This document shows, one piece after another, positions 1 to 57,156 of a stretch of 57,156 bases of DNA (positions within the stretch are counted from its first letter, which is position 1; each line of letters starts with the position of its first letter). The translations under genes were made by a program, and so were the position numbers. This DNA is from a virus, in IMG/VR virus record IMGVR_UViG_3300036819_000112, positions 1 to 57,156 of that record. The stretch is one strand, 5' to 3'. The notes below the pieces were generated by a model, which did no database searches, was not told where the DNA came from, and was given only the letters and a program-made list of their open reading frames with translations.

Positions 1-127
1 ACCGCCATGAGCCGCGGCGACGGATCAGGCCTATGGCAGACCGAGAGGAATCTTTCGCGCCTGCGTGACGAATGGGCCAAGGGCACAAGCACCGCCGAAA
101 TCGGCCGGCTGCTCAGGGCGTCGAAAA
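1..127. repeat. Terminal direct repeat, left copy
   Basis: These 127 bases are identical to positions 57030-57156. An exact end overlap of this length is what a k-mer assembler leaves on a circular or circularly permuted molecule. The genome is therefore closed, and position 1 falls just before the GcrA-like gene by chance. A true physical terminal repeat is possible but less likely at exactly 127 bases. Confidence 0.95.
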
Positions 128-582
128 GTGCCATCGTCGGCAAGGCCGGGCGGCTTGACCTGCCAGGGCGGCCGTCGCCGATCAAGCGCGGCCCCGATCA
201 TATACCCGTGCCGATTTCCGAGCGGGAGCGCCAGAGAGCGATCCCGCAGACCACCCTGCCGCCGATCGCCTCCGAGGTGCCCGCACCGGAGGTGACGTCC
301 AGGGACGCCCCGACGCTGCCAGCCCCGATTTCGCCGCCGCCCGCGCCCCGCCCGGTGATCGCCGCGCCTGTTCCCCCAGCGATGCCGGCATCGGCCTTCA
401 GCGAAGACGACAGGACATGCCGCTGGCCGATCACCGAACGCCCGTACCGGTACTGCGATCAGCCCACCTTTGGGCGGCTGGCCTTTTGCGAGAAGCACGC
501 CGGCAAAGCCTACCAGACCGAGGGGTGGCGACAACGGGCGAACGCCGGTCCACCGGCGCATGCATCTGGGGGAGGTGATTGA
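7..582 (+). CDS. gcrA: GcrA-family cell-cycle regulator homologue
   Basis: GcrA proteins bind sigma70 RNA polymerase and activate promoters carrying methylated GANTC in Alphaproteobacteria. Residues 10-55 form the N-terminal DNA-binding helical domain: a tryptophan start (LWQTERNLSRLRDEW) followed by TAEIGRLLRASKSAIVGKAGRL, whose AIVGK segment is the family signature. A proline-rich linker (about 60-130) leads to a cysteine-rich C-terminus with CRWPITERPYRYCDQP and CEKHAGKAY, as in host GcrA. Length (191 aa) is normal. It lies in the right early operon: its ATG overlaps the stop of the preceding gene (57036-57039 in the duplicated end), and its stop overlaps the next gene, whose Shine-Dalgarno (568-575) lies inside it. 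Family assignment is firm; its targets are unknown. Confidence 0.9.
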   Translation: MSRGDGSGLWQTERNLSRLRDEWAKGTSTAEIGRLLRASKSAIVGKAGRLDLPGRPSPIKRGPDHIPVPISERERQRAIPQTTLPPIASEVPAPEVTSRDAPTLPAPISPPPAPRPVIAAPVPPAMPASAFSEDDRTCRWPITERPYRYCDQPTFGRLAFCEKHAGKAYQTEGWRQRANAGPPAHASGGGD

Positions 583-1886
583 TGTCCTGGGCAATGGAGC
601 TCTCCCCGGCCGGGTTTGACGGCATGTTTGCCGACCTCGCGATGATGGATCGCAAGACCGGTCGGGCCTACCTCCAGCTGCTCGGCTACCTCCGGCGCTT
701 CGGCTCAGTCCCGTCCGGAGAGCGCGCGCTTGCCAGCGTGCTGGGGGTGACGGTCGGGTTCCTTCGCGAAGTCGCCTGGCCGCTGCTGGAAGACCGCCTG
801 GAGCTTTCGGCGGACGGACGGCGGTATTCCGATCCCGACGTTACAGCGAGCCGGCCGCGGCGCCCGGTCCGTGAGCCAACGGACGATCGGATCAAAAATC
901 AGCAGCAGCAGGATGCCGCCAAAGCCAGATGGGCGAAGCAACGCGCCGCCGGGGAGCCGCTACAAACAGATGCGCAGGCGCATCCTGAAACGCATGCGGA
1001 GCGCATGCGATCTGATGCGGAAACGCATGTGATTTCAATGCGCGGCGCATCGGAAATGCATGCGGAAACGCATTCCACTGATGCGCCCAGCGCATCGTCG
1101 AGCGCATCCGGCGCATATGCGCTCGCGCATGCGCGCGCTCTCTCTCCCTCTGATACTTCTCTTGCTGAATCCCCTGATAATTGGAGAGATTCTTTGGGAG
1201 AGAGAGAGGACGCGCTCATGCGCAGCGATGCGTCGGCGCATGCGGAGCGCATGCGATCTGATGCGTCCGCGCATGCGTCAAGCGATGCGCCCGCCCCCGA
1301 AGCGCATCGTGCATCGGGACGCAAACAGCAGCCGCCGAGTCGCCCGAGTATCCCAATCCCACCGGACTGGAGGCCGACACCGGAGGACGCGTTGGCTGCT
1401 CGGGGCCGGGGCTACGATCCTGACGAACTCGCGCAAGGCTTCCTCGACTGGTATCTCGGCCGAGACGAGGTCAGCCCTGACTGGAATGCGAAGTTCCGCA
1501 CATGGATGCGGCGGGAGAAGAGTCCTCCCAACAGCAATCTCCAGCAGGGCACCATCAAGCTGCCGATCGAGGGCGGCGTTTCTGACGAGGCAGATGATCC
1601 CGCCGCGGCCGTGGGGGATGGCGTGGAGGCGCAATGGGTTCGCGCATCGCGCCAGCTCAAAGCTGAAATCGGCCCTGTCCCGTACCGGACCTGGATGTCG
1701 AAGGCCGCCATCGTCGGGATAGAGGATGGCGAGGCCACAATCAGCCTGCCCTCGACGTTCCTGCGCGACTATGTCCGCACCAATTTCCTCGATCGGCTGA
1801 CGGCATTCTGGCGGGCGGACAATCCCACGGTCCTGCGGGTCCAGGCTGTGGTGGCATCCGTTGAACGTCGGACGGCAGGTGGCTGA
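582..1886 (+). CDS. Replication initiator-like protein with C-terminal DnaA-N-like domain
   Basis: 434 aa. The ATG at 582 has a GGGGGAGG ribosome site six bases upstream; the TTG at 579 is less likely. Residues 1-85 resemble the winged-helix N-terminus of phage replication proteins (DUF1376 type). Residues about 128-244 are low-complexity (Ala/Ser/His/Met/Arg) and are encoded by the ATGCG repeat array. Residues 260-310 (PPDWRPTPEDALAARG, then FLDWYLGRD...WNAKFRTWMRRE) match a segment common in phage O/DnaT-like proteins. The last about 80 residues (WVRASRQLKAEIGPVPYRTW ... LPSTFLRDYVRTNFLDRL) match the DnaA N-terminal domain, which in host DnaA contacts the helicase DnaB. No ATPase motifs are seen. 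The likely role is to bind the internal origin and recruit host helicase; this is inference. Confidence 0.75.
   Translation: MSWAMELSPAGFDGMFADLAMMDRKTGRAYLQLLGYLRRFGSVPSGERALASVLGVTVGFLREVAWPLLEDRLELSADGRRYSDPDVTASRPRRPVREPTDDRIKNQQQQDAAKARWAKQRAAGEPLQTDAQAHPETHAERMRSDAETHVISMRGASEMHAETHSTDAPSASSSASGAYALAHARALSPSDTSLAESPDNWRDSLGEREDALMRSDASAHAERMRSDASAHASSDAPAPEAHRASGRKQQPPSRPSIPIPPDWRPTPEDALAARGRGYDPDELAQGFLDWYLGRDEVSPDWNAKFRTWMRREKSPPNSNLQQGTIKLPIEGGVSDEADDPAAAVGDGVEAQWVRASRQLKAEIGPVPYRTWMSKAAIVGIEDGEATISLPSTFLRDYVRTNFLDRLTAFWRADNPTVLRVQAVVASVERRTAGG
964..1310. repeat. ATGCG/CGCAT iteron array, candidate replication origin
   Basis: I count about 30 copies of ATGCG or its complement CGCAT between 970 and 1307, many fused as GCATGC palindromes and mostly spaced 9-14 bp, close to one helical turn. 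A 29-bp block at 991-1019 recurs exactly at 1237-1265. Copies stop between 1134 and 1217, where an AT-richer segment lies. Iterons inside the initiator gene resemble the lambda O/ori arrangement. Confidence 0.75.
1138..1206. other. AT-richer island bounded by an 11-bp inverted repeat, candidate unwinding element
   Basis: The arm CTCTCTCTCCC (1138-1148) is the exact reverse complement of GGGAGAGAGAG (1196-1206). The 47 bp between are much AT-richer than the surroundings and free of ATGCG motifs, which flank it on both sides. Iterons flanking an easily melted segment is the normal architecture of a theta origin. The function is inferred. Confidence 0.55.
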
Positions 1887-1928
1887 TGGCCCTCGCAGGA
1901 TACCTCCCCGACCCCGAGGCAGCCTGAG

Positions 1929-2264
1929 ATGTCCGCGCTCGCCCGCCTGCCGGAACCATGCCCGCGTCGGACGGCCCGTGTAGGCAGGCGTCCAGTAATC
2001 GTCGGTGCGGCCCTCGCACCTCCGGTGGCTGGCCAGATCGACCTGGGGACAGCGGTGCGCGTCTCGCTCTCCGGCAGTCACCGGACGTCGCTGATGTGCG
2101 AGGAGGGTGTGGTGATCGAGGTGGTGGAACCCGCGACGGACGTGCGAGCGGCCCGGGTCTTTCACCACCCCGAGCGGCTCTCCGTAGAGCGGCGCTACGT
2201 CGTGCAGTGCTGGTCCCGCCGGGTGCTGCGCCACGCGGCTCATATGGTCGTGGTCTCGCCGTGA
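1929..2264 (+). CDS. Small hypothetical early protein
   Basis: 111 aa, basic, no family recognised. The C-terminal half (GTAVRVSLSGS ... YVVQCWSRRVLRHAAHMVVVSP) reads like a small beta-rich domain. Its stop overlaps the GTG start of the next gene (2261), which supports this frame over the competing one. Confidence 0.5.
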   Translation: MSALARLPEPCPRRTARVGRRPVIVGAALAPPVAGQIDLGTAVRVSLSGSHRTSLMCEEGVVIEVVEPATDVRAARVFHHPERLSVERRYVVQCWSRRVLRHAAHMVVVSP

Positions 2265-2584
2265 CGGGTGACGCCAGACCGTACTGGACTGTCAGGGTGG
2301 GTCACGTCGCTCCTCTGGCGCCTGCCTGGTTGCGCGGGTTCGTGGTCTCGATGCTCGCCGATCCGCGCTCTGACAGCGACACGCTGCTGCGCCTGACGGA
2401 TGCGCTGGAAGAGGCCGCAGAGGAGGCGCTGACGGTGGGCCGGCCGGCGCTGGCGAGGGATCTGCGCGCATTGGCCGATGAGGCTCGCGCGCTGGCGCCG
2501 GATCGGGTCCTGGATGGCCTGCCGATGGCCGCCGGGGAAGCAAAGGGTGACCGCGAACGGGGCGGGAGGCTCCAACGCCAGTAA
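2261..2584 (+). CDS. Small hypothetical helical protein, GTG start
   Basis: 107 aa from GTG 2261, overlapping the previous stop as GTGA. Residues 27-75 (LADPRSDSDTLLRLTDALEE...) form a strongly helical, acidic segment, followed by an arginine-rich tail. The frame is open further upstream, but there it runs antiparallel to the better supported previous gene. No function can be assigned. Confidence 0.5.
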   Translation: MTGDARPYWTVRVGHVAPLAPAWLRGFVVSMLADPRSDSDTLLRLTDALEEAAEEALTVGRPALARDLRALADEARALAPDRVLDGLPMAAGEAKGDRERGGRLQRQ

Positions 2585-3030
2585 GAAAAGACCTGCGCCC
2601 GCTCTATCCGCCGGACTGGCCAGAGATCAGCCAGCGCATCCGCTTCGACGTCGCCCAGGGTCGCTGCATGCGCTGCCGCCGCCCGCATCTCACCCGCATC
2701 CTCTGCCTGCCGGATGGCCGATGGGAAGATTTTGACCAGAGGTGTTGGTACGATGGGGACGGAGCCATGGTCCCCGCGCCTTCCGTGCTGGAGGTCGATC
2801 GCAGCGGCCATGTCACCCGGGTGGTGCTGGCCACGGCCCATCGCGACCATGATCCCGCCAACAGCGACGATCCAAACTTCGCCGCCTGGTGCCAGCGCTG
2901 TCATCTCCTGCACGACGCCGCCCATCATCGGGCACAGCGCCAGATCACACTCCGGCTTCGGTGGGCGATCGGGGACCTGTTCTCGGGCCTTTACTCGCTG
3001 GCCGGATATCCCAGGAACGGGGCGCCATGA
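2551..3030 (+). CDS. HNH-endonuclease-like protein with unclear start
   Basis: The frame encodes RPLYPPDWPEISQRIRFD, then CMRC, then a central TAHRDHDP and CQRCHLLHDAAHH. This is the zinc-binding HNH arrangement seen in small phage HNH proteins that nick or cut DNA. Conserved coding begins near 2593, but no ATG, GTG or TTG exists between the upstream stop (2548-2550) and ATG 2668. Starting at 2668 would remove the first cysteine of CMRC. A good GTG start exists at 2547 in another frame (VTANGAGGSNASKK), and a +1 shift at the AAGAAAAG run near 2583-2590 would join the two. So this is a translational shift, an unusual start, or a one-base lesion or assembly error. Its 3' end overlaps the Dam-type gene as ATGA. 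Confidence 0.6.
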   Translation, partial: PRTGREAPTPVRKDLRPLYPPDWPEISQRIRFDVAQGRCMRCRRPHLTRILCLPDGRWEDFDQRCWYDGDGAMVPAPSVLEVDRSGHVTRVVLATAHRDHDPANSDDPNFAAWCQRCHLLHDAAHHRAQRQITLRLRWAIGDLFSGLYSLAGYPRNGAP

Positions 3031-3881
3031 CCGGGCCATCACGGCCGCTGCTGCGCTGGCATGGTGGAAAGTGGCGCTTGGCTCCGTGGATCGTAGCGCA
3101 CCTTCCCCGCCATCGTGTTTACGTCGAGCCGTTCGGTGGCGCGGCGAGCGTCTTGCTCCGCAAACCCCGCTCCTATGCTGAAATCTACAACGACCTCGAC
3201 GGCGATGTGGTGAATCTGTTCCAGGTCCTGCGGTCCGGTCGCGCCGGCGAACTCGTCCGGGCTTTGGAGTTGACGCCGTTCGCAAGAGCCGAATTCGAGG
3301 GTGCCTACGAACGATCCGATGATCCGGTGGAGGAGGCTCGTAGCCTCATCGTGCGCTCATTCATGGGGTTCGGTTCCGACGGGTTCAACCGAGCCGTGCG
3401 AACCGGGTTTCGATCGACGTCCAATCGGAGCGGCACCACGCCGGCGCACGATTGGGCGAATTACCCCACGGCGCTACGGGCGATCATTAAGCGCCTGAAC
3501 GGGGTGGTCATCGAGCGGCGGCCGGCGCTGCAGGTGATGCTTCAACACAACGATGTAGACGCCCTGCACTACCTCGACCCACCCTATATGCCGGAAACCC
3601 GGTCGGAGAAGAGCCGCAAGACGGGCGAGCGCTATCATGCCTACGCGCACGAGATGACGCCGGCCGATCATGCAGCGCTGCTGGCTAGCCTTCCGAACAT
3701 CCGTGGTGCCGTGGTCATCAGCGGGTACGCAACTCGGCTCTACGACGAGGCGCTGGTGGGCTGGCGGCGGCTGACGATCGCGGCGCTGGCGGACGGTGCG
3801 GCAAAACGAACCGAGGTGCTTTGGCTCAATCCCAGAGCAGCAGATCAAATCGCAGGCGAGTTGGAGTTCGGCTCGCCATGA
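3027..3881 (+). CDS. D12-class (Dam-like) adenine-N6 DNA methyltransferase
   Basis: 284 aa, normal for the alpha-group D12 family that methylates adenine. Residues 6-12 (LLRWHGGK) and 34-47 (YVEPFGGAASVLLRK) are the SAM-binding motifs. NDLDGDVVNLFQVLR follows, and the catalytic DPPY motif is in YLDPPYMPETRSEKS. The ATG at 3027 overlaps the HNH stop, and the 3' end overlaps the next gene as ATGA, so it is translated within the early operon. With no partner nuclease it is probably an orphan methylase, protecting phage DNA or altering host methylation-sensitive promoters. Its recognition site cannot be read from sequence. Confidence 0.9.
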   Translation: MTGPSRPLLRWHGGKWRLAPWIVAHLPRHRVYVEPFGGAASVLLRKPRSYAEIYNDLDGDVVNLFQVLRSGRAGELVRALELTPFARAEFEGAYERSDDPVEEARSLIVRSFMGFGSDGFNRAVRTGFRSTSNRSGTTPAHDWANYPTALRAIIKRLNGVVIERRPALQVMLQHNDVDALHYLDPPYMPETRSEKSRKTGERYHAYAHEMTPADHAALLASLPNIRGAVVISGYATRLYDEALVGWRRLTIAALADGAAKRTEVLWLNPRAADQIAGELEFGSP

Positions 3882-4060
3882 AAAAAGCCGATCGCATCGC
3901 CGCTGAACAGGCGCTGTATCGGAAGCGGATGGCTGAACTCGCCGCCTGGAAACTGACGCAACCGTGCAAAAACAGCGGCAATGTCCAGGTTCGCGGCGAT
4001 GGCGGGTGCCTGCGGTGCGATGCCGACGCCGGCGAGGTATGCCGTGATGGCGCGCCATGA
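3878..4060 (+). CDS. Small cysteine-containing hypothetical protein
   Basis: 60 aa. A basic helical N-terminus (MKKADRIAAEQALYRKRMAEL) is followed by a four-cysteine segment (PCKNSG...GGCLRCDADAGEVC) that could bind zinc. ATGA overlaps at both ends tie it to the methylase and the next gene. Confidence 0.65.
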   Translation: MKKADRIAAEQALYRKRMAELAAWKLTQPCKNSGNVQVRGDGGCLRCDADAGEVCRDGAP

Positions 4061-4263
4061 GTCGAAGTTGGCCACTCGACGAAGAGTGCTGCACCGGGAT
4101 GGATGTGCCGATTGACCCTTGGACCGCGGAAGACGTCGCGTTCTGGACGGCAACCCCGACTTATCAGCCATGGAAAGACGTAGCGGCGCTATTCGGGGCG
4201 GAGATGGAGCGGACATCCGCTGCTGCTCGGGCGTTGGGCGCCAATCTGACGGAGAAGGGTTGA
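4057..4263 (+). CDS. Small hypothetical protein, possible DNA-binding
   Basis: 68 aa. PWTAEDVAFWTATPTYQPWKDVAALFGAEMERT resembles a short Myb/GcrA-type helical domain in which an enzyme-like helix pair precedes a recognition helix. Both ends overlap neighbouring genes by a few bases. Confidence 0.6.
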   Translation: MSRSWPLDEECCTGMDVPIDPWTAEDVAFWTATPTYQPWKDVAALFGAEMERTSAAARALGANLTEKG

Positions 4264-4628
4264 TGACCCCCATCGCCAAGGAGGAGATGCTCGCGCTCCG
4301 CGAAGACCGCGGCTGGTCGTACGCCAGGATCGCGGCGACTTACGGAGTGTCGCCGGCGGTGGTCTCCTACCATTGCCTGATTGCGGGGGCCGAGAAGCCG
4401 GGGCCATTCCCGAGATCGTATGTGCGCCCGGGCGCCATAGAGCAGCGCGGCAACCATGTCGTCCGCCGTTTCACCCCTGACGAAGATGCGCTGATCCTGG
4501 CGCTATCGCTGAGGGGTATGAGCAACGGGGCGATCGGCCGCTCGTGCTCACCGCGCCGCCGCCCCAACTCGATCAAAGGGCGACTCGCGACACTGGCCCG
4601 CCGGGAAGCTCGGGCGGAGGCAGGCTGA
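4263..4628 (+). CDS. Putative DNA-binding protein with two helix-turn-helix segments
   Basis: 121 aa. Residues 7-37 (EMLALREDRGWSYARIAATYG then VSPAVVSYHC) form a resolvase/sigma-like helix-turn-helix. A second segment (FTPDEDALILALSLRGMSNG then PNSIKGRLATLARRE) resembles a Myb/SANT or GcrA-like DNA-binding domain. The ATG overlaps the previous stop. It is probably an early transcription regulator; targets are unknown. Confidence 0.65.
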   Translation: MTPIAKEEMLALREDRGWSYARIAATYGVSPAVVSYHCLIAGAEKPGPFPRSYVRPGAIEQRGNHVVRRFTPDEDALILALSLRGMSNGAIGRSCSPRRRPNSIKGRLATLARREARAEAG

Positions 4629-4835
4629 ATGGACGCCATAGGCGAAGCCCAGAGGAGGATGGAGACGGTCTGGACCGCTGCTCGCCTGGCTGACAGGTGC
4701 TACGACGAGCGGCTCTCCGATGCCCACGGCCTGACGCGGGCCGAATACGTCGGCAAAGCCGTGGTGGCGGCGCTCTATGCCGATATCGGCAACGGCCGGC
4801 CGCCCAACGCCCGCGCGGTGGATGAGGGGAGATGA
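4629..4835 (+). CDS. Small hypothetical early protein
   Basis: 68 aa, helical, no recognised family. The ATG directly follows the previous TGA and the stop overlaps the next start, so it is part of the operon. Confidence 0.55.
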   Translation: MDAIGEAQRRMETVWTAARLADRCYDERLSDAHGLTRAEYVGKAVVAALYADIGNGRPPNARAVDEGR

Positions 4836-5425
4836 CGATGCACACGAAGGACTTTCTGGCCCAAGAGCTACGTAAGGCTGGCCTGAGCGCGATGGCCGAC
4901 AAGGCAGCGACCGGGTACTACCACGACTACCTCTCACCTCTCGATCTGCCCTGCCAGCAACTCGCGCACGACCTTAAAACCTTCGCCAACGCGCCGTCGC
5001 TGTCCGCGCCGCGCCGACACGAAGTGCAGACGTTGTTGGCGCGGCACATGAACGGGGAATTTGACGCCAGCAAGGAAGAGTCGGAGGCCTGGGCCTCAAG
5101 CGATGAAGGCAAAGAGACCTTCGGCAAGCTGACCGAACAGCAGCCGCCGGAGACTGAGGGGAAAGAGCGGATTGGGCGGCTGGCGATGCGCCACGAAGGC
5201 GAGTTCTGGAACGCCTACTACGCGTTGCCGCAAAGCATGGATCGGGCGGTCTTGATCGGATCGATCCACATGAAGTTCGTCGAGAAAGAGGGGCGCAAGC
5301 AGGCCTTCATGGACCTCATGCGTGAGTGTGCGGCTGACATCATCGAGGCGGCGATCGGCCAGCGGCCCATCTGGCCAAGGGGACCCGAACCGGCGCCGGA
5401 GCACGAGCGCTCGGGGCACGCATGA
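4832..5425 (+). CDS. Hypothetical early protein
   Basis: 197 aa, soluble and mostly helical; ATG 4832 or 4838 could start it. Residues 1-55 contain DFLAQELRKAGLSAMADKAA and a tyrosine-rich YYHDYLSPLDLPCQQL. Residues 60-90 resemble small phage proteins of unknown function. No catalytic motif is visible. Confidence 0.65.
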   Translation: MTMHTKDFLAQELRKAGLSAMADKAATGYYHDYLSPLDLPCQQLAHDLKTFANAPSLSAPRRHEVQTLLARHMNGEFDASKEESEAWASSDEGKETFGKLTEQQPPETEGKERIGRLAMRHEGEFWNAYYALPQSMDRAVLIGSIHMKFVEKEGRKQAFMDLMRECAADIIEAAIGQRPIWPRGPEPAPEHERSGHA

Positions 5426-5459
5426 CAGGCCCGGATCACGTCACTTCACCGGCGGCGCG

Positions 5460-5636
5460 ATGAGCGCCTGGCTGCATCGCCTCCAGCACGCCCTTCACTG
5501 GCAGTTTGGCCATGTCGTCAGCGCGCTGGACGATCACGGCACGGTTTGGATCGGCTTTCGGTGCTCGCGGTGTGGCGAGATCACGGGCATCCATGCCAGT
5601 TGGCGGGACAGTCCGCCGCTGGATCGCTTCACATGA
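5460..5636 (+). CDS. Small zinc-ribbon-like protein
   Basis: 58 aa. A single CSRC pair sits after an aromatic N-terminus (MSAWLHRLQHALHWQFGH), as in many phage mini zinc ribbons. The stop overlaps the next ATG. A 13-codon frame at 5422-5463 precedes it and is too short to call. Confidence 0.55.
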   Translation: MSAWLHRLQHALHWQFGHVVSALDDHGTVWIGFRCSRCGEITGIHASWRDSPPLDRFT

Positions 5637-5851
5637 GCACCTGGCCCAAGCCTACCTGGGAGCCGCTCTGGCTGCGCTGCGGACCGTGCGGCCACGAATG
5701 GGACGACTGGCAGCCATGCCATGTTCCGATCCTGACCTGGACGGCTCATGTCCAGGCGCTGCGCTGCCCGAAGTGCCGAGCAAGGCGGAAGCTGTTCATG
5801 CGTATGACGCCGCTCACAGAGGCCACTACCCAGGCCGGCACGGGAGTCTAG
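5633..5851 (+). CDS. Small zinc-ribbon protein
   Basis: 72 aa. Two CxxC pairs (CGPCGHEW near residue 16 and CPKC near 46) make a complete four-cysteine zinc ribbon. It is the last gene of the right early operon; its end runs into the convergent gene at 5826. Confidence 0.6.
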   Translation: MSTWPKPTWEPLWLRCGPCGHEWDDWQPCHVPILTWTAHVQALRCPKCRARRKLFMRMTPLTEATTQAGTGV

Positions 5852-6254
5852 CGGAGCGGGGATCATCCGCCCTGCCAGAAGTTGAGAGAGCAATCGCGAA
5901 ACCGCACACCCGGCAGGTCACCACCCAAAGCCCGCATCTCGCCGCTGGGTAGGGCAGTTCGACGCGGCAGGCGTGCGGAGCGTCAAGGGCAACGTCGATC
6001 GCGCTGCCATTGGGGTAGGCCGAGTCTGCGGGATAGCTCGCTTCCCGATGCTGATCGACCCAATCCACCAGAAACCGCGATTCTGCGACCGGCGCACCAG
6101 GCTCCAGTGACACCGCGCTGAACGCGAGCGGCTGTCCGCGCTGCATCGTCCCAGCCTCAGCCCAGCAGCGCTCATTCTCAAATTCCGGATCGTCAGGTGC
6201 ACCGTCGAAGGCGTCGTCGTGCGGATCGTCAACTCGGTCGGCGGTGTTCTGCAT
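5826..6254 (-). CDS. Conserved-looking hypothetical protein with CxxC motif
   Basis: 142 aa from ATG 6254, preceded on this strand by a GGGGG-containing ribosome site. The acidic N-terminus (DDPHDDAFDGAPDDPEFENE) precedes a C-terminal domain with ELPYPAARCGLWVVTCRVCG, then GRADDPRSARLPCRPG, a pattern I associate with uncharacterised alphaproteobacterial phage proteins. It converges on the early operon and diverges from the late region. Confidence 0.6.
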   Translation of the reverse strand: MQNTADRVDDPHDDAFDGAPDDPEFENERCWAEAGTMQRGQPLAFSAVSLEPGAPVAESRFLVDWVDQHREASYPADSAYPNGSAIDVALDAPHACRVELPYPAARCGLWVVTCRVCGFAIALSTSGRADDPRSARLPCRPG

Positions 6255-6679
6255 GCCCCCGATTCTGCCATCGCGAGCGGTGCAGTGGCAACGCGTGGCG
6301 GAGGTGATTCCGCATGCGGATCGCCGATGGACGCGCATAGAATCACTGCACGTCTTCGCATGGAAACAACGGCTGATTGATGTGCGATTTGTCTGCAAAA
6401 ATCGATGCGAAAATTCTGGATAAATAGATACACATCGATGCCGATTTTGATGCGCAGAACGCATGCGCTGGCACACCCCGCCGCACCTCTGCCCATGTCT
6501 ATTTCCCAGGCACGATCCGGTGCTTTTCCGTCTCAGCGCTTGATCGCGGCGCGCGCATAGCGATACAAAGTCGTTGACTATTAGATCGAAACGGCGCTGC
6601 CATCGGCGCTAGAAGCCAACGTTAACGGGGCCGGTTCCCGACTTTGGAACCATGCGCGCCGTGCGGGAGCAATCCAGAC
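6255..6679. promoter_or_regulatory. AT-rich divergent control region with ATGCG and GANTC sites
   Basis: No gene lies in these 425 bp. Eight ATGCG/CGCAT copies fall at 6311-6467, two more at 6554 and 6652, the same motif as in the initiator-gene array. The stretch 6361-6455 is clearly AT-rich. Three GANTC sites occur within 84 bp (6261, 6306, 6340). A TTGACT hexamer at 6574 could be a -35 element, but no convincing -10 follows at the right distance. It probably holds the promoters for the 5826 and 6680 genes and might be a second binding region for the initiator. Confidence 0.55.
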
Positions 6680-7339
6680 ATGGGTGACACTCATTCCGAT
6701 ATAGATCGGACCGCGGAGCCGTGGGAAATCGAAGGCATTAGCCGGCGCACCTGGTATCGGCGCTCTGCCGCCGAGTACAGAGACCTGAACACGAAGCGGG
6801 TCGAGCCGGCTGGTCCAAGGTGGTACTGCGGACGAACGGTGTATGGCGGCGAGCGGCAGGCCGCGGCAGAGTGTCGTTCGGCAGGCTTTGACGTGTTTGC
6901 GCCGACCATCTTCAAACCGGCCACGCGAGCCAGACGCAACGCCGTCGGCGCGATCATCCCCGCCCGCCCGGCCAGCGCGGTACCGCTGTTTCCGAACTAC
7001 ATCTTCTCCCGGTTTCGCGTGATCGATTACTGGCGGTATCGGGGCGATCTGCCGAGTGTGGCCGGCCTCCTCAGCCTCGCTCCCGACGCTCCTACTCCCA
7101 TGCCCGACCGCGCCATCAGCTTGATCCGAGGCATGTGCGGTGCCGACGACTGCTATCACGAGGACGGCGATACGCCGAACACCCTTGTCGGCGCTCTTCT
7201 GCGGCTGCTCAGCGGTCCGTTCAGTGGGTTCGAGGGCATCTGCGATTGGTCAGGGGACGGGAAGGCACGGATGCCGGTCACGTTCTGCGGCCGGCCGTGC
7301 CCTATTACCGTCGATCAGGAGATGGTGGAGGTGGTCTGA
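6680..7339 (+). CDS. NusG/RfaH-like transcription elongation factor, candidate late antiterminator
   Basis: 219 aa. After an N-terminal extension containing WYRRSAAEYRDLNTKR, residues about 45-110 match the NusG N-terminal domain (RWYCGRTVYGGERQAAAECR, FDVFAPTIFKP, PLFPNYIFSRFRV), which binds the RNA polymerase clamp. Residues about 168-219 (VGALLRLLSGPFSGFEGICD ... MPVTFCGRPCPITVDQEMVEVV) match the KOW domain. Specialised NusG paralogues (RfaH, LoaP) keep RNA polymerase elongating through long operons. This gene heads a roughly 33-kb mostly same-strand late region, so it could replace a Q-type antiterminator. ATG 6680 is preferred over TTG 6644 for its GGGAG ribosome site. No ops-like recruiting element was identified. 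Confidence 0.75.
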   Translation: MGDTHSDIDRTAEPWEIEGISRRTWYRRSAAEYRDLNTKRVEPAGPRWYCGRTVYGGERQAAAECRSAGFDVFAPTIFKPATRARRNAVGAIIPARPASAVPLFPNYIFSRFRVIDYWRYRGDLPSVAGLLSLAPDAPTPMPDRAISLIRGMCGADDCYHEDGDTPNTLVGALLRLLSGPFSGFEGICDWSGDGKARMPVTFCGRPCPITVDQEMVEVV

Positions 7340-7358
7340 AGCGACGGAAAACCGCCAT

Positions 7359-7406
7359 TTGTCAGAGGGTGATAAGAAATATTATCTCCTATTGATATCC
7401 GGAGAT
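7359..7406 (+). promoter_or_regulatory. Putative promoter and inverted repeat before the recombinase
   Basis: In an AT-rich gap, TTGTCA (7359-7364) is followed after 15 bp by TATTAT (7380-7385). ATCTCC (7384-7389) and GGAGAT (7401-7406) form an inverted repeat just before the start codon that could be an operator or a translation-control hairpin. Confidence 0.4.
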
Positions 7407-7414
7407 CAGTAGCC

Positions 7415-8341
7415 ATGACCAGCGCCCTAGCAGTGCCTGTACGCTCGTCACCTCCCGCTCAGCGGCTGGATACAACCGATGACGCGATGGTTGCACTCTG
7501 GCTTGGGAGATACACCCGTTCGGCTCACACCAGGCGCAGCTACAAAGCGGACGTGGATGCATTCCGCGCTTTTGTCGCCAAACCATTGCCCACGGTCACC
7601 GGGAGCGACATCAATGCATTTGCGTCGAGCCTCGGCCACCTGGCGCCCGCGTCGCAGAGTCGCCGACTGTCGGCAGTCAAGTCGCTGATCGGACTGCTGC
7701 ACCGCCAGGGCCTGATGCCCTTCGATGTCGCCGCGGCGATCCAGCTCCCAGCGATCAAGGACACCTTGATCGAGCGGATCATGACGGAGGAGGCGGTGCA
7801 GCGCCTGCTCTGGGCGGCCGAGGCGCCGCCGCGGTTCTCCCGGATAAACAATCGCACAACGCGATGGGCCAAGCGCAACGCGGCGCTGTTGCGGTTGCTT
7901 TATGGTGCTGGTTTGCGAATCAGCGAGGCGTGCGGCTTGTGCTGGCGCGATCTAACGCCCCGTGATCAGGCCGGCCAGCTGAACGTGCTGGGCAAAGGCG
8001 GCAAGACGCGCCCGGTGCTGCTGACCAAATCACTTTGGGACCGACTCGCCGAGTTGCGAGGCAGTGCCGGCCCGGGCGATTCAGTTTTCAAGTCGCGCGA
8101 AGGTGGCGCATTGGCACCATCGCAGGTCGATCGGATTATGAAAACTGCGGTAAAACGCGCCCAACTACCGCCGGCGGTGTCAGCTCACTGGCTCCGGCAC
8201 GCCCACGCAAGTCATGCCCTCGATCGCGGCGCTCCGGTACATGTCGTGCAAACGACGCTCGGCCATGCGTCGCTGACCACGACCACTCGTTACACTCATG
8301 CGCGGCCTGGCGACAGTAGCGCTAAGTATCTCACGGCATAG
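7415..8341 (+). CDS. XerC/XerD-like tyrosine recombinase
   Basis: 308 aa, normal for Xer proteins. The N-terminal SAM-like core-binding domain (residues 20-110) precedes the catalytic domain. Catalytic residues are visible: Arg in GAGLRISEACGL, Lys in GKGGKTRPV, HWLRHAHASH, GHASLTTTTRYTH with the nucleophilic tyrosine. It lies second in the late region, far from the phage-type integrase at 43843. It may resolve genome multimers or act on a dif-like site; the role is inferred. Confidence 0.85.
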   Translation: MTSALAVPVRSSPPAQRLDTTDDAMVALWLGRYTRSAHTRRSYKADVDAFRAFVAKPLPTVTGSDINAFASSLGHLAPASQSRRLSAVKSLIGLLHRQGLMPFDVAAAIQLPAIKDTLIERIMTEEAVQRLLWAAEAPPRFSRINNRTTRWAKRNAALLRLLYGAGLRISEACGLCWRDLTPRDQAGQLNVLGKGGKTRPVLLTKSLWDRLAELRGSAGPGDSVFKSREGGALAPSQVDRIMKTAVKRAQLPPAVSAHWLRHAHASHALDRGAPVHVVQTTLGHASLTTTTRYTHARPGDSSAKYLTA

Positions 8342-8350
8342 GTTTCATTC

Positions 8351-9961
8351 GTGGCAGCAGGCTTCAAGACAGGCGGTCGAGTGAAAGGTTCCCTCGACAA
8401 AGGACCGAGGAAGCGGAGGTCCTCTGTGTCTGTAGATGCACATGTCACTACCAGAGTAGTGGCAGCGGGGGCGGGGGCGCCCCCCACCGCGCCCATTATT
8501 CCAGCCTCGCGCCCGGGCGCGCGCGCGAGGACGTCACTGAAAGCCGCTGCAGCGGCCGGTTTGCCGCCACCAGAGGCCGGTTCCATTCTTCCCGTCTCGC
8601 AAGCGGCGGCGGACCCGTCGTTCCCGAAATACCGCACCATGGCAACCGACAAGTTGGTGCCCTACGCGAACAATGCCCGTACCCATTCGAAGGCGCAGAT
8701 TGCCAAGATAGCCGCCAGCATTAAGGAGTTTGGCTTCACCAACCCCGTCCTCACTGACGGCAAGCGTGGCATCATCGCCGGTCACGGCCGAGTCCTTGCG
8801 GCACAGATGCTGGACATGGTCTCGGTGCCGATAATCGAGCTGTCCCACCTGAGCGTGGCCCAGCGGCGAGCTTACATTCTTGCGGACAACCGACTAGCGC
8901 TTGACGCTGGATGGGACGATGAACTGCTGGCGCTTGAGCTCGGTGCGTTGCGCGCTGATGGCTTTGACCTCTCGCTTACCGGTTTTGATTTCAACGAGAT
9001 CGGAATGCTGCTTGGCTCATCGGAGGGTCTTACCGATCCTGACGACGCACCGCCGGCCCCGTCGCAGCCCGTATCGATTGCGGGCGATGTGTGGCTGCTC
9101 GGCGGGCACAGGCTGGCCTGTGGGGACTCTACGGATGCGCGGGTGGTCGCGGCTGCGCTGGGCGGCGCGAAGCCGCATTTGATGGTCACTGATCCGCCCT
9201 ATGGCGTGGGCTACGACGCGAACTGGCGAAATGAGCGCGTGCGGCAGGACGGTTCTCCCGTGGGTGGGCGAGCTGTCGGTAAAGTGGCGAACGACGGGGA
9301 TGCCGACTGGCGCGAGGCGTGGGCGCTGTTTCCCGGCTCGGTCGCTTATGTCTGGCATGCCGGCCTTCATGGAGAGCAGGTGATCAGCAGCCTGGTGGCG
9401 AACGGCTTCAGGATTCGAGCGCAGATCATCTGGGTCAAGACTCGTGCGGTGATCTCGCGGGGTCACTACCATTGGCAGCATGAACCTGCGCTCTACAGCG
9501 TACGCGAGGGGGAAGACGATCAGTGGCGCTTCGTCCCCGAGCACGAGGTGGTCGATTACTCTGTCCGCGAGGGCGAAACCGGGCAATGGCAAGGCGGCCG
9601 CAAGCAGTCGACCGTTTGGAACATTGAGCACATCAAATCCGAAACCGGCCACAGCACCCAGAAGCCGGTCGAGTGCATGCGGCGTCCTATCGAAAACAAT
9701 TCATCTCCCGGGCATGCGGTCTACGACCCCTTCGCCGGCTCCGGTACCACCATCATAGCCGCTGAGATGACCGGCCGCGCCTGCCATGCGATCGAACTCA
9801 GCCCCGCCTATGTCGACGTCGCTATTCTCCGTTGGCAGGCGTTCACCGGCAAAGATGCTGTCCATGGCGAAGACGGACGCACTTTTGCCTCCATCGGTCT
9901 CGAACGGAGCGTACCTCCGCAAGCCGCCCGCACCCGGACCCGCGTCAAGGTTGAAGCGTAG
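8351..9961 (+). CDS. ParB/Srx-like domain fused to beta-group DNA methyltransferase
   Basis: 536 aa. After about 95 disordered residues, residues 96-215 form a ParB/Srx-type domain (KLVPYANNARTHSKAQIAKI, GIIAGHGRVLAAQML, RRAYILADNRLAL). Residues about 230-520 are a DNA methylase with DPPYGVGYDANW before DPFAGSGTTIIAAEMTGR. Catalytic motif before SAM motif defines the beta group, and DPPY suggests adenine-N6 (SPPY would suggest cytosine-N4). The region between is the target-recognition domain. Such ParB-methylase fusions are frequent in prophages next to terminase genes, as here. The translation start is uncertain; GTG 8351 has an open upstream. Confidence 0.88.
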   Translation: MAAGFKTGGRVKGSLDKGPRKRRSSVSVDAHVTTRVVAAGAGAPPTAPIIPASRPGARARTSLKAAAAAGLPPPEAGSILPVSQAAADPSFPKYRTMATDKLVPYANNARTHSKAQIAKIAASIKEFGFTNPVLTDGKRGIIAGHGRVLAAQMLDMVSVPIIELSHLSVAQRRAYILADNRLALDAGWDDELLALELGALRADGFDLSLTGFDFNEIGMLLGSSEGLTDPDDAPPAPSQPVSIAGDVWLLGGHRLACGDSTDARVVAAALGGAKPHLMVTDPPYGVGYDANWRNERVRQDGSPVGGRAVGKVANDGDADWREAWALFPGSVAYVWHAGLHGEQVISSLVANGFRIRAQIIWVKTRAVISRGHYHWQHEPALYSVREGEDDQWRFVPEHEVVDYSVREGETGQWQGGRKQSTVWNIEHIKSETGHSTQKPVECMRRPIENNSSPGHAVYDPFAGSGTTIIAAEMTGRACHAIELSPAYVDVAILRWQAFTGKDAVHGEDGRTFASIGLERSVPPQAARTRTRVKVEA

Positions 9962-10014
9962 CGGTCAACCCGTCAGCAACCAGGTCAACCGATACCAGAG
10001 TCAGGGACCGCCGC

Positions 10015-10452
10015 ATGCCCCTAGACGATACCCATCTCGTCAGTGTGTCCGAAGCCGTTACATTCGCATTTGCGGAGATCGGGAAAGACCATCTCCCGGC
10101 CACTCGCAGCACCAAGGAAAAGCTCGCCCTCGAGTACTGGGTTTCCTCGGTGCTTTTGCGACTGGCCGAGGCCAGGCGGGATAAGGCCAAGAGGGCGGCC
10201 GTCCATGGAAACGTGCTGCCGGATACCTTAGCCAACCCGTTCCCGATCGGAACGGCGGAGGCGGTCTACGCCGGGGCGTTGGTGACAATCGGCCTCAAGG
10301 TTGTGCCGCAGGCCGAGAGGCTGAATGTGGCAGGATTGACGGCCTACCTGGAGAAGAACGGGGTCAGGCCCGCGCTGCTCAAGCGGGCGGTCAAGCGCAA
10401 CACCGAGACATTCGCCGGCGCGCACATCTACACGGCGCTGCTGACGGTCTGA
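10015..10452 (+). CDS. Hypothetical protein upstream of terminase
   Basis: 145 aa, mixed charge, helical; no known domain recognised. Position directly before the small terminase suggests a DNA packaging accessory, but nothing in the sequence proves it. Confidence 0.6.
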   Translation: MPLDDTHLVSVSEAVTFAFAEIGKDHLPATRSTKEKLALEYWVSSVLLRLAEARRDKAKRAAVHGNVLPDTLANPFPIGTAEAVYAGALVTIGLKVVPQAERLNVAGLTAYLEKNGVRPALLKRAVKRNTETFAGAHIYTALLTV

Positions 10453-10456
10453 AGGG

Positions 10457-10933
10457 ATGGCGGGGCGAAAGGCTTTCGTGCCGACCGATGAGCAGCGCGC
10501 CCGGGTGCGATCCATGGCCTCCGCCGGCATCGATGAAGGCACGTCCGGAAACGGCAGGAACGGTGGCGCGACGTTGGCGGAAATCTGCGCGGTCATCGAC
10601 GTCAGTGAAAAGACGCTGCGGCGGGCGTTCAAAACCGAGCTGAAGACAGCGTTCTATCTTGCGAAAGACCAGATGCGTCGGAGCCTGTTCCAGCAGGGCA
10701 CCGGGCAACAAGAGCGACCGGAGGAGCGAGACGAGCGTGGCAGGGTAATCCGTCCGCGGCAGCGATACGTCCCACCCAACCCTACCGCGACGATCGCCTG
10801 GCTGGAGTTCTACGGCGGCGCGGTGAAAACCCAACGCACGGAACACACCGGCCAGGTCAACACACGGAACCTTACGGATGAACAGCGCGACGCTCGAATC
10901 GCTGAGCTCCTCCGTAAAGCAGGAGCTGCTTGA
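10457..10933 (+). CDS. terS: Small terminase subunit (putative)
   Basis: 158 aa, the usual length for TerS. A helix-turn-helix lies at residues about 35-60 (ATLAEICAVIDVSEKTLRRAF), followed by a helical oligomerisation region and a charged C-terminus that would contact the large subunit. The gene overlaps terL by 56 bp. TerS selects the packaging site; no cos or pac site could be recognised. Confidence 0.75.
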   Translation: MAGRKAFVPTDEQRARVRSMASAGIDEGTSGNGRNGGATLAEICAVIDVSEKTLRRAFKTELKTAFYLAKDQMRRSLFQQGTGQQERPEERDERGRVIRPRQRYVPPNPTATIAWLEFYGGAVKTQRTEHTGQVNTRNLTDEQRDARIAELLRKAGAA

Positions 10934-12389
10934 GCTACTTGAAGAAAGGCACCGTGCGCTCTGCCGGCGCAGCTTTCTGGCCTGGTGCATCGAAGCCTTG
11001 GCGCCGTTCGGGCAGACCCCCGCGGCGCACCATCGTCTGCTGATCTCCGAACTGCAGGCGGTCGCCGATGGGCTATGCGACCGGCTGATGATCTTCATGC
11101 CGCCGGGTTCGGCGAAATCACGCTACGCGACGGTGCTGTTTTCCGCCTGGCTGTTGTCGCGCCGGCCGAACTTCCAACTGATCGGAGCAAGCCACACCTC
11201 GGAACTGGCGGACGATTTCTCCGGCAAGATCCATGCAATCGTCAGCGAGAACACTGCAACGCTCGGCTATGGCTTGGCCAAGAAGGCGGTCGGACGATGG
11301 TATACGACGAACGGCGGGGCCTATCTCGCGGCGGGCGTGCGGGCTGGTATCCCCGGCTTCCGTGCTGATGCCGCGATCATCGACGATCCGGTGAAGGGGC
11401 GCGCCGCAGCCGACTCCGCGCCGGACCGCAAGCAGGTCTGGGACTGGTACAACGGAGACCTGGAGCGGCGGCTAACTCCGCGGTCATCCGTCGTGCTCAT
11501 GCAGACCAGATGGCACGAAGATGACCTGGCCGGGCGGCTGCTGGAGACCGAGGGGCATCGCTGGCGGGTGCTGAGGCTACCGGCAGAGGCAGAAGCGAAC
11601 GACCCGCTTGGCCGTCAGCCGGGCGAATGGCTGTGGTCGGACGGCACCTATGGGTTCGGCCAAGGCCTTGCTCAGATCAAGCAGTCGCTCTCCGAACGCG
11701 GCGCCAGCCGCGAGTGGACAGCGCAATACCAGCAACGACCGGTTCCCGAGACCGGCGACTACTTCCAGCGCGACTGGTTGCGTTCTGTCCCGAGTTTGCC
11801 GCCGCGCACTGCCCTGCGCGTGTTCGGCGCGTCGGACTATGCCGTGACCGACGATGGCGGGGATTTCACGGTGCATATCGTGGTCGGGGTCGATAGCGAC
11901 GATCGGCTCTACGTGCTGGATCTCTGGCGCCAGCAGACGGCGTCGGATCAGTGGGTCGAGGCGTTCTGCGACATGGTGGTGCGCTGGAAACCGATGGGCT
12001 GGGCCGAAGAGGCGGGGCAGATTCGTGCCGGCATTGGGCCCTGGCTGAACCGGAGATCACGCGAGCGGCGGGCGTTCGTGGCCAGACAGACATTTCCGAC
12101 GCGAGGCGGCGACAAAAGTGTGCGCGCGCAGAGCATTCGCGGGCGGGCTGCGCTGAGCGGGATCTATGTCGCAGCCGACGCGCCCTGGCGAGCCGACTTT
12201 GAAGCGGAGCTGCTGTCGTTTCCGGCCGGTAAGCATGACGACCAGGTCGACGCGCTTGGCCTGATCGGCCAGTTGCTTGATGTCATGCTGCCACCGCCCG
12301 GAGCGAAACCGCCGGCGCCTCCGGCGGATAGTTGGGACCGGGCATTCCGGCGCGGCGATGATTCTGGCGACGGCTGGAAAGTGACGTAG
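10878..12389 (+). CDS. terL: Large terminase subunit
   Basis: 503 aa. The ATPase domain has Walker A MPPGSAKS (residues 74-81) and Walker B AAIIDDP with the acidic pair at 169-170, then the coupling segment MQTRWHEDD. The C-terminal RNase-H-like nuclease has GASDYAVTDDGGDF and later HDDQVDALGLI, supplying metal-binding aspartates. This motor translocates DNA into the procapsid and cuts it. The 56-bp overlap with terS and the portal gene 11 bp downstream are the normal packaging order. Confidence 0.95.
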   Translation: MNSATLESLSSSVKQELLELLEERHRALCRRSFLAWCIEALAPFGQTPAAHHRLLISELQAVADGLCDRLMIFMPPGSAKSRYATVLFSAWLLSRRPNFQLIGASHTSELADDFSGKIHAIVSENTATLGYGLAKKAVGRWYTTNGGAYLAAGVRAGIPGFRADAAIIDDPVKGRAAADSAPDRKQVWDWYNGDLERRLTPRSSVVLMQTRWHEDDLAGRLLETEGHRWRVLRLPAEAEANDPLGRQPGEWLWSDGTYGFGQGLAQIKQSLSERGASREWTAQYQQRPVPETGDYFQRDWLRSVPSLPPRTALRVFGASDYAVTDDGGDFTVHIVVGVDSDDRLYVLDLWRQQTASDQWVEAFCDMVVRWKPMGWAEEAGQIRAGIGPWLNRRSRERRAFVARQTFPTRGGDKSVRAQSIRGRAALSGIYVAADAPWRADFEAELLSFPAGKHDDQVDALGLIGQLLDVMLPPPGAKPPAPPADSWDRAFRRGDDSGDGWKVT

Positions 12390-12400
12390 GGGGCCATCGT

Positions 12401-14431
12401 TTGAGCGATCTGATGTCCCTGGCCACGCCGCAAGGTCCGACCATTGATGCGCAGCAAGGCTGGCCGGGCGACCTCGACGCGCTTCTGGCGCGGCTGATCC
12501 GCGATTTCCAGGAGGCCGAGGAAGCTACCGCCGATGCACGGGCTGAGGCCGAGCGGTCCCGGGATTTCCGCGACGGCCGCCAGTGGACCGCGGAAGAGGC
12601 CGCGATTCTTCGCAAGCGGCGCCAGCCGATCGTCTGGAACAACATCATCGGGCGCAAGATCGAGTTGCTGCGGGGGCTGGAGCGCCGCGGCAGGTCCGAT
12701 CCCGAGGCCTACCCGAGAAATCCGGTGAACAATGTCCGTGCCGACGCCGCAACCCAGGCGCTGCGCTACATCGCCGACGAGAACCGCTTCGACGTCATCC
12801 GCAGCGCCGTCTACGACCAGATGCTGGTCGAGGGGTTCTCCGGAGCCGAGGTGATCGTCGAGGAACAGCAGGACGGCGACGGCTATGACGTCGTCATCAA
12901 CCACATTCCGTGGGAGCGGCTGTACTACGATCCACATTCCCAGCATCCGGCGTTCACCGATGCCAGCTATCTGGGGATGGTGATCTGGATGGATTTCGAC
13001 GATGCCGCCGATATGTATCCGGGCTGTGAAGACATCCTGGATTCAACCCTCGAAAGCGCCCGCTCGGACACCTATGGCGACAAGCCCATCGCAACCTGGG
13101 GCGATCGAAAGCGGCGCAGGGTCCGCGTCGCACAGCATTGGTGGAAGAAGCGGCGCGACTGGTGGACCGCGACTTTCACCAAAGGCGGGTTTCTCGGCGC
13201 GCCGATGTTGTCGCCCTACAAAGACCGCCACGGCAATGCGACCTGCCCGATCATCCTTCGCTCCGCGCGGATCGACCGCGACAACAACCGGTTCGGCATC
13301 GTGCGTGACCTGGTGCCGTTACAGGAAAGCATCAACAAGCGCGAAAGCAAGCTGCTGCATTCGCTTTCGGTCAATCAGATCATCATGGAGGAAGGCGCGG
13401 TCGACGACGTCGACCACGTCCGCGCGGAGGCTGCCAAGCCGGACGGCGTGATGATCCACAACAAGGATTTCGAGTTCAAGCTGCAGAAGGACCAGGCGGA
13501 GATCCAGGGCCAGTTCGAGTTGCTCCAGTACTCCGTGGCTCAGATGCAGATGCACGGCCCCAACGCGGCGATGAGCGGCAAGGATCCGCGGGAGCAGTCG
13601 GGCAGGGCCATTATCGCCCAGCAGTCCGGCGGCCAGGTCGAGAACGAGCCCATGGCCGATGCGCTGCGGCAGTGGACGCACAAGATTTACGAGGCCGCCT
13701 GGATGCGGGTGCGGCAGTTCTGGACCGGGCCGCGCTGGATCCGGGTGACCGACAGCGACAAGAACACCCAGTTCGTCGGCTTGAACCGGCCGGTGACGAT
13801 CGCCGATCTGCTTGGCCAACTCGACCGGACGCAGCCAATCGATTCACAACTGAAGGGTTTGGATCCAGGTGACGCGGCGGCCGTGCAGTTCGGCCTGCAG
13901 CTTCCGCCGGGCGACCCGCGGCTGCAGATGGCGGTGCGGATCGAGAACGACATCGGCGATATGGACTGCTCGATCACGGTGGAAGAGGGGCCGGACAACC
14001 CCACGATGCAGGCGGAGCAGTTCCAGACCATCATGCAACTGCCGCCGCAGATCCTGATGCAGTTTCCGCCCGAGTTCATCATCCAGGCCTCGGCGCTGCG
14101 CAACAAGGACCAGCTGATCAAGCTCCTGGAGCAACACCAGCAAAGCCAGGCGCAGGCTGCGGAGGCGGCCAAGGCCAATCAAACGGCGATGCAAACGGCT
14201 CAGGTCGCAAAAACCCAGGCCGATGCGGCTGACAAGCGCGCTCAGGCGCTGCAGCGCATGCACGGCATCGCGGCCGATCATGCGGGGATGCCGGGGCAGG
14301 ACGCGCAGCAGGCGGCCGATGTCGCGAATACCCAAGCTGGGACCCTGGAGATGATGCACGGCATGGCGATGGATCACGCCGCCGCGCAACAGCCTCCGGT
14401 CAATCCGCTGTCAGAGCCATCCCCCCCTTAA
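12401..14431 (+). CDS. P22-like portal protein
   Basis: 676 aa, close to P22 gp1 (725 aa). TTG 12401 is preferred because AGGGGG lies seven bases upstream; ATG 12413 is an alternative. Diagnostic segments are RKRRQPIVWNNI, RRGRSDPEAYPRNP, HIPWERLYYDPHSQHP, and a long helical stretch with SGRAIIAQQSGGQ. The C-terminal 100 residues are a Gln/Ala/Met-rich coiled coil, comparable to the P22 portal barrel. The dodecameric ring is the DNA channel and the docking site for terminase and the tail. Confidence 0.9.
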   Translation: MSDLMSLATPQGPTIDAQQGWPGDLDALLARLIRDFQEAEEATADARAEAERSRDFRDGRQWTAEEAAILRKRRQPIVWNNIIGRKIELLRGLERRGRSDPEAYPRNPVNNVRADAATQALRYIADENRFDVIRSAVYDQMLVEGFSGAEVIVEEQQDGDGYDVVINHIPWERLYYDPHSQHPAFTDASYLGMVIWMDFDDAADMYPGCEDILDSTLESARSDTYGDKPIATWGDRKRRRVRVAQHWWKKRRDWWTATFTKGGFLGAPMLSPYKDRHGNATCPIILRSARIDRDNNRFGIVRDLVPLQESINKRESKLLHSLSVNQIIMEEGAVDDVDHVRAEAAKPDGVMIHNKDFEFKLQKDQAEIQGQFELLQYSVAQMQMHGPNAAMSGKDPREQSGRAIIAQQSGGQVENEPMADALRQWTHKIYEAAWMRVRQFWTGPRWIRVTDSDKNTQFVGLNRPVTIADLLGQLDRTQPIDSQLKGLDPGDAAAVQFGLQLPPGDPRLQMAVRIENDIGDMDCSITVEEGPDNPTMQAEQFQTIMQLPPQILMQFPPEFIIQASALRNKDQLIKLLEQHQQSQAQAAEAAKANQTAMQTAQVAKTQADAADKRAQALQRMHGIAADHAGMPGQDAQQAADVANTQAGTLEMMHGMAMDHAAAQQPPVNPLSEPSPP

Positions 14432-14447
14432 CCCCAGAGGAAACCCG

Positions 14448-14936
14448 ATGAAACGTCTCCTGCTCGCGAGCGTGGCCGCGCTGGCGCTCGCCGTCTCCGC
14501 GCATGCGCAGACTACCTCCGCCCCGGTTGGCCAGACCGCCGGCGGCGCGATCAATCAGAACGCGTTCAACAACAACAGCGACGCCGCTGGCTTCAACCAG
14601 ATGTCGTTGACCCCTGGGCTTGTGGTGCCCTCGACATCGACGGCGCAGGCCACCTGGGTGAACGGCGCGGTCGCCACGGGAACGCTGATCACCACGAAAA
14701 CCACGGTGATAACGACCTGTTCCGGCACCACGGGCGTGACGCTTCCCGCGATTCAGCGCTTCGAGCCGATCACCATCATGAACCGCTCCGGCGGCTCGTG
14801 TCTGGTATGGCCGTCGATCGGGGCAACCGTGGAGACGGCGCTGGGCACCGATGGCGCCTCAAACGCTCCATTCACCCAGTTGACCAATACCGACGTCACG
14901 TATCGACCCATCACCGGAACCCGCTGGCTACAGTAA
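14448..14936 (+). CDS. Signal-peptide protein in the head module
   Basis: 162 aa. The N-terminus (MKRLLLASVAALALAVSAHA) is a textbook Sec signal peptide with an AHA/Q cleavage site. The mature part is Thr/Ser/Gly/Asn-rich and beta-predicted with one cysteine pair (TCSGTTG, GSCLVWPS). It sits between portal and scaffold, where a secreted protein is unexpected. It may be a surface decoration, a periplasmic protein, or a small tail-fibre-like protein; I cannot tell which. Confidence 0.7.
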   Translation: MKRLLLASVAALALAVSAHAQTTSAPVGQTAGGAINQNAFNNNSDAAGFNQMSLTPGLVVPSTSTAQATWVNGAVATGTLITTKTTVITTCSGTTGVTLPAIQRFEPITIMNRSGGSCLVWPSIGATVETALGTDGASNAPFTQLTNTDVTYRPITGTRWLQ

Positions 14937-15071
14937 CCCCAACCCCATACCGCGCAGCACGGGGCCGATGCTGCTTCCCGCCGCCGGGGAAATCGGGCGC
15001 GATCAACGCGTAACGACCGGGTCGCACCCGGGAAAGCCGACGCCGGGCTCAATCGGGCAGAAAGTACCACC

Positions 15072-15893
15072 ATGAGTGATATTGATAGCTTCCTGACCGG
15101 AGACGATCCCGGGCAGGCGGAGGCTGAACAGCCGTCCGAACCACAGGCTCCGGAAGCGACGCCGGCTGAGGCAGAAACCGAGGACAAGCCGGTCCCTGCC
15201 AAGGAGGAGGCCGATGACAGCCAACCTGAGGATGTCGTCGGCCTCAAGAGCGCTTTGCAGGCCGAGCGGGCGCGCCGGCGCGACTACAAGGGCGAAAGGG
15301 ACCGTCTGCAAGGCGAGAGGGACGCGCTCATGGCGCAGATGGAGGTGTACCGCAAGGCTCCTCCTGCACCTCCTGCACCCCCGTCCGTGCCACAGGCTGT
15401 CGCGCCGCCGGAGCGGGTGCCCAATCCGGTCGAGGATCCCGAAGGCTATGCGGCCTGGCAGGAGCAGCGATTCGAGAAACGGCTGTTCAATGAGCGATTG
15501 AACATCTCCGAACGGATGCTGCGCGCGAGGACCGATTCGGCGGACGTCGATGCCAAGATCGCGGTGTTTCGAAAGGCCGCCGCTGATAATCCCGGACTTC
15601 GCGCGCAACTCGGAAGCCATCCCGACCCCTACCAGTTCGCCTACGACACCGGTGCGAGGTTTCTGGCGATGGAGGAAATCGGCACCGATCCGGCCGCCTA
15701 TCGAGCCAAGGTCGAAACTGAACTGCGCGCGAAGATTGAGGCGGAATTGGCCGGCACCCAACCATCCGCACCCGCACCTCGCGTCACTCTACCGCAAAGC
15801 CTCGGCACCGCGCGATCCGCCGGACCGCGTTCGGGGCCGCCGATCAACGTGGCGGAGAGTTTCGACGACATCCTGGCGCGTCCACGGAAGTAG
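15072..15893 (+). CDS. Scaffolding protein (putative)
   Basis: 273 aa, acidic and disordered N-terminus (EAEQPSEPQAPEATPAEAET), a coiled coil (residues 56-95) and a Pro/Ala linker, then a charged helical C-terminus. This composition and its position directly before the major capsid gene are typical of podovirus scaffold proteins, which shape the procapsid and then leave. Confidence 0.7.
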   Translation: MSDIDSFLTGDDPGQAEAEQPSEPQAPEATPAEAETEDKPVPAKEEADDSQPEDVVGLKSALQAERARRRDYKGERDRLQGERDALMAQMEVYRKAPPAPPAPPSVPQAVAPPERVPNPVEDPEGYAAWQEQRFEKRLFNERLNISERMLRARTDSADVDAKIAVFRKAAADNPGLRAQLGSHPDPYQFAYDTGARFLAMEEIGTDPAAYRAKVETELRAKIEAELAGTQPSAPAPRVTLPQSLGTARSAGPRSGPPINVAESFDDILARPRK

Positions 15894-16425
15894 GTAATTC
15901 AAAGCGGGCGAACGCGCCGTGGAGGCGCGTGGCTGCTTCGCAATACGCGGCATGGGCCAGTTGCTGGGTCGGGAACAGACCGAGGTTACTTTTCCGGCCG
16001 CTAACCCAAATCTCGGCAGACCAAGCCGCTCGTCTGGTGTTCCAATGAACGCCCTTCAACCCGCTGTTGTTGTCGCAACGGACGCGCATGTTCATTTTAT
16101 TTTGGGATGATGTGGCCGCTCTAAGGTTCCGCCAACGGGTGTTGCCGGGATCGTTGTCGATGTGATCAATTTCAAACGGAGGCCACGCGCCGGTCATCCA
16201 GAGCCACGCTAGGCGGTGGGCATGATATAGCCAACCGTTTACCGCGATTTGGATGTAGCCTCGGTTGGTCACGCTTCCAGCTACCCGGCCAGCGTTGCGG
16301 GTGTTCCATTCTCGTCTGGCATTTGGCCTATATCGCCAAGTGAATAAGCCGGCCTGTGGATCATAGTCTAGCGCCGCACGAAGTTGGTCCGCCGTCAGCG
16401 GATCGTCTACACGAGGTTTAACCAT
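15844..16425 (-). CDS. HNH homing endonuclease with AP2 DNA-binding domain
   Basis: 193 aa from ATG 16425, with GGGAGC upstream on this strand. Residues about 65-115 carry the HNH core (YHAHRLAWLWMTG, FEIDHIDNDPGNTRWRNLRA), and residues about 118-172 an AP2-like domain (NNSGLKGVHWNTRRAAWSAE). It is inserted antisense between scaffold and capsid genes and its 3' end overlaps the scaffold end by 50 bp. This is the profile of a free-standing homing endonuclease that copies itself into phages lacking it. Confidence 0.88.
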   Translation of the reverse strand: MVKPRVDDPLTADQLRAALDYDPQAGLFTWRYRPNARREWNTRNAGRVAGSVTNRGYIQIAVNGWLYHAHRLAWLWMTGAWPPFEIDHIDNDPGNTRWRNLRAATSSQNKMNMRVRCDNNSGLKGVHWNTRRAAWSAEIWVSGRKSNLGLFPTQQLAHAAYCEAATRLHGAFARFELPTSVDAPGCRRNSPPR

Positions 16426-16696
16426 GATCTGCTCCCGAGCAGTGATTGGTAAGAGGTCCGGATCGCTGTTTCCGCAGCGCCGGGCCTCGCCATCGATACC
16501 ACCATTTGTCGCCGCTCGCAGGCCGTTTCGGTCTCGCGGCTTCACGTTTTCACCTGCCGCCGAGGGCCGCAAGGCAACGGGCGATCTAGCCTCCCGGAAG
16601 TCGGACTCGGGGACCGAACATCGTCGCCGGATGGGTTTTGCCGGGCGTTTCGCAATACACCGCCCCCTCTTACTCCATCAGGAAGGATATCGTGCT
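16426..16696. other. Leader before the capsid gene
   Basis: A 271-bp gap between the divergent endonuclease and the capsid gene. The capsid frame stays open through it, but coding quality is poor. I saw no clear promoter; AGGAAGG just before 16697 is the capsid ribosome site. Confidence 0.4.
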
Positions 16697-17806
16697 ATGG
16701 CCGATATGAATATCACTTCGGCACGGGCCGGCTTAACGCCGACCCTGTGGGACAAGATGTTTTTCGCCGAATACATCAGGGCGAACCGGTTCAAGAAGTA
16801 CATGGGAACCGACGAAAATTCTATGATACAAATCAAGGACAGCTTGACCACCAAAAACGGTGACAGCGTGAATTTCGCCGCCGTCCGCCGCCTTGTGGGT
16901 GCCGGGGTCACTGGCAATACCGTGCTTGAGGGCAACGAAGAAATCCTCGACCAGCGCTCGATGAAACTGGCCGTAGCCCCGATTCGCCATGCGGTGGCGG
17001 TCTCCGACTGGGATGAGCAGAAATCGACCATCGAGCTACGGGACGCGGCGAAAACCGCGCTCAAAAACTGGTCGATGGAAAAGCTGCGCAACGACATCAT
17101 CATCTCGCTGTCGAGTGTCGGCGGCATCCCGTACGCCACCGCCACCTCGACGCAGCGCAACCTTTGGCTCGCGAGCAACTCCGACCGCGTCCGGTTCGGC
17201 GCCGCGGCGGCGAACTTCTCCTCCGGCGTCATGGCCACCGCGCTGGCAACGCTCGACAACACCGCCGACAAGATGACCGGAGCGTTCCTGTCGCTGTGCA
17301 AGCGTCAGGCGCAGACCGCGTCGCCGCATATCCGCCCGATCATGACCAACGACACCAACGACGAAGAGTGGTTTGTCGCTTTCCTGCCGTCGCTGGTGTT
17401 CCGCGATTTCAGGAACGACCCGGCGGTGCTGGCGGCCAACAAGGACGCTCGCCCGCGGGAGACCAGGTGGATGGACAATCCCATGTTCTCCGGCGGCGAC
17501 ATGGTCTGGGACGGGATCATTGTGCGGGAAATCCCCGAACTGCCGGTCCTGACCGGTGTCGGAACCGCCGGGATCGATGCGGCGGCCTCGTTCCTCTGCG
17601 GTGCCCAAGCGGTTGGCGCGGCCTGGGCGCAACGTCTCCGCACGACGACCAATGTCCGCGACTACGGCTACTTCCACGGTGTCGGTATTCAGGAGATGAG
17701 GGGCGTGGGCAAATTGCAGTTCGGCCGCGACGCAGCAGTGGATACGACCACAGAAGTCGATCAAGGGGTGTTCACGATGTTCACCGCGGCAGTGGCGGAC
17801 GTTTAA
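16697..17806 (+). CDS. Major capsid protein, N4-gp56 family
   Basis: 369 aa from ATG 16697 with AGGAAGG eight bases upstream; in-frame codons upstream are not capsid-like. The N-terminus (TSARAGLTPTLWDKMFFAEY then RANRFKKYMG) and DSVNFAAVRRLVGAGVTGN are the family signature of the N4 gp56 type HK97-fold capsid. No cleavable delta domain is apparent. Combination with a P22-like portal and tail set is a mosaic. Confidence 0.9.
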   Translation: MADMNITSARAGLTPTLWDKMFFAEYIRANRFKKYMGTDENSMIQIKDSLTTKNGDSVNFAAVRRLVGAGVTGNTVLEGNEEILDQRSMKLAVAPIRHAVAVSDWDEQKSTIELRDAAKTALKNWSMEKLRNDIIISLSSVGGIPYATATSTQRNLWLASNSDRVRFGAAAANFSSGVMATALATLDNTADKMTGAFLSLCKRQAQTASPHIRPIMTNDTNDEEWFVAFLPSLVFRDFRNDPAVLAANKDARPRETRWMDNPMFSGGDMVWDGIIVREIPELPVLTGVGTAGIDAAASFLCGAQAVGAAWAQRLRTTTNVRDYGYFHGVGIQEMRGVGKLQFGRDAAVDTTTEVDQGVFTMFTAAVADV

Positions 17807-17822
17807 CTAGGAGAACACTTGC

Positions 17823-18149
17823 ATGCCGCGGTTCATCGCGCGCCCGGTTGAAGTCGAGGCGCATCAGTATGACGGCACCACCGTCTGCATGCCGGACGAT
17901 TTCCGCCGCGCGCTGATCCGCCATCTTCCGAACGGGACGGTTGAGTTTTTGACCGGCGATGGTCCACGGCCCTGCAAGTACCATGACTGGGTGGTGCGGG
18001 GTCCGGACGGCCTGCTCTCGGTCATCCGCGACGCCACCTTTGAGGCGATGTTCACGCCTCTGGTCACCGCCTCTCCGCCTGAAGCACTGCAGCCTGCGCC
18101 GCCGATCACGGCCAAGCGCGCTGGAAAGAAGGACGTTACCCATGCCTGA
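17823..18149 (+). CDS. Small phage protein after capsid
   Basis: 108 aa. The beta-rich core (FIARPVEVEAHQYDG ... KYHDWVVRGPDGLLSVI then FEAMFTP) matches a common uncharacterised phage family whose members carry a PGDWVVRG-like turn. Its role may be head decoration or completion, judged only by position. Confidence 0.6.
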   Translation: MPRFIARPVEVEAHQYDGTTVCMPDDFRRALIRHLPNGTVEFLTGDGPRPCKYHDWVVRGPDGLLSVIRDATFEAMFTPLVTASPPEALQPAPPITAKRAGKKDVTHA

Positions 18150-18555
18150 CAGGAAGCCCGACGTGAAATCCGATCCCGCAGCCGATCCGAAGCCGGCTGA
18201 TCTGCAGGCCGATCCGCTACCGGGCAAGGATCCCGAGCCCGCGGCACCGGCCGGTGCTGAGCCTTCGCCGACCCCGGGTCTGGCACCGCCTGGGCAGGGC
18301 GCGCAGGTCGTGCTCACCGGCGATGCCCAGGCTGCGGCGCGTGGCGGAACCCACGGCGATATTCTGGCCAACACGATAGCCCGGGATGCAGCGATCGAAG
18401 GCGGCCACATCGAACCGGCGACGGCCGCCGCCGCCGCGGATGCGACCTTCGGGACCTCGGCGGATGAGCTTGACCAAGGCGAGGCCGAAGCGATCGCCAA
18501 GGTGCGAGCCGACTTCGCCCAGCGGCGGGCCGCGCGCGCGGCGAAGCCGGCCTGA
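18142..18555 (+). CDS. Pro/Ala-rich hypothetical protein
   Basis: 137 aa; low complexity (Asp/Pro/Ala) N-terminal half, helical C-terminal half. It overlaps the preceding gene by 8 bp. No function visible. Confidence 0.55.
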   Translation: MPDRKPDVKSDPAADPKPADLQADPLPGKDPEPAAPAGAEPSPTPGLAPPGQGAQVVLTGDAQAAARGGTHGDILANTIARDAAIEGGHIEPATAAAAADATFGTSADELDQGEAEAIAKVRADFAQRRAARAAKPA

Positions 18556-18556
18556 C

Positions 18557-18805
18557 ATGGCCGATGACTTGTATCATGTCGGCATGGCATGGGCGGCGGA
18601 CGGTGAAAGCCGCCCGTCGCGGTTTCGCACCGTGCTCGCGCGAGCTCCTGGTGCCGGCGATGGCGCTCTTTTCGTCGAGGACGGTGATGATTCCCGGCGC
18701 CAGTGGATATTGGCGAGCGAGTGGCAGGCCTGGGTGAAGGAGACCAACGCCAAACTCGTCCCGGCGGTCGAGGAGTCGGGCGATGATGATCCGCACGCCG
18801 CATGA
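18557..18805 (+). CDS. Small hypothetical virion-region protein
   Basis: 82 aa, aromatic-rich start (MADDLYHVGMAWAADG) and a central beta-alpha pattern. The stop overlaps the next start (ATGA), suggesting coupling to the adaptor gene. Confidence 0.55.
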   Translation: MADDLYHVGMAWAADGESRPSRFRTVLARAPGAGDGALFVEDGDDSRRQWILASEWQAWVKETNAKLVPAVEESGDDDPHAA

Positions 18806-20082
18806 GCACCGTCGCGCAACTCGGGGCGCGCGCCCTGCGCAAGCTCGGCATCGCCGTTGTCGCCGATGCGTCGCGGCCTGAGAGTGCTCCGGTTGCGACT
18901 GCGGCTGACGTCGCGGTGGATATGATGCGGCAGATGAACATCCCGGTAGCCGATGCCGATCGCCCAGCCTCGCTCGGTACCATCGGCCAAGGCGAGATCG
19001 CCAGTCGCGCGTTACGGGCCGTGGGCGTCAATCCGGCGGCGATCATCGCCTCGATCGGCACCAACACCACCTTGACGCTGGACCAGATCGCAACCGCGGC
19101 GCTGCGCAAGCTGGCGGTGATCGCCTCGGACGAGTCGCCTGCTGATCTCGACCAGGCTGAAGCACTGGCCCGGGCGAATGCGGCACATGACATGCTGGTG
19201 GCGATGGACTTCGTGACCTGGCCGGCAAGTGCGGTGCCGGATCAGGCTGCGGAGGCCTACATCGTCATGGTCGCCAACCTGATCGCGCCGCAGTTCGGCA
19301 AAGTGGCGGACATGACAGCGACCGCGAGCGCGCAGGCCATGATCCGCCAGCAGGCGCTCTCCGGGGTGTTCGGGCAGGCTTTGGCCGAAGCGCGCGTGCA
19401 AGCGGTCCACGAGGAACTGAACGCGCTCGGCATCGTCTCCTGGCCGGTCACAGCGGTTCCGCTGGCTCAGGCGCAGGCCTATGTGCAGATGACCGCGGTG
19501 CAGTTGTCGCCGATCTACAAGACGGAGGCGCCGGACGACCGCAAAACCGGCGAGGAAATCTATGGCGCGGCGATGGCCTCAATCCGGCGCGCAGCGCAGG
19601 TCCAGGGCGCCTATGCGCGGGCGGCGGACCGTGTCCTCTCCGTCCACGAGGAACTGAACGCGCTCGGTCTGGTGACCTGGACGCCTGACACAATCCCGCG
19701 GGCGATGTCCGATCTCTACAGCGTTCTCGCGGCATCGAAGATGACGGCCGAAGGCGGCAAGCCGATGGACAACGCGGAGTACGGAGCCGCGGTCTCTCGC
19801 ATTCGGCTGATGGCGATGGGCGGACCGGCCGGGCAGGCTTTGGCGGAGCAGAAAATCCGGGTGGTGCAGTATTCCCTTGAAGCCCGCGGACGGGCACGCT
19901 GGACCCTGATGGACGTGCCGGTCTGGGCCGAAGAACCTCTGGTGCTGATGGCTGCTGCGCTGTTGGCGCCAGAATGCGGGGTCAAGGCAGACCCTTCATG
20001 GTCCGACCAGGCCGAACGGGAATTGATGCGGATCGTCTCGCTGCCGAGCGAGCGCGAGCCGGTGCGGGCGGTTTATTTCTGA
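18802..20082 (+). CDS. P22 gp4-like head-tail adaptor with tandem repeats
   Basis: 426 aa. The N-terminal AQLGARALRKLG is the typical start of gp4-like tail accessory proteins, which close the portal after packaging. A unit of about 76 residues built on a V/T-x-W followed by a conserved V/I-P and a Y-x-x-M/L helix occurs four times, anchored at W140, W214, W293 and W367. Two units share HEELNALG, and the DNA repeats exactly for 26 bp (19405-19430 and 19642-19667). Three shorter ALRKLG-type motifs occur near residues 11, 70 and 100. P22 gp4 is 166 aa, so this is an expanded version. Confidence 0.7.
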   Translation: MSTVAQLGARALRKLGIAVVADASRPESAPVATAADVAVDMMRQMNIPVADADRPASLGTIGQGEIASRALRAVGVNPAAIIASIGTNTTLTLDQIATAALRKLAVIASDESPADLDQAEALARANAAHDMLVAMDFVTWPASAVPDQAAEAYIVMVANLIAPQFGKVADMTATASAQAMIRQQALSGVFGQALAEARVQAVHEELNALGIVSWPVTAVPLAQAQAYVQMTAVQLSPIYKTEAPDDRKTGEEIYGAAMASIRRAAQVQGAYARAADRVLSVHEELNALGLVTWTPDTIPRAMSDLYSVLAASKMTAEGGKPMDNAEYGAAVSRIRLMAMGGPAGQALAEQKIRVVQYSLEARGRARWTLMDVPVWAEEPLVLMAAALLAPECGVKADPSWSDQAERELMRIVSLPSEREPVRAVYF

Positions 20083-20098
20083 TCCTGGTTGAGGATTT

Positions 20099-20743
20099 AT
20101 GGGCACTTTTCGCCTTGCGACCTCGCGTCTGGTCCGCAATCCGGTCCGGGTGCAGACCTGGAACGGGTCGATTCGCGCCGGCGATGACTTCAAGCTCGCG
20201 CTCACGGTGTTCACGGACGACAGCGGAACCCCTGCGCAAGTAGCCGGCTCAAGGTCTCGCCTGACCCTGTGGCCCGATCGCTCCCGTGGCTTTGGGAGCA
20301 GTCCAGACTACGGGTTTGCGTGGTTCACCGGGGGCAGCCTGATCAATTCGCCCGGAATCAGAGTACAGACCGATGGGCTGGTGACGCCGGTGCGCGACGG
20401 CGGGATCAATTTCGCCATTCCAGCGTCAACCACGGCCGGGATGTGGCTCGGCAGGTATCGGCTGGTGCTGCAGGTCGATCTGCCTGACGGGGAATTCTCC
20501 CAGGTCGAGGGCATCCTGCAGGTGCGCGAGCGCTGGCAGCCGTCGGGACTGGGCCATACGCCCGGGGTGTTTTTCCAACTCGACGTCTCGCAACTCGATC
20601 TGGCGATCCTCGCACCTGTCCTGGTGGGTGGAGTGCCGGTCGATGACGATGGGTTCTTCCTGCTGACGAGCGACTTCCAGCCGGTGCTGCCGGCCAACGC
20701 GCCGCTCGATGAATTCGTATTGGATCGGAACCAACTCGCATGA
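20099..20743 (+). CDS. Putative tail/baseplate-like beta protein
   Basis: 214 aa, beta-rich. RVQTWNGSIRAGDDFKLAL and a following immunoglobulin-like pattern resemble uncharacterised phage tail proteins of the upper-baseplate (BppU-like) kind. The stop overlaps the next gene, so the two may be assembled together. Confidence 0.5.
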   Translation: MGTFRLATSRLVRNPVRVQTWNGSIRAGDDFKLALTVFTDDSGTPAQVAGSRSRLTLWPDRSRGFGSSPDYGFAWFTGGSLINSPGIRVQTDGLVTPVRDGGINFAIPASTTAGMWLGRYRLVLQVDLPDGEFSQVEGILQVRERWQPSGLGHTPGVFFQLDVSQLDLAILAPVLVGGVPVDDDGFFLLTSDFQPVLPANAPLDEFVLDRNQLA

Positions 20744-22569
20744 GATTGCGCGCGTGGCTCGTCGGGTTTTGTCTGCTGGCTGGTGCAGCTCTTGCCCAGA
20801 CGCCTGGCAGCTTCGTCGGAACGTCAACCAATCCAACGGCCGCGCCTCTTTCGGCTGCAAGTCTGAACGCCGCGTTCGGCCGCAAGGTTGATACGACCAA
20901 CGGCGTCCTCACAAATCCAACCATCAACGGCGGTGCCGTCAACGCCGCCACGGGTGCGTTCTCGGGGGCGCTGAGTGCGGCAGGGGCCGTATCGGGAGCG
21001 GGCTTTACCGCGCTGTTGTCACCCTATGCGCTGGCCAGTTCGGATGCGCTGAAGTTGCCTTTGGCCGGCGGGACGCTGACCGGACCATTGGTGGGGACGT
21101 CAGGGACGTTCTCCGGAGCGATCAACGCGGGAAGCCTGGCGATCAACGGCGCTTTGTTGGTGCCGTTAGGGACCATTCCCGGAGGGGGCGCCAATACCAC
21201 AATATTTGCGGGGGTAAATACTGGGCTAAATCTCGGATCCGCTAGCAATTTCTCGACTTTTTATGGCTCCTCTTCAGGTGCTGCTTATAACGATACCGGT
21301 AGTGGCGAAGTTTCCGGTTTTGGCGTCGGGTCCTGTTCTTCACTGGTATTGCCCGCAATCCACGACACCTGTCTCGGCGTCTACACGCTGCACTACGAGA
21401 CTACCGGCCAGCAGGACGTCGCGGTCGGCGGCGACACGATGCGTAATACTGCCCTGGTCAGTGCTGGCACGGCCATCGGGTCTCGCGCTCATCAAGATTA
21501 TCGCGGACAGAAATCATTTGCGGGGGGTGCCTTTGCCCTCTACGGCAATGCCGCCTCGATTCTCATCGGGGGCACCGCCACGGCGGCAGACGTTATTACA
21601 CTGACGTTCACATCGACAGCCATCAGCGGCGGCTCTGTCGCCATCCCCTACACTGTGTCGGGTGGGGACACGCCGGCGACCATCACCGCCGCTCTAAGTG
21701 CTGCAGCCAACGGGTCAGCGCCGCTTATCGCGGCGGATATCCGGGTCGGTGGCGATATCACTGCCTCGCCCAATGTCATTCCTATCGTAGGGCCGAACGC
21801 CGCCGCCGCTGGTCCAGCGCCGCTAGTTGTAACGGCTGCGATAGCGGGTGCGGCGACAGAAACCGTGACGATCACCGGCGGCAGTGATTCTGCGAGCACG
21901 CGCAATAACGCGACGGGCTTCGACAGCATGATGGGGTTGCGGATAACCACCTCCAGCTTCAACAATGCATATGGTGCCTACACTCTGGCGAACCTCACCA
22001 CCGGGTCGCACAATAACTGCTACGGTGACAGCGCATGCCAGTTCGGTACCACGCTGGCCACGACATCGGCATTCGGCGACAGCGCATTCAAGGCTGCGAC
22101 GACAGCGAATTCGCTGGTCGGGATGGGCAACAATGTTGGCGCTCTCTGCACGACATGCCGCAACGTGACCTTGCTGGGAAATAATGCCGGCCAGACCACG
22201 CTGACGACTGGCAACGACATCATCATCATCAGCGACGGGTCGGCTTGCGACACGAACAGTCCGAACCGGTTGATGATGTGCGGATCGGGCGGCACTTTCC
22301 TGCAGTTCACCGGCACGAACACTGCCGCCTCGTCGATTGGCTACGTCCCGGGCGGCTTTTTGGTTGGCTCCACCACTGTAACAACTAACGTCGGCAACGC
22401 GGAGATTGGCATCAAAGAGGCGACGCTTTCCGGCGTCGCCCCCGGCGCCGGGATTGGCAAACTAGCCGTTGCAGCGGGGACCAGCGTCGGGACGTGCAAA
22501 TTGGTGTTCTACGGCGGCAGCACAGCCACCCCGGTCACCGTGCTCGATAATGTCGGGTCGGGATGCTGA
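20740..22569 (+). CDS. Tail-fibre-like protein with signal peptide
   Basis: 609 aa. It starts with a Sec-type signal (MRLRAWLVGFCLLAGAALAQ). Residues 40-130 contain Gly/Ala/Ser-rich tail-fibre repeats (LPLAGGTLTGPLVGTSGTFS is diagnostic). The rest is Thr/Gly/Asn-rich and beta-helical in character, with cysteine-containing turns. It is probably part of the tail fibre or a fibre-like surface protein. A signal peptide on such a protein is unusual. Confidence 0.65.
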   Translation: MRLRAWLVGFCLLAGAALAQTPGSFVGTSTNPTAAPLSAASLNAAFGRKVDTTNGVLTNPTINGGAVNAATGAFSGALSAAGAVSGAGFTALLSPYALASSDALKLPLAGGTLTGPLVGTSGTFSGAINAGSLAINGALLVPLGTIPGGGANTTIFAGVNTGLNLGSASNFSTFYGSSSGAAYNDTGSGEVSGFGVGSCSSLVLPAIHDTCLGVYTLHYETTGQQDVAVGGDTMRNTALVSAGTAIGSRAHQDYRGQKSFAGGAFALYGNAASILIGGTATAADVITLTFTSTAISGGSVAIPYTVSGGDTPATITAALSAAANGSAPLIAADIRVGGDITASPNVIPIVGPNAAAAGPAPLVVTAAIAGAATETVTITGGSDSASTRNNATGFDSMMGLRITTSSFNNAYGAYTLANLTTGSHNNCYGDSACQFGTTLATTSAFGDSAFKAATTANSLVGMGNNVGALCTTCRNVTLLGNNAGQTTLTTGNDIIIISDGSACDTNSPNRLMMCGSGGTFLQFTGTNTAASSIGYVPGGFLVGSTTVTTNVGNAEIGIKEATLSGVAPGAGIGKLAVAAGTSVGTCKLVFYGGSTATPVTVLDNVGSGC

Positions 22570-22598
22570 ATCGAAGGCTCACACCGAGGTATGATCAT

Positions 22599-22874
22599 AT
22601 GAGGCATCTCACGCTTCTGGCCGCGCTCCTGCTCCCGCTTGCCGCGCACGCGCAGCCCGCCCCCCCATCGGCATCCGCCAACCTGGCCGGGCAACTGGCG
22701 CAGAACCTGAGTGCCGCGATGACTGAGAACGACGCGCTTCGGGCGCAGAACACTGCCCTGCAAGCGGAGGTCACCAGCCTGAAGGCAGCGGCGAAGCCTG
22801 CCATCCCACGCGATCCACCCGCGACGGTCGCACCGGCGCCGAACGCCACGCTGCCAGCGCCGAAGGCGCCCTGA
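22599..22874 (+). CDS. Small signal-peptide coiled-coil protein
   Basis: 91 aa from ATG 22599. A signal peptide (MRHLTLLAALLLPLAAHAQ) is followed by a short leucine-rich coiled coil (AQNLSAAMTENDALRAQNTA) and a Pro-rich tail. It lies between the fibre-like gene and the spike gene. Confidence 0.6.
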   Translation: MRHLTLLAALLLPLAAHAQPAPPSASANLAGQLAQNLSAAMTENDALRAQNTALQAEVTSLKAAAKPAIPRDPPATVAPAPNATLPAPKAP

Positions 22875-22900
22875 TCGCGCTGGCGGTCTGAAGGACACCC

Positions 22901-24538
22901 ATGCCCGACATTTTCGCCGAATTCGAGTTCGTGACCTACACCAAGCTGAACAACACGTTCGGGCTGTACGCTTTGCAGGCCGATCTGCTCACGCTCGGCG
23001 ACTCGGTCACCGGTCTCTCAGGATCGATCGCGGGTCAAGCGGCGTCGATCGCCGCTCTCCAGGCTGCTGAAGCCAGTACAGCCCTGCTGCCGTTCATCCA
23101 GTCGATCACGGTCCCGGCCGCGGTCGGGCTGCTGAGCTATCTCCCGCCGTCAACCGGGGGCGTGGCCCGGGGGTTGGTGGGCAAGCTCAGCGACCAGATG
23201 AGCGTCGCCGATTTCGGCGCGGTCGGTGACGGGGTAGCCGACGACACCGCGGCGGTGCAGGCGGCGATCGTCGCTGCCGAGGCACATGCTCGCTCCCTGC
23301 ATCTGATCGGCTTGACCGGATGCGTCTTCAAGATCACCGCGCCGCTTACGATCACCGGTCCGCTGCGGCTTATCGGCACAGGAACCGCGCAGTCTTCCTT
23401 GACCGCCGCGGGAAACTTCGCCGCGATCCTGTCGCTCACTGGGGCCTGCCAGCAGGTCTGGGTCGAGCACCTTGGCCTGATCCAGACCGGAACCACGACG
23501 CGCTGCGTCGTCGCCGCGCCCGGTGCTCAGGGCATTAAGTTTTTCGAGACGAGCTTCACCGGCAACCTGTCCGGGATTCTGGTCTACACCCAAGCGGCGG
23601 GGTTCGTGGAGTTCCAGAACTGCATCTGGCTTTGCAGCGCGGCCAGCACGATCGGGATCGTCTTCGACGGCTACAACCAGAACTGCGAGATTTCCGGTGG
23701 GCATGCCGGCGGTGCCGGCACGTTCCTCATCGTGCAGAACAGCACCGGCAACGTCGCAAATAACGTCCAGGGCCTGAGGATTTGTGATTTCGCCTCGGTC
23801 TGCACTGGTCCCACGGCGATCACGATCAGCGACCAGGCATTCGGGACCTTCCTCTCCAACTGCGTCATCGACCAGGCCGGAACCGCGTGCGTGCTGATCG
23901 AAGCCGGGGCTGAACTGACGCAGATCGCCGGCGGGTATTATGGTGTCACCGACACGGTGCATGGCATCTGCATCCAGGTGGCTGCGACAGCGGGGGCCGG
24001 CACGACGATCGATGACGTGCAGTGCTTCGGGGGCGCGCAGTCGATAGCGGTTCAGGCGTCGGTCTCCTCGCGGGTCACTCAGGTTTCGATCCGCAACAAC
24101 TCCTTCAGCGCCGCTGCGGCCTGCTCTCTGGTGCTTGACAGCGTCAACGGCTGCCAGGTCGAAGGCAATCTGGACATGGGATCGCCCTCGCTCGGCTCGT
24201 GGGCAACCTCGGCGACCAATGCCGCAGGTGCTTATACCTTCGGAAACAACACCTGGACCGCGCACACGCTGTCCACCGTCGATCCGACCAGTTCCTACCG
24301 TGCGACGCCAGACCGCGGGGTCACGCTGGCTGCCAAAGGGCAGAGCACATCGGGTGCGGGTGCTACCTCGCTGGTGGTCAATCATGGCCTGCTGCTGACG
24401 CCGTCGGCGATCAATGTCACCCCGATCGGCTCGGTCGGGGCATTTTGGCTGAGCGCGGTCGGCGCGACCTCCTTCACCATCAACTGGACCACTACCGGGA
24501 CGTTCACCTGGCTGTGGGACGCCGGGGTCCACGACTGA
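22901..24538 (+). CDS. Tailspike, pectate-lyase-3 beta-helix fold
   Basis: 545 aa. Residues about 101-123 (SVADFGAVGDGVADDTAAVQ) are the start motif of the pectate-lyase-3 superfamily, and the following 300 residues show beta-helix coils rich in Asn, Thr and Gly. Such spikes bind or degrade host capsule or O-antigen. The N-terminal 80 residues would attach to the tail. No catalytic residues can be assigned. Confidence 0.8.
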   Translation: MPDIFAEFEFVTYTKLNNTFGLYALQADLLTLGDSVTGLSGSIAGQAASIAALQAAEASTALLPFIQSITVPAAVGLLSYLPPSTGGVARGLVGKLSDQMSVADFGAVGDGVADDTAAVQAAIVAAEAHARSLHLIGLTGCVFKITAPLTITGPLRLIGTGTAQSSLTAAGNFAAILSLTGACQQVWVEHLGLIQTGTTTRCVVAAPGAQGIKFFETSFTGNLSGILVYTQAAGFVEFQNCIWLCSAASTIGIVFDGYNQNCEISGGHAGGAGTFLIVQNSTGNVANNVQGLRICDFASVCTGPTAITISDQAFGTFLSNCVIDQAGTACVLIEAGAELTQIAGGYYGVTDTVHGICIQVAATAGAGTTIDDVQCFGGAQSIAVQASVSSRVTQVSIRNNSFSAAAACSLVLDSVNGCQVEGNLDMGSPSLGSWATSATNAAGAYTFGNNTWTAHTLSTVDPTSSYRATPDRGVTLAAKGQSTSGAGATSLVVNHGLLLTPSAINVTPIGSVGAFWLSAVGATSFTINWTTTGTFTWLWDAGVHD

Positions 24539-26019
24539 TGTCGGACGCCCTCGCCACGCTGCGGACTGCGCTCAGCCCGAAAGGGAGCATGCGGCGCATC
24601 CCGATCCCGCTCGAAAGCTACCAGCATCCATCCCCGGCATTATCGGCCAAGCGGCTGCTCAACATGCTGGCCGAACAGGAGCCGGCGGACGCGCGCACCG
24701 CCGCGGCGCTGATCCCGGTGCATGGGCTGCGGCTCGCCGCCGACGTGTTCGGAGCGGGGCCGATCACCGCGATGAACTCCGACCAGCCGGGCGTGATGTA
24801 TGTCGCATCGGGCACGCATTTTTTCCGCATGACGCAGCCCTTCGGCGGTCCAAGGGTGATCGAGGACCTGGGCGAAATCGGCATCCCGGGCGGTGCCGAC
24901 TATTCCATCAACCTGATGGTCACGATCGCGGTCGGGGTGACCGCGGCCGTCGTCTGTGTGCCGCCGAACGCCTTCACCTGCCCCCATGCCGGGGCGCTCA
25001 ACCAGATCGGTGGCACCTTTCCCGGTGCGAGGTCGGTGGCCTATCTCGACGGCTACTTCGTTTTCACCTCCGACGATGACGACTCGAACTTCTTCTGTTC
25101 GCTGCTGCTTGACCCGACGATGTTCGATGCGCTGGATTTCGCCTTCGCCGACGGCGTGCCGAACGTCCTGCACCGGGTCATCCCCTTGGCTGGCGAGTTG
25201 TGGCTGGCTGGCGATACCGCCATGGAGGTGTGGTACGACGCCGGCGCTGCGGACTTCCCGTTCCGCCGCCAGTCCGGCGGGGTGGTTCCATACGGCGCGG
25301 TTTCGATGAAATCCATCGTCGTGCTGGATGGGTCGTTGTTCTGGCTGGCTTCGAACGGTTCGGTCCTGCGCTCGCAGGGCTACAAGGCGGTGCGGGTTTC
25401 GACCCATGCGATCGAGTCGCTGATCCAGGCGATCGGGATTTTCCAGATCGTCTCGGCCGTCGGCTATACCTACAAGGGCCACCGGTTCTACTGCCTGACT
25501 TTTGTCGGCCACACCCTGGTCTATGACACCCAGACCAACGTCTGGCACGAACGGTCAAGTTCCGCCGATGGCGCCGCGGCATGGCTGGTGAGTGCGGTGG
25601 CTCAGGTCGGCTCGGACACGATTTTCGGCACCTCCGGATCGGGGCGGACCTTCAACCCGTTCGACAATGACGACGACGACGGGATCCAGGTGATCCGCCA
25701 CATCGTCCTGCCGCCGCTGTGGGGTGGCACCTATCTCGGCTTCTGCCACCGGCTGGAGATCGAGATGGAACGCGGCGGCGTCGATCCGACCGGAAATGTC
25801 CTCCTGGAATGGTCCGATGATGACGGCCTGACCTGGAAGGGTGGCCGGGTGATGACGGCCGGCACCACATCGGGCTATCGCGGGCGGGTGTTCACCACCC
25901 GGCTCGGGTCGTTCCGTGCGAGGATATTCCGCCTGACTGCCCATCACCGCTGCACGGTGTATGCCGTGGAAGCGGCGATTTCCGGGGGTGCATCGGGCGC
26001 GCCGGACTTCGCGCCCTGA
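24538..26019 (+). CDS. P22 gp10-like packaged-DNA stabilisation protein
   Basis: 493 aa (P22 gp10 is 472). The N-terminal RIPIPLESYQHPSPALSAKR then LLNMLAEQEP is the family hallmark, followed by a beta-propeller-like body with repeated DGSLFWLASNGSVLRSQG type blades. The protein extends the tail hub below the gp4 ring and keeps DNA in the head. The ATG overlaps the spike stop. Confidence 0.85.
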   Translation: MSDALATLRTALSPKGSMRRIPIPLESYQHPSPALSAKRLLNMLAEQEPADARTAAALIPVHGLRLAADVFGAGPITAMNSDQPGVMYVASGTHFFRMTQPFGGPRVIEDLGEIGIPGGADYSINLMVTIAVGVTAAVVCVPPNAFTCPHAGALNQIGGTFPGARSVAYLDGYFVFTSDDDDSNFFCSLLLDPTMFDALDFAFADGVPNVLHRVIPLAGELWLAGDTAMEVWYDAGAADFPFRRQSGGVVPYGAVSMKSIVVLDGSLFWLASNGSVLRSQGYKAVRVSTHAIESLIQAIGIFQIVSAVGYTYKGHRFYCLTFVGHTLVYDTQTNVWHERSSSADGAAAWLVSAVAQVGSDTIFGTSGSGRTFNPFDNDDDDGIQVIRHIVLPPLWGGTYLGFCHRLEIEMERGGVDPTGNVLLEWSDDDGLTWKGGRVMTAGTTSGYRGRVFTTRLGSFRARIFRLTAHHRCTVYAVEAAISGGASGAPDFAP

Positions 26020-26507
26020 TGGTCGCCATTCCGACTTCGCCGCAGCCGCCGGTCAACGAAGTGCCGATTGCGCCGGATGGCCAGCATACCCAGGCCTGGT
26101 CGCAGTACCACCAGAAGATGTCGGACGCGCTCAAGGTGATCGGCCAGTATCTCTCCGCCACCGGCGGCCCGGTGGCGTTGACGACCTCGACCGCGGCCAA
26201 CATCGCTTCGCTATCTCTCCCCGCCGGGGACTGGGATGTATCGGGGCGGATCACGTTCTCTCCGGCGCCGACGACCCATCCTATTCAACTCGAAGCCGGG
26301 CTGAGCTCGGTTTCGGCTGCGTTCTCGACGCCGCCTTCGGGACTCTCGACAGCGTTCACCGCCGGCATCCCGGCCACCATCGATGCGGGCGTCGCGCGGT
26401 TCGATCTCACCGAGGCGACCGTGGTTTATCTCGTCGGCTTCGCAAGTTTCACTGTCGCTGGAATGACGGCCTCGGGATCGATCAGCGCGCGGCGGGCGGG
26501 CGGGTGA
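26019..26507 (+). CDS. Putative tail protein
   Basis: 162 aa. SLPAGDWDVSGRITFSPAPT is a motif I recognise from small phage tail-associated beta proteins. It overlaps the genes on both sides. Confidence 0.55.
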   Translation: MVAIPTSPQPPVNEVPIAPDGQHTQAWSQYHQKMSDALKVIGQYLSATGGPVALTTSTAANIASLSLPAGDWDVSGRITFSPAPTTHPIQLEAGLSSVSAAFSTPPSGLSTAFTAGIPATIDAGVARFDLTEATVVYLVGFASFTVAGMTASGSISARRAGG

Positions 26508-27052
26508 GATTTCTGCGGATCGCTCAGGGCGTCGATATGATGCCGCTGCTGCTTGAACTGCATCGGGCGCCGCAGCTGTGGGACCAGAACCCGGCTCGGC
26601 GGCAGTACGAGGGCACGCCGCACGCGGCCATGCGCGACATCTGGGTCAGGTTCCGCCCGGCTGAGGAGCTTACTGGCCCGGATGCGTTCTGGGGTGAATA
26701 TCGGTGCGTGTTCTGGCCGGCCTGGCATGAATTACCATCCCTGCGACCCATGGTATTTGCCTTGATGAGCAAGGTTTCCGCGGTCGAACTGGGATCGATA
26801 CTGATCACGCGGCTGCCGCCGGGCGGCGAAATACTGGCGCACTCGGACCAGGGCGGGTGGGGGCCGGGGTGGTTCAACTGCAAGTGCCATCTGACCGTCG
26901 CTGGATCATCCGAAAGCATGTGCGACGGGGAGACTGTGACCATGAGGACGGGTGATATTTTCACCTTCGACAATCTGCTGGTCCACAGCGTCAAAAACGC
27001 CGGCGACTGCGACCGGATCGTCTGTATCGTCAGCATGAGGTGCGAACCATGA
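26504..27052 (+). CDS. Aspartyl/asparaginyl beta-hydroxylase-like oxygenase
   Basis: 182 aa from GTG 26504, overlapping the previous stop; ATG 26537 would drop a conserved-looking start (MRFLRIAQGVD). The double-stranded beta-helix iron site is readable: His113 and Asp115 (AHSDQGG), distal His161 (NLLVHSVKN), and Arg171, which would bind 2-oxoglutarate. The family hydroxylates Asp or Asn side chains using iron, oxygen and 2-oxoglutarate. It lies inside the tail/ejection gene block with a cupin gene overlapping its end, so a virion or host-surface protein is a plausible substrate; this is inference. Confidence 0.8.
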   Translation: MRFLRIAQGVDMMPLLLELHRAPQLWDQNPARRQYEGTPHAAMRDIWVRFRPAEELTGPDAFWGEYRCVFWPAWHELPSLRPMVFALMSKVSAVELGSILITRLPPGGEILAHSDQGGWGPGWFNCKCHLTVAGSSESMCDGETVTMRTGDIFTFDNLLVHSVKNAGDCDRIVCIVSMRCEP

Positions 27053-27393
27053 ACCTGCAAAGGCTCGCTGAACAGCCGATTTCGACGGACATCCGCATGT
27101 GCGAGGGGTTGTTCGTGAAGCACTGCATATTCGCGGAAGGGGCGTATATACCGCAGCACTCCCATCAGGATGCGCATCTTTCCGTCATCGCTACAGGAGC
27201 TGTTCGCGCATGGGCGGACGGTGAACTGCTGGGTGACTTCCGAGCGCCTGCCGGCATCGTCATCCAGGCGCGATGCAAGCATATGTTCCTGGCATTGGAG
27301 CCGATGACGACAATCTTGTGCGTCCACCGTGTCGAGCAGGGCGGCGAACCAGTGGTGCACGAAGAACACCACATCGATTTCGTGGAGGCATAA
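27049..27393 (+). CDS. Small cupin-fold protein
   Basis: 114 aa. IPQHSHQDAHLSVIATGAVR and the following beta strands match a single cupin barrel with a histidine metal site. The start overlaps the stop of the hydroxylase gene (ATGA), suggesting the two proteins are made and act together. Confidence 0.7.
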   Translation: MNLQRLAEQPISTDIRMCEGLFVKHCIFAEGAYIPQHSHQDAHLSVIATGAVRAWADGELLGDFRAPAGIVIQARCKHMFLALEPMTTILCVHRVEQGGEPVVHEEHHIDFVEA

Positions 27394-27395
27394 CG

Positions 27396-28004
27396 ATGCC
27401 GTTCGCAGCGGTAGGTGCCGCGGTCGCCGGCGCCGCAGTGAGTTCAGGCATCAGCGCCCTTACTGCGAAAGGCCAGAGCGGTGCGATCTCGGCCGGCAAG
27501 GACGAGGCCAATGCCGTCCTGGCGCCGTATTCCAATACCGGCGTGCTGTCGAACACCCAAACGGCGAACCTGCTGGGGCTCAACGGACAACCCGCCGCCG
27601 ACACAGCGATGACGACCTTTCAGGCCTCCCCCGGCTATGCATACGATGTCCAGCAGGGGTTGCGCGCGGTTGACGCCGGCGCCGCGTCGAAGGGCATCCT
27701 GCGATCCGGAGCGACGCTGAAAGCCGAACAGACGCTCGGGTCCAATCTCGCGAACCAGGATTTCGGCAACTACATCAGCCGGCTGAACAGCCTGTCGAAC
27801 TTCGGAATCACCGCGGCCGGCGGGCAGGCCAGCACGGATACCAGCGCGGCCGGCCAGCAGGCATCGATCCTTGGGCAAGAGGGCAAGAACATCAGCAACG
27901 CGATCGGCGGGGGCCTGACAAACGCGCTGACCAGCTTCGGGACGAGCGGCACAAGCGGTACAGGCGGCAATTTCGATCCTCCCGTTGATTCGAATACATT
28001 CTGA
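27396..28004 (+). CDS. Ejection/DNA-transfer protein (P22 gp7-like position)
   Basis: 202 aa from ATG 27396. The N-terminus is an Ala/Gly-rich hydrophobic segment (AAVGAAVAGAAVSSGISAL), followed by a Gln/Ala/Ser-rich helical body with LRSGATLKAEQTLGSNLANQ. This pattern is common in small podovirus ejection proteins that cross the host envelope. The two next genes are larger ejection proteins. Confidence 0.65.
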   Translation: MPFAAVGAAVAGAAVSSGISALTAKGQSGAISAGKDEANAVLAPYSNTGVLSNTQTANLLGLNGQPAADTAMTTFQASPGYAYDVQQGLRAVDAGAASKGILRSGATLKAEQTLGSNLANQDFGNYISRLNSLSNFGITAAGGQASTDTSAAGQQASILGQEGKNISNAIGGGLTNALTSFGTSGTSGTGGNFDPPVDSNTF

Positions 28005-30547
28005 TGCCCTCCTTCGGCACAGTCGCGCTCCCAGATATCAATCCGCTTTACGACCTGGCGAGCATCGACAGGAACGTCAACGCGATCAATGCCGGGCGGC
28101 TGGCAAACGAGGGCGCGACGCAGACCCTGGCCGATCGGGCGACGCTGCGTGGCCTCGCCCCCGGCCTGGCGGCCAATGACCCGGCCGCGACCGCAACAGC
28201 GCTCACCCTGCCGGGCGTTGGTGGCGATGCCGCAGCGAGTGGTCTGGCGAACATGCATGCCGATCAGCGTGCGGCGCTTGGTCAGACGCTCTCGGTGACT
28301 GGGCAGATATCCGGCGCGGTGCTGGCGGCGCCCCCCGATCAGCGCGCGGCGCTGTGGAAGCAACTGCAGCCGCTGATGGTCCAGGCCGGTGCCGTCAAAA
28401 CGCCCGCAGAATATCCTGGTGATGATGTTGTGGCGGCGCATCGCACCGCTGCGCTCAGCACGCAGGAACAGATTGCAGCGCTTGGTAATGCGTTCACCGG
28501 CGATCCCTACCGCACGCCGCTCTCGCCACCGAGCGGTGTTCGTATCGGGCCTGGGGGCGTTGTCCAGGGGCAGACTGCTGCGGGCGATTTCACCCCCCAG
28601 ATGGCCGCCAGCGAAAGTCCTGGCGGTCCGGGTGTGGTCAACAAGGGTGGATACTCCGGACAGTTCCAGTTCGGCGCGGGGCGGCTCGCGGACCCGAATG
28701 TCGGCGTCTACACTCCAGCCCAAGGGGAGGATTTGAACGCCAACACCTGGCAGGGAACCTTCCACATCCCAGGCTTCCCAGACGTCAAGACTCATGCCGA
28801 TTTCCTGGCTAGCCCCGATGCGCAACGCGCGGTGTTCGCCAGCCATGTCGCCGACATCGACTCCGCGATCGCACAAACGCCTGGCGCTTCCGGCTTGAAT
28901 CAGAATGGTTTGCGTGCCGTTGCTCACCTGGGCGGTGTAGCCGGGATGCGGCGGTTTGTTTCATCCGGCGGATTGTATGACCCCGCCGATGCCAACGGCA
29001 CGAAGCTATCGGACTACTACAGCAGGTTCAGCCAAGGTGGTCCGCGGGCGCTGCAACAGGCTTTCGGGCATCCTGATGGGCCGCCGGCACCCTCTGGTCC
29101 CGTTCAGGTCGCAGGGCCGGGCGCGCCGACGGCTGCTTCGCCTCAACCCGGCACCCAAGGTGCCGACGACGTCCTGGCTCGGCTTCGAGCCGCTCAGGGG
29201 GTCGATCCCTCCGCCATATCCGGGCCGGGCCCAAGCTTGCCGCCGCAGACAGCCGCGGCGATTCCAAACCAGAACGCCCTGCTGCCGCTGGCCCAAACCG
29301 ACACATCGGCGCCGATCAACCAACTCATGCCGGCCGCTTCAGCGGTTCCGCCAGCCGCAACGTCGGGCGGCGTCCAGCAGACGCCGTCAGGATTGCAGCC
29401 CGGAGAAACGCCGCTCTACGTCCCCGGAAAGGGGCCAGCGCCAGCCTCGATTCCAGGGTATCAGCTAACGCGACGAGCCGACGGATCGTACGGGATGGTG
29501 CGGATGCCTGGCGCGCCGCCGAAGATCAAGACCGAAACAGTCGGCGGTCAGATGATCAACATCGACGAGAACACCGGGCAGGAGGTCGGTTCGCGCATCG
29601 CGGTGCCGGATGCCAGGCGCGCGCTGCAAAGCGACGAGAACGGCATGCACGTCGTGCGCAACGCCGACGGGCAGGTACTGAGCTCAACCCCCACCGGCGC
29701 CTACAAGGTCGCCACGCTGGCCTATGACCGCGACGCCAAGGAGATCGCCGGGATTGCGGATGCCGGACACAGCGCCCAGTCGGACAATATCCGCATCCAG
29801 GCAATGCGCGACGCGCTCGCCAACCTTCCGACCGGCTCGGGCGGCACGACCCGCGCCGCCATGGCCTCGTTCGTGCAGACCTATCTGCCGGATCAGGCCG
29901 CGGGTTTCATCAAGTCCATCGCCGATCTTCCGGACGCAGCCGTCGCACAGGAGTTCAGCAAGCTGGCGCTGAAGGGTGCGGGGACGCAGGAGCGACAGGT
30001 GCTCGGCGCCCGCGGCGGCTATCAGGCGATGCGGCTGTTCCAGGCGACGAACCCCGGCCTCGATCTGCTGCCGGGAGCCAATCGCGCCATTCTCGGCATG
30101 CAGCTGATCGGCAATCAAGCCGACGCCGATTACTCGCAGGGCGCGCAAGCCTGGTTCACCCAGAACGAAGATCGCCTGGGAAGCGAGGGCAAATACGCCT
30201 CGCTCGCGCATTACGACCAGCAGTGGCAAGGCGAGCGCCAGCCGCAAATCTATGCCGCCGCCATGGGTGCGCTCGCTGGCCTCCCGGTCGAGAGCGGCTC
30301 AATCGACGGCAAATCGGTGAAGGGCTGGGCAACCGGCCTCTCGGATAAGGAGTACCAGCGGGCGCTGAACATCGTCTCGCGCGCCGATCCATCGGCCAAG
30401 GTGAACGGCAAGAGCGGACCGCTCTCGATGCAGCCGCCGAACGGTAGCGGCACGCCTCCAATACCTGCCGTCGGCACGATCATGCAGGGACATCGCTTCC
30501 TGGGTGGCAATCCGGCCAGTCCGACATCCTGGCAGCCGGTCCAGTAA
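28004..30547 (+). CDS. Ejection protein with lytic-transglycosylase-like domain
   Basis: 847 aa. Residues about 196-330 resemble a transglycosylase: a candidate catalytic Glu204 in QMAASESPGG, then GGYSGQFQFGAGRLAD and later HLGG. Flanking regions are long, Ala/Gln-rich and helical. Enzymes of this type open the cell wall for DNA entry as internal virion proteins. Start ATG 28004 overlaps the preceding stop. Confidence 0.7.
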   Translation: MPSFGTVALPDINPLYDLASIDRNVNAINAGRLANEGATQTLADRATLRGLAPGLAANDPAATATALTLPGVGGDAAASGLANMHADQRAALGQTLSVTGQISGAVLAAPPDQRAALWKQLQPLMVQAGAVKTPAEYPGDDVVAAHRTAALSTQEQIAALGNAFTGDPYRTPLSPPSGVRIGPGGVVQGQTAAGDFTPQMAASESPGGPGVVNKGGYSGQFQFGAGRLADPNVGVYTPAQGEDLNANTWQGTFHIPGFPDVKTHADFLASPDAQRAVFASHVADIDSAIAQTPGASGLNQNGLRAVAHLGGVAGMRRFVSSGGLYDPADANGTKLSDYYSRFSQGGPRALQQAFGHPDGPPAPSGPVQVAGPGAPTAASPQPGTQGADDVLARLRAAQGVDPSAISGPGPSLPPQTAAAIPNQNALLPLAQTDTSAPINQLMPAASAVPPAATSGGVQQTPSGLQPGETPLYVPGKGPAPASIPGYQLTRRADGSYGMVRMPGAPPKIKTETVGGQMINIDENTGQEVGSRIAVPDARRALQSDENGMHVVRNADGQVLSSTPTGAYKVATLAYDRDAKEIAGIADAGHSAQSDNIRIQAMRDALANLPTGSGGTTRAAMASFVQTYLPDQAAGFIKSIADLPDAAVAQEFSKLALKGAGTQERQVLGARGGYQAMRLFQATNPGLDLLPGANRAILGMQLIGNQADADYSQGAQAWFTQNEDRLGSEGKYASLAHYDQQWQGERQPQIYAAAMGALAGLPVESGSIDGKSVKGWATGLSDKEYQRALNIVSRADPSAKVNGKSGPLSMQPPNGSGTPPIPAVGTIMQGHRFLGGNPASPTSWQPVQ

Positions 30548-30548
30548 G

Positions 30549-33500
30549 ATGGATGGACCTTGGACACAGTTTGCCCCTGACGCTGCTTCACCTCCAGCGC
30601 CTCCGGTCGCTGACGGACCCTGGACGCAGTTCGCGCCGACTGGATCGGGCACATCGGGCGGGGAGTATGGTTTCGCGCCGGCGGCGCCTGACCCTGTCCC
30701 CGCGTCTCCTTTCAGGAAGACCGGCTATCTGGCCAACACTGCCGCCGGCGTGGTCGAAGGTTCGGCCGGGACGCTCAACGTCCTGTCCGACCCGTTCGGC
30801 AATCTGGTCGGCAAGCCGCTTGTGACCCTCGGCATGGCGGCGCATGACGCTCTGGCCCCGGTGTTCGGCTACGACAGGTTTTCGCCCGACTTTCGCGCCA
30901 CGATGCTCAACGACACGGTTCCCCAGCCTGGCAGTCGCATTGCCGAGGCGACCGGCAGGGCGATCGGCGCTCCGGCGACAGAGGACATACATCCGGCCAC
31001 GCCCGGTGAGGCCATCGTGCGTAGCGTCGTTCCAGCCGCGGTCGGTATGGCCGCGCTTGGTGGTGGCTCTGGCGTGCTCCGCAATGCATTGGTCAATCCC
31101 GCTCTTGGCGTATCCGGCGCGCTGGGCGGCAAATTGGCCTCCGCGCTTGCACCGGATTGGGCCCAACCCGCCGCTGAACTGGTTGGCAACGTAGCCGGAA
31201 TGGTGGCGCCGAACACGCTGGTAGGTCTGGGTGGCAGAGTTTTCGTCAAGCCGAACCCGCTGCTGGACGACGCGGGGGCACCGGTCATCAGCCGGGCCAC
31301 CGGCCAGCCGCTCGTGACGACACCTGCTCAGGCGCGCGCGGCAGGGGAGCAACTAACCGCGGCGGCGACCGATCCTGCTGCGGTGCGTGCCACTCTCGAT
31401 AATCCGCCGGCTCCGCTGATGGAAGGCGACCAGCCGACGACGGCGAAAGTGACCGGCGACCCGGGTCTGAACGCAGCGGAATTCACCGCATCGCGGACCG
31501 GTACCGAACAGCAGAAGGGCGCCTTCATCCAGCAGGCCAATCGGCAGAACGACGCTCGGGTGAGGGCGATCCAGAGCCAGGCGGCTGAGGGAGACGTTCC
31601 AACGGCTGACGCGGCGCTCAAGGCTCATGCGGAAGCTGCTGACCAACTCCAGGCGACGCGGGTCGCTGGGGTGCAGACCGACGCGGCGACTGACCTGGCG
31701 AAGGCGCAGGCGCAGGGCGAGAAACGTGTCAGCGGTTTGGCGCAGACGGCGGACACCGCTCGCTCTGCCATTGGCGGCGATCTCCCGCCCGGGTCCGACG
31801 CGCAGGTCGGCGCGGCATTGCGTGATCCTATCGCGACGGCAAACCAAGCCGCCAAGGCCCGCGAAGGTGCGTTGTGGGAGGCGATCGACCCGGGCGGCAA
31901 GCTCGCGGTCGACATGGGTCCGGTCAAGACCGGCGCGGCGGCGATCCTGCAGGATATGTCGCCCAATGCAGCCCCCTTGGCAGGCAACGAAGCGGGGATC
32001 TTCTCCACCGCGGCTGCCCTGCCCGATGTGCAGTCATTCCGCGATCTGGCGGCGCTGCGGAACCGGATAACGGATGCGATCCGTCAAGAACGCGGTCCGC
32101 AGGGCGATCCGCAGGCGGTCCGGCGGATGTCGATGCTGCTCGGCCACGTTCACAGGGCGATGGAGGAGAGTGCGATCAGTGGCGCTGATCAAACCACGGT
32201 GGCGCGCTTGCGTTCTGGTATCAAAACGTGGGATGATGAAACTGATGCGGCAAGTGCGCAAACAGTACCCGACCGTGCCGGAAACACTGGACAACATGAG
32301 CCAGGACGAGCGGGTGCGGTTCCTCCTCTGGATGGAGCCTCGGACCAGGCGGGCAGCCAACGAGAACCAGCTCGATCGGGATTTGCTGGCAGAACTGGTG
32401 GCCTACCGCCTGGCTCAGCAGATGAAGTAGCGCCCCTCAAGGGTCCGAACCGCCAGCCGCAAACGCTGCATGATTTCGTCATCTCGCGTGGTGGCGTGAA
32501 GGATCAGGCGGGCGAATACCGCTCGCAGGAGATCGACCGCATTCATCATCGTGCCGGCGGCCGGTTGATCAACAACACCTCTGGCGTCCCCGAGGACTAC
32601 ATGCGCGAGGCCGCGGTGCAGGAGGGTTTTCTGCCGGCCAATGCCGACGTCAACGACTTCCGCGACGCGATGTTGTCGACCACCCCGGTGTATCGGATCA
32701 GCGAAGCCCATGAGGCCGCCGCGCGACGTGCCGAGCGCACTCAGGCCTGGCAAACCGATGAAGCGCGCTATAATTCCCGCGATGCGGTTGCCGTCGCCGC
32801 GGATGAGGCCGGAGCTCGGCTGTCTCCGGCAGAACTCGATCATGCGACCGAGCTGCACATGCGCGGCGTTCATCCGGAAGAAGCGGTCCGGCAGGCCGCG
32901 TCGGCCACTGAGAGCGGTGCTCTCGATCGCAACGCCGCCGCGAACGCCGTCGGCTCGCCCGGGGTTCCGTTGGCAGCGCGGCAAGCCGACAATGGGCTGG
33001 CGGGAGCAACCCGGCTGCAACCGAACTTCGATCAGGCGGCGGCGGACCGTTATGCTGCGGCTCGTCAGGCCACAGCCGATCGCGCGGCGACCTTCAAGAA
33101 CGCACCTGGTGTTGGTCAGGTCTTGCAGGGCGGTCCCCAGGCCGGCTCTTTTCAAACCCCCGACAGCGCGGTTCCGAACATCATCGTCAAGGTCGGTCCG
33201 GCCGGGGCGGACGTCGCCAAAGCCTACCTTGCGGCGGGTGGCGACCCGGAAGCACTCGCGGAGGCGGCGGCGTTTTCGCTGCGCCGCTACGCCGCGCGCC
33301 CGGACGGCACACTTGCTCCGGATAAGGTCGGTGCTTGGGCAAAGGAACGGGCCAGCTTCCTCTCCCAACTGCCTGAATCCGCCGACAAATTCAGTGCGGC
33401 CGCGGACGCACAGCGCGCGGTCGAGGCCGGCACAAAGGATGCGGCCGCCGCGCTGAAGCAGGCGACTGAAACGGCGCAGACGGCTGTCGACAACGCAATG

Positions 33501-34322
33501 GCAGACCGGGCCTCCGCCGCAAAAGCCATGCAAGCAAGCGCGATCGGCAGGTTTCTTGGTCAGTCCGATCCCGTCGCTACGATGTGGTCGATCCTGAACG
33601 ACAAGAGGAACGGCCAGGCCAATGCGCGGACCTTGGCACAGGCTGTCGCCGGCAATCCTGACGCCGTCGCGGGTTTGCAACGCACAGTCGCCGCGGCGAT
33701 CGAGCGAGAGATCGTGGGCAACAGCCGGGGTGCGACATCCGAGGAGGGTGGCATTCGGGCGGAGAAGTTCCAGAACCTCATCAAGCACGGTGGGCCGGCT
33801 TTGCGTGAAATCCTGACACCAGAGCAGATGCGCGGCGTCATGACCGCACATGATAGCTTGGTCCGCGACTACCGCTCGGGGCAGGTCGGCTTTGGTTCGG
33901 CCACCGGGCAGATTCAATCCGGAACGGCTCCGGGGGTCGTCAAACAGGTCGCAAAGACGGTGCTGGGAATGGCCAGCGGCGCCGGCGTCGGGGCGGCGAT
34001 CGGCGCCTGGATCGGCGAGCGGATCGGCGTCGGCGCGTCAGCCGGTAGCTTCGTCGGCGGTAATGTCGGCGTCGCGGTCAGCGCGGTCATTCAGCGGGCG
34101 CGCGAGGCTGGCATTCAAAACGTCGCGGACCTGAGAACCGAGGCTTTGCTCAATCCCGCGCTCTACCGATTGCTGACCACCAAGGTGACGCCACAGAACC
34201 GGTCGTCGCTGCTGGCCGGAGTGGCGGCGCAACTCGGGCGGGCCTCGCTGGTCTCGACGGCCACAGGTCAACAGGACCGCCGGACCATGCCATCTCCGCC
34301 ACAGAACGCGCTGCTGCACTGA
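30549..34322 (+). CDS. Large internal virion/ejection protein
   Basis: 1257 aa from ATG 30549, right after the previous stop. The N-terminus contains DGPWTQFAP twice (residues 2-10 and 22-30). Long Ala-rich helical regions fill most of the length, including a coiled-coil part. Near the C-terminus a glycine-rich hydrophobic segment (ASGAGVGAAIGAWIGERIGV) could insert into membranes. This is the profile of a gp16/gp20-like ejection protein. Confidence 0.7.
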   Translation: MDGPWTQFAPDAASPPAPPVADGPWTQFAPTGSGTSGGEYGFAPAAPDPVPASPFRKTGYLANTAAGVVEGSAGTLNVLSDPFGNLVGKPLVTLGMAAHDALAPVFGYDRFSPDFRATMLNDTVPQPGSRIAEATGRAIGAPATEDIHPATPGEAIVRSVVPAAVGMAALGGGSGVLRNALVNPALGVSGALGGKLASALAPDWAQPAAELVGNVAGMVAPNTLVGLGGRVFVKPNPLLDDAGAPVISRATGQPLVTTPAQARAAGEQLTAAATDPAAVRATLDNPPAPLMEGDQPTTAKVTGDPGLNAAEFTASRTGTEQQKGAFIQQANRQNDARVRAIQSQAAEGDVPTADAALKAHAEAADQLQATRVAGVQTDAATDLAKAQAQGEKRVSGLAQTADTARSAIGGDLPPGSDAQVGAALRDPIATANQAAKAREGALWEAIDPGGKLAVDMGPVKTGAAAILQDMSPNAAPLAGNEAGIFSTAAALPDVQSFRDLAALRNRITDAIRQERGPQGDPQAVRRMSMLLGHVHRAMEESAISGADQTTVARLRSGIKTWDDETDAASAQTVPDRAGNTGQHEPGRAGAVPPLDGASDQAGSQREPARSGFAGRTGGLPPGSADEVAPLKGPNRQPQTLHDFVISRGGVKDQAGEYRSQEIDRIHHRAGGRLINNTSGVPEDYMREAAVQEGFLPANADVNDFRDAMLSTTPVYRISEAHEAAARRAERTQAWQTDEARYNSRDAVAVAADEAGARLSPAELDHATELHMRGVHPEEAVRQAASATESGALDRNAAANAVGSPGVPLAARQADNGLAGATRLQPNFDQAAADRYAAARQATADRAATFKNAPGVGQVLQGGPQAGSFQTPDSAVPNIIVKVGPAGADVAKAYLAAGGDPEALAEAAAFSLRRYAARPDGTLAPDKVGAWAKERASFLSQLPESADKFSAAADAQRAVEAGTKDAAAALKQATETAQTAVDNAMADRASAAKAMQASAIGRFLGQSDPVATMWSILNDKRNGQANARTLAQAVAGNPDAVAGLQRTVAAAIEREIVGNSRGATSEEGGIRAEKFQNLIKHGGPALREILTPEQMRGVMTAHDSLVRDYRSGQVGFGSATGQIQSGTAPGVVKQVAKTVLGMASGAGVGAAIGAWIGERIGVGASAGSFVGGNVGVAVSAVIQRAREAGIQNVADLRTEALLNPALYRLLTTKVTPQNRSSLLAGVAAQLGRASLVSTATGQQDRRTMPSPPQNALLH

Positions 34323-34353
34323 CGCTCTTCCTGCGACTCACGAAGGGTTCCCC

Positions 34354-34809
34354 ATGCTGAAACGACTCCTCGTCGCCGCACTCCTGTGCGTGCTGTCGGC
34401 TGGTGCGATGGCGCAGCAGGCGGTTCGCGTCCAGACCTGCGGTCAGGCGGGATCGGCTCCCCCAAACGTCTCTCCGCTGTTCGTGGATGCCAACGGCAAC
34501 CTCTGCGCCAATGGCCCCTCCAATCCCGTCGGCCCGGCCATGGCCCCGTTCACCGCGACAGTCACGGACCAGGCGTTGACCCTGACGCTCCCGGGCCGGT
34601 TCCGCCTCGAAAATCCGCAATACCAAATCGGCACGACGACGTTCAACACGACACCGCTGCAGATCAACTATGCCGGGGGGAATGCCTGCACCGCGCCGAC
34701 GGCGACGCTCTCGCCCGGCCAGATCGACGACTGGTTTGTGATCAGCGGAACCACGCAACCGCATGTGTGCGTGCCGACGGGCACGCTCCAGATCGAGGCC
34801 CAGCAGTGA
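34354..34809 (+). CDS. Signal-peptide protein of unknown role
   Basis: 151 aa. The signal peptide (MLKRLLVAALLCVLSAGAMAQ) is followed by a beta-rich mature part with two cysteine pairs. It precedes, with a 1-bp overlap (ATGA), the secreted esterase gene, so the two may work outside the cell together. Confidence 0.65.
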   Translation: MLKRLLVAALLCVLSAGAMAQQAVRVQTCGQAGSAPPNVSPLFVDANGNLCANGPSNPVGPAMAPFTATVTDQALTLTLPGRFRLENPQYQIGTTTFNTTPLQINYAGGNACTAPTATLSPGQIDDWFVISGTTQPHVCVPTGTLQIEAQQ

Positions 34810-37016
34810 TGACCTTGCGCACGATCATCGCCGCGCTGGCGACGTGGGCCATGCTTCAGGGTGCGATGGCGGCCAGTACTGCGCCATCACCCCCGCCGGC
34901 CGCTCCATACCAGCTTGTCGGCACGCGCGCCGGTGCGCATGGGTTTTCCCTGAATGTCACCACTGGCTTGCAGCGCTGGAATCAGAGGTCGCAGCACTGG
35001 GCGCCATACGGTGCGCGGTCTCTGAGACTGATCCTGCCGGGCTGGGCACCGATCGCGTCGGCGCAGCCCTTCCGCGGTGACCAGGCAATCGCGAACTCGA
35101 TCCTTTACATGACCAGCGCGACGGTTGTGTCGGGCGGCTCGCAATACAGCGTCGGCGACATCCTCGTGATGCCGGTATGGGGTGCGGGTTTTGAGCCGGC
35201 GCTGCTTTACGTCGATGCTGTGGCGGCCGGCGTAATCACCAAGGTTCACGTGCTGCGCGGCGGCGCCTACCAGTTGACGACGCCACTTGCGGACGGCACA
35301 GGCCAGATGGCCGTGTGGCAGGCGACGTTCGGCTACGGCGCTTATTCGGAAAGCCAAGGCTTCACCGGGTCGAACCTGAATGGCTACAATCTATCGAACC
35401 TGAACGGCGGCGCGCGATACGTCGCGGCCAACACATTCATCTCGGTTGCATCCGGCCCCGCCTGCACTGGCGGGACGATCTCGGCCACGGTCGATAGCGC
35501 CGTCTCCGCCATCAACAGCACGCCCCCGGCTGGAACGTGGACCTGCACCGACACCACGCATATGAACGCGGTGTACGCGATCAGCAGCGGCGCCACGCTG
35601 GGCGGGCTCGGCTCGGGCGCGACGTTCAACTTCACCTGGCAGGGCGCCGCCTACCTGGCCCGCGTGTCCGTGGACCCTGTCTGGACTGACGAGACCTGTT
35701 CCAACCAACTTACGGGCGTCTGCGTGCATGTGCCCGCGACGGCGTCCAGCCCTTACCCGAACGCCGGTCCCGACGCGCTCGGCAACACGATGGACATCTA
35801 CGTCCCGTCGGGCGCCGATGTCGTCACGGACCCGATCCCCATCAACATCGCGCCTGGCGCTTCATTCGGCATCCGCACCTTCGTCTTCGGGTCCGTGCCG
35901 CAGTCGCGCATGACGGTGACGAACGGAGAGGGGCAGGCAACTGCGTCTTTCACGAACTACGACAAGACGATGTTCTCGTCGTTCGGCCAGGGCGCGGTGA
36001 CCTCGCCGGCCGGGATGTTGGAATTTGTGGGCATCCTGGGACAGCCTACCGTGGCTGGACCCACGCCGTCTCTGCTCTCGATCACCGATAGCCGCGGTGC
36101 CGGGACGATCGGCTTTGCGAACACGAGCGGCTTCGATGTCTACGACTATACTGGCGGGTCGCAGGGCTGGCTTGAGCGCGCGGTCAACAACACCATGCCG
36201 ATCGTCGCCTACAATCATTCTGGAGATGCGATCTACTACTGGCAGCGCAATCACCAGATGCACCTCGATGGGCTGAAGAAAGTGGCTGGGTTCGGCAAAT
36301 TTCCTGAACTCTGCTACCAGGGGATGTCGATCAACGACGAAAACCAGTTGGCGCTTTCTTTCGCCACTGTCGCGGCGTCCGAAGCACAATTGGTCAAGGA
36401 ACTGCGCGGCCTCGGCTGCAAGTTCGTGTTCGCCACCACCGATGACCCGGTCGCTTCGGTCTCCGACACGAACCACGGCATCATCTGGGCGGACATCAAC
36501 ACCCCCGGCTCTGGCTATGGCGCTAACCAGACCTTCACCGTCACAGTGGCGGGCGGCACGTTCACGACGGCGGCGACCGCCACAGTCACGACGGACTCAG
36601 GCGGCGCGGTGCGGCAGGTGAACGACATCACGAACGGCGCCTATACCGCGGACCCGACAACCACGGCCAACGTCGTGACGGGAGGAAGCGGGACAAACCT
36701 GAAGCTCAACCTCTACATGTCATCGTTCGGAAATCCAGCTACGCAGACCCCGAATGGTGTGGCGAACCCCACGCTTCAGTTGCGCAACGCCGCCCTGCGG
36801 CAGCTTGTTTCGGCTGGGACCGGCACTTATGCGGGCGTCTACGACGGCGTTCTCGACTTCGCTGGCATCACCGAGACCTCGATCGCAAGCGGCGTGTGGA
36901 CGCCGTTCTGCACCGCAGACGGTCTCCATGCCTCGGTCAAGTGCCAGATCGCCAAGGCAAACTATGCCCGGCCGATCATCGCGGGGTGGGCCGCGCGTGC
37001 CTACGGGATGCGCTGA
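34809..37016 (+). CDS. SGNH/GDSL-type esterase with signal peptide
   Basis: 735 aa. It begins with a signal peptide (MTLRTIIAALATWAMLQGAMA). Residues 60-370 are beta-rich and probably bind carbohydrate or pack as a fibre. The hydrolase domain starts near 420: nucleophile Ser428 in SITDSRGAG, a variant of the GDS motif, and the Asp704-x-x-His707 pair in TADGLHAS. Enzymes of this kind remove acetyl groups from polysaccharides. A role in stripping O-acetyl groups from the host surface, next to a spike-type tail, is plausible. The ATGA overlap joins it to the previous gene. Confidence 0.7.
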   Translation: MTLRTIIAALATWAMLQGAMAASTAPSPPPAAPYQLVGTRAGAHGFSLNVTTGLQRWNQRSQHWAPYGARSLRLILPGWAPIASAQPFRGDQAIANSILYMTSATVVSGGSQYSVGDILVMPVWGAGFEPALLYVDAVAAGVITKVHVLRGGAYQLTTPLADGTGQMAVWQATFGYGAYSESQGFTGSNLNGYNLSNLNGGARYVAANTFISVASGPACTGGTISATVDSAVSAINSTPPAGTWTCTDTTHMNAVYAISSGATLGGLGSGATFNFTWQGAAYLARVSVDPVWTDETCSNQLTGVCVHVPATASSPYPNAGPDALGNTMDIYVPSGADVVTDPIPINIAPGASFGIRTFVFGSVPQSRMTVTNGEGQATASFTNYDKTMFSSFGQGAVTSPAGMLEFVGILGQPTVAGPTPSLLSITDSRGAGTIGFANTSGFDVYDYTGGSQGWLERAVNNTMPIVAYNHSGDAIYYWQRNHQMHLDGLKKVAGFGKFPELCYQGMSINDENQLALSFATVAASEAQLVKELRGLGCKFVFATTDDPVASVSDTNHGIIWADINTPGSGYGANQTFTVTVAGGTFTTAATATVTTDSGGAVRQVNDITNGAYTADPTTTANVVTGGSGTNLKLNLYMSSFGNPATQTPNGVANPTLQLRNAALRQLVSAGTGTYAGVYDGVLDFAGITETSIASGVWTPFCTADGLHASVKCQIAKANYARPIIAGWAARAYGMR

Positions 37017-37073
37017 CACCGCAATCTGGGAGCGCACAACGCGCTCCGCTTTGGCCGCCGTATCGGAGGGCTG

Positions 37074-37559
37074 ATGAGCGACCACCCGCACATGCGTCGC
37101 GCTACCGACCATCAAGTGATACCCTGGACTCAGCTTGGTGTGGTGATCGCTGCGATCGTCATGGCGACCACGTTTCTCGCGTGGTTGACGGGCGGCCTAC
37201 ACCCCCAGTGGTCGGCAGACATCTCGGAACTTCGCGCCTCCAACACCTCTCTGTCGAACGAGCTCAAATCGTCCGTCGCCGATCTGCAAGCCACGCAGAA
37301 GGCCGCTGCCGCCGCTGCCGCCAGCGACAAGGCGCAACTGACGGAACGCATCGACGCCGCCAAAGAGCTTTTCAACACCCGGCTGAACGGCATGTGGCGG
37401 CCGTCCGACTATGCCGAGCGTGACAGTCACCTGCATGAACTTGATTCGCGTGGCGACGCCATCCGCGATCGGGTGCTGAAGCTCGAGTACGGCTACACCG
37501 ATCTGGACAAGCGCATCAACGCGCTCTCCGGCGCTCCGGTGCGGAACCCCAGGAATTGA
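37074..37559 (+). CDS. Membrane-anchored coiled-coil protein, candidate inner-membrane spanin
   Basis: 161 aa. A single transmembrane helix (residues 17-38, PWTQLGVVIAAIVMATTFLA) is followed by a periplasmic coiled coil (residues 50-100) and a charged tail. Rz-type spanins have the same topology, and the next overlapping gene encodes a lipoprotein as Rz1 does. It could also be a different phage membrane protein. Confidence 0.6.
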   Translation: MSDHPHMRRATDHQVIPWTQLGVVIAAIVMATTFLAWLTGGLHPQWSADISELRASNTSLSNELKSSVADLQATQKAAAAAAASDKAQLTERIDAAKELFNTRLNGMWRPSDYAERDSHLHELDSRGDAIRDRVLKLEYGYTDLDKRINALSGAPVRNPRN

Positions 37560-37810
37560 TCCGCTCGGTTGCTCTGGTGATCGTGCTGGCAGGTTGTGCG
37601 GCGACGCCCGCGCCGCCGCCGCCAGTCCGGCCGGTCTGCCAGTGCCAGTGTCCGCCCTCCGTCGCCGTCCCGGCGCCGCTGTCGCGTGTGCATACCCTCG
37701 AACAGCTCAATGCATTCGCCATCGCCCTGGAAGTCGCGCGAGAGGCTGAGCGGGCGCGTGGGGATGCCTGTGCCCGGACCGTGCTCGAACTGCGAGGAAT
37801 GACCCCATGA
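37556..37810 (+). CDS. Small lipoprotein, candidate outer-membrane spanin
   Basis: 84 aa from TTG 37556, which overlaps the previous TGA and has AGGA just upstream. The lipobox LAGC (residues 10-13) is followed by a Pro-rich segment and a cysteine-rich stretch (CQCQCPP), then an amphipathic helix. Rz1 proteins are likewise short, Pro-rich lipoproteins. The pair with the upstream gene supports the spanin reading. Confidence 0.6.
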   Translation: MIRSVALVIVLAGCAATPAPPPPVRPVCQCQCPPSVAVPAPLSRVHTLEQLNAFAIALEVAREAERARGDACARTVLELRGMTP

Positions 37811-38346
37811 TCACGAATTTCCCGGCCGCCCTCGACTTCGTTTGGGGCCCGGGGCGGGATTCTCCCCGCGACGGCTACCACACGACACCAGGTGATCCGG
37901 GCGGCGGGACGTTCGGAGGGGTGATCGAGGCGACCTGGGCGGACGCGGTGCGCTCCGGCATCGTCCACGGCACCCTCTCGAACGCGACGATCGACCAGCT
38001 TACCGCGGTGCTGCGGATCAAGTTCTGGGAGCCGACGTGCAATGATCTCCCGGCCGGCCTCGACCTGCTGCTGTTCAATGGCCGCATGATGTCAGGGCAT
38101 TTCCCCTGGCTGTTCCAGCAATGCCTTGGCTTCGTCGGGGAAGATGTTGACGGCTGGATCGGACCGGAAAGCCTGAAGCAGACGCGCTCGCGCGAGCCGA
38201 TCACGCTGATCGATGCGATCACCGGGGTCCATGCCTCCTACCTGGCCGGACTCCCGACCTGGCCACGGTTCGGCGACGGCTGGATCAGCAGGATCAAAGC
38301 AGCACAGGCGGAGGCGCACGCAATGGCAGACGCGGCAGTCGCTTAG
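37807..38346 (+). CDS. Endolysin, GH108-like muramidase
   Basis: 179 aa. TPGDPGGGTFGGVIEATW (residues 27-44) matches the DPGGxT motif of GH108, and LLFNGRMMSGH and GWIGPES fit the rest of the family. The normal catalytic Glu of the EGG-type motif should lie before DPGG, but the corresponding stretch (WGPGRDSPRDGYHT) has none. Either another acid has taken over or the subfamily differs. The gene ends four bases into a convergent gene at 38343. Confidence 0.7.
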   Translation: MITNFPAALDFVWGPGRDSPRDGYHTTPGDPGGGTFGGVIEATWADAVRSGIVHGTLSNATIDQLTAVLRIKFWEPTCNDLPAGLDLLLFNGRMMSGHFPWLFQQCLGFVGEDVDGWIGPESLKQTRSREPITLIDAITGVHASYLAGLPTWPRFGDGWISRIKAAQAEAHAMADAAVA

Positions 38347-38516
38347 GCCGCCACCTGCTCCATCAAATCCAGAATCACGGGCACCCATTGGGGGATATCC
38401 TGTTCCCCCGACGCCCAGCGCCGCACCGTCCGCTCATTGGCGCCGACATATTCGGCAAAGCCCCGCTGACCGTAGTTGAGGCGGGCGAGGGCGGCGCGGA
38501 AGTCTCCGGCGGTCAT
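38343..38516 (-). CDS. Small helix-turn-helix regulator
   Basis: 57 aa from ATG 38516. FAEYVGANERTVRRWASGEQ is a compact helix-turn-helix. It is the last gene of a three-gene leftward mini-operon lying antisense to the lysis genes. Its start overlaps the stop of the 37-aa gene by ATGA, and its stop overlaps the endolysin stop. Confidence 0.65.
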   Translation of the reverse strand: MTAGDFRAALARLNYGQRGFAEYVGANERTVRRWASGEQDIPQWVPVILDLMEQVAA

Positions 38517-38626
38517 GGAAGCGCCCCGAGAAATCGGTCGGTCATCATGTCGTGGCTGGCCAGCGCGGCGTCGATTTGAGCCATCTTCAGTCTCAGGTCG
38601 AAGTCGGCCGGGGTGGTGGCGCTCAT
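38513..38626 (-). CDS. Tiny protein of the antisense mini-operon
   Basis: 37 aa (MSATTPADFDLRLKMAQIDA then ALASHDMMTDRFLGALP). It is coupled by ATGA overlaps to the genes on both sides, which is the best evidence that it is real. Function unknown. Confidence 0.5.
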   Translation of the reverse strand: MSATTPADFDLRLKMAQIDAALASHDMMTDRFLGALP

Positions 38627-38841
38627 CGGTCGCGCATCCTGCGCATTTCTTCCTCCAGCTTGGTGATGCGGTTCTCGCTATCGAACCACCGGCGACCACT
38701 TATGAGCGCGTCACCAACAAGAAACTCTTTGGTATTTACGAAGTCGCGTTCCAGCGAACCAAGCCGATCGAGCACATGTTCGAACTGGTCGTTGATGCGG
38801 ACCATCATGCCGTCGAGGTAGTTGCGCAGTTCTTCGTCCAT
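38623..38841 (-). CDS. Short coiled-coil protein, first gene of the antisense mini-operon
   Basis: 72 aa from ATG 38841. It is a highly charged helix (LDGMMVRINDQFEHVLDRLG ... ENRITKLEEEMRRMRD). Similar small coiled-coil proteins occur in alphaproteobacterial prophages. A promoter at 38894-38922 serves it. Function unknown. Confidence 0.6.
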   Translation of the reverse strand: MDEELRNYLDGMMVRINDQFEHVLDRLGSLERDFVNTKEFLVGDALISGRRWFDSENRITKLEEEMRRMRDR

Positions 38842-38893
38842 CTGAGGGTCTTCCGTATCGCCGGTGCGCACGATTGCCCCTGCCGATATCCGC

Positions 38894-38922
38894 AATATAG
38901 GGCATTTTGCCCGGTTCGGCAA
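38894..38922 (-). promoter_or_regulatory. Promoter with operator for the antisense mini-operon
   Basis: On the minus strand TTGCCG (38922-38917) and TATATT (38899-38894) are separated by exactly 17 bp. The perfect palindrome GGGCA-TTT-TGCCC (38900-38912) fills the spacer, as an operator would. The 57-aa helix-turn-helix protein encoded by the same operon is the obvious candidate to bind it. Confidence 0.65.
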
Positions 38923-38976
38923 CATTTACTTCCGTGGGAACAACAAAATGATCCTCAAGGACCGGGCGCCAGAAGC

Positions 38977-39372
38977 ATGATCGATTTCACCCCCATCGCC
39001 GTCTCCGTAGTCGGCGCGCTGATCACCATCGTCAACGCCGTGTTCCTGGCCTGGCTTCAGTCGCACCTGAAGGACGAAGCCGCGAAAGCGACGATCTCGA
39101 ACGCCATGACCAACGCCCTCGGAGCGGTCAAGCAGGCAGCCGACGCCGGGTTAGCCGCCCATCCCTTGCAGGTCTCAATGCCGGGTATTTCCCCCACGAC
39201 AGCGGCCGGCGTGCAGTATGTGCTGAACAACGCCGGGCCTGAACTGCGACGGTTCTCGGACATCACGCCGGAGACGATCGCGGAGAAGGTGGAAGCCAGG
39301 CTTGGCCTACAGTCCCTGGCTCAAGCCGCGCAACCCGTGATCGTCGTGCCCGGTGGGTCGCCACCAGCGTGA
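38977..39372 (+). CDS. Holin-like membrane protein
   Basis: 131 aa from ATG 38977. One N-terminal transmembrane helix (AVSVVGALITIVNAVFLAWL) is followed by a soluble helical domain. Position directly after the lysis genes suggests a holin-type or related membrane protein, but the family is not proven. Confidence 0.5.
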   Translation: MIDFTPIAVSVVGALITIVNAVFLAWLQSHLKDEAAKATISNAMTNALGAVKQAADAGLAAHPLQVSMPGISPTTAAGVQYVLNNAGPELRRFSDITPETIAEKVEARLGLQSLAQAAQPVIVVPGGSPPA

Positions 39373-39566
39373 GATTCTACCGGACCCTGTGCGCGATCAA
39401 TTACCCGACCGTGATTTCGATGCTGTGGTTGATCGGCGGGTTCCTCGCCTGGATGGGCGGACTTGTTGCCCTTTGGAGCCGGGTCGACATCGGCCTTGGC
39501 ATGGTCGCTGCCGGCGCGGTGCTGATCGCGATCCCCTTCGTTCTTCAACCGTGGAGCAAATCATGA
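39369..39566 (+). CDS. Two-helix membrane protein, holin-like
   Basis: 65 aa from GTG 39369, overlapping the previous stop as GTGA. Two hydrophobic helices (SMLWLIGGFLAWMGGLVALW and MVAAGAVLIAIPFVL) fit a class II holin. Confidence 0.5.
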   Translation: MRFYRTLCAINYPTVISMLWLIGGFLAWMGGLVALWSRVDIGLGMVAAGAVLIAIPFVLQPWSKS

Positions 39567-39895
39567 CCGTCGATCACGCCCGCCGTGCCGCCTCGTATGG
39601 CTTTACCGCCGCGATCTGGGCAGCCCTCGCTCTATGGCTCGCTGCATGTTCGCCCGCTCAACAGACCAAGGCCGTGGTGGATGGCCAGATGTTCTGCGCG
39701 AAAGCCACGGCGACCGGCCCGCTGGTTGTGGCGATCGCCGATGCATCAGGCGTGCCGGTCTCGGTCATCGGCATGACGTCGGCGGCGGTCCAGGGCGTCT
39801 GTGCGACGATTGCCGCCATTCCGGTCACGCCGCCAGTTGACCCTGGTGCTGCACCTGTGGTGGCTGTGGTGGTGCCTCCTGTCGCGCTGAAGTAG
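39563..39895 (+). CDS. Small lipoprotein in the lysis region
   Basis: 110 aa. An N-terminal hydrophobic helix ends in the lipobox LAAC (residues 26-29), followed by a hydrophobic Pro/Val-rich mature part with two cysteines. The ATG overlaps the preceding gene. It may be a second outer-membrane component of lysis. Confidence 0.55.
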   Translation: MTVDHARRAASYGFTAAIWAALALWLAACSPAQQTKAVVDGQMFCAKATATGPLVVAIADASGVPVSVIGMTSAAVQGVCATIAAIPVTPPVDPGAAPVVAVVVPPVALK

Positions 39896-39906
39896 GGAGC
39901 GAGCCG

Positions 39907-40068
39907 ATGGGCCTCATACTGCTGCTGGTGATCCTGTTCCTGCTGTGCGGCGGGGGCGGATATTATGGCTACGGCCGGTACGGCAACGTGGGCGTCGTCG
40001 TCCCGCTGATATTGCTGATCGTCGTGCTGTTCTGGCTGTTCGGCGCCGACGGGTACTCTCGCTTCTGA
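39907..40068 (+). CDS. DUF3309-like small membrane protein
   Basis: 53 aa, short but clear. Two hydrophobic segments (GLILLLVILFLLCGGGG and VVVPLILLIVVLFWLFG) flank YYGYGRYGN, the layout of DUF3309 proteins in Alphaproteobacteria. It is the last gene before the late terminator and may assist lysis or be a cell-envelope gene picked up from a host. Confidence 0.6.
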   Translation: MGLILLLVILFLLCGGGGYYGYGRYGNVGVVVPLILLIVVLFWLFGADGYSRF

Positions 40069-40119
40069 ATCCAGGACGCGCTACTGATCGGGCGCGACGC
40101 CAGACGCAGGACTGCAAAG

Positions 40120-40157
40120 CGCCGGTCACCTTTCGAGAGGGGGTGGCCGGCGTTTTT
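40120..40157 (+). terminator. Strong rho-independent terminator of the late region
   Basis: CGCCGGTCACC (40120-40130) pairs with GGTGGCCGGCG (40142-40152) apart from one G-U pair. An 11-base loop separates the arms, and TTTTT follows at 40153-40157. It closes the 33-kb late region. Confidence 0.88.
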
Positions 40158-40173
40158 GCGTCTGCACCAGGAT

Positions 40174-40317
40174 TTTTATGGCCTATGGGCGTTGTTTTTG
40201 ACGCAGGGGGAAAAGCAAGCAACCGGCCTCTCGATTGCACTGCTGCATCCGACAGGTTCAGGCCCCATCACGCTGGCTTTTCCCACTGCCCCTCTACAAC
40301 GCCCATAGGCCATAAAA
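40174..40317. repeat. Long inverted repeat between convergent genes
   Basis: A perfect 22-bp arm at 40174-40195 is the reverse complement of 40296-40317. Further in, GGGAAAAGC (40208-40216) pairs with GCTTTTCCC (40276-40284), so the arms extend to about 43 bp with one internal bulge region, around a 59-base centre. No coding capacity. It could be a bidirectional terminator, a MITE-like insertion, or a recombination site. Confidence 0.85.
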
Positions 40318-40324
40318 GCCTATC

Positions 40325-40741
40325 TTATGCTGCCTGCTTCGCCATGAACCGAGCAATCCACCAATCCCGGCCCTTCGCCGGCCTTGGCTGGCGTGCGGGC
40401 TTGACCGATTCCTGGGCACGGGTGGCGACGATCGATGGCAACGGGGCGGGAGGAGCGCGTCGGATGGGTTGCGCCGGGGCTGGAATGGCCTCGGCTATCC
40501 CTTGGGCTTTCATCAAGCGCCGGCCGCAGCGCTCCAGATCGTCGGCATGGATCTCGAGGCGATCGGCGATATCGATCCGCGCCTGGCGCCATTCACCGCC
40601 GGACGTGAAAAACGCAACGGCGTCGGCATGCTCGAGCGAATCGCGGCCGCTGGAGAGATCGTCGATCGCCTGCTGGACGACCGCGATCCATAGGGCGCGC
40701 TCGCCTTGGCCTCGTTGTGATCTCGTGTCGTGCTGGGACAT
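40325..40741 (-). CDS. Hypothetical phage protein
   Basis: 138 aa from ATG 40741. The N-terminal half (ERALWIAVVQQAIDDLSSGR ... FFTSGGEWRQARIDIADRLE) matches a recurring small phage family of unknown function. A Pro-rich linker ends in a basic WWIARFMAKQAA. The gene lies alone, leftward, just beyond the inverted repeat, and has a palindromic operator upstream (40775-40790). Confidence 0.65.
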   Translation of the reverse strand: MSQHDTRSQRGQGERALWIAVVQQAIDDLSSGRDSLEHADAVAFFTSGGEWRQARIDIADRLEIHADDLERCGRRLMKAQGIAEAIPAPAQPIRRAPPAPLPSIVATRAQESVKPARQPRPAKGRDWWIARFMAKQAA

Positions 40742-41005
40742 GGCGGGGATGTAGCAGGGCGCCGCCCGAATGTCATCACGGAACCGTGATACCGGCCTGG
40801 GAGATTTCGAGAGGTGCTGCGTGCCTCGCAATAAATAGTTTACCCGGGCATCGGCTTGGGCGCAGAGGTGTGCCTGACGTTTCCCCCAACCTGTCTTTCG
40901 CCCGGCCGCAGAAATGCGCGCTGGGCTTTTTTATGCTCAGGTGTTGGTGTTGGTTGGCCGGCCTGAAGGGTGCCTTGCGGCGGGCAGCAGAAGGGAAAGC
41001 CAGCG
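40742..41005. promoter_or_regulatory. Intergenic control region with operator and terminator-like hairpin
   Basis: A 264-bp region without a gene. ATCACGG-AA-CCGTGAT (40775-40790) is a perfect palindrome, probably the operator of the leftward gene. GCCC (40900-40903) and GGGC (40923-40926), with an inner CGC/GCG pair and six following T residues, form a possible rightward terminator. Confidence 0.45.
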
Positions 41006-41230
41006 ATGCAAAATTCTGAGACGAGCGTCGCCGCGACGCTGGAAGCATCCGTCCTGGCGGCGGTGCCGTTCAGCACATGCCGGTCCACGCCAATGCCGTT
41101 TGCCGCAACCGCTGACGCTCTGTTCCGGCGCGGCGTGATGACCCGCAAATGGATCGGGGAGCCGGGAATATACACGGGCTGGGAATACGACATGGCAGAC
41201 CCCAGAAGGGAGGCCGTCAGTGGCAAGTGA
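41006..41230 (+). CDS. Small hypothetical protein
   Basis: 74 aa from ATG 41006 with an AGAAGGGAAAG ribosome site. The C-terminal half (FRRGVMTRKWIGEPGIYTGW) is aromatic and basic. It overlaps the next gene by 11 bp. Confidence 0.5.
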   Translation: MQNSETSVAATLEASVLAAVPFSTCRSTPMPFAATADALFRRGVMTRKWIGEPGIYTGWEYDMADPRREAVSGK

Positions 41231-41411
41231 CCGATCCCAAACCACCCGGCCGCTCGGAGATGGCTGGCTGTGTTCCGGCGGTCTATGGATCGTTGATACG
41301 CAACGGCGCTGTCCGGTTTGCGGAGCGTGGCGCGGCGGGTGCTTGCGTGATCCAGACATGGTCGATGTCGATGCAGAGCGAGCAAAATGGGAGGCGGCAA
41401 ACGGTGAATGA
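41220..41411 (+). CDS. Small hypothetical protein with CxxC
   Basis: 63 aa from GTG 41220. RRCPVCGAWRGGC makes a possible zinc knuckle. It overlaps both neighbouring small genes. Confidence 0.45.
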   Translation: MASDRSQTTRPLGDGWLCSGGLWIVDTQRRCPVCGAWRGGCLRDPDMVDVDAERAKWEAANGE

Positions 41412-41514
41412 TCCGCAGCAGACAACCAATCTCTGGCTTTTATGGATTACGCTCGCGCCGTTCGTCGCGCTCGGGATCTGGGGTCTATACCAGACTTGGA
41501 AGGAATTCCGATGA
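41404..41514 (+). CDS. Tiny single-pass membrane peptide
   Basis: 36 aa from GTG 41404. TNLWLLWITLAPFVALGIWG is a clear transmembrane helix with a basic tail. The ATGA overlap with the next frame at 41511 supports translation. Confidence 0.4.
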   Translation: MNDPQQTTNLWLLWITLAPFVALGIWGLYQTWKEFR

Positions 41515-41588
41515 AATCTCCGACGACCGAGGACTATGCAAGGAATCCTTGCGGACTGTGCGGGCGATCGTCCTCCGGGATCGGCTGA
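41511..41588 (+). CDS. Possible tiny Cys-containing peptide
   Basis: 25 aa with CGLCG. Only the ATGA overlap with the membrane peptide supports it; it may be chance. Confidence 0.3.
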   Translation: MKSPTTEDYARNPCGLCGRSSSGIG

Positions 41589-41662
41589 CCAGATGACCGG
41601 CGACCCTCAGACGCCGCCCGCGCCCATTCGGTGACGATGGAGGCAAGCAACATTGCCGGCAC

Positions 41663-41920
41663 TCAGCCATCGTGACCAACACCAGTTTGATGCGTTGCAT
41701 CCGCTCGCCTCGCATCTCGCTTCATCTCGCGCAACAGTCCCAACAGCGCGCGCATCTCACCCGATACGCGGGCGTCCCCAGATACCATGCGCTGGATCGA
41801 GCGGAGGATATTCTTCTCGTCCCGATCGTCGCCGAGTTGCTTCATGCGCCGCGCCAGGCTGCTTTGGTTGAGGCCAAGGCTGGCAATCTGGGCTCGGAGT
41901 TCGCTATATTGCTGGCTCAT
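41663..41920 (-). CDS. Small Xre-like helix-turn-helix protein
   Basis: 85 aa from ATG 41920. LRAQIASLGLNQSSLARRMK is a classic helix-turn-helix. It diverges from the 42286 gene across a region with a 19-bp palindrome and a promoter. It could be a secondary regulator. Confidence 0.6.
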   Translation of the reverse strand: MSQQYSELRAQIASLGLNQSSLARRMKQLGDDRDEKNILRSIQRMVSGDARVSGEMRALLGLLREMKRDARRADATHQTGVGHDG

Positions 41921-42116
41921 ATTCAACTCCGCTCTGGGTTGTGGCATAAGGCCAGAAGGCAGGGGCCTTGCGACCCCTGCCCTCCGGCCTGGTTAGAAGC
42001 GGATCGCGATTGAACCCTTGATCCGCCTCTTTCCCCACCGGAAGTCCCAGGCGATGCGAATTTGCATCCGGGTTCCTCCGCTGACCCTCGACCTGATTGC
42101 CGAAGGCACAGTCTAG

Positions 42117-42135
42117 ATACGTCAATATGACGTAT
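42117..42135. promoter_or_regulatory. Palindromic operator
   Basis: ATACGTCA-ATA-TGACGTAT is a perfect 8-bp inverted repeat with a 3-bp centre. It lies between the Xre-like protein and the 42286 gene and is a likely regulator-binding site. Confidence 0.7.
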
Positions 42136-42235
42136 AACGCAAGTGGAATAATGAGGCGATTCGGCCCAGCCGCAGCGATGCGGGTCCGGGATTTCCTGCG
42201 TCCGACGGGTGGTTACCCCACGTCTGACATTGGGC

Positions 42236-42263
42236 GTGACAGACCTCTAATTTAGGCTAGAAT
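42236..42263 (+). promoter_or_regulatory. Sigma70-type promoter
   Basis: GTGACA (42236-42241) and TAGAAT (42258-42263) are separated by 16 bp and lie 23 bp before ATG 42286. It is among the best sigma70 matches in the window. Confidence 0.6.
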
Positions 42264-42285
42264 CCTCGCAAAATCAGAGACAGAC

Positions 42286-42723
42286 ATGTCAGACGAGACG
42301 GCAGACGATCGGTGGACCGTGCGCGGTGTGCCGAAGGCATACCGGGATCGTGCGGTGGAGGCGGCCGGCCGGCGAAAGCTCCCGATCGGGGCGTATGTAT
42401 GCCAGGCGCTTGATCGGGAGATTCGCGCCGAGCGCGAGCCGTTGGAGGTGATCAGCCCCCGTTCGGCGGCAGACAAATCGTCAGACTCGGCAGACAAGAT
42501 GTCCGACGCGATGGCCTGTGTCATGGTGGCCGAGCGCGCGATCGCCGCTGCGATCGCATTAGCAGGGGCAGCGGATGTGCCCACCACGTTCCGCCGGCGC
42601 GCGAACCGGCTGTTGCGGGAAAGCCTGCCTCCTCGGGTGACGAAGCGGACGCCCCCGCTCCTTACCGATGACGCGGCCCGACCAATGGGCAACGGCGCGC
42701 ACGGCGAGGCGGCGCACGACTGA
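42286..42723 (+). CDS. Ribbon-helix-helix-like protein
   Basis: 145 aa. WTVRGVPKAYRDRAVEAAGR then RKLPIGAYVCQALDREI resembles a ribbon-helix-helix DNA-binding fold with a helical extension. It has its own promoter and is probably a regulator or a plasmid/phage maintenance factor. Confidence 0.6.
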   Translation: MSDETADDRWTVRGVPKAYRDRAVEAAGRRKLPIGAYVCQALDREIRAEREPLEVISPRSAADKSSDSADKMSDAMACVMVAERAIAAAIALAGAADVPTTFRRRANRLLRESLPPRVTKRTPPLLTDDAARPMGNGAHGEAAHD

Positions 42724-42815
42724 TGGGCGCCGGCCAACTGATGCGAGGGGAGATCGCGGGGTCAAGCGCGATGGGGTCTCTCACCGCTTGGTCGTCTGGT
42801 CTGTCATGGCGCTGA
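42723..42815 (+). CDS. Possible tiny protein
   Basis: 30 aa. The ATG overlaps the preceding TGA. No features support it beyond that; it converges on the 42804 gene. Confidence 0.25.
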   Translation: MGAGQLMRGEIAGSSAMGSLTAWSSGLSWR

Positions 42816-43079
42816 CTCCACAGCGACCTGAAAGGTATATCCGTCGATCAGAGACATAATGGCTTGCCGCAATTCTCGGGCGATCTCTGGACCACCGGAA
42901 GCAATCGACTGACCGAGCACCTGAGCACACGCCACTATGACGTCAGCCGGGTTCGCCCTCATCACCTTCGTCTCGGCGTCGATCGCCGCAATGACGCACA
43001 TGACGCCGCGATCTGATGATACATCCGTGACCAGCTGCGCCCAATGCTGCGCGTATGGCGTCGTCTGATCTTGGCTCAC
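42804..43079 (-). CDS. Small hypothetical protein
   Basis: 91 aa from GTG 43079, overlapping the 43076 stop. Helical, with RGVMCVIAAIDAETKVMRAN; no function recognised. Confidence 0.5.
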   Translation of the reverse strand: MSQDQTTPYAQHWAQLVTDVSSDRGVMCVIAAIDAETKVMRANPADVIVACAQVLGQSIASGGPEIARELRQAIMSLIDGYTFQVAVESAP

Positions 43080-43297
43080 TGTTGATTCCCCTCTTCCTCT
43101 TCCATGTCGTCGGCGATCTCATCGAGTGACCGCGTGTCACCAGCGGGCACGTAGTACGGCCGGCAGGGGCACGTCGGGCTGCTGTCGCCTCGGGTATGGG
43201 GGAACTCGTCACCTAGCCAGCGGTGCACCCACGCAGCAGCGCCGGGTTCCCTTGGGAAAAGGATGGTAAAGCGCCCGGATGCGTTGTCCCCGCTCAT
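43076..43297 (-). CDS. Small hypothetical protein
   Basis: 73 aa from ATG 43297 (GGGGCG upstream). TILFPREPGAAAWVHRWLGD and an acidic tail (DDMEEEEGNQQ). The C-terminal stop overlaps the next gene. Confidence 0.5.
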   Translation of the reverse strand: MSGDNASGRFTILFPREPGAAAWVHRWLGDEFPHTRGDSSPTCPCRPYYVPAGDTRSLDEIADDMEEEEGNQQ

Positions 43298-43322
43298 CTG
43301 CGCCCCAGCGCGCGGCAGGGGG

Positions 43323-43622
43323 TCATCCGTGTGCCGCTCCACAGACGAACTCAAGCACCCACTGCGTGCCCCCATTCTCGAAATATCGCCGGTGGAGATC
43401 GGAGACAATAAATCCAGCTTCCGATACAATCTTGCGGGCACGTGGTCCTTCTTGGTCATCGCCCTCAAATAACACAGTCGGCCGCAGATAGCCGTGCCCC
43501 CATCCATAGCCACCCCCCTGGCACGATCCAACCGTCACGACACCCGCGATTTGCAGAATACGCACGACCCCTCGAATGCCTTCGTCCATGTTCTCCAGGT
43601 CGTTGCTTTCGATTTCGGTCAT
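43323..43622 (-). CDS. Small hypothetical protein
   Basis: 99 aa. IAGVVTVGSCQGGGYGWGHG, then YLRPTVLFEGDD, suggests a compact alpha/beta domain. First of three leftward genes downstream of the candidate attachment region. Confidence 0.5.
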   Translation of the reverse strand: MTEIESNDLENMDEGIRGVVRILQIAGVVTVGSCQGGGYGWGHGYLRPTVLFEGDDQEGPRARKIVSEAGFIVSDLHRRYFENGGTQWVLEFVCGAAHG

Positions 43623-43842
43623 ACTGTTCTCGTGCCTCGGGCGTGTCTGAGGTGCAATTTTGCCAATATGTGCGCCGGCTTCTGATCGTCTGGCTATCGG
43701 TCATGGCGTCCGCGCAAGCGAACTAAATGGCGATACGTGACGGCGTCACGGAACCTCCGAGGCGCAGCATTTTCCGGTTTGTCGCCTGGAAACCCTAGAG
43801 GAACGCCACATCTCACTTTCTCTGCTGACAGATTACAGCCGC
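43623..43842. other. Candidate attP region
   Basis: These 220 bp follow the integrase gene and hold no gene, the usual place of a phage attachment site. CGTGAC-GGC-GTCACG (43736-43750) is a perfect inverted repeat. I saw no tRNA 3' end, so the core is not identified. Confidence 0.35.
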
Positions 43843-44826
43843 TCAATCCGCTGGTTTCAGCGCCTTTTTTGTATTTCCTGTCCATCGCAAAACCGCCGCC
43901 TCTGCTAGCCGTTCCTGATCGGTCCCGGCAGTATAGAGTTGCAACATCGCAAGACTCCTGTGCCCGGTGATCGCGCCAATCTCGTGAAGTGTACAGCCGC
44001 ACTGCGCGAGATTGATCGCGGCTAGCTTTCGTAGTCCATGGATGTTCCGATGCGGCGGAAAGCCCTCCAACTTTGCCAGGGCATCACCCAATTGCCGGGA
44101 CAGGTTCGTGACTTGCCACGGCCTGTCGAACTTGTTGACCAGGATCATCGTTGCCGCTGCCTCGGCTCGCCATGCATCCAGTTCTGCCTTCAGCGCAGGA
44201 TGGACGGGTATCACTAACGCCGCGCCCGTCTTGCTCTGCCGGAGTCGCAGGCTTCGCCCATCATAGGCTGACCAAGGTAATCGGCACAGATCGCCCCGGC
44301 GCTGGCCGCTGTAGAGCGCCAGCACGACCGGGCGCCGCAAATGCTCCGGAAGTTGGCGCATCGCCTGTTCGGCCTCTGCGGGCGTCCAGGCGGGGAGGTG
44401 GCCGCCTTTCAGTCGCTTCATGCGCAGCGTCGGGGACATCTTTAGCCAGCCGTTTTCGACGGCCCATCCGAATAGTGCCGACGCGGTGCGCACGAAGCCT
44501 GTGGAAGCGCCGTTGCCTTTCGCTTGAGCTAGTGCGTTGCGGATGTCCGTAATCTGCTTGCGCTCAATCCGCGATGCCTGGACGTGCTCCATGCCTACCA
44601 GTGGCCGAAGGTACGTGAGGTAGTTCGCTTGGGTGCTCGGCGCGAGCGCGCGCCACTCCGGACTGCGTTCCCACGCGGCGATGAGTTCGCCCATAGTCTC
44701 GCCTTTCGAGCGGACGCGCCTCGGCTGATATGGCGGATAGCGGTAGCTTCGCGTGGTCCCGTCAGCTAGGACGCGGTGGACTACCCTTTCGGCCTTGCGC
44801 GAGGATTTTCTGGACAACGGCGGCAC
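43843..44826 (-). CDS. int: Tyrosine-type phage integrase
   Basis: 327 aa from GTG 44826; the frame is open to TTG 44877, overlapping the excisionase-like gene by 65-116 bp. Arm- and core-binding parts (residues about 45-140) precede the catalytic domain with Arg in SGQRRGDLC, Lys in RQSKTGAAL, HGLRKLAAINLA, GHRSLAMLQLYT. It integrates or, with the excisionase, excises the genome at attP. It is the last gene of the leftward early operon. Confidence 0.88.
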   Translation of the reverse strand: MPPLSRKSSRKAERVVHRVLADGTTRSYRYPPYQPRRVRSKGETMGELIAAWERSPEWRALAPSTQANYLTYLRPLVGMEHVQASRIERKQITDIRNALAQAKGNGASTGFVRTASALFGWAVENGWLKMSPTLRMKRLKGGHLPAWTPAEAEQAMRQLPEHLRRPVVLALYSGQRRGDLCRLPWSAYDGRSLRLRQSKTGAALVIPVHPALKAELDAWRAEAAATMILVNKFDRPWQVTNLSRQLGDALAKLEGFPPHRNIHGLRKLAAINLAQCGCTLHEIGAITGHRSLAMLQLYTAGTDQERLAEAAVLRWTGNTKKALKPAD

Positions 44827-45028
44827 TCGCTGCTCTTGGATCAGTGGACGATGTTCCCCCGCTAAACGCGGCGTCAAGGGCGAGCCGGTCCCATCGTGGG
44901 GAGCGTACGCCGAGAGTGTGATCGGGTGCTGGAATGCGACCCTGCTTCACCAGACGGGGCAGGGCATCGACCCGCACGCTTATGTAGGCGGCGGTCGATT
45001 CGGCGTTCAGCCATCGTGCGTCACCCAT
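44762..45028 (-). CDS. Excisionase-like small DNA-binding protein
   Basis: 88 aa from ATG 45028 with a GAGGGGAGG ribosome site. WLNAESTAAYISVRVDALPR resembles the MerR/excisionase helix-turn-helix. It overlaps int, as xis genes commonly do. Confidence 0.65.
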   Translation of the reverse strand: MGDARWLNAESTAAYISVRVDALPRLVKQGRIPAPDHTLGVRSPRWDRLALDAAFSGGTSSTDPRAASAAVVQKILAQGRKGSPPRPS

Positions 45029-45303
45029 CAGCCTCCCCTCCAAACACAAGCCGCCCTGAATCCGAAGTAATGATGCTCGACCAGGTCGAAGCGGACCTCG
45101 CACCCGCAGGCGACGCACTGCTCCATCTGCTCCGGACCCTCCCAGGCAGGCGTCGAGGCATGGCCGCGGCAGGCGCCGTGCTTGTTCCGACGGGTGATCG
45201 CGTCATCCACAAAGACACCACATCGCTTGCAGTAGCGCTGATGCAGGTCACTCTGGTTGTGGCTGATCGATGAGCAGAACGGGCAGGTGAAGGGGTCAGG
45301 CAT
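45028..45303 (-). CDS. Zinc-finger-like protein
   Basis: 91 aa. CPFC, YCKRC, CVACGCE and further histidines give two probable zinc knuckles. The start follows a 3' overlap with the 45296 gene and the stop overlaps the excisionase start. Confidence 0.6.
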   Translation of the reverse strand: MPDPFTCPFCSSISHNQSDLHQRYCKRCGVFVDDAITRRNKHGACRGHASTPAWEGPEQMEQCVACGCEVRFDLVEHHYFGFRAACVWRGG

Positions 45304-45502
45304 CACGCTTCTCCGGCATCCACGCTTCGCACCAATCCATCGCAGCGCGCTCTGTCGTATGAATCGAGGTCTGGCGGTCGGAAGGTCCGGATGCCCACGC
45401 TGCAAACCCGTCGCCTTGCGACCACACTGCAAACCAAGTCTTCCGGCCGTCGGTTGACCAGATGAACGGCTCTGACCCGCCATCTTTCCATTCAAGGGCC
45501 AT
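45296..45502 (-). CDS. Small Trp-rich protein
   Basis: 68 aa (ALEWKDGGSEPFIWSTDGRK then TWFAVWSQ), rich in tryptophan. Overlaps on both ends indicate it is part of the operon. Function unknown. Confidence 0.55.
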   Translation of the reverse strand: MALEWKDGGSEPFIWSTDGRKTWFAVWSQGDGFAAWASGPSDRQTSIHTTERAAMDWCEAWMPEKRDA

Positions 45503-45719
45503 CGGATGCCCTCTCAGCCGCGCGCGGGAAGCCAAGCGTCGAAAGATCCGCTGCTTTAAGACCATGCAGGGCGATGTAGTGACGCTGGACGGCCCAGGAT
45601 TGATCCCCGACGGTGACCACGACATCGGCCCCGAGCCGGTCTATCAGCTTCTGCACCGCTCGCTTGATCGAGGGGTCGGTGTAATGAAGCGGTCGGCCGC
45701 AGGCACAGAGATCAGCCAT
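45492..45719 (-). CDS. Small CxC-containing protein
   Basis: 75 aa. MADLCACGRPLHYTDPS and DVVVTVGDQSWAVQRHYIAL are typical of small phage proteins of unknown function. Overlaps both neighbours. Confidence 0.55.
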   Translation of the reverse strand: MADLCACGRPLHYTDPSIKRAVQKLIDRLGADVVVTVGDQSWAVQRHYIALHGLKAADLSTLGFPRAAERASDGP

Positions 45720-46002
45720 CGGACGCCGCTTTGAACGTGCGCAGCTCGATCTTCGTGATCCTGCTCACCGCGTGCTGCGATGCGCTCTGAATTCGCCGGG
45801 CCAGCGGAGCCATTGTCTCAGCAACCTCGCGTCGCGAATTGAGCAGCGGCATGTGGCGGACACCACCCAGGCCGCCGGGCGTTGGAAAGTCTGCGCTCAG
45901 CATCCCCTCTCCGCCGTCGGCGTAGTGGCCGATCCAGGTGTAGATTTCCCGGATGGGCGGGCTTGCGGGTTGGTCGACGAGGATTGCGTCAGCGTCATCC
46001 AT
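45712..46002 (-). CDS. Small hypothetical protein
   Basis: 96 aa. EIYTWIGHYADGGEGMLSAD and a basic helical C-terminus. Overlaps both neighbours; function unknown. Confidence 0.5.
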   Translation of the reverse strand: MDDADAILVDQPASPPIREIYTWIGHYADGGEGMLSADFPTPGGLGGVRHMPLLNSRREVAETMAPLARRIQSASQHAVSRITKIELRTFKAASDG

Positions 46003-46303
46003 CAGACGGCTCTCCTGAGGGGCTGGGCGGTTTGTAGTCGGCCGGCGGTCGCTTGAAGGTCGGCGCCTTGCCGAGCTCCGCAGCGATCCGGTCGCCCACG
46101 CTCTCGTGCAGCATCATCAACATGCGGGCGTGGTCGACGCCGAATATGCCGATGACCCTCGTGAGGCGGGGCAGGTTATCGACGATCACCTGGCGCACCA
46201 GGGCGGCGGCGGCTGCAGTGGCCACCATGTCCGAGCTGGGAACAAGCCGGGGGTCATCCGTCTCGATCTGCACCATCGCCACGATCGTGTGCTTCCTCAT
46301 CAC
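45995..46303 (-). CDS. Small hypothetical protein
   Basis: 102 aa from GTG 46303 or ATG 46300. The region IVAMVQIETDDPRLVPSSDM then a hydrophobic helix. It overlaps the 46300 gene. Confidence 0.5.
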   Translation of the reverse strand: MMRKHTIVAMVQIETDDPRLVPSSDMVATAAAAALVRQVIVDNLPRLTRVIGIFGVDHARMLMMLHESVGDRIAAELGKAPTFKRPPADYKPPSPSGEPSDG

Positions 46304-46734
46304 AGGGCCTTTCGCTGTTCGGTTTCCGCTTCAGCTTTGGCCGTCATCAGCCGCTCCAGCTCCTGCGCCTGCTCGGCCGTCGCGATGACGAACGTCGGGC
46401 GTGGTTCCGCGCTATCGGGAAGCTCGATCTCCAGCCTGTGGAGGCGCAACAGGCCTCCCAACGTCCAATTGCAACCTCGAATCGCTCGCCGACGTTCGGC
46501 CTTTGCTGACCCATCCTTGTCGCTTGGCCAAGGTCCGACGTTGGAGAAGCGACCTTCGCAGGAAAAGGCGACAAACCGTTCGACCGTTTCTGGGTTTGCG
46601 CCGGCCGCGATGAGCGAGGCCATGGACTGAACCGTGCCGCAGATCGGGCAGACGAACGCGATATGCTTGTGATCGGAGACGCCTTGCGCTTTGAATCGGG
46701 TGTGCGCTTCGGCGAGCGTGATGCGCTCCATCAT
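46300..46734 (-). CDS. Small phage protein of the VVA0879-like kind
   Basis: 144 aa. MERITLAEAHTRFKAQG, then FVCPICGTVQSMASLIAAGA, resembles the VVA0879 family, proteins of unknown function common in phage early regions, with a CPIC metal motif. Confidence 0.6.
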   Translation of the reverse strand: MMERITLAEAHTRFKAQGVSDHKHIAFVCPICGTVQSMASLIAAGANPETVERFVAFSCEGRFSNVGPWPSDKDGSAKAERRRAIRGCNWTLGGLLRLHRLEIELPDSAEPRPTFVIATAEQAQELERLMTAKAEAETEQRKAL

Positions 46735-46982
46735 ATGGCCTCCGGAGGGTCGTCGCTGGTGATGGCGACCGCGCGGCGCTTCATCCGCATCAGCGCGGTA
46801 TCCTCCGGCGCGTCCTTGCCGAAGTGCCGGAGCACGGCGATCGCGTGGTCCCAGCCATCAACGAAGCCTTGGTTGTAGGTCGTGACGTGGGATTCACGCA
46901 TGGCACCCGGCGTCCCATCATTTCGTGCGTCCGGGCAAATTGCCTTCCGATCGGCGGCTTGCATGTGCGAGATGTCGGTCAT
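46731..46982 (-). CDS. Small hypothetical protein
   Basis: 83 aa from ATG 46982. A central TYNQGFVDGWDHAIAVLRHF helix is the only clear feature. Overlaps both neighbours. Confidence 0.5.
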   Translation of the reverse strand: MTDISHMQAADRKAICPDARNDGTPGAMRESHVTTYNQGFVDGWDHAIAVLRHFGKDAPEDTALMRMKRRAVAITSDDPPEAI

Positions 46983-47281
46983 TCCAACGCCCTCCGCTGT
47001 TGGTTGCTCTCCGTCCACAGCCTGGCCGCAATCGCCGAGAGATCGAGGCCGTGCTTCACCTCGAAAGTCCGCCATCCTTGCTGGTGGCCTTCCGTATGGT
47101 GGTCAACACAGAGTCCTACGGCGTTCCTGTCCGCCGGCTTCAGCCCGACGCCGGCGCCCTTGCGGACGTGGTGGGCCTCGATGATGTCGCTCCTGCACCC
47201 CGGTACAGAGCACGGCAGGGTGCGTATCCAGGCGAGGTGGCGGGGAGAGCGCAGGCGCTCGGTCTTCGGGAGGAGCATCAT
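46979..47281 (-). CDS. DUF968-like HNH family protein
   Basis: 100 aa. HLAWIRTLPCSVPGCRSDII, EAHHVRKGAGVGLKPADRNA and CVDHHTEGHQQGWR follow the zinc-binding HNH pattern of DUF968 proteins of phage recombination regions, which are thought to process DNA junctions. Confidence 0.7.
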   Translation of the reverse strand: MMLLPKTERLRSPRHLAWIRTLPCSVPGCRSDIIEAHHVRKGAGVGLKPADRNAVGLCVDHHTEGHQQGWRTFEVKHGLDLSAIAARLWTESNQQRRALE

Positions 47282-47285
47282 GGCG

Positions 47286-47540
47286 TCACTCGTTGCAGGC
47301 TATGTCGCGCGGGCAGTAGCCCTTTCCGGCGCAGACCGATGGCGTTTGGCAGAACGGATAAGGCGCCATGGCGGCGGGTTGATGCACGCAACAAAGGTCG
47401 GTCCCTCGCTGCGCTGCGGCGCGGCACTGGCGGGGCGCATCCTCACCTCTGGGTTGGTCAATGATGCGCTGGCATCGGCGGTTGAACGCGCCACGATAAT
47501 CAGGCCGATCGCAGAGGACAGCCAATGGGGTCGCCATCAC
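47286..47540 (-). CDS. Small cysteine-rich protein
   Basis: 84 aa from GTG 47540 or ATG 47537. Eight or more cysteines, several as CxxC-like pairs (GTDLCCVHQ, VCAGKGYCPRDIAC). Probably metal-binding. Confidence 0.5.
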   Translation of the reverse strand: MMATPLAVLCDRPDYRGAFNRRCQRIIDQPRGEDAPRQCRAAAQRGTDLCCVHQPAAMAPYPFCQTPSVCAGKGYCPRDIACNE

Positions 47541-47818
47541 GCCGCCCCCTCGGGTGGGGCGAACACGAACGCCGGCCCCCCGATCGCGAGCGGGTCACGC
47601 GCCGGGACGGGCGTGCCATTCGCCGTCTCCCCCACCACCCGCGGCTTGCGGACCCGGGCCTTGCGGGTGAGCAGGGCGATCAGTTCGCGCACCTCGTTGC
47701 GGCAGGCAGTGGCGACCTCGGCGTTGCGGATGTGCTGCTGGACGTCCGCATCCAGTTGGCGCTCGCGCTCGCGGAGGGCCTCGATGGCGGGGTCTTGCGG
47801 GCTGCTGATGTCGGACAT
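47537..47818 (-). CDS. Small coiled-coil protein
   Basis: 93 aa. DPAIEALRERERQLDADVQQ is a helical, charged start, and the tail is hydrophobic-rich. Overlaps the following gene; upstream, a 30-bp gap precedes the exonuclease end. Confidence 0.5.
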   Translation of the reverse strand: MSDISSPQDPAIEALRERERQLDADVQQHIRNAEVATACRNEVRELIALLTRKARVRKPRVVGETANGTPVPARDPLAIGGPAFVFAPPEGAA

Positions 47819-47848
47819 GGCTAGGGTTCCTGCTGAAATTCGTGGGGG

Positions 47849-48496
47849 TTACGCGGCTTCTCGGACGATCTGCTCGAAGAAGCCGGAGGCGCGGGCCTTG
47901 GCCAGCATCTCGTCGCGGATGGCGAGGAATTCGATGAGCGCCGCGCTCATCTTGCGGATGAACGGCTCGTCGCGCTCTATCCGGAACAAAGCGGGTGGAA
48001 GTAAAGGATGGAACGAGTAGAAGTCCACGAATGCGAGTTCTGCCACAGCCATCTGGCCCTGAAACTGGCACTTGTAGTCGAGGCCGGGGCCATCAATCAG
48101 ATACGAAAGATGCGTCTGCGGGGCGGGACATTTGATCTCGACGGCGCCGCGGTGGCCAATGATGAGGCGGTCCGGACTGCACCCGATCCGGCCGTCATCC
48201 GTGGTCACGAATCCTACGGTCTCAATCTCGGTGTCGGTCGTGAACGCGTACTGCTGCGCCGCCATCGGCTCGTGCAGCTTGCCCCAGGCGATCCAGTAGG
48301 GGTCGGAGCGCTCCGGCTCCAGCGGCGCCCGCAGGAGGGTCTCCGCCACGAGATACTGCGCGTAGGCACGCGATGACTTCGACAACTCGCCCTTCGCTGG
48401 CGTCACGATTTTGTCGAAGCAGGAGGCCGTGGGAATGCCCAGCCGAACAGCCCACCACTCTGGTGTGCCCTGTTCGATGTCACGGAAGATAATCAT
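47849..48496 (-). CDS. YqaJ/lambda-type exonuclease
   Basis: 215 aa from ATG 48496, whose GGAG ribosome site lies inside the end of the upstream HNH gene; TTG 48508 is possible. Motifs of the family are present: [46 protein letters not shown] and [11 protein letters not shown], giving the PD-(D/E)xK metal site. The enzyme degrades 5' ends of double-stranded DNA to provide single strands for the annealing protein encoded just upstream. Confidence 0.88.
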
Positions 48497-49116
48497 TTCA
48501 TACTCCAATAGGTCTGTTCCAAGTACTTACGTGCCTCTACAGCGTCCTCGAAGTGTTCAAAGGAAAACACGGCTCGCCAAACACCTTTGATCTCACTCCA
48601 ATGGACGCCTCTAACTTTGACACCGTCTTTTCGAACGCGCCTGTTGCGCGCCTGCGTTTGAGATGTCGCCCACCGACAATTCGAAGGCTCGTAATTGCCG
48701 TCGTTATCGATCCGATCGAGGGACATGTTGGACGGCCTGGGGCCCATATCGGCCGTAAAGGTGGCAAAGTCTTGCCAGCGGTCACACACTTTGATGCCCC
48801 GGCCTCCATAGTCCGCGTAGCTCTTTGCCTTGGGGTTTCTGCATCTAGCCAGCATCGTGCGATACGTGTTGTATTCAGACGTGTTGGTCTGACCGTGGGT
48901 GGTGCTCTTTTCGATAGCCAAACAGCCGCAAGAGGCAGACCCTTTTCGTCCGGGTCGAGGCAGCGACATTGCAAGGACCACTCTCTCGGTGCCACAATCG
49001 CACCGACATAGCCAAGCCCTCCGCATTCTCTTCGTGCCGCTGGGAACGCGACGTTCTTCAAGAACCAGCCAGCGTCCGCGCTTTTCGCCGACTAGATTGA
49101 GCGGCTCGCTACCCAT
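48493..49116 (-). CDS. HNH homing endonuclease inside the recombination operon
   Basis: 207 aa. [19 protein letters not shown] and [20 protein letters not shown] are the HNH core of mobile endonucleases; [19 protein letters not shown] resembles a partial AP2 domain. Start and stop overlap the flanking annealing and exonuclease genes by one and four bases, so it fits the operon without breaking it. Confidence 0.85.
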
Positions 49117-49952
49117 TACGCTGCTTCTCCAGCTTTGGCATTGGCGTTCTGTGCTGCGCGCTGAGCCATGATGCCTCGCTTCGTCAGCAGCGCGTTCTTC
49201 AGCCGGGCGAAGTCACCGACGCGGGCATCCGCCATGGAGCGGAGATCGCCGAGCCCCATCTTCGTCAGGAACGCCCGCTCGTTCGCCGCTACTGCTTTCG
49301 GATCAGCCGAGCATGCTGCCAGCAGGGCATACAGTTCATCGACCTGGCGGCGGCTGTTGACCTCCCCGTCGTCGCGCTGGCGGCGGTTGCCGTCGTTGTC
49401 CTCGTTCGCGAGGGCGATGTTGAAGATCATGCAGGTGAGGTAGCGGCGCAGGTAAGAGACCGTTGAGCCCAACCCGTGCAGCGGCGTCTTGTTCGCCTTG
49501 CCCTGCGGTCCTGCTGTGTCCGGCGCGGCCTCAAGCTGATACCGCTTGCTGTGTCCCGCGCTGTGCGACACCTCGCAGACGATCCGCTCGTTCGGCCCCT
49601 CGATCGCCTCGGAATTGAACTCCAGGCAGAAGCCGTAGCGGGTGTAAATCGGCCGGATCGCCGCGTCGATCGTCTCCAGGCGGGCATACTTGCTGTTGGT
49701 CTGGTCGTTCTTCGCATCCCGCACGACCGGCTGCATCTCGCCCTGGGCCTTGGACATCGCGCGGTTGAACTGCAGCTTGGCGTCGTCGGCGACGATCTCC
49801 CTTTGCATGCTCAGCAGCATCTGCAGCTTGTCGACGTTGATGTCGGGGTCCTTCATCGCCGCGGCGACGAAGTTCAGCAGCGAGCCGGGAAGCGATTCTG
49901 CGAGCGGTGCAACGTTGGTGTTGGCCGCCTCGGTCTTCGTGATCGCGTTCAT
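49116..49952 (-). CDS. erf: ERF-family single-strand annealing protein
   Basis: 278 aa. [40 protein letters not shown] and [19 protein letters not shown] are the ERF family signature. Erf-type proteins anneal complementary strands during phage recombination and circularisation. It pairs with the exonuclease two genes on. Confidence 0.9.
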
Positions 49953-50305
49953 GCCTCCAGCCCCCGCCAGCCGTTGTCGTTGGCGTGGTCTCGCTCGTCA
50001 TCGAAGCCGTCGGCGCCGTCGTCCCTCGCGGCCTCGCGGGCCCTTTCGAGATTGGCCAGGAACCAGCCCCGCAGCGTGGCCAACTCCGCCTCCGTCAGCT
50101 TCCCCGGCACCGGACAGAAGCGGGTCTCCAGTTCGGCGTCCTCGAAGGTGACCTCGTATTCCGGACCTTCGCCGGGCTGCGTGTAGGTCGCCGGGTAGCC
50201 GGGGCTGATGCATTCGGCGGTGAAGGAAACGGTTGCGTCGCATTCGACCGGATCGCCGTCGGCGTCGATGCGGGTGATCGTGGTGTAGAGTTCCAGGGCC
50301 ATCAC
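49949..50305 (-). CDS. Small beta-rich protein
   Basis: 118 aa (GTG 50305 or ATG 50302). TYTQPGEGPEYEVTFEDAEL and an acidic tail; overlaps both neighbours. Unknown function. Confidence 0.5.
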   Translation of the reverse strand: MMALELYTTITRIDADGDPVECDATVSFTAECISPGYPATYTQPGEGPEYEVTFEDAELETRFCPVPGKLTEAELATLRGWFLANLERAREAARDDGADGFDDERDHANDNGWRGLEA

Positions 50306-50469
50306 ACCGCCTCCTTCGAATCGGCGGGACCGCGGTTCGCGGCGATTTGTCGGGCCTCGGTAACGAGCATCGCGCGCATCTCTTCGCTCGTCATGGCGCG
50401 GTATTTCACCGCCAGGACCTCATTCTGGGCGGCGATGCTGGCAAACAGCATGGCGGCGAGATCAGCCAT
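50302..50469 (-). CDS. Small helical protein
   Basis: 55 aa from ATG 50469. MLFASIAAQNEVLAVKYRAM is an amphipathic helix. Overlaps neighbours. Confidence 0.45.
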   Translation of the reverse strand: MADLAAMLFASIAAQNEVLAVKYRAMTSEEMRAMLVTEARQIAANRGPADSKEAV

Positions 50470-50948
50470 CACACCGCCTCCCGCAGGGCGGCGCGCTCGA
50501 TCAGGTCGATCTCTTTGCCGAGGATGGCGAGCGCGCGGGTCAGCGCAACGCGGATGTGGGCAAAGTGGGTCTCGATGTCGTCCAGCATCGCTTCGGCGGC
50601 ATCTACCGGCAGGGTGCCTTTGATGCCGCACTTTGCAGCGGCAACCGCGGCCAGCGTGCGCTCCAGCTTGGCGTGGGATTGGTAAAGCGCGTTGTCGTTG
50701 GCCGCGCGGCGGGACAGGGCGTGCGCCACCAGGCCGTTGGCGACGTCGGCTGAGAGTTCCCAGGGAACAGCGGCGCCGGTAATCGCACCATGCTCGCGCT
50801 CCCAGTCCTCTGCCGCGAGCTCGGCGCAGAGTTCCGCGGAGATGCGCATGTCGTGGGATGTGGCGCCGGTCGCTTCGCGCAGGAACGGGGTCGCCGTGAG
50901 AGCGCGGGCCACCAGGTCGGCGACGGTTGGGGGTGTGCGGGTGAGCAT
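50469..50948 (-). CDS. Hypothetical early protein
   Basis: 159 aa from ATG 50948. Helical, with AELCAELAAEDWEREHGAIT and a long helix (IRVALTRALAILGKEIDLIE). No family recognised. Confidence 0.55.
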   Translation of the reverse strand: MLTRTPPTVADLVARALTATPFLREATGATSHDMRISAELCAELAAEDWEREHGAITGAAVPWELSADVANGLVAHALSRRAANDNALYQSHAKLERTLAAVAAAKCGIKGTLPVDAAEAMLDDIETHFAHIRVALTRALAILGKEIDLIERAALREAV

Positions 50949-51166
50949 CAGACCGCTCCCCGGGCGCGCGCCGTCACGACGGGCAATGTGGCGCCCTGGA
51001 TGATGACGCAACCCGCGCGGCGCACCAGGATCTGGCGAGCCTTGGCCTTGGGGATGTAGCCAGCGGCGGTGCGTTTCACCGGAGTGCCGAGCCAGCAATG
51101 CTCTAGGCCGGGCGCGGCAGTGACTACGCTGTAGTGGCAGCCGGCGGTGTCTCGAACGATGTTCAT
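50948..51166 (-). CDS. First gene of the left early operon
   Basis: 72 aa from ATG 51166. MNIVRDTAGCHYSVVTAAPG then LEHCWLGTPVKRTAAGYIPK. It has a promoter and operator 40 bp upstream (51207-51249). Unknown function. Confidence 0.5.
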   Translation of the reverse strand: MNIVRDTAGCHYSVVTAAPGLEHCWLGTPVKRTAAGYIPKAKARQILVRRAGCVIIQGATLPVVTARARGAV

Positions 51167-51206
51167 CGGGGTCCTCGCATCCGGGTCAGGGTGGCTCGAT
51201 GGAGAG

Positions 51207-51249
51207 ACTATCCAACATTCCGTTGGGTGTGTAAACAACATAATGTTGG
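51207..51249 (-). promoter_or_regulatory. Left early promoter and repressor operators
   Basis: On the minus strand TTTACA (51235-51230), 17 bp, and GATAGT (51212-51207) form a promoter. CCAAC-ATTCC-GTTGG (51212-51226) covers its -10 and spacer, and CAACAT-A-ATGTTG (51236-51248) lies next to the -35. The same CCAAC-N5-GTTGG site occurs in the immunity operator at 54480-54494. A GTCTGCCG/CGGCAGAC repeat (51249-51275) follows. Confidence 0.75.
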
Positions 51250-51324
51250 TCTGCCGGCTTTTTTTATCGGCAGACATTTCATTCTGTCTGCTACGATATC
51301 GTGATGAAATAGGGGATCCCAGCG

Positions 51325-51753
51325 ATGCGCGAGATTTGGCTTGCAGCGGCGGCGATGATGATAGCCCTGGCGGGGTGCGCGCGAGTGGCTGACATGGTGC
51401 CCTTAAATGACGCGGCCACCGCTGTCGGCATTCCGAAACTCGATGTTGCGCTCTACGGCACAGGCTATGGCCCTGCAACCGTAACGATGCCAGATGGTGA
51501 GGTACTCAACGGTCATTATCACCTGGCTGTCGGCGGTGCCGTTGGCACCAGCTTCGGGGTCGCCAGCGGGCGAAGGGGAACCGTGATCGTCAGTGATTCC
51601 TCAACCGTTATCCCAATGCAGAATCCATTCATGCTTCAGGCAGCCGGCCAGCGGGGTACTACGATGACCTGCGAGGGATCGGCTGGCGGCATGGGCCACG
51701 GCGGCGCTCTCTGCACGACGAATCATGGGGCGGAATATCAGATGATGTTCTGA
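51325..51753 (+). CDS. Lipoprotein, candidate lysogenic-conversion gene
   Basis: 142 aa. The signal sequence ends in the lipobox LAGC (residues 15-18, MMIALAGCARV). The mature part is Gly/Thr-rich with a cysteine pair near the end. It lies in the immunity region and could be expressed in the lysogen; a TGCTACGAT motif (51289-51297) lies upstream. Confidence 0.65.
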   Translation: MREIWLAAAAMMIALAGCARVADMVPLNDAATAVGIPKLDVALYGTGYGPATVTMPDGEVLNGHYHLAVGGAVGTSFGVASGRRGTVIVSDSSTVIPMQNPFMLQAAGQRGTTMTCEGSAGGMGHGGALCTTNHGAEYQMMF

Positions 51754-51756
51754 CGG

Positions 51757-52094
51757 TCGGACGGCCGCTTCGTGCAGTGCCGGTAGGGCTTGTGCTATGA
51801 TGGCGCCGTAGACGGAGGGCGTTGATGGCTGATGCAAGCTTGGAACTGTTGCAGACGATGGTTGAGCGACATCCTGAACGGCCAGCGTCGTATAGAGACG
51901 ACGCTCGACCGGATCGCCGACGATTTGGCGGACCTCAAGCTGCGTACCACGAATACCGAGGAAGCATTGGCGGGCGTTAATCGCCGAATTGACCGGATGG
52001 ATGGCCGCCTCGATCGGATTGAGCGACGGCTTGACCTGGTGGACACTACGCCATGAGCCGCAGCCTTTCGGATGGCCGCTTCGTGCAATGCCGG
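51757..52094. repeat. Pair of 27-bp direct repeats before small accessory genes
   Basis: 51757-51783 and 52068-52094 agree at 25 of 27 positions. Each is followed by an extended -10-like TGCTATGAT (51793-51801 and 52126-52134), so the repeats probably carry duplicated promoters. Confidence 0.7.
51825..52056 (+). pseudogene. Coiled-coil gene with apparent +1 frameshift
   Basis: ATG 51825 opens MADASLELLQTMVER, then the frame changes: the next frame, from about 51870, reads ILNGQRRIETTLDRIADDLA and RRIDRMDGRLDRIERRLDLV, a coiled coil that makes one normal small protein when joined to the first part after one extra base. Alternatively the downstream frame is translated by itself from ATG 51832. 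It could be a real lesion, a programmed shift, or an assembly error. Confidence 0.5.
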
Positions 52095-52198
52095 GTGGGG
52101 GTCCGTTCTCTCGGCGTGGCGGGGCTGCTATGATGCAGGCCTTAGACGCTACGGCCTGGGGAATGGCTCCGGGCCGGACTATCAGGGGCATGGCCCGG

Positions 52199-52627
52199 AT
52201 GAGCGACCTTTACGACGATGACATTGTGCTTTGGAGCGAGCGCCAAGCGGAACTGCTGCGCCAGCACGCGGCCGGCGCACGGGAGAACGACGCGATCGAC
52301 TGGCCGAACATCATTGAGGAAATCGAGAGCGTGGGGAACGAGCAGCTTCACGCGGTAACGTCGCTGCTGCGCCAGGCGCTGATCCACATGCTGAAAGCCG
52401 AGGCGTGGCCGCTGTCGCGCGACGCCCCAAGCTGGCGAGCCGATGCCGTCGACTTCCGCACCCAGGCAGCGGATCGCTACGTCCCATCCATGCGGCAAAA
52501 ACTCAACCTTGCCCGCATCTATCGCCAGGCTCTGCGCGCGGTTCCCGAAACGATGGACGGTCAGCCGCCGCTACCGTTGCCCGATGCGTGCCCGGTGATG
52601 CTGGATGATCTGCTGGCCGACGACTAG
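52199..52627 (+). CDS. DUF29-like protein
   Basis: 142 aa from ATG 52199. YDDDIVLWSERQAELLRQHA, DWPNIIEEIESVGNEQLHAV and RQALIHMLKAEAWPLSRDAP match the DUF29 family, frequent in Alphaproteobacteria and cyanobacteria and in mobile elements; the function is unknown. ATG 52130 would add about 23 residues. It converges on the next leftward gene. Confidence 0.7.
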   Translation: MSDLYDDDIVLWSERQAELLRQHAAGARENDAIDWPNIIEEIESVGNEQLHAVTSLLRQALIHMLKAEAWPLSRDAPSWRADAVDFRTQAADRYVPSMRQKLNLARIYRQALRAVPETMDGQPPLPLPDACPVMLDDLLADD

Positions 52628-52665
52628 AGCCGGGATATACGGGGCGTCTCCTGCGGTGATGACTG

Positions 52666-53292
52666 CTATTGTGGCTGGATGCCCGCAATCGTGCTCTCGC
52701 GAAGTCCGACAAAGACCGTGGCCTCGCCCTCTACTAATGTAGAGCCTATGCTGAAGCTGCCCTCCGGTATCGCGTAGGTCCACACCGACATCCCCGCAAT
52801 GGTAAAGATGCCGCGCACCTCGTCATTCAAGGCTGGGTCCAAGGGAACTGACACCCCGAACGGGATGGTAAAGCTAATTGGGATCGCTTCTGCCGTTATT
52901 ATCCAGCCAGCTGCGTGGAAAACCTCTGCAAGTTGTTCTCCGAACCAAACACTTTCTGGATCACCAAATACCCACGCGAGATGAACCTTCCTTTGCGAAC
53001 TTGCCCGCAGGCCGTCGATCAGTCTTGCCTTTAAGGCGGGCTCCAGTGTCCGCCACTTTAGGGTGGCCTTCAGGCGCTCGGTTTCGAATCTGGCAGAAGC
53101 GGCTTGGCCGTTGGCTTGCGCTATTTGAACGGCAGCTTCCGCCTTATACTTTTCCAGCGCTGAATCGCTCTCATTTTGCGCAGCCACCGATACGCGCCAA
53201 AGTGTGGCGGTGAGGGCAAAGGTAAGAAGCAGGGAAAGCAAATAGGCGACGTTCGTATAGGTCAGCAAGTCTCGAATGGATAACCCTAACAT
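52666..53292 (-). CDS. Membrane-anchored accessory protein
   Basis: 208 aa from ATG 53292 (CAGGGG upstream; an ATG at 53313 is weaker). A transmembrane helix (VAYLLSLLLTFALTATLWRV) is followed by a coiled coil and a soluble C-terminal domain. Such anchored proteins in an immunity region could affect superinfection, but no family is recognised. Confidence 0.6.
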   Translation of the reverse strand: MLGLSIRDLLTYTNVAYLLSLLLTFALTATLWRVSVAAQNESDSALEKYKAEAAVQIAQANGQAASARFETERLKATLKWRTLEPALKARLIDGLRASSQRKVHLAWVFGDPESVWFGEQLAEVFHAAGWIITAEAIPISFTIPFGVSVPLDPALNDEVRGIFTIAGMSVWTYAIPEGSFSIGSTLVEGEATVFVGLRESTIAGIQPQ

Positions 53293-53395
53293 GGTGCCCC
53301 TGTGGATTTTCATCGCGTTTCTGATGGGGTTGGTCGGGGTTGGAGTTTGGATTGTTGCCGCTGCGGTCCGTGATGTGCGGAAGCGGCGGAGGTAA
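53291..53395 (+). CDS. Possible tiny membrane peptide
   Basis: 34 aa with one transmembrane helix (LWIFIAFLMGLVGVGVWIVA) and a basic tail. Its ATG shares the palindromic CATG with the start of the divergent leftward gene. Weak ribosome site. Confidence 0.35.
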   Translation: MVPLWIFIAFLMGLVGVGVWIVAAAVRDVRKRRR

Positions 53396-53470
53396 TCACC
53401 ACCCCTCCACCTCCGCGACAGGGTGCAATGATCCTGCTACACTGGTGGGCCAAATACGGGAGAAGCCGGC

Positions 53471-53653
53471 ATGATCGCAGAGCGGGAGCGAGCACTTACT
53501 TTGGCGCACGAAGCGGAGGCAAAGGGCGGTTTGACGCCGCCCAGCATAGTCGTAGAGCGAGCGACGGTTTATCTGAACTTTCCCCTCGGCGAGTCGAACG
53601 CTGGCGCTAGCGCCGTTCCCCAAGGGTTTGAAGCTGATCATGAAAGCGGTTGA
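53471..53653 (+). CDS. Small hypothetical protein
   Basis: 60 aa. MIAERERALTLAHEAEAKGG is helical. GGGAGAAG lies upstream, and TGCTACACT (53435-53443) is a possible extended -10. Confidence 0.4.
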   Translation: MIAERERALTLAHEAEAKGGLTPPSIVVERATVYLNFPLGESNAGASAVPQGFEADHESG

Positions 53654-53865
53654 TCCCTGGGCCAGTCCGCTAAGAATAATCTCAGCTGAGCTTCAAGGCG
53701 TTCAGCGCCTGCTCGATTCAATCCGACCGTCAGCACCCCATCGCCCGTCTCGATGGACACGCATGCAACTTTGGGCGCTTCGCTCAGGAGTTCGAATTGC
53801 CATCGCGCGCCTAGATGCGCTGCATCGCAGCGGATATATCCCGGAATGGGCGGTTGATCGGCCAT
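53638..53865 (-). CDS. Small hypothetical protein
   Basis: 75 aa from ATG 53865 with GAGG upstream. GARWQFELLSEAPKVACVSI and ALTVGLN-like strands give a compact alpha/beta protein. Preferred over the opposite-strand frame at 53638-53957. Confidence 0.5.
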   Translation of the reverse strand: MADQPPIPGYIRCDAAHLGARWQFELLSEAPKVACVSIETGDGVLTVGLNRAGAERLEAQLRLFLADWPRDQPLS

Positions 53866-53974
53866 CGGTTTCCTCCTCATGGACCGCGGAAGAAATCGCC
53901 GCTGTTGAGACAGCGGTGCGCAGGCCGGTGATGATGAACAGCCGGCCTGCGCTGTAGTCTCCATGGCGATCGGC

Positions 53975-54463
53975 TCACCGCCGCTCTCCCTCCACGACGA
54001 GTCGAGGTCCTCGAACGGCGACCTTCGGAGGACACGCCGGGCTAACTCGTTTTTCTTTGACGTTGCCCCCTTCCAGAAAAGGGGGCGGGGGTGATCGTCC
54101 TTTGGGTTTGGTCGATGGGGGTTCCGTCGACTCCCGTTCCAGCCGCCGGCCTGCCGGAAGTTGGGCGATGAGATCGTCAAGCGAGTAGCCCGTGACGCGA
54201 CGCAAAGCCGCCAATATCCATAGCGGTGGCTCGCGCTTGGCATTCTCGTAGAGCCTATAACGCTCTTCCGGCCGTTCCCCGCTGATTCCTAGCATCTGGG
54301 CGAATTCTTTTTGGGTGATCTCTCCCTGGCCCGTCTCCCTGCCATACCGGAGTCGTGCCGATCGAAGGGCCGCGGCGAAAAGGCGCTGGGCTTCGTTCGC
54401 TGAGTGAGGGTCGTCATCCACGGGAGAAACCTGCCCAACAATGAGTCGGACAGCATCCGGCAA
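53975..54463 (-). CDS. Xre-type lysogeny repressor (putative)
   Basis: 162 aa from TTG 54463 (AAGGA upstream) or 148 aa from GTG 54421. Residues about 40-100 contain a helix-turn-helix (EITQKEFAQMLGISGERPEE) followed by RYRLYENAKREPPLWILAAL, the Xre pattern. A Pro/Arg-rich C-terminal tail of about 50 residues has no known peptidase motif, so it does not look RecA-cleavable. It diverges from the Cro-like gene across the operator at 54478-54496 and shares that operator with the left early promoter, as a phage repressor should. Confidence 0.75.
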   Translation of the reverse strand: MPDAVRLIVGQVSPVDDDPHSANEAQRLFAAALRSARLRYGRETGQGEITQKEFAQMLGISGERPEERYRLYENAKREPPLWILAALRRVTGYSLDDLIAQLPAGRRLERESTEPPSTKPKGRSPPPPFLEGGNVKEKRVSPACPPKVAVRGPRLVVEGERR

Positions 54464-54470
54464 GATGTCC

Positions 54471-54501
54471 TTGACATATCCAACAGTTCGTTGGATGTTC
54501 G
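54471..54501. promoter_or_regulatory. Divergent immunity promoters with central operator
   Basis: Rightward TTGACA (54471-54476), 17 bp, GATGTT (54494-54499). Leftward CGAACA (54501-54496), 17 bp, TATGTC (54478-54473). ATCCAAC-AGTTC-GTTGGAT (54478-54496) fills both spacers. ATG 54505 lies six bases after the rightward -10, so the Cro-like mRNA would be nearly leaderless. Confidence 0.7.
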
Positions 54502-54504
54502 GGT

Positions 54505-54810
54505 ATGACCCTGGCATCCTACATGACCGAAAAAGGTCTGACCGACGGAGATCTCGCCGCATCGCTTGGTGTGAGCGGCGAACTCGTGCGGCTTTGGCGG
54601 CATGGGCACCGAGCAATTTCGGCCAAGCGCGCGATTACGATATCCGAGGTCACCGGTATTCCCCGCCATGAACTTCGGCCCGATCTGTGGGATGCCCCCG
54701 CCCTTTCCCCGTCCTCGCCAGCCAATGACACCCCAAAGCCCAAGGCCAAGCGCCCCACCCGAAGCGCCGGCGCCGCCGCCACCCCACCATCACCCGCCGA
54801 AGCCGCCTGA
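54505..54810 (+). CDS. YdaS/Cro-like regulator
   Basis: 101 aa. LTDGDLAASLGVSGELVRLW and the closing ISEVTGIPRHELRPDLW are the YdaS/Cro-like helix-turn-helix. The Pro/Ala-rich C-terminus is disordered. First gene of the right early operon; it likely competes with the repressor at the shared operator. Confidence 0.8.
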   Translation: MTLASYMTEKGLTDGDLAASLGVSGELVRLWRHGHRAISAKRAITISEVTGIPRHELRPDLWDAPALSPSSPANDTPKPKAKRPTRSAGAAATPPSPAEAA

Positions 54811-54983
54811 TGAACGAGCACGCGGAGACCCTCAGCGAGTCCCCGCGTTTCGTATCCACCCGCGTTCGCGCGCGGGGCCGTCTGGTCTCACCGATGCTCC
54901 ACTGCTCCGGCGTCCGTGCCCCGCACACTGGCACGGAATCGGAATCATGGCTGCTACGCCGACGCATCGAGATTGCGCCGTGA
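54810..54983 (+). CDS. Small basic protein
   Basis: 57 aa, Arg/Ser-rich. Its ATG overlaps the previous stop, and its stop overlaps the next GTG. Function unknown. Confidence 0.5.
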   Translation: MNEHAETLSESPRFVSTRVRARGRLVSPMLHCSGVRAPHTGTESESWLLRRRIEIAP

Positions 54984-55402
54984 CCAGCGCAACATTGACA
55001 GCCGCGATCCGCGATTTCGGCACCGCGAAAGAAGTAGCCGAGGCCGGCGGCTGCTCCGAGGCAACCGCGGCGCGTTACCGGCGCGGGGAGACGATGCCGA
55101 ATCCGGTCATACTGGCGCGGCTGATGGGCCGTTCGCGTCAGATCGCCAATGCGATGCTCCGCCTGGCCGGCCTCGATGATCTGAGCATGGATCTGGAGGA
55201 AGCCCGGCTACGGCAGGAGCTGCGCCAACTGGAGGCACGCCGCGGGGGGTCGCTGGATGTGGAGACGACTGATGCGGCGCCTGGCGCTGTTGCGGGCACG
55301 ATGGTGGACCCGCCGGGCGGACCCAAAGCCGAAGCGGTGAACGAACGCGCCCTGGGTCGGGCCTGGGATGCGCTGCGCGACGCTGATCGGCGGCGGCCAT
55401 GA
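54980..55402 (+). CDS. Helix-turn-helix protein in the early operon
   Basis: 140 aa from GTG 54980. FGTAKEVAEAGGCSEATAAR is a helix-turn-helix, followed by a helical region and a basic tail. Position after a Cro-like gene fits a CII-like activator, but no CII family motif was verified. Confidence 0.55.
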   Translation: MTSATLTAAIRDFGTAKEVAEAGGCSEATAARYRRGETMPNPVILARLMGRSRQIANAMLRLAGLDDLSMDLEEARLRQELRQLEARRGGSLDVETTDAAPGAVAGTMVDPPGGPKAEAVNERALGRAWDALRDADRRRP

Positions 55403-55806
55403 GAGATCCCATTATCGTCGAGATGCAGGCAATCGTCCGCCTCGCGTCCCAGCCGTGGGAACCGGGCGATAGCGTCAGGGTAGCGATCACCCGAGCGGCG
55501 GACGTTTTGGGTCTCTCCTACCGGCGCGCCCGGAGCTTCTGGTACCAGGAGGTGGTATCCGTTCGCGCTGTCGAAGCGGATCGGATGCGCGCGGCGGAAC
55601 GGGTTTTGCTGGCCAAACGATATCGCGTGATTCAACACGAGCTGGCGGCGATAGAAGTGCGGCTGGACAGACTGAAGGCCATAGAGGAAGCGAAGGCTAG
55701 CCGGGTCGCCGTTTTGGCTCAGCGAGAAGCTGACGGTGGGGTGGCTGCTCCGGCTGGAGTGACGCAGTGGGATGGGGTGCGCAGCGAAGCGGGGGTGAGC
55801 CCATGA
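55399..55806 (+). CDS. Helix-turn-helix and coiled-coil protein
   Basis: 135 aa. DVLGLSYRRARSFWYQEVVS is a possible DNA-binding segment, followed by a long helix (RYRVIQHELAAIEVRLDRLK). Overlaps both neighbours. Confidence 0.55.
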   Translation: MRDPIIVEMQAIVRLASQPWEPGDSVRVAITRAADVLGLSYRRARSFWYQEVVSVRAVEADRMRAAERVLLAKRYRVIQHELAAIEVRLDRLKAIEEAKASRVAVLAQREADGGVAAPAGVTQWDGVRSEAGVSP

Positions 55807-55928
55807 GCGCCGTCATGACCCTCGACTCCGAAACCCTCAGCTACCTCCGCCGGATGCGCGACCAGTCGAAGTCCCATGAAGCCGCGCTCATCCATCTCGG
55901 CATCCGATTTGACGGGGGGCGGCCATGA
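55803..55928 (+). CDS. Small helical protein
   Basis: 41 aa. TLDSETLSYLRRMRDQSKSH forms an amphipathic helix. ATGA overlaps at both ends support it. Confidence 0.5.
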   Translation: MSAVMTLDSETLSYLRRMRDQSKSHEAALIHLGIRFDGGRP

Positions 55929-56353
55929 GCACGCGATCATGTCGGGCGCTGGAGCCGGTCGGACATTGGCAGCAGGGCCATTACTTCATCGCCACCCTGG
56001 GCCTAGCCGAGCCCCGCCGCGGCTGGCTATGGGCGGGTCTTGCGATATCGCTGCTTTATCGGGGATCACCGAAAGGTCGCCGACCTCCGACATGGAATCT
56101 CACCCACTGCGGCAGTGGGCATCGCGTCTGCTTGATCGAGGCGCCAGCGCGGGAAGCGTTTGCGATCGCCGACCAGCTTGCCGAACTCGGCGACTGGACT
56201 TTCGACGGTCTGTATGGGTGGCAGAACGCCAGCCCGGACCTCATGGATAAGGTGAAGGCGCTTAGGGCGTGCCTCCCCACCTACGTAGATTTCGGCGATG
56301 GCAATCGAGACGAAGATGCGGCGCGAGCGGTCGCCTATGCGAGGGCCGCGTGA
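55925..56353 (+). CDS. Hypothetical early protein
   Basis: 142 aa. GHYFIATLGLAEPRRGWLWA and NLTHCGSGHRVCLIEAPARE, no family recognised. Coupled by overlaps. Confidence 0.55.
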   Translation: MSTRSCRALEPVGHWQQGHYFIATLGLAEPRRGWLWAGLAISLLYRGSPKGRRPPTWNLTHCGSGHRVCLIEAPAREAFAIADQLAELGDWTFDGLYGWQNASPDLMDKVKALRACLPTYVDFGDGNRDEDAARAVAYARAA

Positions 56354-56547
56354 CCGCCGCCCGCTACCCCAGCGAATTCGACTGCCGCGACTGTGGCGTG
56401 CGCGTCGTCTTGCCCGGTCTGCCCCCGGTCCCTGGCGAGCGCTGCTCGAACTGCCAGTGGATCGCGGCCATCCCCGATCCGCGTCACCGTCTCGCCCTGC
56501 GCGCTCAACTGATCGAGCATGCCGCCATCGGAGCGCCGCGGCCATGA
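56350..56547 (+). CDS. Zinc-ribbon protein
   Basis: 65 aa from GTG 56350. CRDCGVRVVLPG and CSNCQW give two CxxC pairs, a zinc ribbon. Confidence 0.6.
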   Translation: MTAARYPSEFDCRDCGVRVVLPGLPPVPGERCSNCQWIAAIPDPRHRLALRAQLIEHAAIGAPRP

Positions 56548-56717
56548 GCGCGCACGAATATCGCGATGTGGCTTCACCCGCCGCGGGGCCGTTGTTGCAG
56601 TACAGTGAATTGCGTTCTGTTAAACTTCCTGCAACTTCAAAAAGTAAGCCCTCGGCTGTTCTAAGCAACCGAGGGCCAGGAGGTCATCATTTCTACAGAT
56701 ACAGAATATTTCATTAG
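56544..56717 (+). CDS. Possible small protein
   Basis: 57 aa. The ATG overlaps the previous stop, but codon use is poor and the frame covers the hairpin and ribosome site of the next gene. It may be only partly real. Confidence 0.35.
   Translation: MSAHEYRDVASPAAGPLLQYSELRSVKLPATSKSKPSAVLSNRGPGGHHFYRYRIFH
56595..56683 (+). promoter_or_regulatory. Promoter, leader hairpin and strong ribosome site
   Basis: TTGCAG (56595-56600), 17 bp, TGTTAA (56618-56623) could be a promoter. GCCCTCGG (56648-56655) pairs with CCGAGGGC (56669-56676); AGGAGG (56678-56683) starts two bases after the stem, so folding may control access. Confidence 0.5.
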
Positions 56718-57039
56718 TCCTCCCAGCGCAAGCCCAGCGTCGGGGCAAACGTCTGACAACAGCGTGACATCACACGCGCGCGTCCGCATTGTCCGGCGCT
56801 GCCATGACTGCGGTGCAACTCCGCGTGAGGCGACGTTCCCCGGCACGCGCAAGCCCAGCCAGATCGACCGCTGCATCGATTGCCTGGCCGAACTTGAACG
56901 GCTGGCGGAAGCCACGCCTGCGCGCTTCGCAAAGCCCGCGAAGCCGATCCAGACCCGACGGAGGTATCGCGCTGCATTCTGCTACCGGGCGAAGCAGGCC
57001 CAAGGGGATCTGGTCGACCTGCTGGTGCCACCGCCATGA
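56689..57039 (+). CDS. Small zinc-finger protein with probable ATT start
   Basis: 116 aa from ATT 56689, five bases after AGGAGG; GTG 56764 gives 91 aa and has no comparable ribosome site. CHDCGATPRE and CIDCLAEL form a zinc ribbon, followed by a basic helical tail (KPIQTRRRYRAAFCYRAKQA). The last bases overlap the GcrA-like start. It probably regulates or accompanies the replication genes that follow. Confidence 0.6.
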   Translation: MSTDTEYFISPPSASPASGQTSDNSVTSHARVRIVRRCHDCGATPREATFPGTRKPSQIDRCIDCLAELERLAEATPARFAKPAKPIQTRRRYRAAFCYRAKQAQGDLVDLLVPPP

Positions 57040-57156
57040 GCCGCGGCGACGGATCAGGCCTATGGCAGACCGAGAGGAATCTTTCGCGCCTGCGTGACGA
57101 ATGGGCCAAGGGCACAAGCACCGCCGAAATCGGCCGGCTGCTCAGGGCGTCGAAAA
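57030..57156. repeat. Terminal direct repeat, right copy
   Basis: Exact copy of positions 1-127. It contains the start of the GcrA-like gene (ATG 57036), which continues at the left end. Confidence 0.95.

Follow-up and report, generated by a model that had tools for sequence, protein, structure and literature searches.

A putative replication origin of a temperate phage within the gene of its own initiator, in a stretch coding for a low-complexity linker

The replication origin of phage lambda lies inside gene O, and Stx-phage variants with six iterons have been described (PMC7466680). In the lambda sequence (L551), four 18-bp dyad iterons, spaced 20–24 bp apart, all lie to one side of a tract with 78% AT. 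In SPP1, oriL lies inside gene 38, so that direct repeats and an AT-rich unwinding element are found in the gene of the origin-binding protein, and the phage encodes its own loader and DnaB-type helicase (PMC6316719). Domain I of Escherichia coli DnaA dimerises and contacts DnaB (PMC5448010). In the open-access literature, we found these lambda, Stx-phage, and SPP1 precedents, and no description of the CT/GA frame or the DnaA-domain-I tail reported here.

The window analysed here, 57,156 nucleotides in length, is one whole IMG/VR virus record and belongs to a temperate phage that carries genes for integrase, terminase, and portal proteins; contigs of this database are partly fragments, and their host assignments are inferences. 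Analysis of its repeats and encoded domains makes it likely that the phage replicates from an origin within the gene of its own putative initiator (582–1886), in the segment coding for a low-complexity linker. Similar to lambda, repeated iteron-like sites (30 cores), an AT-richer tract (an island of 62% AT), and an inverted repeat are located inside a putative initiator gene, and to this extent the earlier proposal, made in a sequence-only reading, of a lambda-type architecture with far more sites holds. Membership of the lambda type as such is not supported: the lambda iterons are 18 bp long and one-sided, whereas the window has 5-bp cores every ~11 bp, forming 24 units on both sides of the island; lambda O has no CTCTCT/GAGAGA arms and its inverted repeat follows the AT-rich tract, whereas in the window the arms frame the island; and the window protein, which ends in DnaA domain I, has no PHROG or Pfam match to the lambda O family. 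The proposed origin has the lambda logic, but iteron form, arrangement, and initiator homology place it outside the lambda type.

Comparison with SPP1, made from its published description alone, revealed that relatives of the window arrangement also adjoin DnaB; SPP1 has a phage DnaB-type helicase, whereas a search of the whole record found no DnaB_C gene, and the record has no DnaB helicase of its own. With the DnaA family, the window protein shares domain I but not the AAA+ and DnaA-box-binding domains (no Pfam match), and no TTWTNCACA DnaA box is present anywhere in the window. Prophage replication proteins with DUF1376 and DnaT domains also have a DnaT-like region after a repeat-bearing linker, to which two of them (L562 and L563) add DnaA_N, but the N-terminus of the window protein is not recognisably DUF1376 and the iteron is different.

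The putative initiator and its phage

The putative replication initiator gene (582–1886, + strand) encodes 434 amino acids from the ATG at 582, or 435 from the TTG at 579, and a Shine-Dalgarno-like GGAGGTGA (571–578, +), read from the sequence, precedes the ATG. Its start overlaps by one base with the stop codon of a GcrA-family gene directly upstream (7–582, +; Pfam GcrA E=1.4e-14). The C-terminal part (residues 351–412; 1629–1814, +) matches DnaA domain I (DnaA_N, PF11638; E=2.7e-13, 49.8 bits vs. a cut-off of 24.6) and is closest to the N-termini of chromosomal DnaA proteins of Acetobacterales, with 36–45% identity. The equivalents of Trp6 and Phe46 of E. coli DnaA are kept, and Glu21, which contacts DnaB, is replaced by Pro (for the roles of these residues, see PMC5448010). 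Residues 259–314 (1353–1520, +) resemble the DnaT DNA-binding region (Pfam DnaT E=0.0096, below the cut-off), with relatives in phage and Acetobacteraceae initiators at 26–46% identity. These replication-initiation domains agree with the earlier assignment of the array to an initiator gene. The N-terminal domain gave no Pfam match and an hhalign probability of 2% to a DUF1376-like set, and its structure models were of low confidence, too poor for a structure search. Peptide-seed searches of viral contigs, genomes, phages, and plasmids found no whole-length or close relative of the protein; two matches in the phage collection were rejected as DnaA genes.

The best genome matches of the phage terminase are in Roseomonas-like genomes. 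Since the DnaA_N part is also near the DnaA of Acetobacterales, the host probably belongs to the same family as these genomes. The GC skew of the window has no clear turning point and is uninformative. The record also contains two tyrosine-integrase-like genes (7415–8341, +; 43843–44877, −), a ParB-like nuclease domain fused to a DNA methyltransferase (8351–9961; phrog_498 and ParB-like families), and a gene for a D12-class (Dam-like) adenine methyltransferase (3009–3881), 1.1 kb from the putative origin.

The iteron array and the framed island

The linker contains exactly 30 copies of ATGCG/CGCAT at 970–1307, in line with the roughly 30 counted before. Block 1 (970–1133) holds 19 copies in 16 units with a best period of 11.2 bp, and block 2 (1218–1307) holds 11 copies in 8 units with a best period of 10.8 bp; several copies overlap as CGCATGCG, and the units, counted after merging overlapping copies, have a mean spacing of about 11 bp, approximately one helix turn. 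ATGCG-N4-CGCAT dyads are common, and alignment of the sites on their cores showed that information is mainly held in the 5-bp core and in its partner half-site, 9 bp further on, while the flanks have a weak preference for C at −3 and are otherwise near random. A 29-bp exact repeat (991–1019 and 1237–1265), present where it had been placed, sits within a 39-bp repeat of 90% identity copied across the island; a GATC is located in each copy of this repeated stretch, at 1009 and 1255. Despite this one copied stretch, the near-random core flanks disfavour a minisatellite origin of the array. A pattern scan for GCGCATGCG-N4-GATGCG was discarded, its matches being mostly chance.

Of all 5-mers, ATGCG alone attains 30 copies within 340 bp anywhere in the 57-kb window, and the next two overlap its array; across the window as a whole, ATGCG is not enriched (202 copies vs. 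252 ± 14 in shuffles). When the peptide was recoded synonymously under phage codon usage, 9.5 ± 2.2 cores remained (maximum 18 in 5000 trials), and codon shuffling left 5.8 ± 2.1 (maximum 14 in 5000 trials). The cores are read in all three reading frames of the gene. The synonymous null, the use of several frames, and the reading of one iteron as different peptides in related initiators (described below) support the earlier suggestion that the pattern is carried, and selected, in the DNA rather than in the peptide.

The two blocks flank a 47-bp island on both sides (1149–1195), a candidate DNA unwinding element. Its GC content is 38%, compared with 64.5% for the gene, which is the lowest in the gene and within the lowest 0.13% of the window; the island is AT-richer, not strongly AT-rich. 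It forms the loop of an exact 11-bp inverted repeat, with the left CT arm CTCTCTCTCCC at 1138–1148 and the right GA arm GGGAGAGAGAG at 1196–1206, as the first description of the repeats stopping around such an island had it. The single-strand fold of the window arms (1131–1215) has a z-score of −3.5. Arms folded as a hairpin gave z-scores from −2.4 to −5.1 in five of the six origins tested (window, L155, L316, L297, and L302), while the fold in L168 is weaker (−1.8); Rfam gave sub-threshold matches only. Because the island is GC-rich in several high-GC phages with the CT/GA frame, what stays constant in loci framed in this way may be the arms and not AT-richness.

Recurrence in other phages and in related initiators

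Two terminase relatives of the phage, L168 and L155, carry DnaT-type genes (DnaT match above the Pfam cut-off in L168, below it in L155) with CGTAAC/CGTCAC iterons about 11 bp apart in the linker. These iterons are directly followed by CTCTCTCT, an A- or AT-rich stretch, and AGAGAGAG, which is the frame of the window with other iterons. The frame was first seen in these two phages and the window and then tested in a larger set that includes none of the three. A scan of viral contigs for CTCTCTCT-N25–55-GAGAGAGA yielded at least 112 distinct places, and a composition-matched inverted repeat, CTTCTCCT..AGGAGAAG, served as the control with 116 places. Among the matches listed, a phased array (at least six copies of one 6-mer) adjoins 12 of 112 frames and none of 116 controls (Fisher p=1.4e-4), most of the CT/GA repeats found by the pattern being without an array. 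A DnaB-like gene lies within 4 kb of 11 of the 112 frames, again among the matches listed, vs. 2 of the 116 controls. In L302, L389, L377, L327, and L363, it is directly downstream of the array or framed gene, and Pfam DnaB_C was confirmed for the first three.

The iterons beside these frames differ in sequence: CGAAC (L302), GAACA (L389), GTTCC (L325), TGGTCA (L377), AGGTC (L319), CGTAAC (L297), and GGTTCC (L326), the last flanking its frame on either side, like the ATGCG array of the window. They are spaced 10–12 bp apart, and the pooled spacings of 14 such origins peak at 10–11 bp, with multiples of three making up 29%, no more than chance; nearly all of the 14 have their cores spread over two or three reading frames. 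The motif lists for single phages were picked by eye after the automatic array test, and the comparison of 12/112 with 0/116 is the only one free of that choice. As in the proposed CT/GA-framed origins, a replication-type gene of the window contains phased iterons next to an inverted repeat of the form CTCTCTC..GAGAGAG. The window has no adjoining DnaB-type helicase gene, a trait of some framed members only, and has DnaA domain I instead. L316 combines CGCATGCG iterons with the frame as in the window, but with four units only and in another protein. The frame also occurs with CGCATGCG in L537 (8016–9554, −), inside a gene with a ParB-like N-terminus (judged by eye) rather than DnaT or DUF1376; this locus, found by the octamer and the frame, was rejected as an iteron relative, and because its iterons are few the octamer common to it and the window may be chance. 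Searches of GenBank phages found no relative of four CT/GA-framed genes, and only 5 of 289 genomes of the alphaproteobacterial class contain the exact frame pattern. Beside the framed initiator gene of L345 lies a gene for a metallo-hydrolase weakly similar to the anti-Pycsar protein Apyc1 (8407–9168, −).

Initiators from alphaproteobacterial genomes, selected by domain alone, were compared for the persistence of DNA or protein. Several carry GTRAC iterons in the linker, which L416 reads as VT.., L568 as RD/DE/RH.., and L565 as NADVTRYSNAPVT. One alphaproteobacterial genome contains two near-identical copies, L562 and L563, built as a DUF1376-like domain, a GTRAC array, DnaT, and DnaA_N; in L562, DnaT and DnaA_N both exceed the Pfam cut-offs, and the domain order is that of the window. 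Comparison of the two copies revealed a change of RN to CD inside the array with a GTRAC iteron kept, a single example that carries no statistic. By a strict automatic criterion, phased arrays are present in 4 of 19 related initiators (15 lack them) compared with 37 of 700 other ORFs, so arrays are commoner in related initiators but not universal. Several further loci were observed. An Acetobacteraceae prophage initiator (L406, 1045–2193, −) has GTCGCACCATGCGAC palindromes every ~22–35 bp without the CT/GA frame, and an Achromobacter prophage gene (L215, 4352–5309) has nine ACTGCT copies, several of them 18–22 bp apart, and may contain a further origin of the embedded kind. Dense short-repeat arrays (CCGGACA, GGGACA, TTCGGG, GTAGC, and TGCGGAAGT) occur in further terminase relatives (L145, 7069–7254; L121, 981–1113; L127, 5424–5594; L118, 8299–8615; L184, 3602–3775; L141, 6197–6328), some beside genes for AAA-type ATPases and partly intergenic, possibly representing a second origin type.

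Alternative explanations and proposed mechanism

Plasmid and phage iterons frequently serve as control sites as well, and the gene upstream of the initiator is a GcrA-family regulator. The array could therefore be an operator, through which the initiator, or another regulator such as the adjacent GcrA-like protein, would act on transcription or copy number and not on the start of replication. We consider this unlikely: the array is situated 390 bp into the gene and not at a promoter, no sigma-70-like promoter was found in 1–2300 (a scan that alphaproteobacterial promoters may escape), and an operator would leave unexplained both the AT-rich CT/GA-framed island and its association with DnaB genes elsewhere. 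Binding by another phage protein, at a parS-like centromere or a DNA-packaging site, is still less probable. Plasmid centromeres, too, typically contain arrays of short phased sites, and the record has the ParB-like domain at 8351–9958 and a terminase gene at 10878; that domain, however, is fused to a DNA methyltransferase, while the array sits in a gene with DnaA and DnaT domains and a like arrangement is found beside DnaB in other phages.

Equally improbable is an array with no function in the DNA, being a low-complexity protein linker or a neutrally expanded minisatellite. The linker is of low complexity and one stretch of 29–39 bp is duplicated across the island, but two thirds of the cores are lost on synonymous recoding, the cores occupy all three frames, and their flanks are unconserved, unlike copies of one expanded unit. 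In addition, the spacing is helical and not codon-based in the window and 13 other phages, and one iteron is translated as VT.. or RD/DE.. in different related proteins.

Under the origin reading, copies of the initiator would bind the ATGCG half-sites, which would lie on one helix face because they recur every 11 bp, and would build up a nucleoprotein array to either side of the island at 1149–1195. Strain from this array would open the island, and at the CT/GA arms each strand could fold back as a hairpin and keep the bubble from closing. Host DnaB, or host DnaA, may then be recruited by the C-terminal DnaA domain I, a step proposed because the record is without a helicase of its own. More tentatively, CTCTCT-island-GAGAGA might be a general phage origin element, a fold-back or triplex-forming site for helicase loading that is independent of initiator sequence specificity and is kept while iterons and binding domains turn over; here, a captured host DnaA domain I would replace the phage helicase as the recruiter.

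The replication origins of most uncultured phages are unknown. The recurrence of the frame beside different iterons in unrelated phages hints at a general design of start sites. Should phased iterons next to a CT/GA-framed island prove to mark them, origins and their initiators could be found from sequence alone and tested on plasmids. Iteron specificity would then change while the CT/GA frame stays, and this phage would seem to have taken domain I of host DnaA to reach the host replication machinery.

Follow-up and report, generated by a model that had tools for sequence, protein, structure and literature searches.

How late transcription is timed in temperate phages outside the enterobacteria is poorly known. 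Here, we ask what a 425-bp gap between two divergent genes (positions 6255 to 6679) might contribute to that timing in one phage. The sequence analyzed, hereafter the window, comprises 57,156 bases and is an entire virus record.

Gene order around the divergent region

The first and last 127 bases of the window (1 to 127 and 57030 to 57156) are identical, forming direct terminal repeats, and thus the record probably is a complete genome. Gene order is lambda-like, and we read the phage as temperate. We infer that the host is an alphaproteobacterium, as both a GcrA homolog and genome-wide depletion of GANTC point there. The genes that bear on the control region are as follows:

7 to 582, plus strand: GcrA homolog (Pfam GcrA, E=1.4e-14)
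579 to 1886, plus strand: O-like replication initiator (DnaA_N, E=2.7e-13; DnaT, E=0.0096)
2889 to 3881: D12-type DNA methyltransferase
4119 to 4628: candidate helix-turn-helix (HTH) protein, a little upstream of the divergent region
5826 to 6254, minus strand: small cysteine-containing protein, conserved in the relative L002, described below (58% identity)
6680 to 7339, plus strand: NusG-like specialized elongation factor with NGN and KOW domains (Pfam NusG, E=4.3e-9; PHROG transcription antiterminator)
7415 to 8341: second tyrosine recombinase
54505 to 54810: HTH protein of the YdaS/Cro type, opposite a leftward frame

The NusG profile match spans both the NGN and the KOW domain of the 6680 to 7339 product, and that gene heads a rightward, late-side block that continues with the tyrosine recombinase, a second methyltransferase, terminase, portal, and capsid genes. 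With a leftward gene on one side and the NusG-like gene and late-side genes on the other, the gap appears to be a divergent, late-side control region, as the sequence-only reading had it. Moreover, an inverted repeat, ATCCAACn5GTTGGRT, occurs at 54478 and 51210, about 3.3 kb apart, as paired operators by the Cro-like gene region that resemble lambda oL/oR. Because these CI-type operators lie there and no copy was found within 6255 to 6679, the gap does not appear to be another ordinary repressor operator.

Some neighboring features are noted in their own right. An inverted repeat (ATCTCC-tattgatatcc-GGAGAT, 7384 to 7406) just ahead of the tyrosine recombinase gene is possibly a Cre/Xer-like resolution site, and a separate integrase and an excisionase-like gene are found at 43843 to 45118. 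There are two adenine-methyltransferase-like genes (8351 to 9961 and 2889 to 3881), one of them fused to a ParB-like domain, and the control region could contain targets of theirs.

To find relatives of this region, the NusG-like, initiator, and leftward proteins were used as queries against viral contigs, genome contigs, a total of about 1,080 genomes, phages, and plasmids. Within that set, the only other sequence with the layout was L002 (IMG/VR 3300045777_000185; 9,246 bp), in which a GcrA homolog, a DnaA_N initiator with embedded repeats, the leftward gene, and the NusG-like gene (40% identity) recur. Other matches were set aside. One (G222) was antisense to a hisD-like frame, and in another (G888) the relative of the leftward gene adjoined an integrase and had no NusG-like neighbor. 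Loci reached via the ParB-methyltransferase were without the control module, and matches of phage records to the initiator C terminus were ordinary dnaA genes on phage-labeled contigs. We note that L002 encodes a stand-alone DnaA domain IV (2244 to 2552; Bac_DnaA_C, E=2e-19) after an initiator with DnaA domain I at its end, and the two together look like a split DnaA. No match to DnaA domain IV was found in the window.

ATGCG words in the origin array and in the control region

The initiator of the window has a helical N-terminal part, a low-confidence linker that contains the iterons, a weak DnaT-like stretch, and a C-terminal DnaA domain I. Its structure model is poor overall, with pLDDT of 77 to 86 in the C-terminal domain only. 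The ATGCG features of the origin and the gap are as follows:

970 to 1307: origin array inside the initiator gene, 30 ATGCG matches that make 24 independent sites
6311 to 6467: ATGCG cluster in the control region
6380 to 6454: AT-rich tract (62 to 66% AT) inside the cluster
6415 to 6423, minus strand: DnaA-box-like word TTATCCAGA within the AT-rich tract
6450 to 6467: composite unit ATGCG-CAGAA-CGCATGCG of the array type, the sole copy outside the origin array

The array repeats with a period of about 11 bp (10.85 to 11.15 bp) in two blocks that flank a gap at about 1134 to 1217, and its commonest 8-mers are CGCATGCG and GCATGCGC. The array gap itself holds two GANTC sites (1167 and 1188) and is flanked by an inverted repeat that is 85% complementary (1125 to 1150 and 1198 to 1223). 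The design resembles lambda O and ori-lambda in that the initiator gene holds its own repeats in a linker, occupies an early position in the right operon, and has an AT-richer stretch within or next to the array. Unlike those of lambda, the units here are short (ATGCG or CGCATGCG), numerous, and spaced at about 11 bp, and the initiator C terminus is DnaA domain I. A further difference is the second iteron-like cluster at the late control region, for which no counterpart is known in lambda.

The second cluster had been described as eight copies of the array motif beside an AT-rich tract. The motif is indeed common to both places, ATGCG being the core of the array, the tract is present, and the positions are correct: matches to ATGCG or CGCAT lie at 6311 (-), 6314 (+), 6334 (-), 6357 (-), 6405 (+), 6450 (+), 6460 (-), and 6463 (+). 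The eight matches amount to only six independent sites in 157 bp, however, because the palindrome CGCATGCG, present at both ends (6311 to 6318 and 6460 to 6467), is read on both strands and counted twice. Two more matches lie in the gap beyond the cluster, at 6554 (-) and 6652 (+).

Whether six sites need any explanation at all has to be weighed, as a five-base word could cluster in a long non-coding gap by chance or local composition. Taken alone, the cluster is borderline: genome-wide P is about 0.03 to 0.08, and P is 0.03 against dinucleotide-model sequences of the region alone. Outside the origin array it has no equal: every other 160-bp stretch there holds fewer than six sites, and six were reached in 5, 0, and 2 of 60 Markov genomes of orders 1, 2, and 3, respectively. 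Also on the side of chance is the genome-wide count, by which ATGCG is rarer than expected in the window overall. Other sizeable non-coding stretches hold at most 4 ATGCG matches each, versus 10 in 6255 to 6679.

Longer words and spacing point away from chance. Six of the nine genomic copies of CGCATGCG are in the array, two are in the cluster, and one is elsewhere; two non-array copies no more than 160 bp apart arose in 6, 4, and 2 of 150 simulated genomes (orders 2, 3, and 4). The array has seven instances of the arrangement ATGCG-n3..6-CGCATGCG, or its reverse, against a single one elsewhere, and the simulated genomes held it outside the array in 9, 4, and 3 of 150 cases (same orders). Moreover, the control region shares more 9-mers with the array than do 99.9% of other windows. 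Site centers in the cluster are 21.5, 23, 48, 45, and 11.5 bp apart and fit an 11.5-bp period, with P=0.009 in a band around the array period and 0.064 when the period is left free. The palindromes, composite unit, phasing, and 9-mers are overlapping measures whose P values are not to be multiplied, but they are partly independent and they agree. Longer shared words, composite unit, and phasing together make a purely accidental cluster unlikely, and the sites at 6311 to 6467 probably are bound by some protein. A profile scan built from all array sites was set aside because it discriminates poorly; it ranked 6463 second among non-array sites, and the other high scorers were scattered in coding sequence.

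The cluster is about 210 to 370 bp upstream of the NusG-like start and 57 to 210 bp from the leftward ATG, and the initiator or another factor in that position could act on both divergent promoters. Alternatively, the region might be a second or accessory replication origin, in which iteron-like sites surround an AT-rich element for unwinding that includes a DnaA-box-like word, and the AT-rich tract between the sites and the word TTATCCAGA are what such an origin would contain. An origin there is very improbable, however, as its six sites compare with 24 in the main array, the cluster sits right in the gap of a divergent gene pair, the expected place for promoters, and L002 is without such an arrangement.

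Most likely, the phage's own O-like initiator binds the ATGCG cluster as a set of secondary sites. Binding by the initiator seems the most economical reading for this genome, yet it fails the single comparative test available. The mid-gene repeats of the L002 initiator are GGACAGTGAAATT-like, in eight copies of mostly alternating orientation, and no copy of that iteron is found in the divergent region of L002, the one relative. Thus, both phages have the array-inside-initiator design but with different iteron sequences, and they do not share the second site. Initiator-mediated coupling of replication to transcription, as proposed by the sequence-only reading, is not conserved because the L002 iteron is absent from the L002 divergent region, and for the window we can only infer it.

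A different regulator, of phage or host origin, might read RTGCG-type words and control the divergent promoters in both phages, such that the likeness to iterons is coincidental or convergent on a short word. RTGCG, a motif chosen post hoc, is enriched in both divergent regions (13 versus 2.8 expected in the window, P=8e-6; 9 versus 3.1 expected in L002, P=0.004), while the origin iterons of the two phages differ completely. Candidate regulators are the HTH protein at 4119 to 4628 and, just upstream of the L002 divergent region, a candidate HTH regulator of the OmpR-type winged helix class. Because the L002 region is mildly rich in RTGCG, a separate regulator remains a serious rival. The generalization to RTGCG was picked after both regions had been seen, however, and the sites in L002 are spaced differently from those in the window. 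Moreover, a separate regulator would leave unexplained why the array's 8-bp palindrome recurs here letter for letter, together with the composite unit, and we consider it possible but doubtful.

GANTC sites and a promoter-like site for the leftward gene

How the GANTC sites of the gap relate to the ATGCG cluster is a separate matter, as a GANTC switch would be compatible with any reading of the latter. Two features are relevant:

6261, 6306, and 6340: three GANTC sites, spanning 6261 to 6344
6262 to 6291, minus strand: promoter-like site directed at the leftward gene (TTGCCA-18-CAGAAT, its -10 preceded by TG)

The three sites are where the sequence-only reading had placed them, but the special density claimed for them is not upheld. 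GANTC is depleted in this genome (110 sites versus 260 expected), so the proper expectation is about one per 520 bp rather than one per 256 bp. At 79 bp, the three sites form the tightest triple in the genome, yet 66% of random placements of 110 sites contained one equally tight (P about 0.66). Clustering was rejected as chance, and genome-wide counts part the two motifs: ATGCG density peaks here outside the array, and the GANTC triple is at chance level. Intergenic GANTC numbers 17 versus 11 expected by length, with a rough gene set, and an intergenic GANTC excess of more than 1.5-fold is reported for CcrM-bearing Alphaproteobacteria (PMC3973325). We conclude that GANTC in the control region is at chance level, with the usual alphaproteobacterial intergenic bias.

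The three sites might nonetheless form a methylation-dependent promoter array read by GcrA, whether that of the host or that of the phage. A GcrA homolog is encoded here, as reported for phage phiCbK (PMC7987155), and for Caulobacter it is established that GcrA binds promoters carrying GANTC (PMC3667746). A single promoter-like site turned up in the gap (0.2 expected by chance), and the GANTC at 6261 to 6265 overlaps its -10-like hexamer, a possible resemblance to the Caulobacter GcrA/CcrM promoters. The start predicted from this site falls almost on the leftward ATG at 6254, such that the transcript would be nearly leaderless. At most, that one GANTC could make the leftward promoter sensitive to GcrA and CcrM. 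Unlike at the Caulobacter promoters, no significant GANTC clustering is seen here, the intergenic excess matches a general bias, and no GANTC position in the window's divergent region matches one in that of L002. A GcrA/CcrM switch therefore seems improbable.

A conserved block ahead of the NusG-like gene

The better-supported control element, as we see it, lies within the gap but was absent from the sequence-only reading:

6624 to 6665, plus strand: conserved 42-bp block directly upstream of the NusG-like gene, with the inverted repeat GGTTCC/GGAACC and an outer stem ACGG/CCGT

The block is 81% identical to L002 positions 4051 to 4091, a level reached in none of 500 shuffles (Gumbel P=2e-5), and likeness between the rest of the two divergent regions is no greater than in shuffles. 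In L002, the block lies inside the longest open frame. In that frame, third positions are conserved no less than amino acids, and a mid-block one-base indel shifts the frame; aligned codons of the NusG-like genes themselves agree at 55, 60, and 47% of first, second, and third positions. Thus, third-position conservation and the frame-shifting indel make the block look like a nucleic acid element. The same fold is predicted in both phages, with inner stems GGTTCC/GGAACC (window) and GGCTCC/GGAGCC (L002) that differ by one compensatory change. Fold z-scores are only -1.1 and -1.6, energies not unusual for the composition, and two sequences cannot prove structure; the same pattern would be expected of a dyad-symmetric DNA operator. 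No Rfam match was found, nor any further copy of the hairpin at a meaningful E value in the window or 30 other loci.

Specialized NusG paralogs offer a precedent. A small RNA hairpin in the target operon's leader recruits LoaP (PMC12691694). UpxY proteins keep transcription from ending prematurely in the leaders that precede the upxY genes themselves, and loaP, taA, and upxY adjoin their targets (PMC7819879). As with LoaP and its RNA hairpin, UpxY and its 5' leader, and RfaH and ops, an NGN-KOW protein here comes first in the long operon block that it would serve, with a conserved putative hairpin upstream. The arrangement fits the LoaP/UpxY pattern and, by analogy, the place of lambda Q, and 6624 to 6665 is a candidate recruitment hairpin of that type or an operator. 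Unlike those systems, the NusG-like gene is phage-borne and stands in place of a Q-type antiterminator, recruitment is putative, and the predicted hairpin does not resemble the UNCG hairpin of LoaP.

How the two elements might work together can be outlined. The initiator would first fill the 24-site array within its own gene, and as it accumulates, it would then occupy the smaller, phased set about 5 kb away. Bound there, it might repress or activate locally, or loop to the origin, and in this way affect the leftward promoter or the start of the rightward NusG-like gene. The NusG-like protein, in turn, may load at the hairpin just before its own gene and render the rightward block processive. 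In this scheme, the three GANTC sites are background. Initiator binding combined with NusG-like loading at the hairpin is the account of 6255 to 6679 that we tentatively prefer, from sequence comparison. We would go further only as speculation: that the initiator, after filling the origin array, binds a second, weaker set of iterons and thereby serves as a late-gene timer, and that a NusG-type factor at its own-gene hairpin replaces the lambda Q system, is rather unlikely as a whole. If the initiator does read the late control region as well as the origin, replication would time the late genes by titration. Moreover, the conserved block before the phage NusG-like gene provides a concrete site at which to ask whether a NusG paralog serves as a late antiterminator.

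Follow-up and report, generated by a model that had tools for sequence, protein, structure and literature searches.

Organization of the locus

We first examined the gene content around position 6680 of the window, i.e., the whole stretch of DNA analyzed, a 57,156-base virus record. The following features were identified (comparison loci from related phages are denoted by L and a number):

5829-6254, minus strand: gene conserved upstream of NusG in L001 (64% identical) and L175, with matching DNA in L176
6574-6602, plus strand: promoter-like TTGACT-N17-CTGCCA, about 60 nt before the candidate pause, with a weak -10
6633-6651, plus strand: leader hairpin GGTTCC-CGACTTT-GGAACC, upstream of the NusG start codon
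6652-6666, plus strand: candidate pause/recruitment site ATGCGCGCCGT|GCGG, 11 nt after the hairpin
6680-7339, plus strand: phage NusG paralogue (NGN domain aa 47-151, KOW aa 173-218)
7415-8341, plus strand: tyrosine recombinase (also following NusG in L175, L039 and L176; serine resolvase in L001)
8351-9961, plus strand: ParB-like nuclease / DNA methyltransferase fusion
10457-10933, plus strand: terminase small subunit (TerS)
10878-12389, plus strand: terminase large subunit (TerL; phrog_38)
12401-14431, plus strand: portal protein
16424-17806, plus strand: major head protein (start codon uncertain)
24199-26019, plus strand: head closure protein Hc3 (start codon uncertain)
37807-38346, plus strand: endolysin
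40120-40157, plus strand: strong intrinsic terminator (stem CGCCGGTCACC/GGTGGCCGGCG, then T5) ending the late region

The window has the gene set of a podovirus of the P22 plan, and all virion genes run on the plus strand behind NusG, up to the terminator at 40120-40157. The original prediction, that a NusG/RfaH-like protein heads a 33-kb region of mostly same-strand genes, was confirmed, with one correction: other plus-strand genes lie upstream (7-5425), so that NusG does not begin the whole same-strand run. It does begin a new transcription unit, because the minus-strand gene at 5829-6254 separates the two. No Q- or N-type protein was found among the roughly 28 window proteins scanned against Pfam and PHROGs. 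Moreover, the gene at 7-582 encodes a homologue of the GcrA cell-cycle regulator (PF07750, E 1.4e-14) and is followed by a protein with a DnaA N-terminal domain; a related gene opens the same region in L001. As the last gene of the record (56764-57039) and the GcrA-like first one are neighbours in L001 (45-332, then 329-796), the record ends probably join, which would make it a complete, circularly permuted genome although it is classed as linear. A second tyrosine recombinase is encoded at 43843-44877, and the replacement of the one after NusG by a serine resolvase in L001 suggests a role other than integration. The host is probably an alphaproteobacterium, judging by relatives.

The encoded protein belongs to the NusG family

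The ORF at 6680-7339 (ATG to TGA) encodes 219 residues, and matches Pfam NusG (E 3.8e-9, aa 47-149), PHROG 6386 'transcription antiterminator' (E 3.4e-12, aa 42-216) and solved NusG chains over aa 85-217, KOW included (about 3e-7). An AlphaFold model built from 15 phage sequences gave an NGN domain (47-151) and a beta-barrel KOW (173-218) at pLDDT about 90, together with a poorly ordered N-terminus with a WEIEGISRRTWYRR helix, and the best Foldseek hits were NusG and RfaH. The N-termini of the paralogues in L001 (4139-4250), L175 (5868-5960) and L039 (1220-1290) carry repeats of GGARPNSGG, which are absent from the window protein. The protein scores far below the curated cut-offs for housekeeping NusG (12.6 against 135.7 bits), RfaH (22.3 against 144.5 bits), LoaP (16.3 against 125 bits) and UpxY (30.9 against 100 bits, the best score of the four NCBIfam models). 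In a maximum-likelihood tree, in which LoaP could not be included and one row entered in the wrong frame (L040) is ignored, it sits in a fully supported (100/100) clade of five phage proteins (L176, L175, L001, L039), apart from the RfaH clade and the housekeeping NusG clade.

NusG paralogues upstream of terminase genes in other phages

Direct searches with the window protein found one phage relative in IMG/VR and none among GenBank phages. We then decided to anchor the comparison on the terminase, and 80 IMG/VR loci were fetched by their terminase alone. Of the 57 with at least 2 kb upstream of TerL, 10 have a NusG paralogue there (two of these being weak hits), always on the TerL strand and 1.1-4.1 kb away, start to start. 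A second set of 28 loci, fetched by NusG, is followed by TerL genes of other families. In addition, the annotated phages Rivra, LagS-V1, yong2 and ppBjS10J-1 show NusG at the border between replication and terminase genes. A scan with the minus-strand neighbour gene found no new loci.

A noncoding element linked to NusG in a sister clade

K-mers shared after the NusG stop codon revealed, in one clade, a noncoding block composed of GCAAATCAG, about 20 nt, CGGCCGGT, a loop and TTTCACCCGCCGGGCGGCTTGTGTC, typically located 190-330 nt after the NusG stop and on its strand. The arms CGGC-C-GGT and ACC-C-GCCG pair, and compensated versions occur (GCC/GGC in L109, GAC/GTC in L127, TGC/GCA in L142 and L145), while L146 and L147 would add GCT/AGC if realigned by hand. 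Covariation exceeds all 500 shuffles and all slid controls. About 10 nt after the hairpin comes GGCTTGTG, a site (GGCTTGT|G) which fits the elemental pause consensus, usually given as G-11 G-10 ... T-3 G-2 Y-1 G+1. This is the geometry of a hairpin-stabilised pause. Variant elements, in which GGCTTGTG is replaced by ATTTTTGCG after CACCCGCCGGG, were observed in L136 (5338) and L138 (6719). Moreover, a small ORF of about 55 residues lies directly after NusG and before the element in L180 (1271-1435), and a small ORF is also annotated there in L118 (6609-6803).

The exact pattern TCACCCGCCGGGNGGCTTGTG occurs 22 times in 2.9 million viral contigs, and of the 19 matches with room upstream, 18 have the NusG paralogue ending 81-314 nt before it. 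One copy, L159 (1463-1483), is a perfect one without NusG in the 1.4 kb upstream, behind a portal-like gene fragment and a GlsB-like gene. In 398 bacterial genomes the pattern occurs once, 229 nt after such a NusG gene, and among the 80 terminase loci the element is found in exactly the five with a NusG of this clade. As element and NusG are only about 250 nt apart, co-inheritance of neighbours may account for part of this linkage.

We then focused on the sequence that follows the element. Within 150 nt, an intrinsic terminator was found in 15 of 31 loci, against 2-7 in eight control windows of 27-31 loci, 2 on the reverse strand and 3-9 of 31 in shuffled sequence. A stricter hairpin rule over 350 nt gave 10 of 31 against 1-4 in shuffles, but 7 of 27 in one upstream control window. 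Pause hairpin, pause, terminator and late genes, in this order, is the layout of an antitermination leader.

The leader of the window's own phage group

The window lacks the sister-clade element. Instead, a differently placed counterpart (6633-6666) lies directly before the NusG start codon, and is conserved in L176 (65% identical NusG), L175 and L001: the hairpin is followed after 11 nt (10 in the others) by CGCCGTGCG, which is invariant in the four phages (a window-type leader can be written as a GGNTCC hairpin + CGCCGTGCGG). L001 has GGCTCC/GGAGCC, and L175 has GATT(T)CC/GGAATC if a bulge is allowed. The block lies upstream of the apparent start codons in the window, L175 and L176, whereas in L001 the start is uncertain. 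The candidate pause site is present once in the window. However, this counterpart rests on four sequences only, with one clean compensatory pair and covariation not beyond shuffles, and its single-sequence fold is not unusually stable, so this part is less certain than the sister clade and the covariation is suggestive only. The promoter-like sequence at 6574-6602, with a -35-like TTGACA at the same place in L175 and L176, was recognized by eye and was not listed by a consensus scan. Just after the NusG stop, CGACGGAAAACCGCCATTTG is conserved in three phages (window 7343-7361, L176 about 1308, L175 about 6525), and is possibly a weak hairpin signal.

No leader terminator was found in the window. 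Within the 33-kb region, sigma-70-like promoters are no more frequent than chance, and terminator-like sites are only slightly, and not clearly, above shuffles (18 in 26-44 kb against 11.2 expected). Matches to the E. coli ops element with up to 2 mismatches were likewise not above chance, and none lies at the leader.

A possible late antiterminator built on a NusG paralogue

The original prediction had also proposed that the protein could be the processivity factor for late transcription. This interpretation is supported, as three of the checks suggested with it came out in favour: a shared ops-like element exists in related phages, phylogeny separates the protein from RfaH and from housekeeping NusG, and internal promoters are not enriched. 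Based on these results, we propose that the gene is a specialised NusG paralogue acting as the phage's late-gene antitermination and processivity factor, a reading to which we assign a probability of roughly two in three, as recruitment at the element, antitermination and late timing are inferred from sequence, without expression or binding data. In such a mechanism, host RNA polymerase would start at a late promoter just upstream and transcribe a short leader whose hairpin and consensus pause site stop it briefly, whereupon the phage NusG would load through its NGN domain, displace or exclude host NusG (and perhaps NusA), and keep the polymerase resistant to pausing and termination through the roughly 33-kb virion operon. 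In the window's group the element precedes the NusG gene itself, so the factor would also boost its own synthesis, as UpxY does. In the larger sister clade the element lies after NusG, and often a leader terminator stands between it and the terminase genes.

Other explanations were also considered. The position of the sister-clade element just upstream of the terminase genes, where cos sites are common, could indicate a packaging site (cos/pac) recognised by the terminase, with NusG as a mere neighbour; in fact, the record of the Microcystis phage yong2 ends 259 nt after its NusG gene, and some loci have HNH genes nearby. This is unlikely, however, as the element accompanies five TerL groups without BLAST similarity to one another, all TerL by PHROGs: L089 and L123 share 91% identical NusG with unrelated TerLs, and L118 and L124 90%, while L124 and L144 have 91% identical TerL but 42% identical NusG, and both carry the element. 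NusG plus element therefore stays together while the terminase is exchanged, although physical closeness alone would favour this to some degree. Moreover, terminase loci without this NusG clade lack the element, and a pause consensus and a downstream terminator are expected of a leader, not of cos.

It is also possible, but again unlikely, that the protein regulates host or early genes, as a NusG competitor or host-takeover factor, since NusG paralogues such as RfaH may compete with NusG for RNA polymerase; the conserved position at the head of the virion genes in many phages, the linked element at that place and its single copy in the window speak against it. Even less likely is a captured host exopolysaccharide or RfaH-type antiterminator riding along as cargo: the closest non-phage relatives found are alphaproteobacterial NusG paralogues at the head of polysaccharide operons, 25-28% identical, but the phage-only clade, the conserved synteny and leader, and the absence of polysaccharide genes from the window argue otherwise. 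Somewhat less doubtful is the possibility that late expression is switched on mainly by another factor, e.g., the GcrA-like regulator, with the NusG paralogue only fine-tuning elongation or translation coupling. In the Caulobacter GTA, activation by GafY and antitermination by GafZ are indeed separate layers (PMC11150451), but this reading does not explain the linked hairpin-pause elements and leader terminators.

Comparison with known antitermination systems

NusG paralogues with a dedicated target are known from capsule, LPS, antibiotic and conjugation operons, but we found no report of one as the late-gene antiterminator of a phage in a literature search that covered little of the subscription literature. 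It is rather more likely than not that a widespread, undescribed class of temperate phages controls late genes with a NusG paralogue recruited at a hairpin-stabilised pause in the late leader, a Q-like system evolved from a universal elongation factor, and a portable NusG-plus-element module that stays together while terminase and portal genes are exchanged. If right, this would add a route to phage late gene control beside Q, N and put, supply about 30 natural protein-element pairs in which NusG-paralogue recruitment is testable by covariation and swaps, and give a marker for late promoters in many phages of Alphaproteobacteria whose regulation is unknown.

RfaH is likewise a NusG paralogue, and its target operons carry a leader pause element (PMC6391919), with a similar pause consensus (ops GGCGGTAGCGTG, sister-clade element GGGCGGCTTGTG, window GCGCGCCGTGCGG). 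The protein studied here is phage-encoded and lies outside the RfaH clade, its KOW is a beta-barrel rather than an alpha-hairpin in the AlphaFold model (its free state being unknown), the element has an RNA-scale hairpin before the pause, and the proposed target is a virion operon. The sister type resembles LoaP from Bacillus, with leader hairpin, pause and intrinsic leader terminator (dfn/mln; PMC12691694), although LoaP recognises a UNCG hairpin and targets antibiotic operons. The window type resembles UpxY, encoded by the first gene of Bacteroides capsule operons and acting in the 5' leader upstream of its own gene (PMC7819879). Lambda-type Q, P. aeruginosa AlpA and GafZ are also placed between early and late genes; they have one target operon and read-through of an early terminator (GafZ: PMC11150451), but are unrelated proteins that load at promoter-spacer DNA elements rather than being NusG-family factors. 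In sister-clade loci, e.g., L125 (2858-2900), GCAAATCAG is conserved between a TGACA-like -35 and an AT-rich -10, the place where Q and GafZ binding elements lie.
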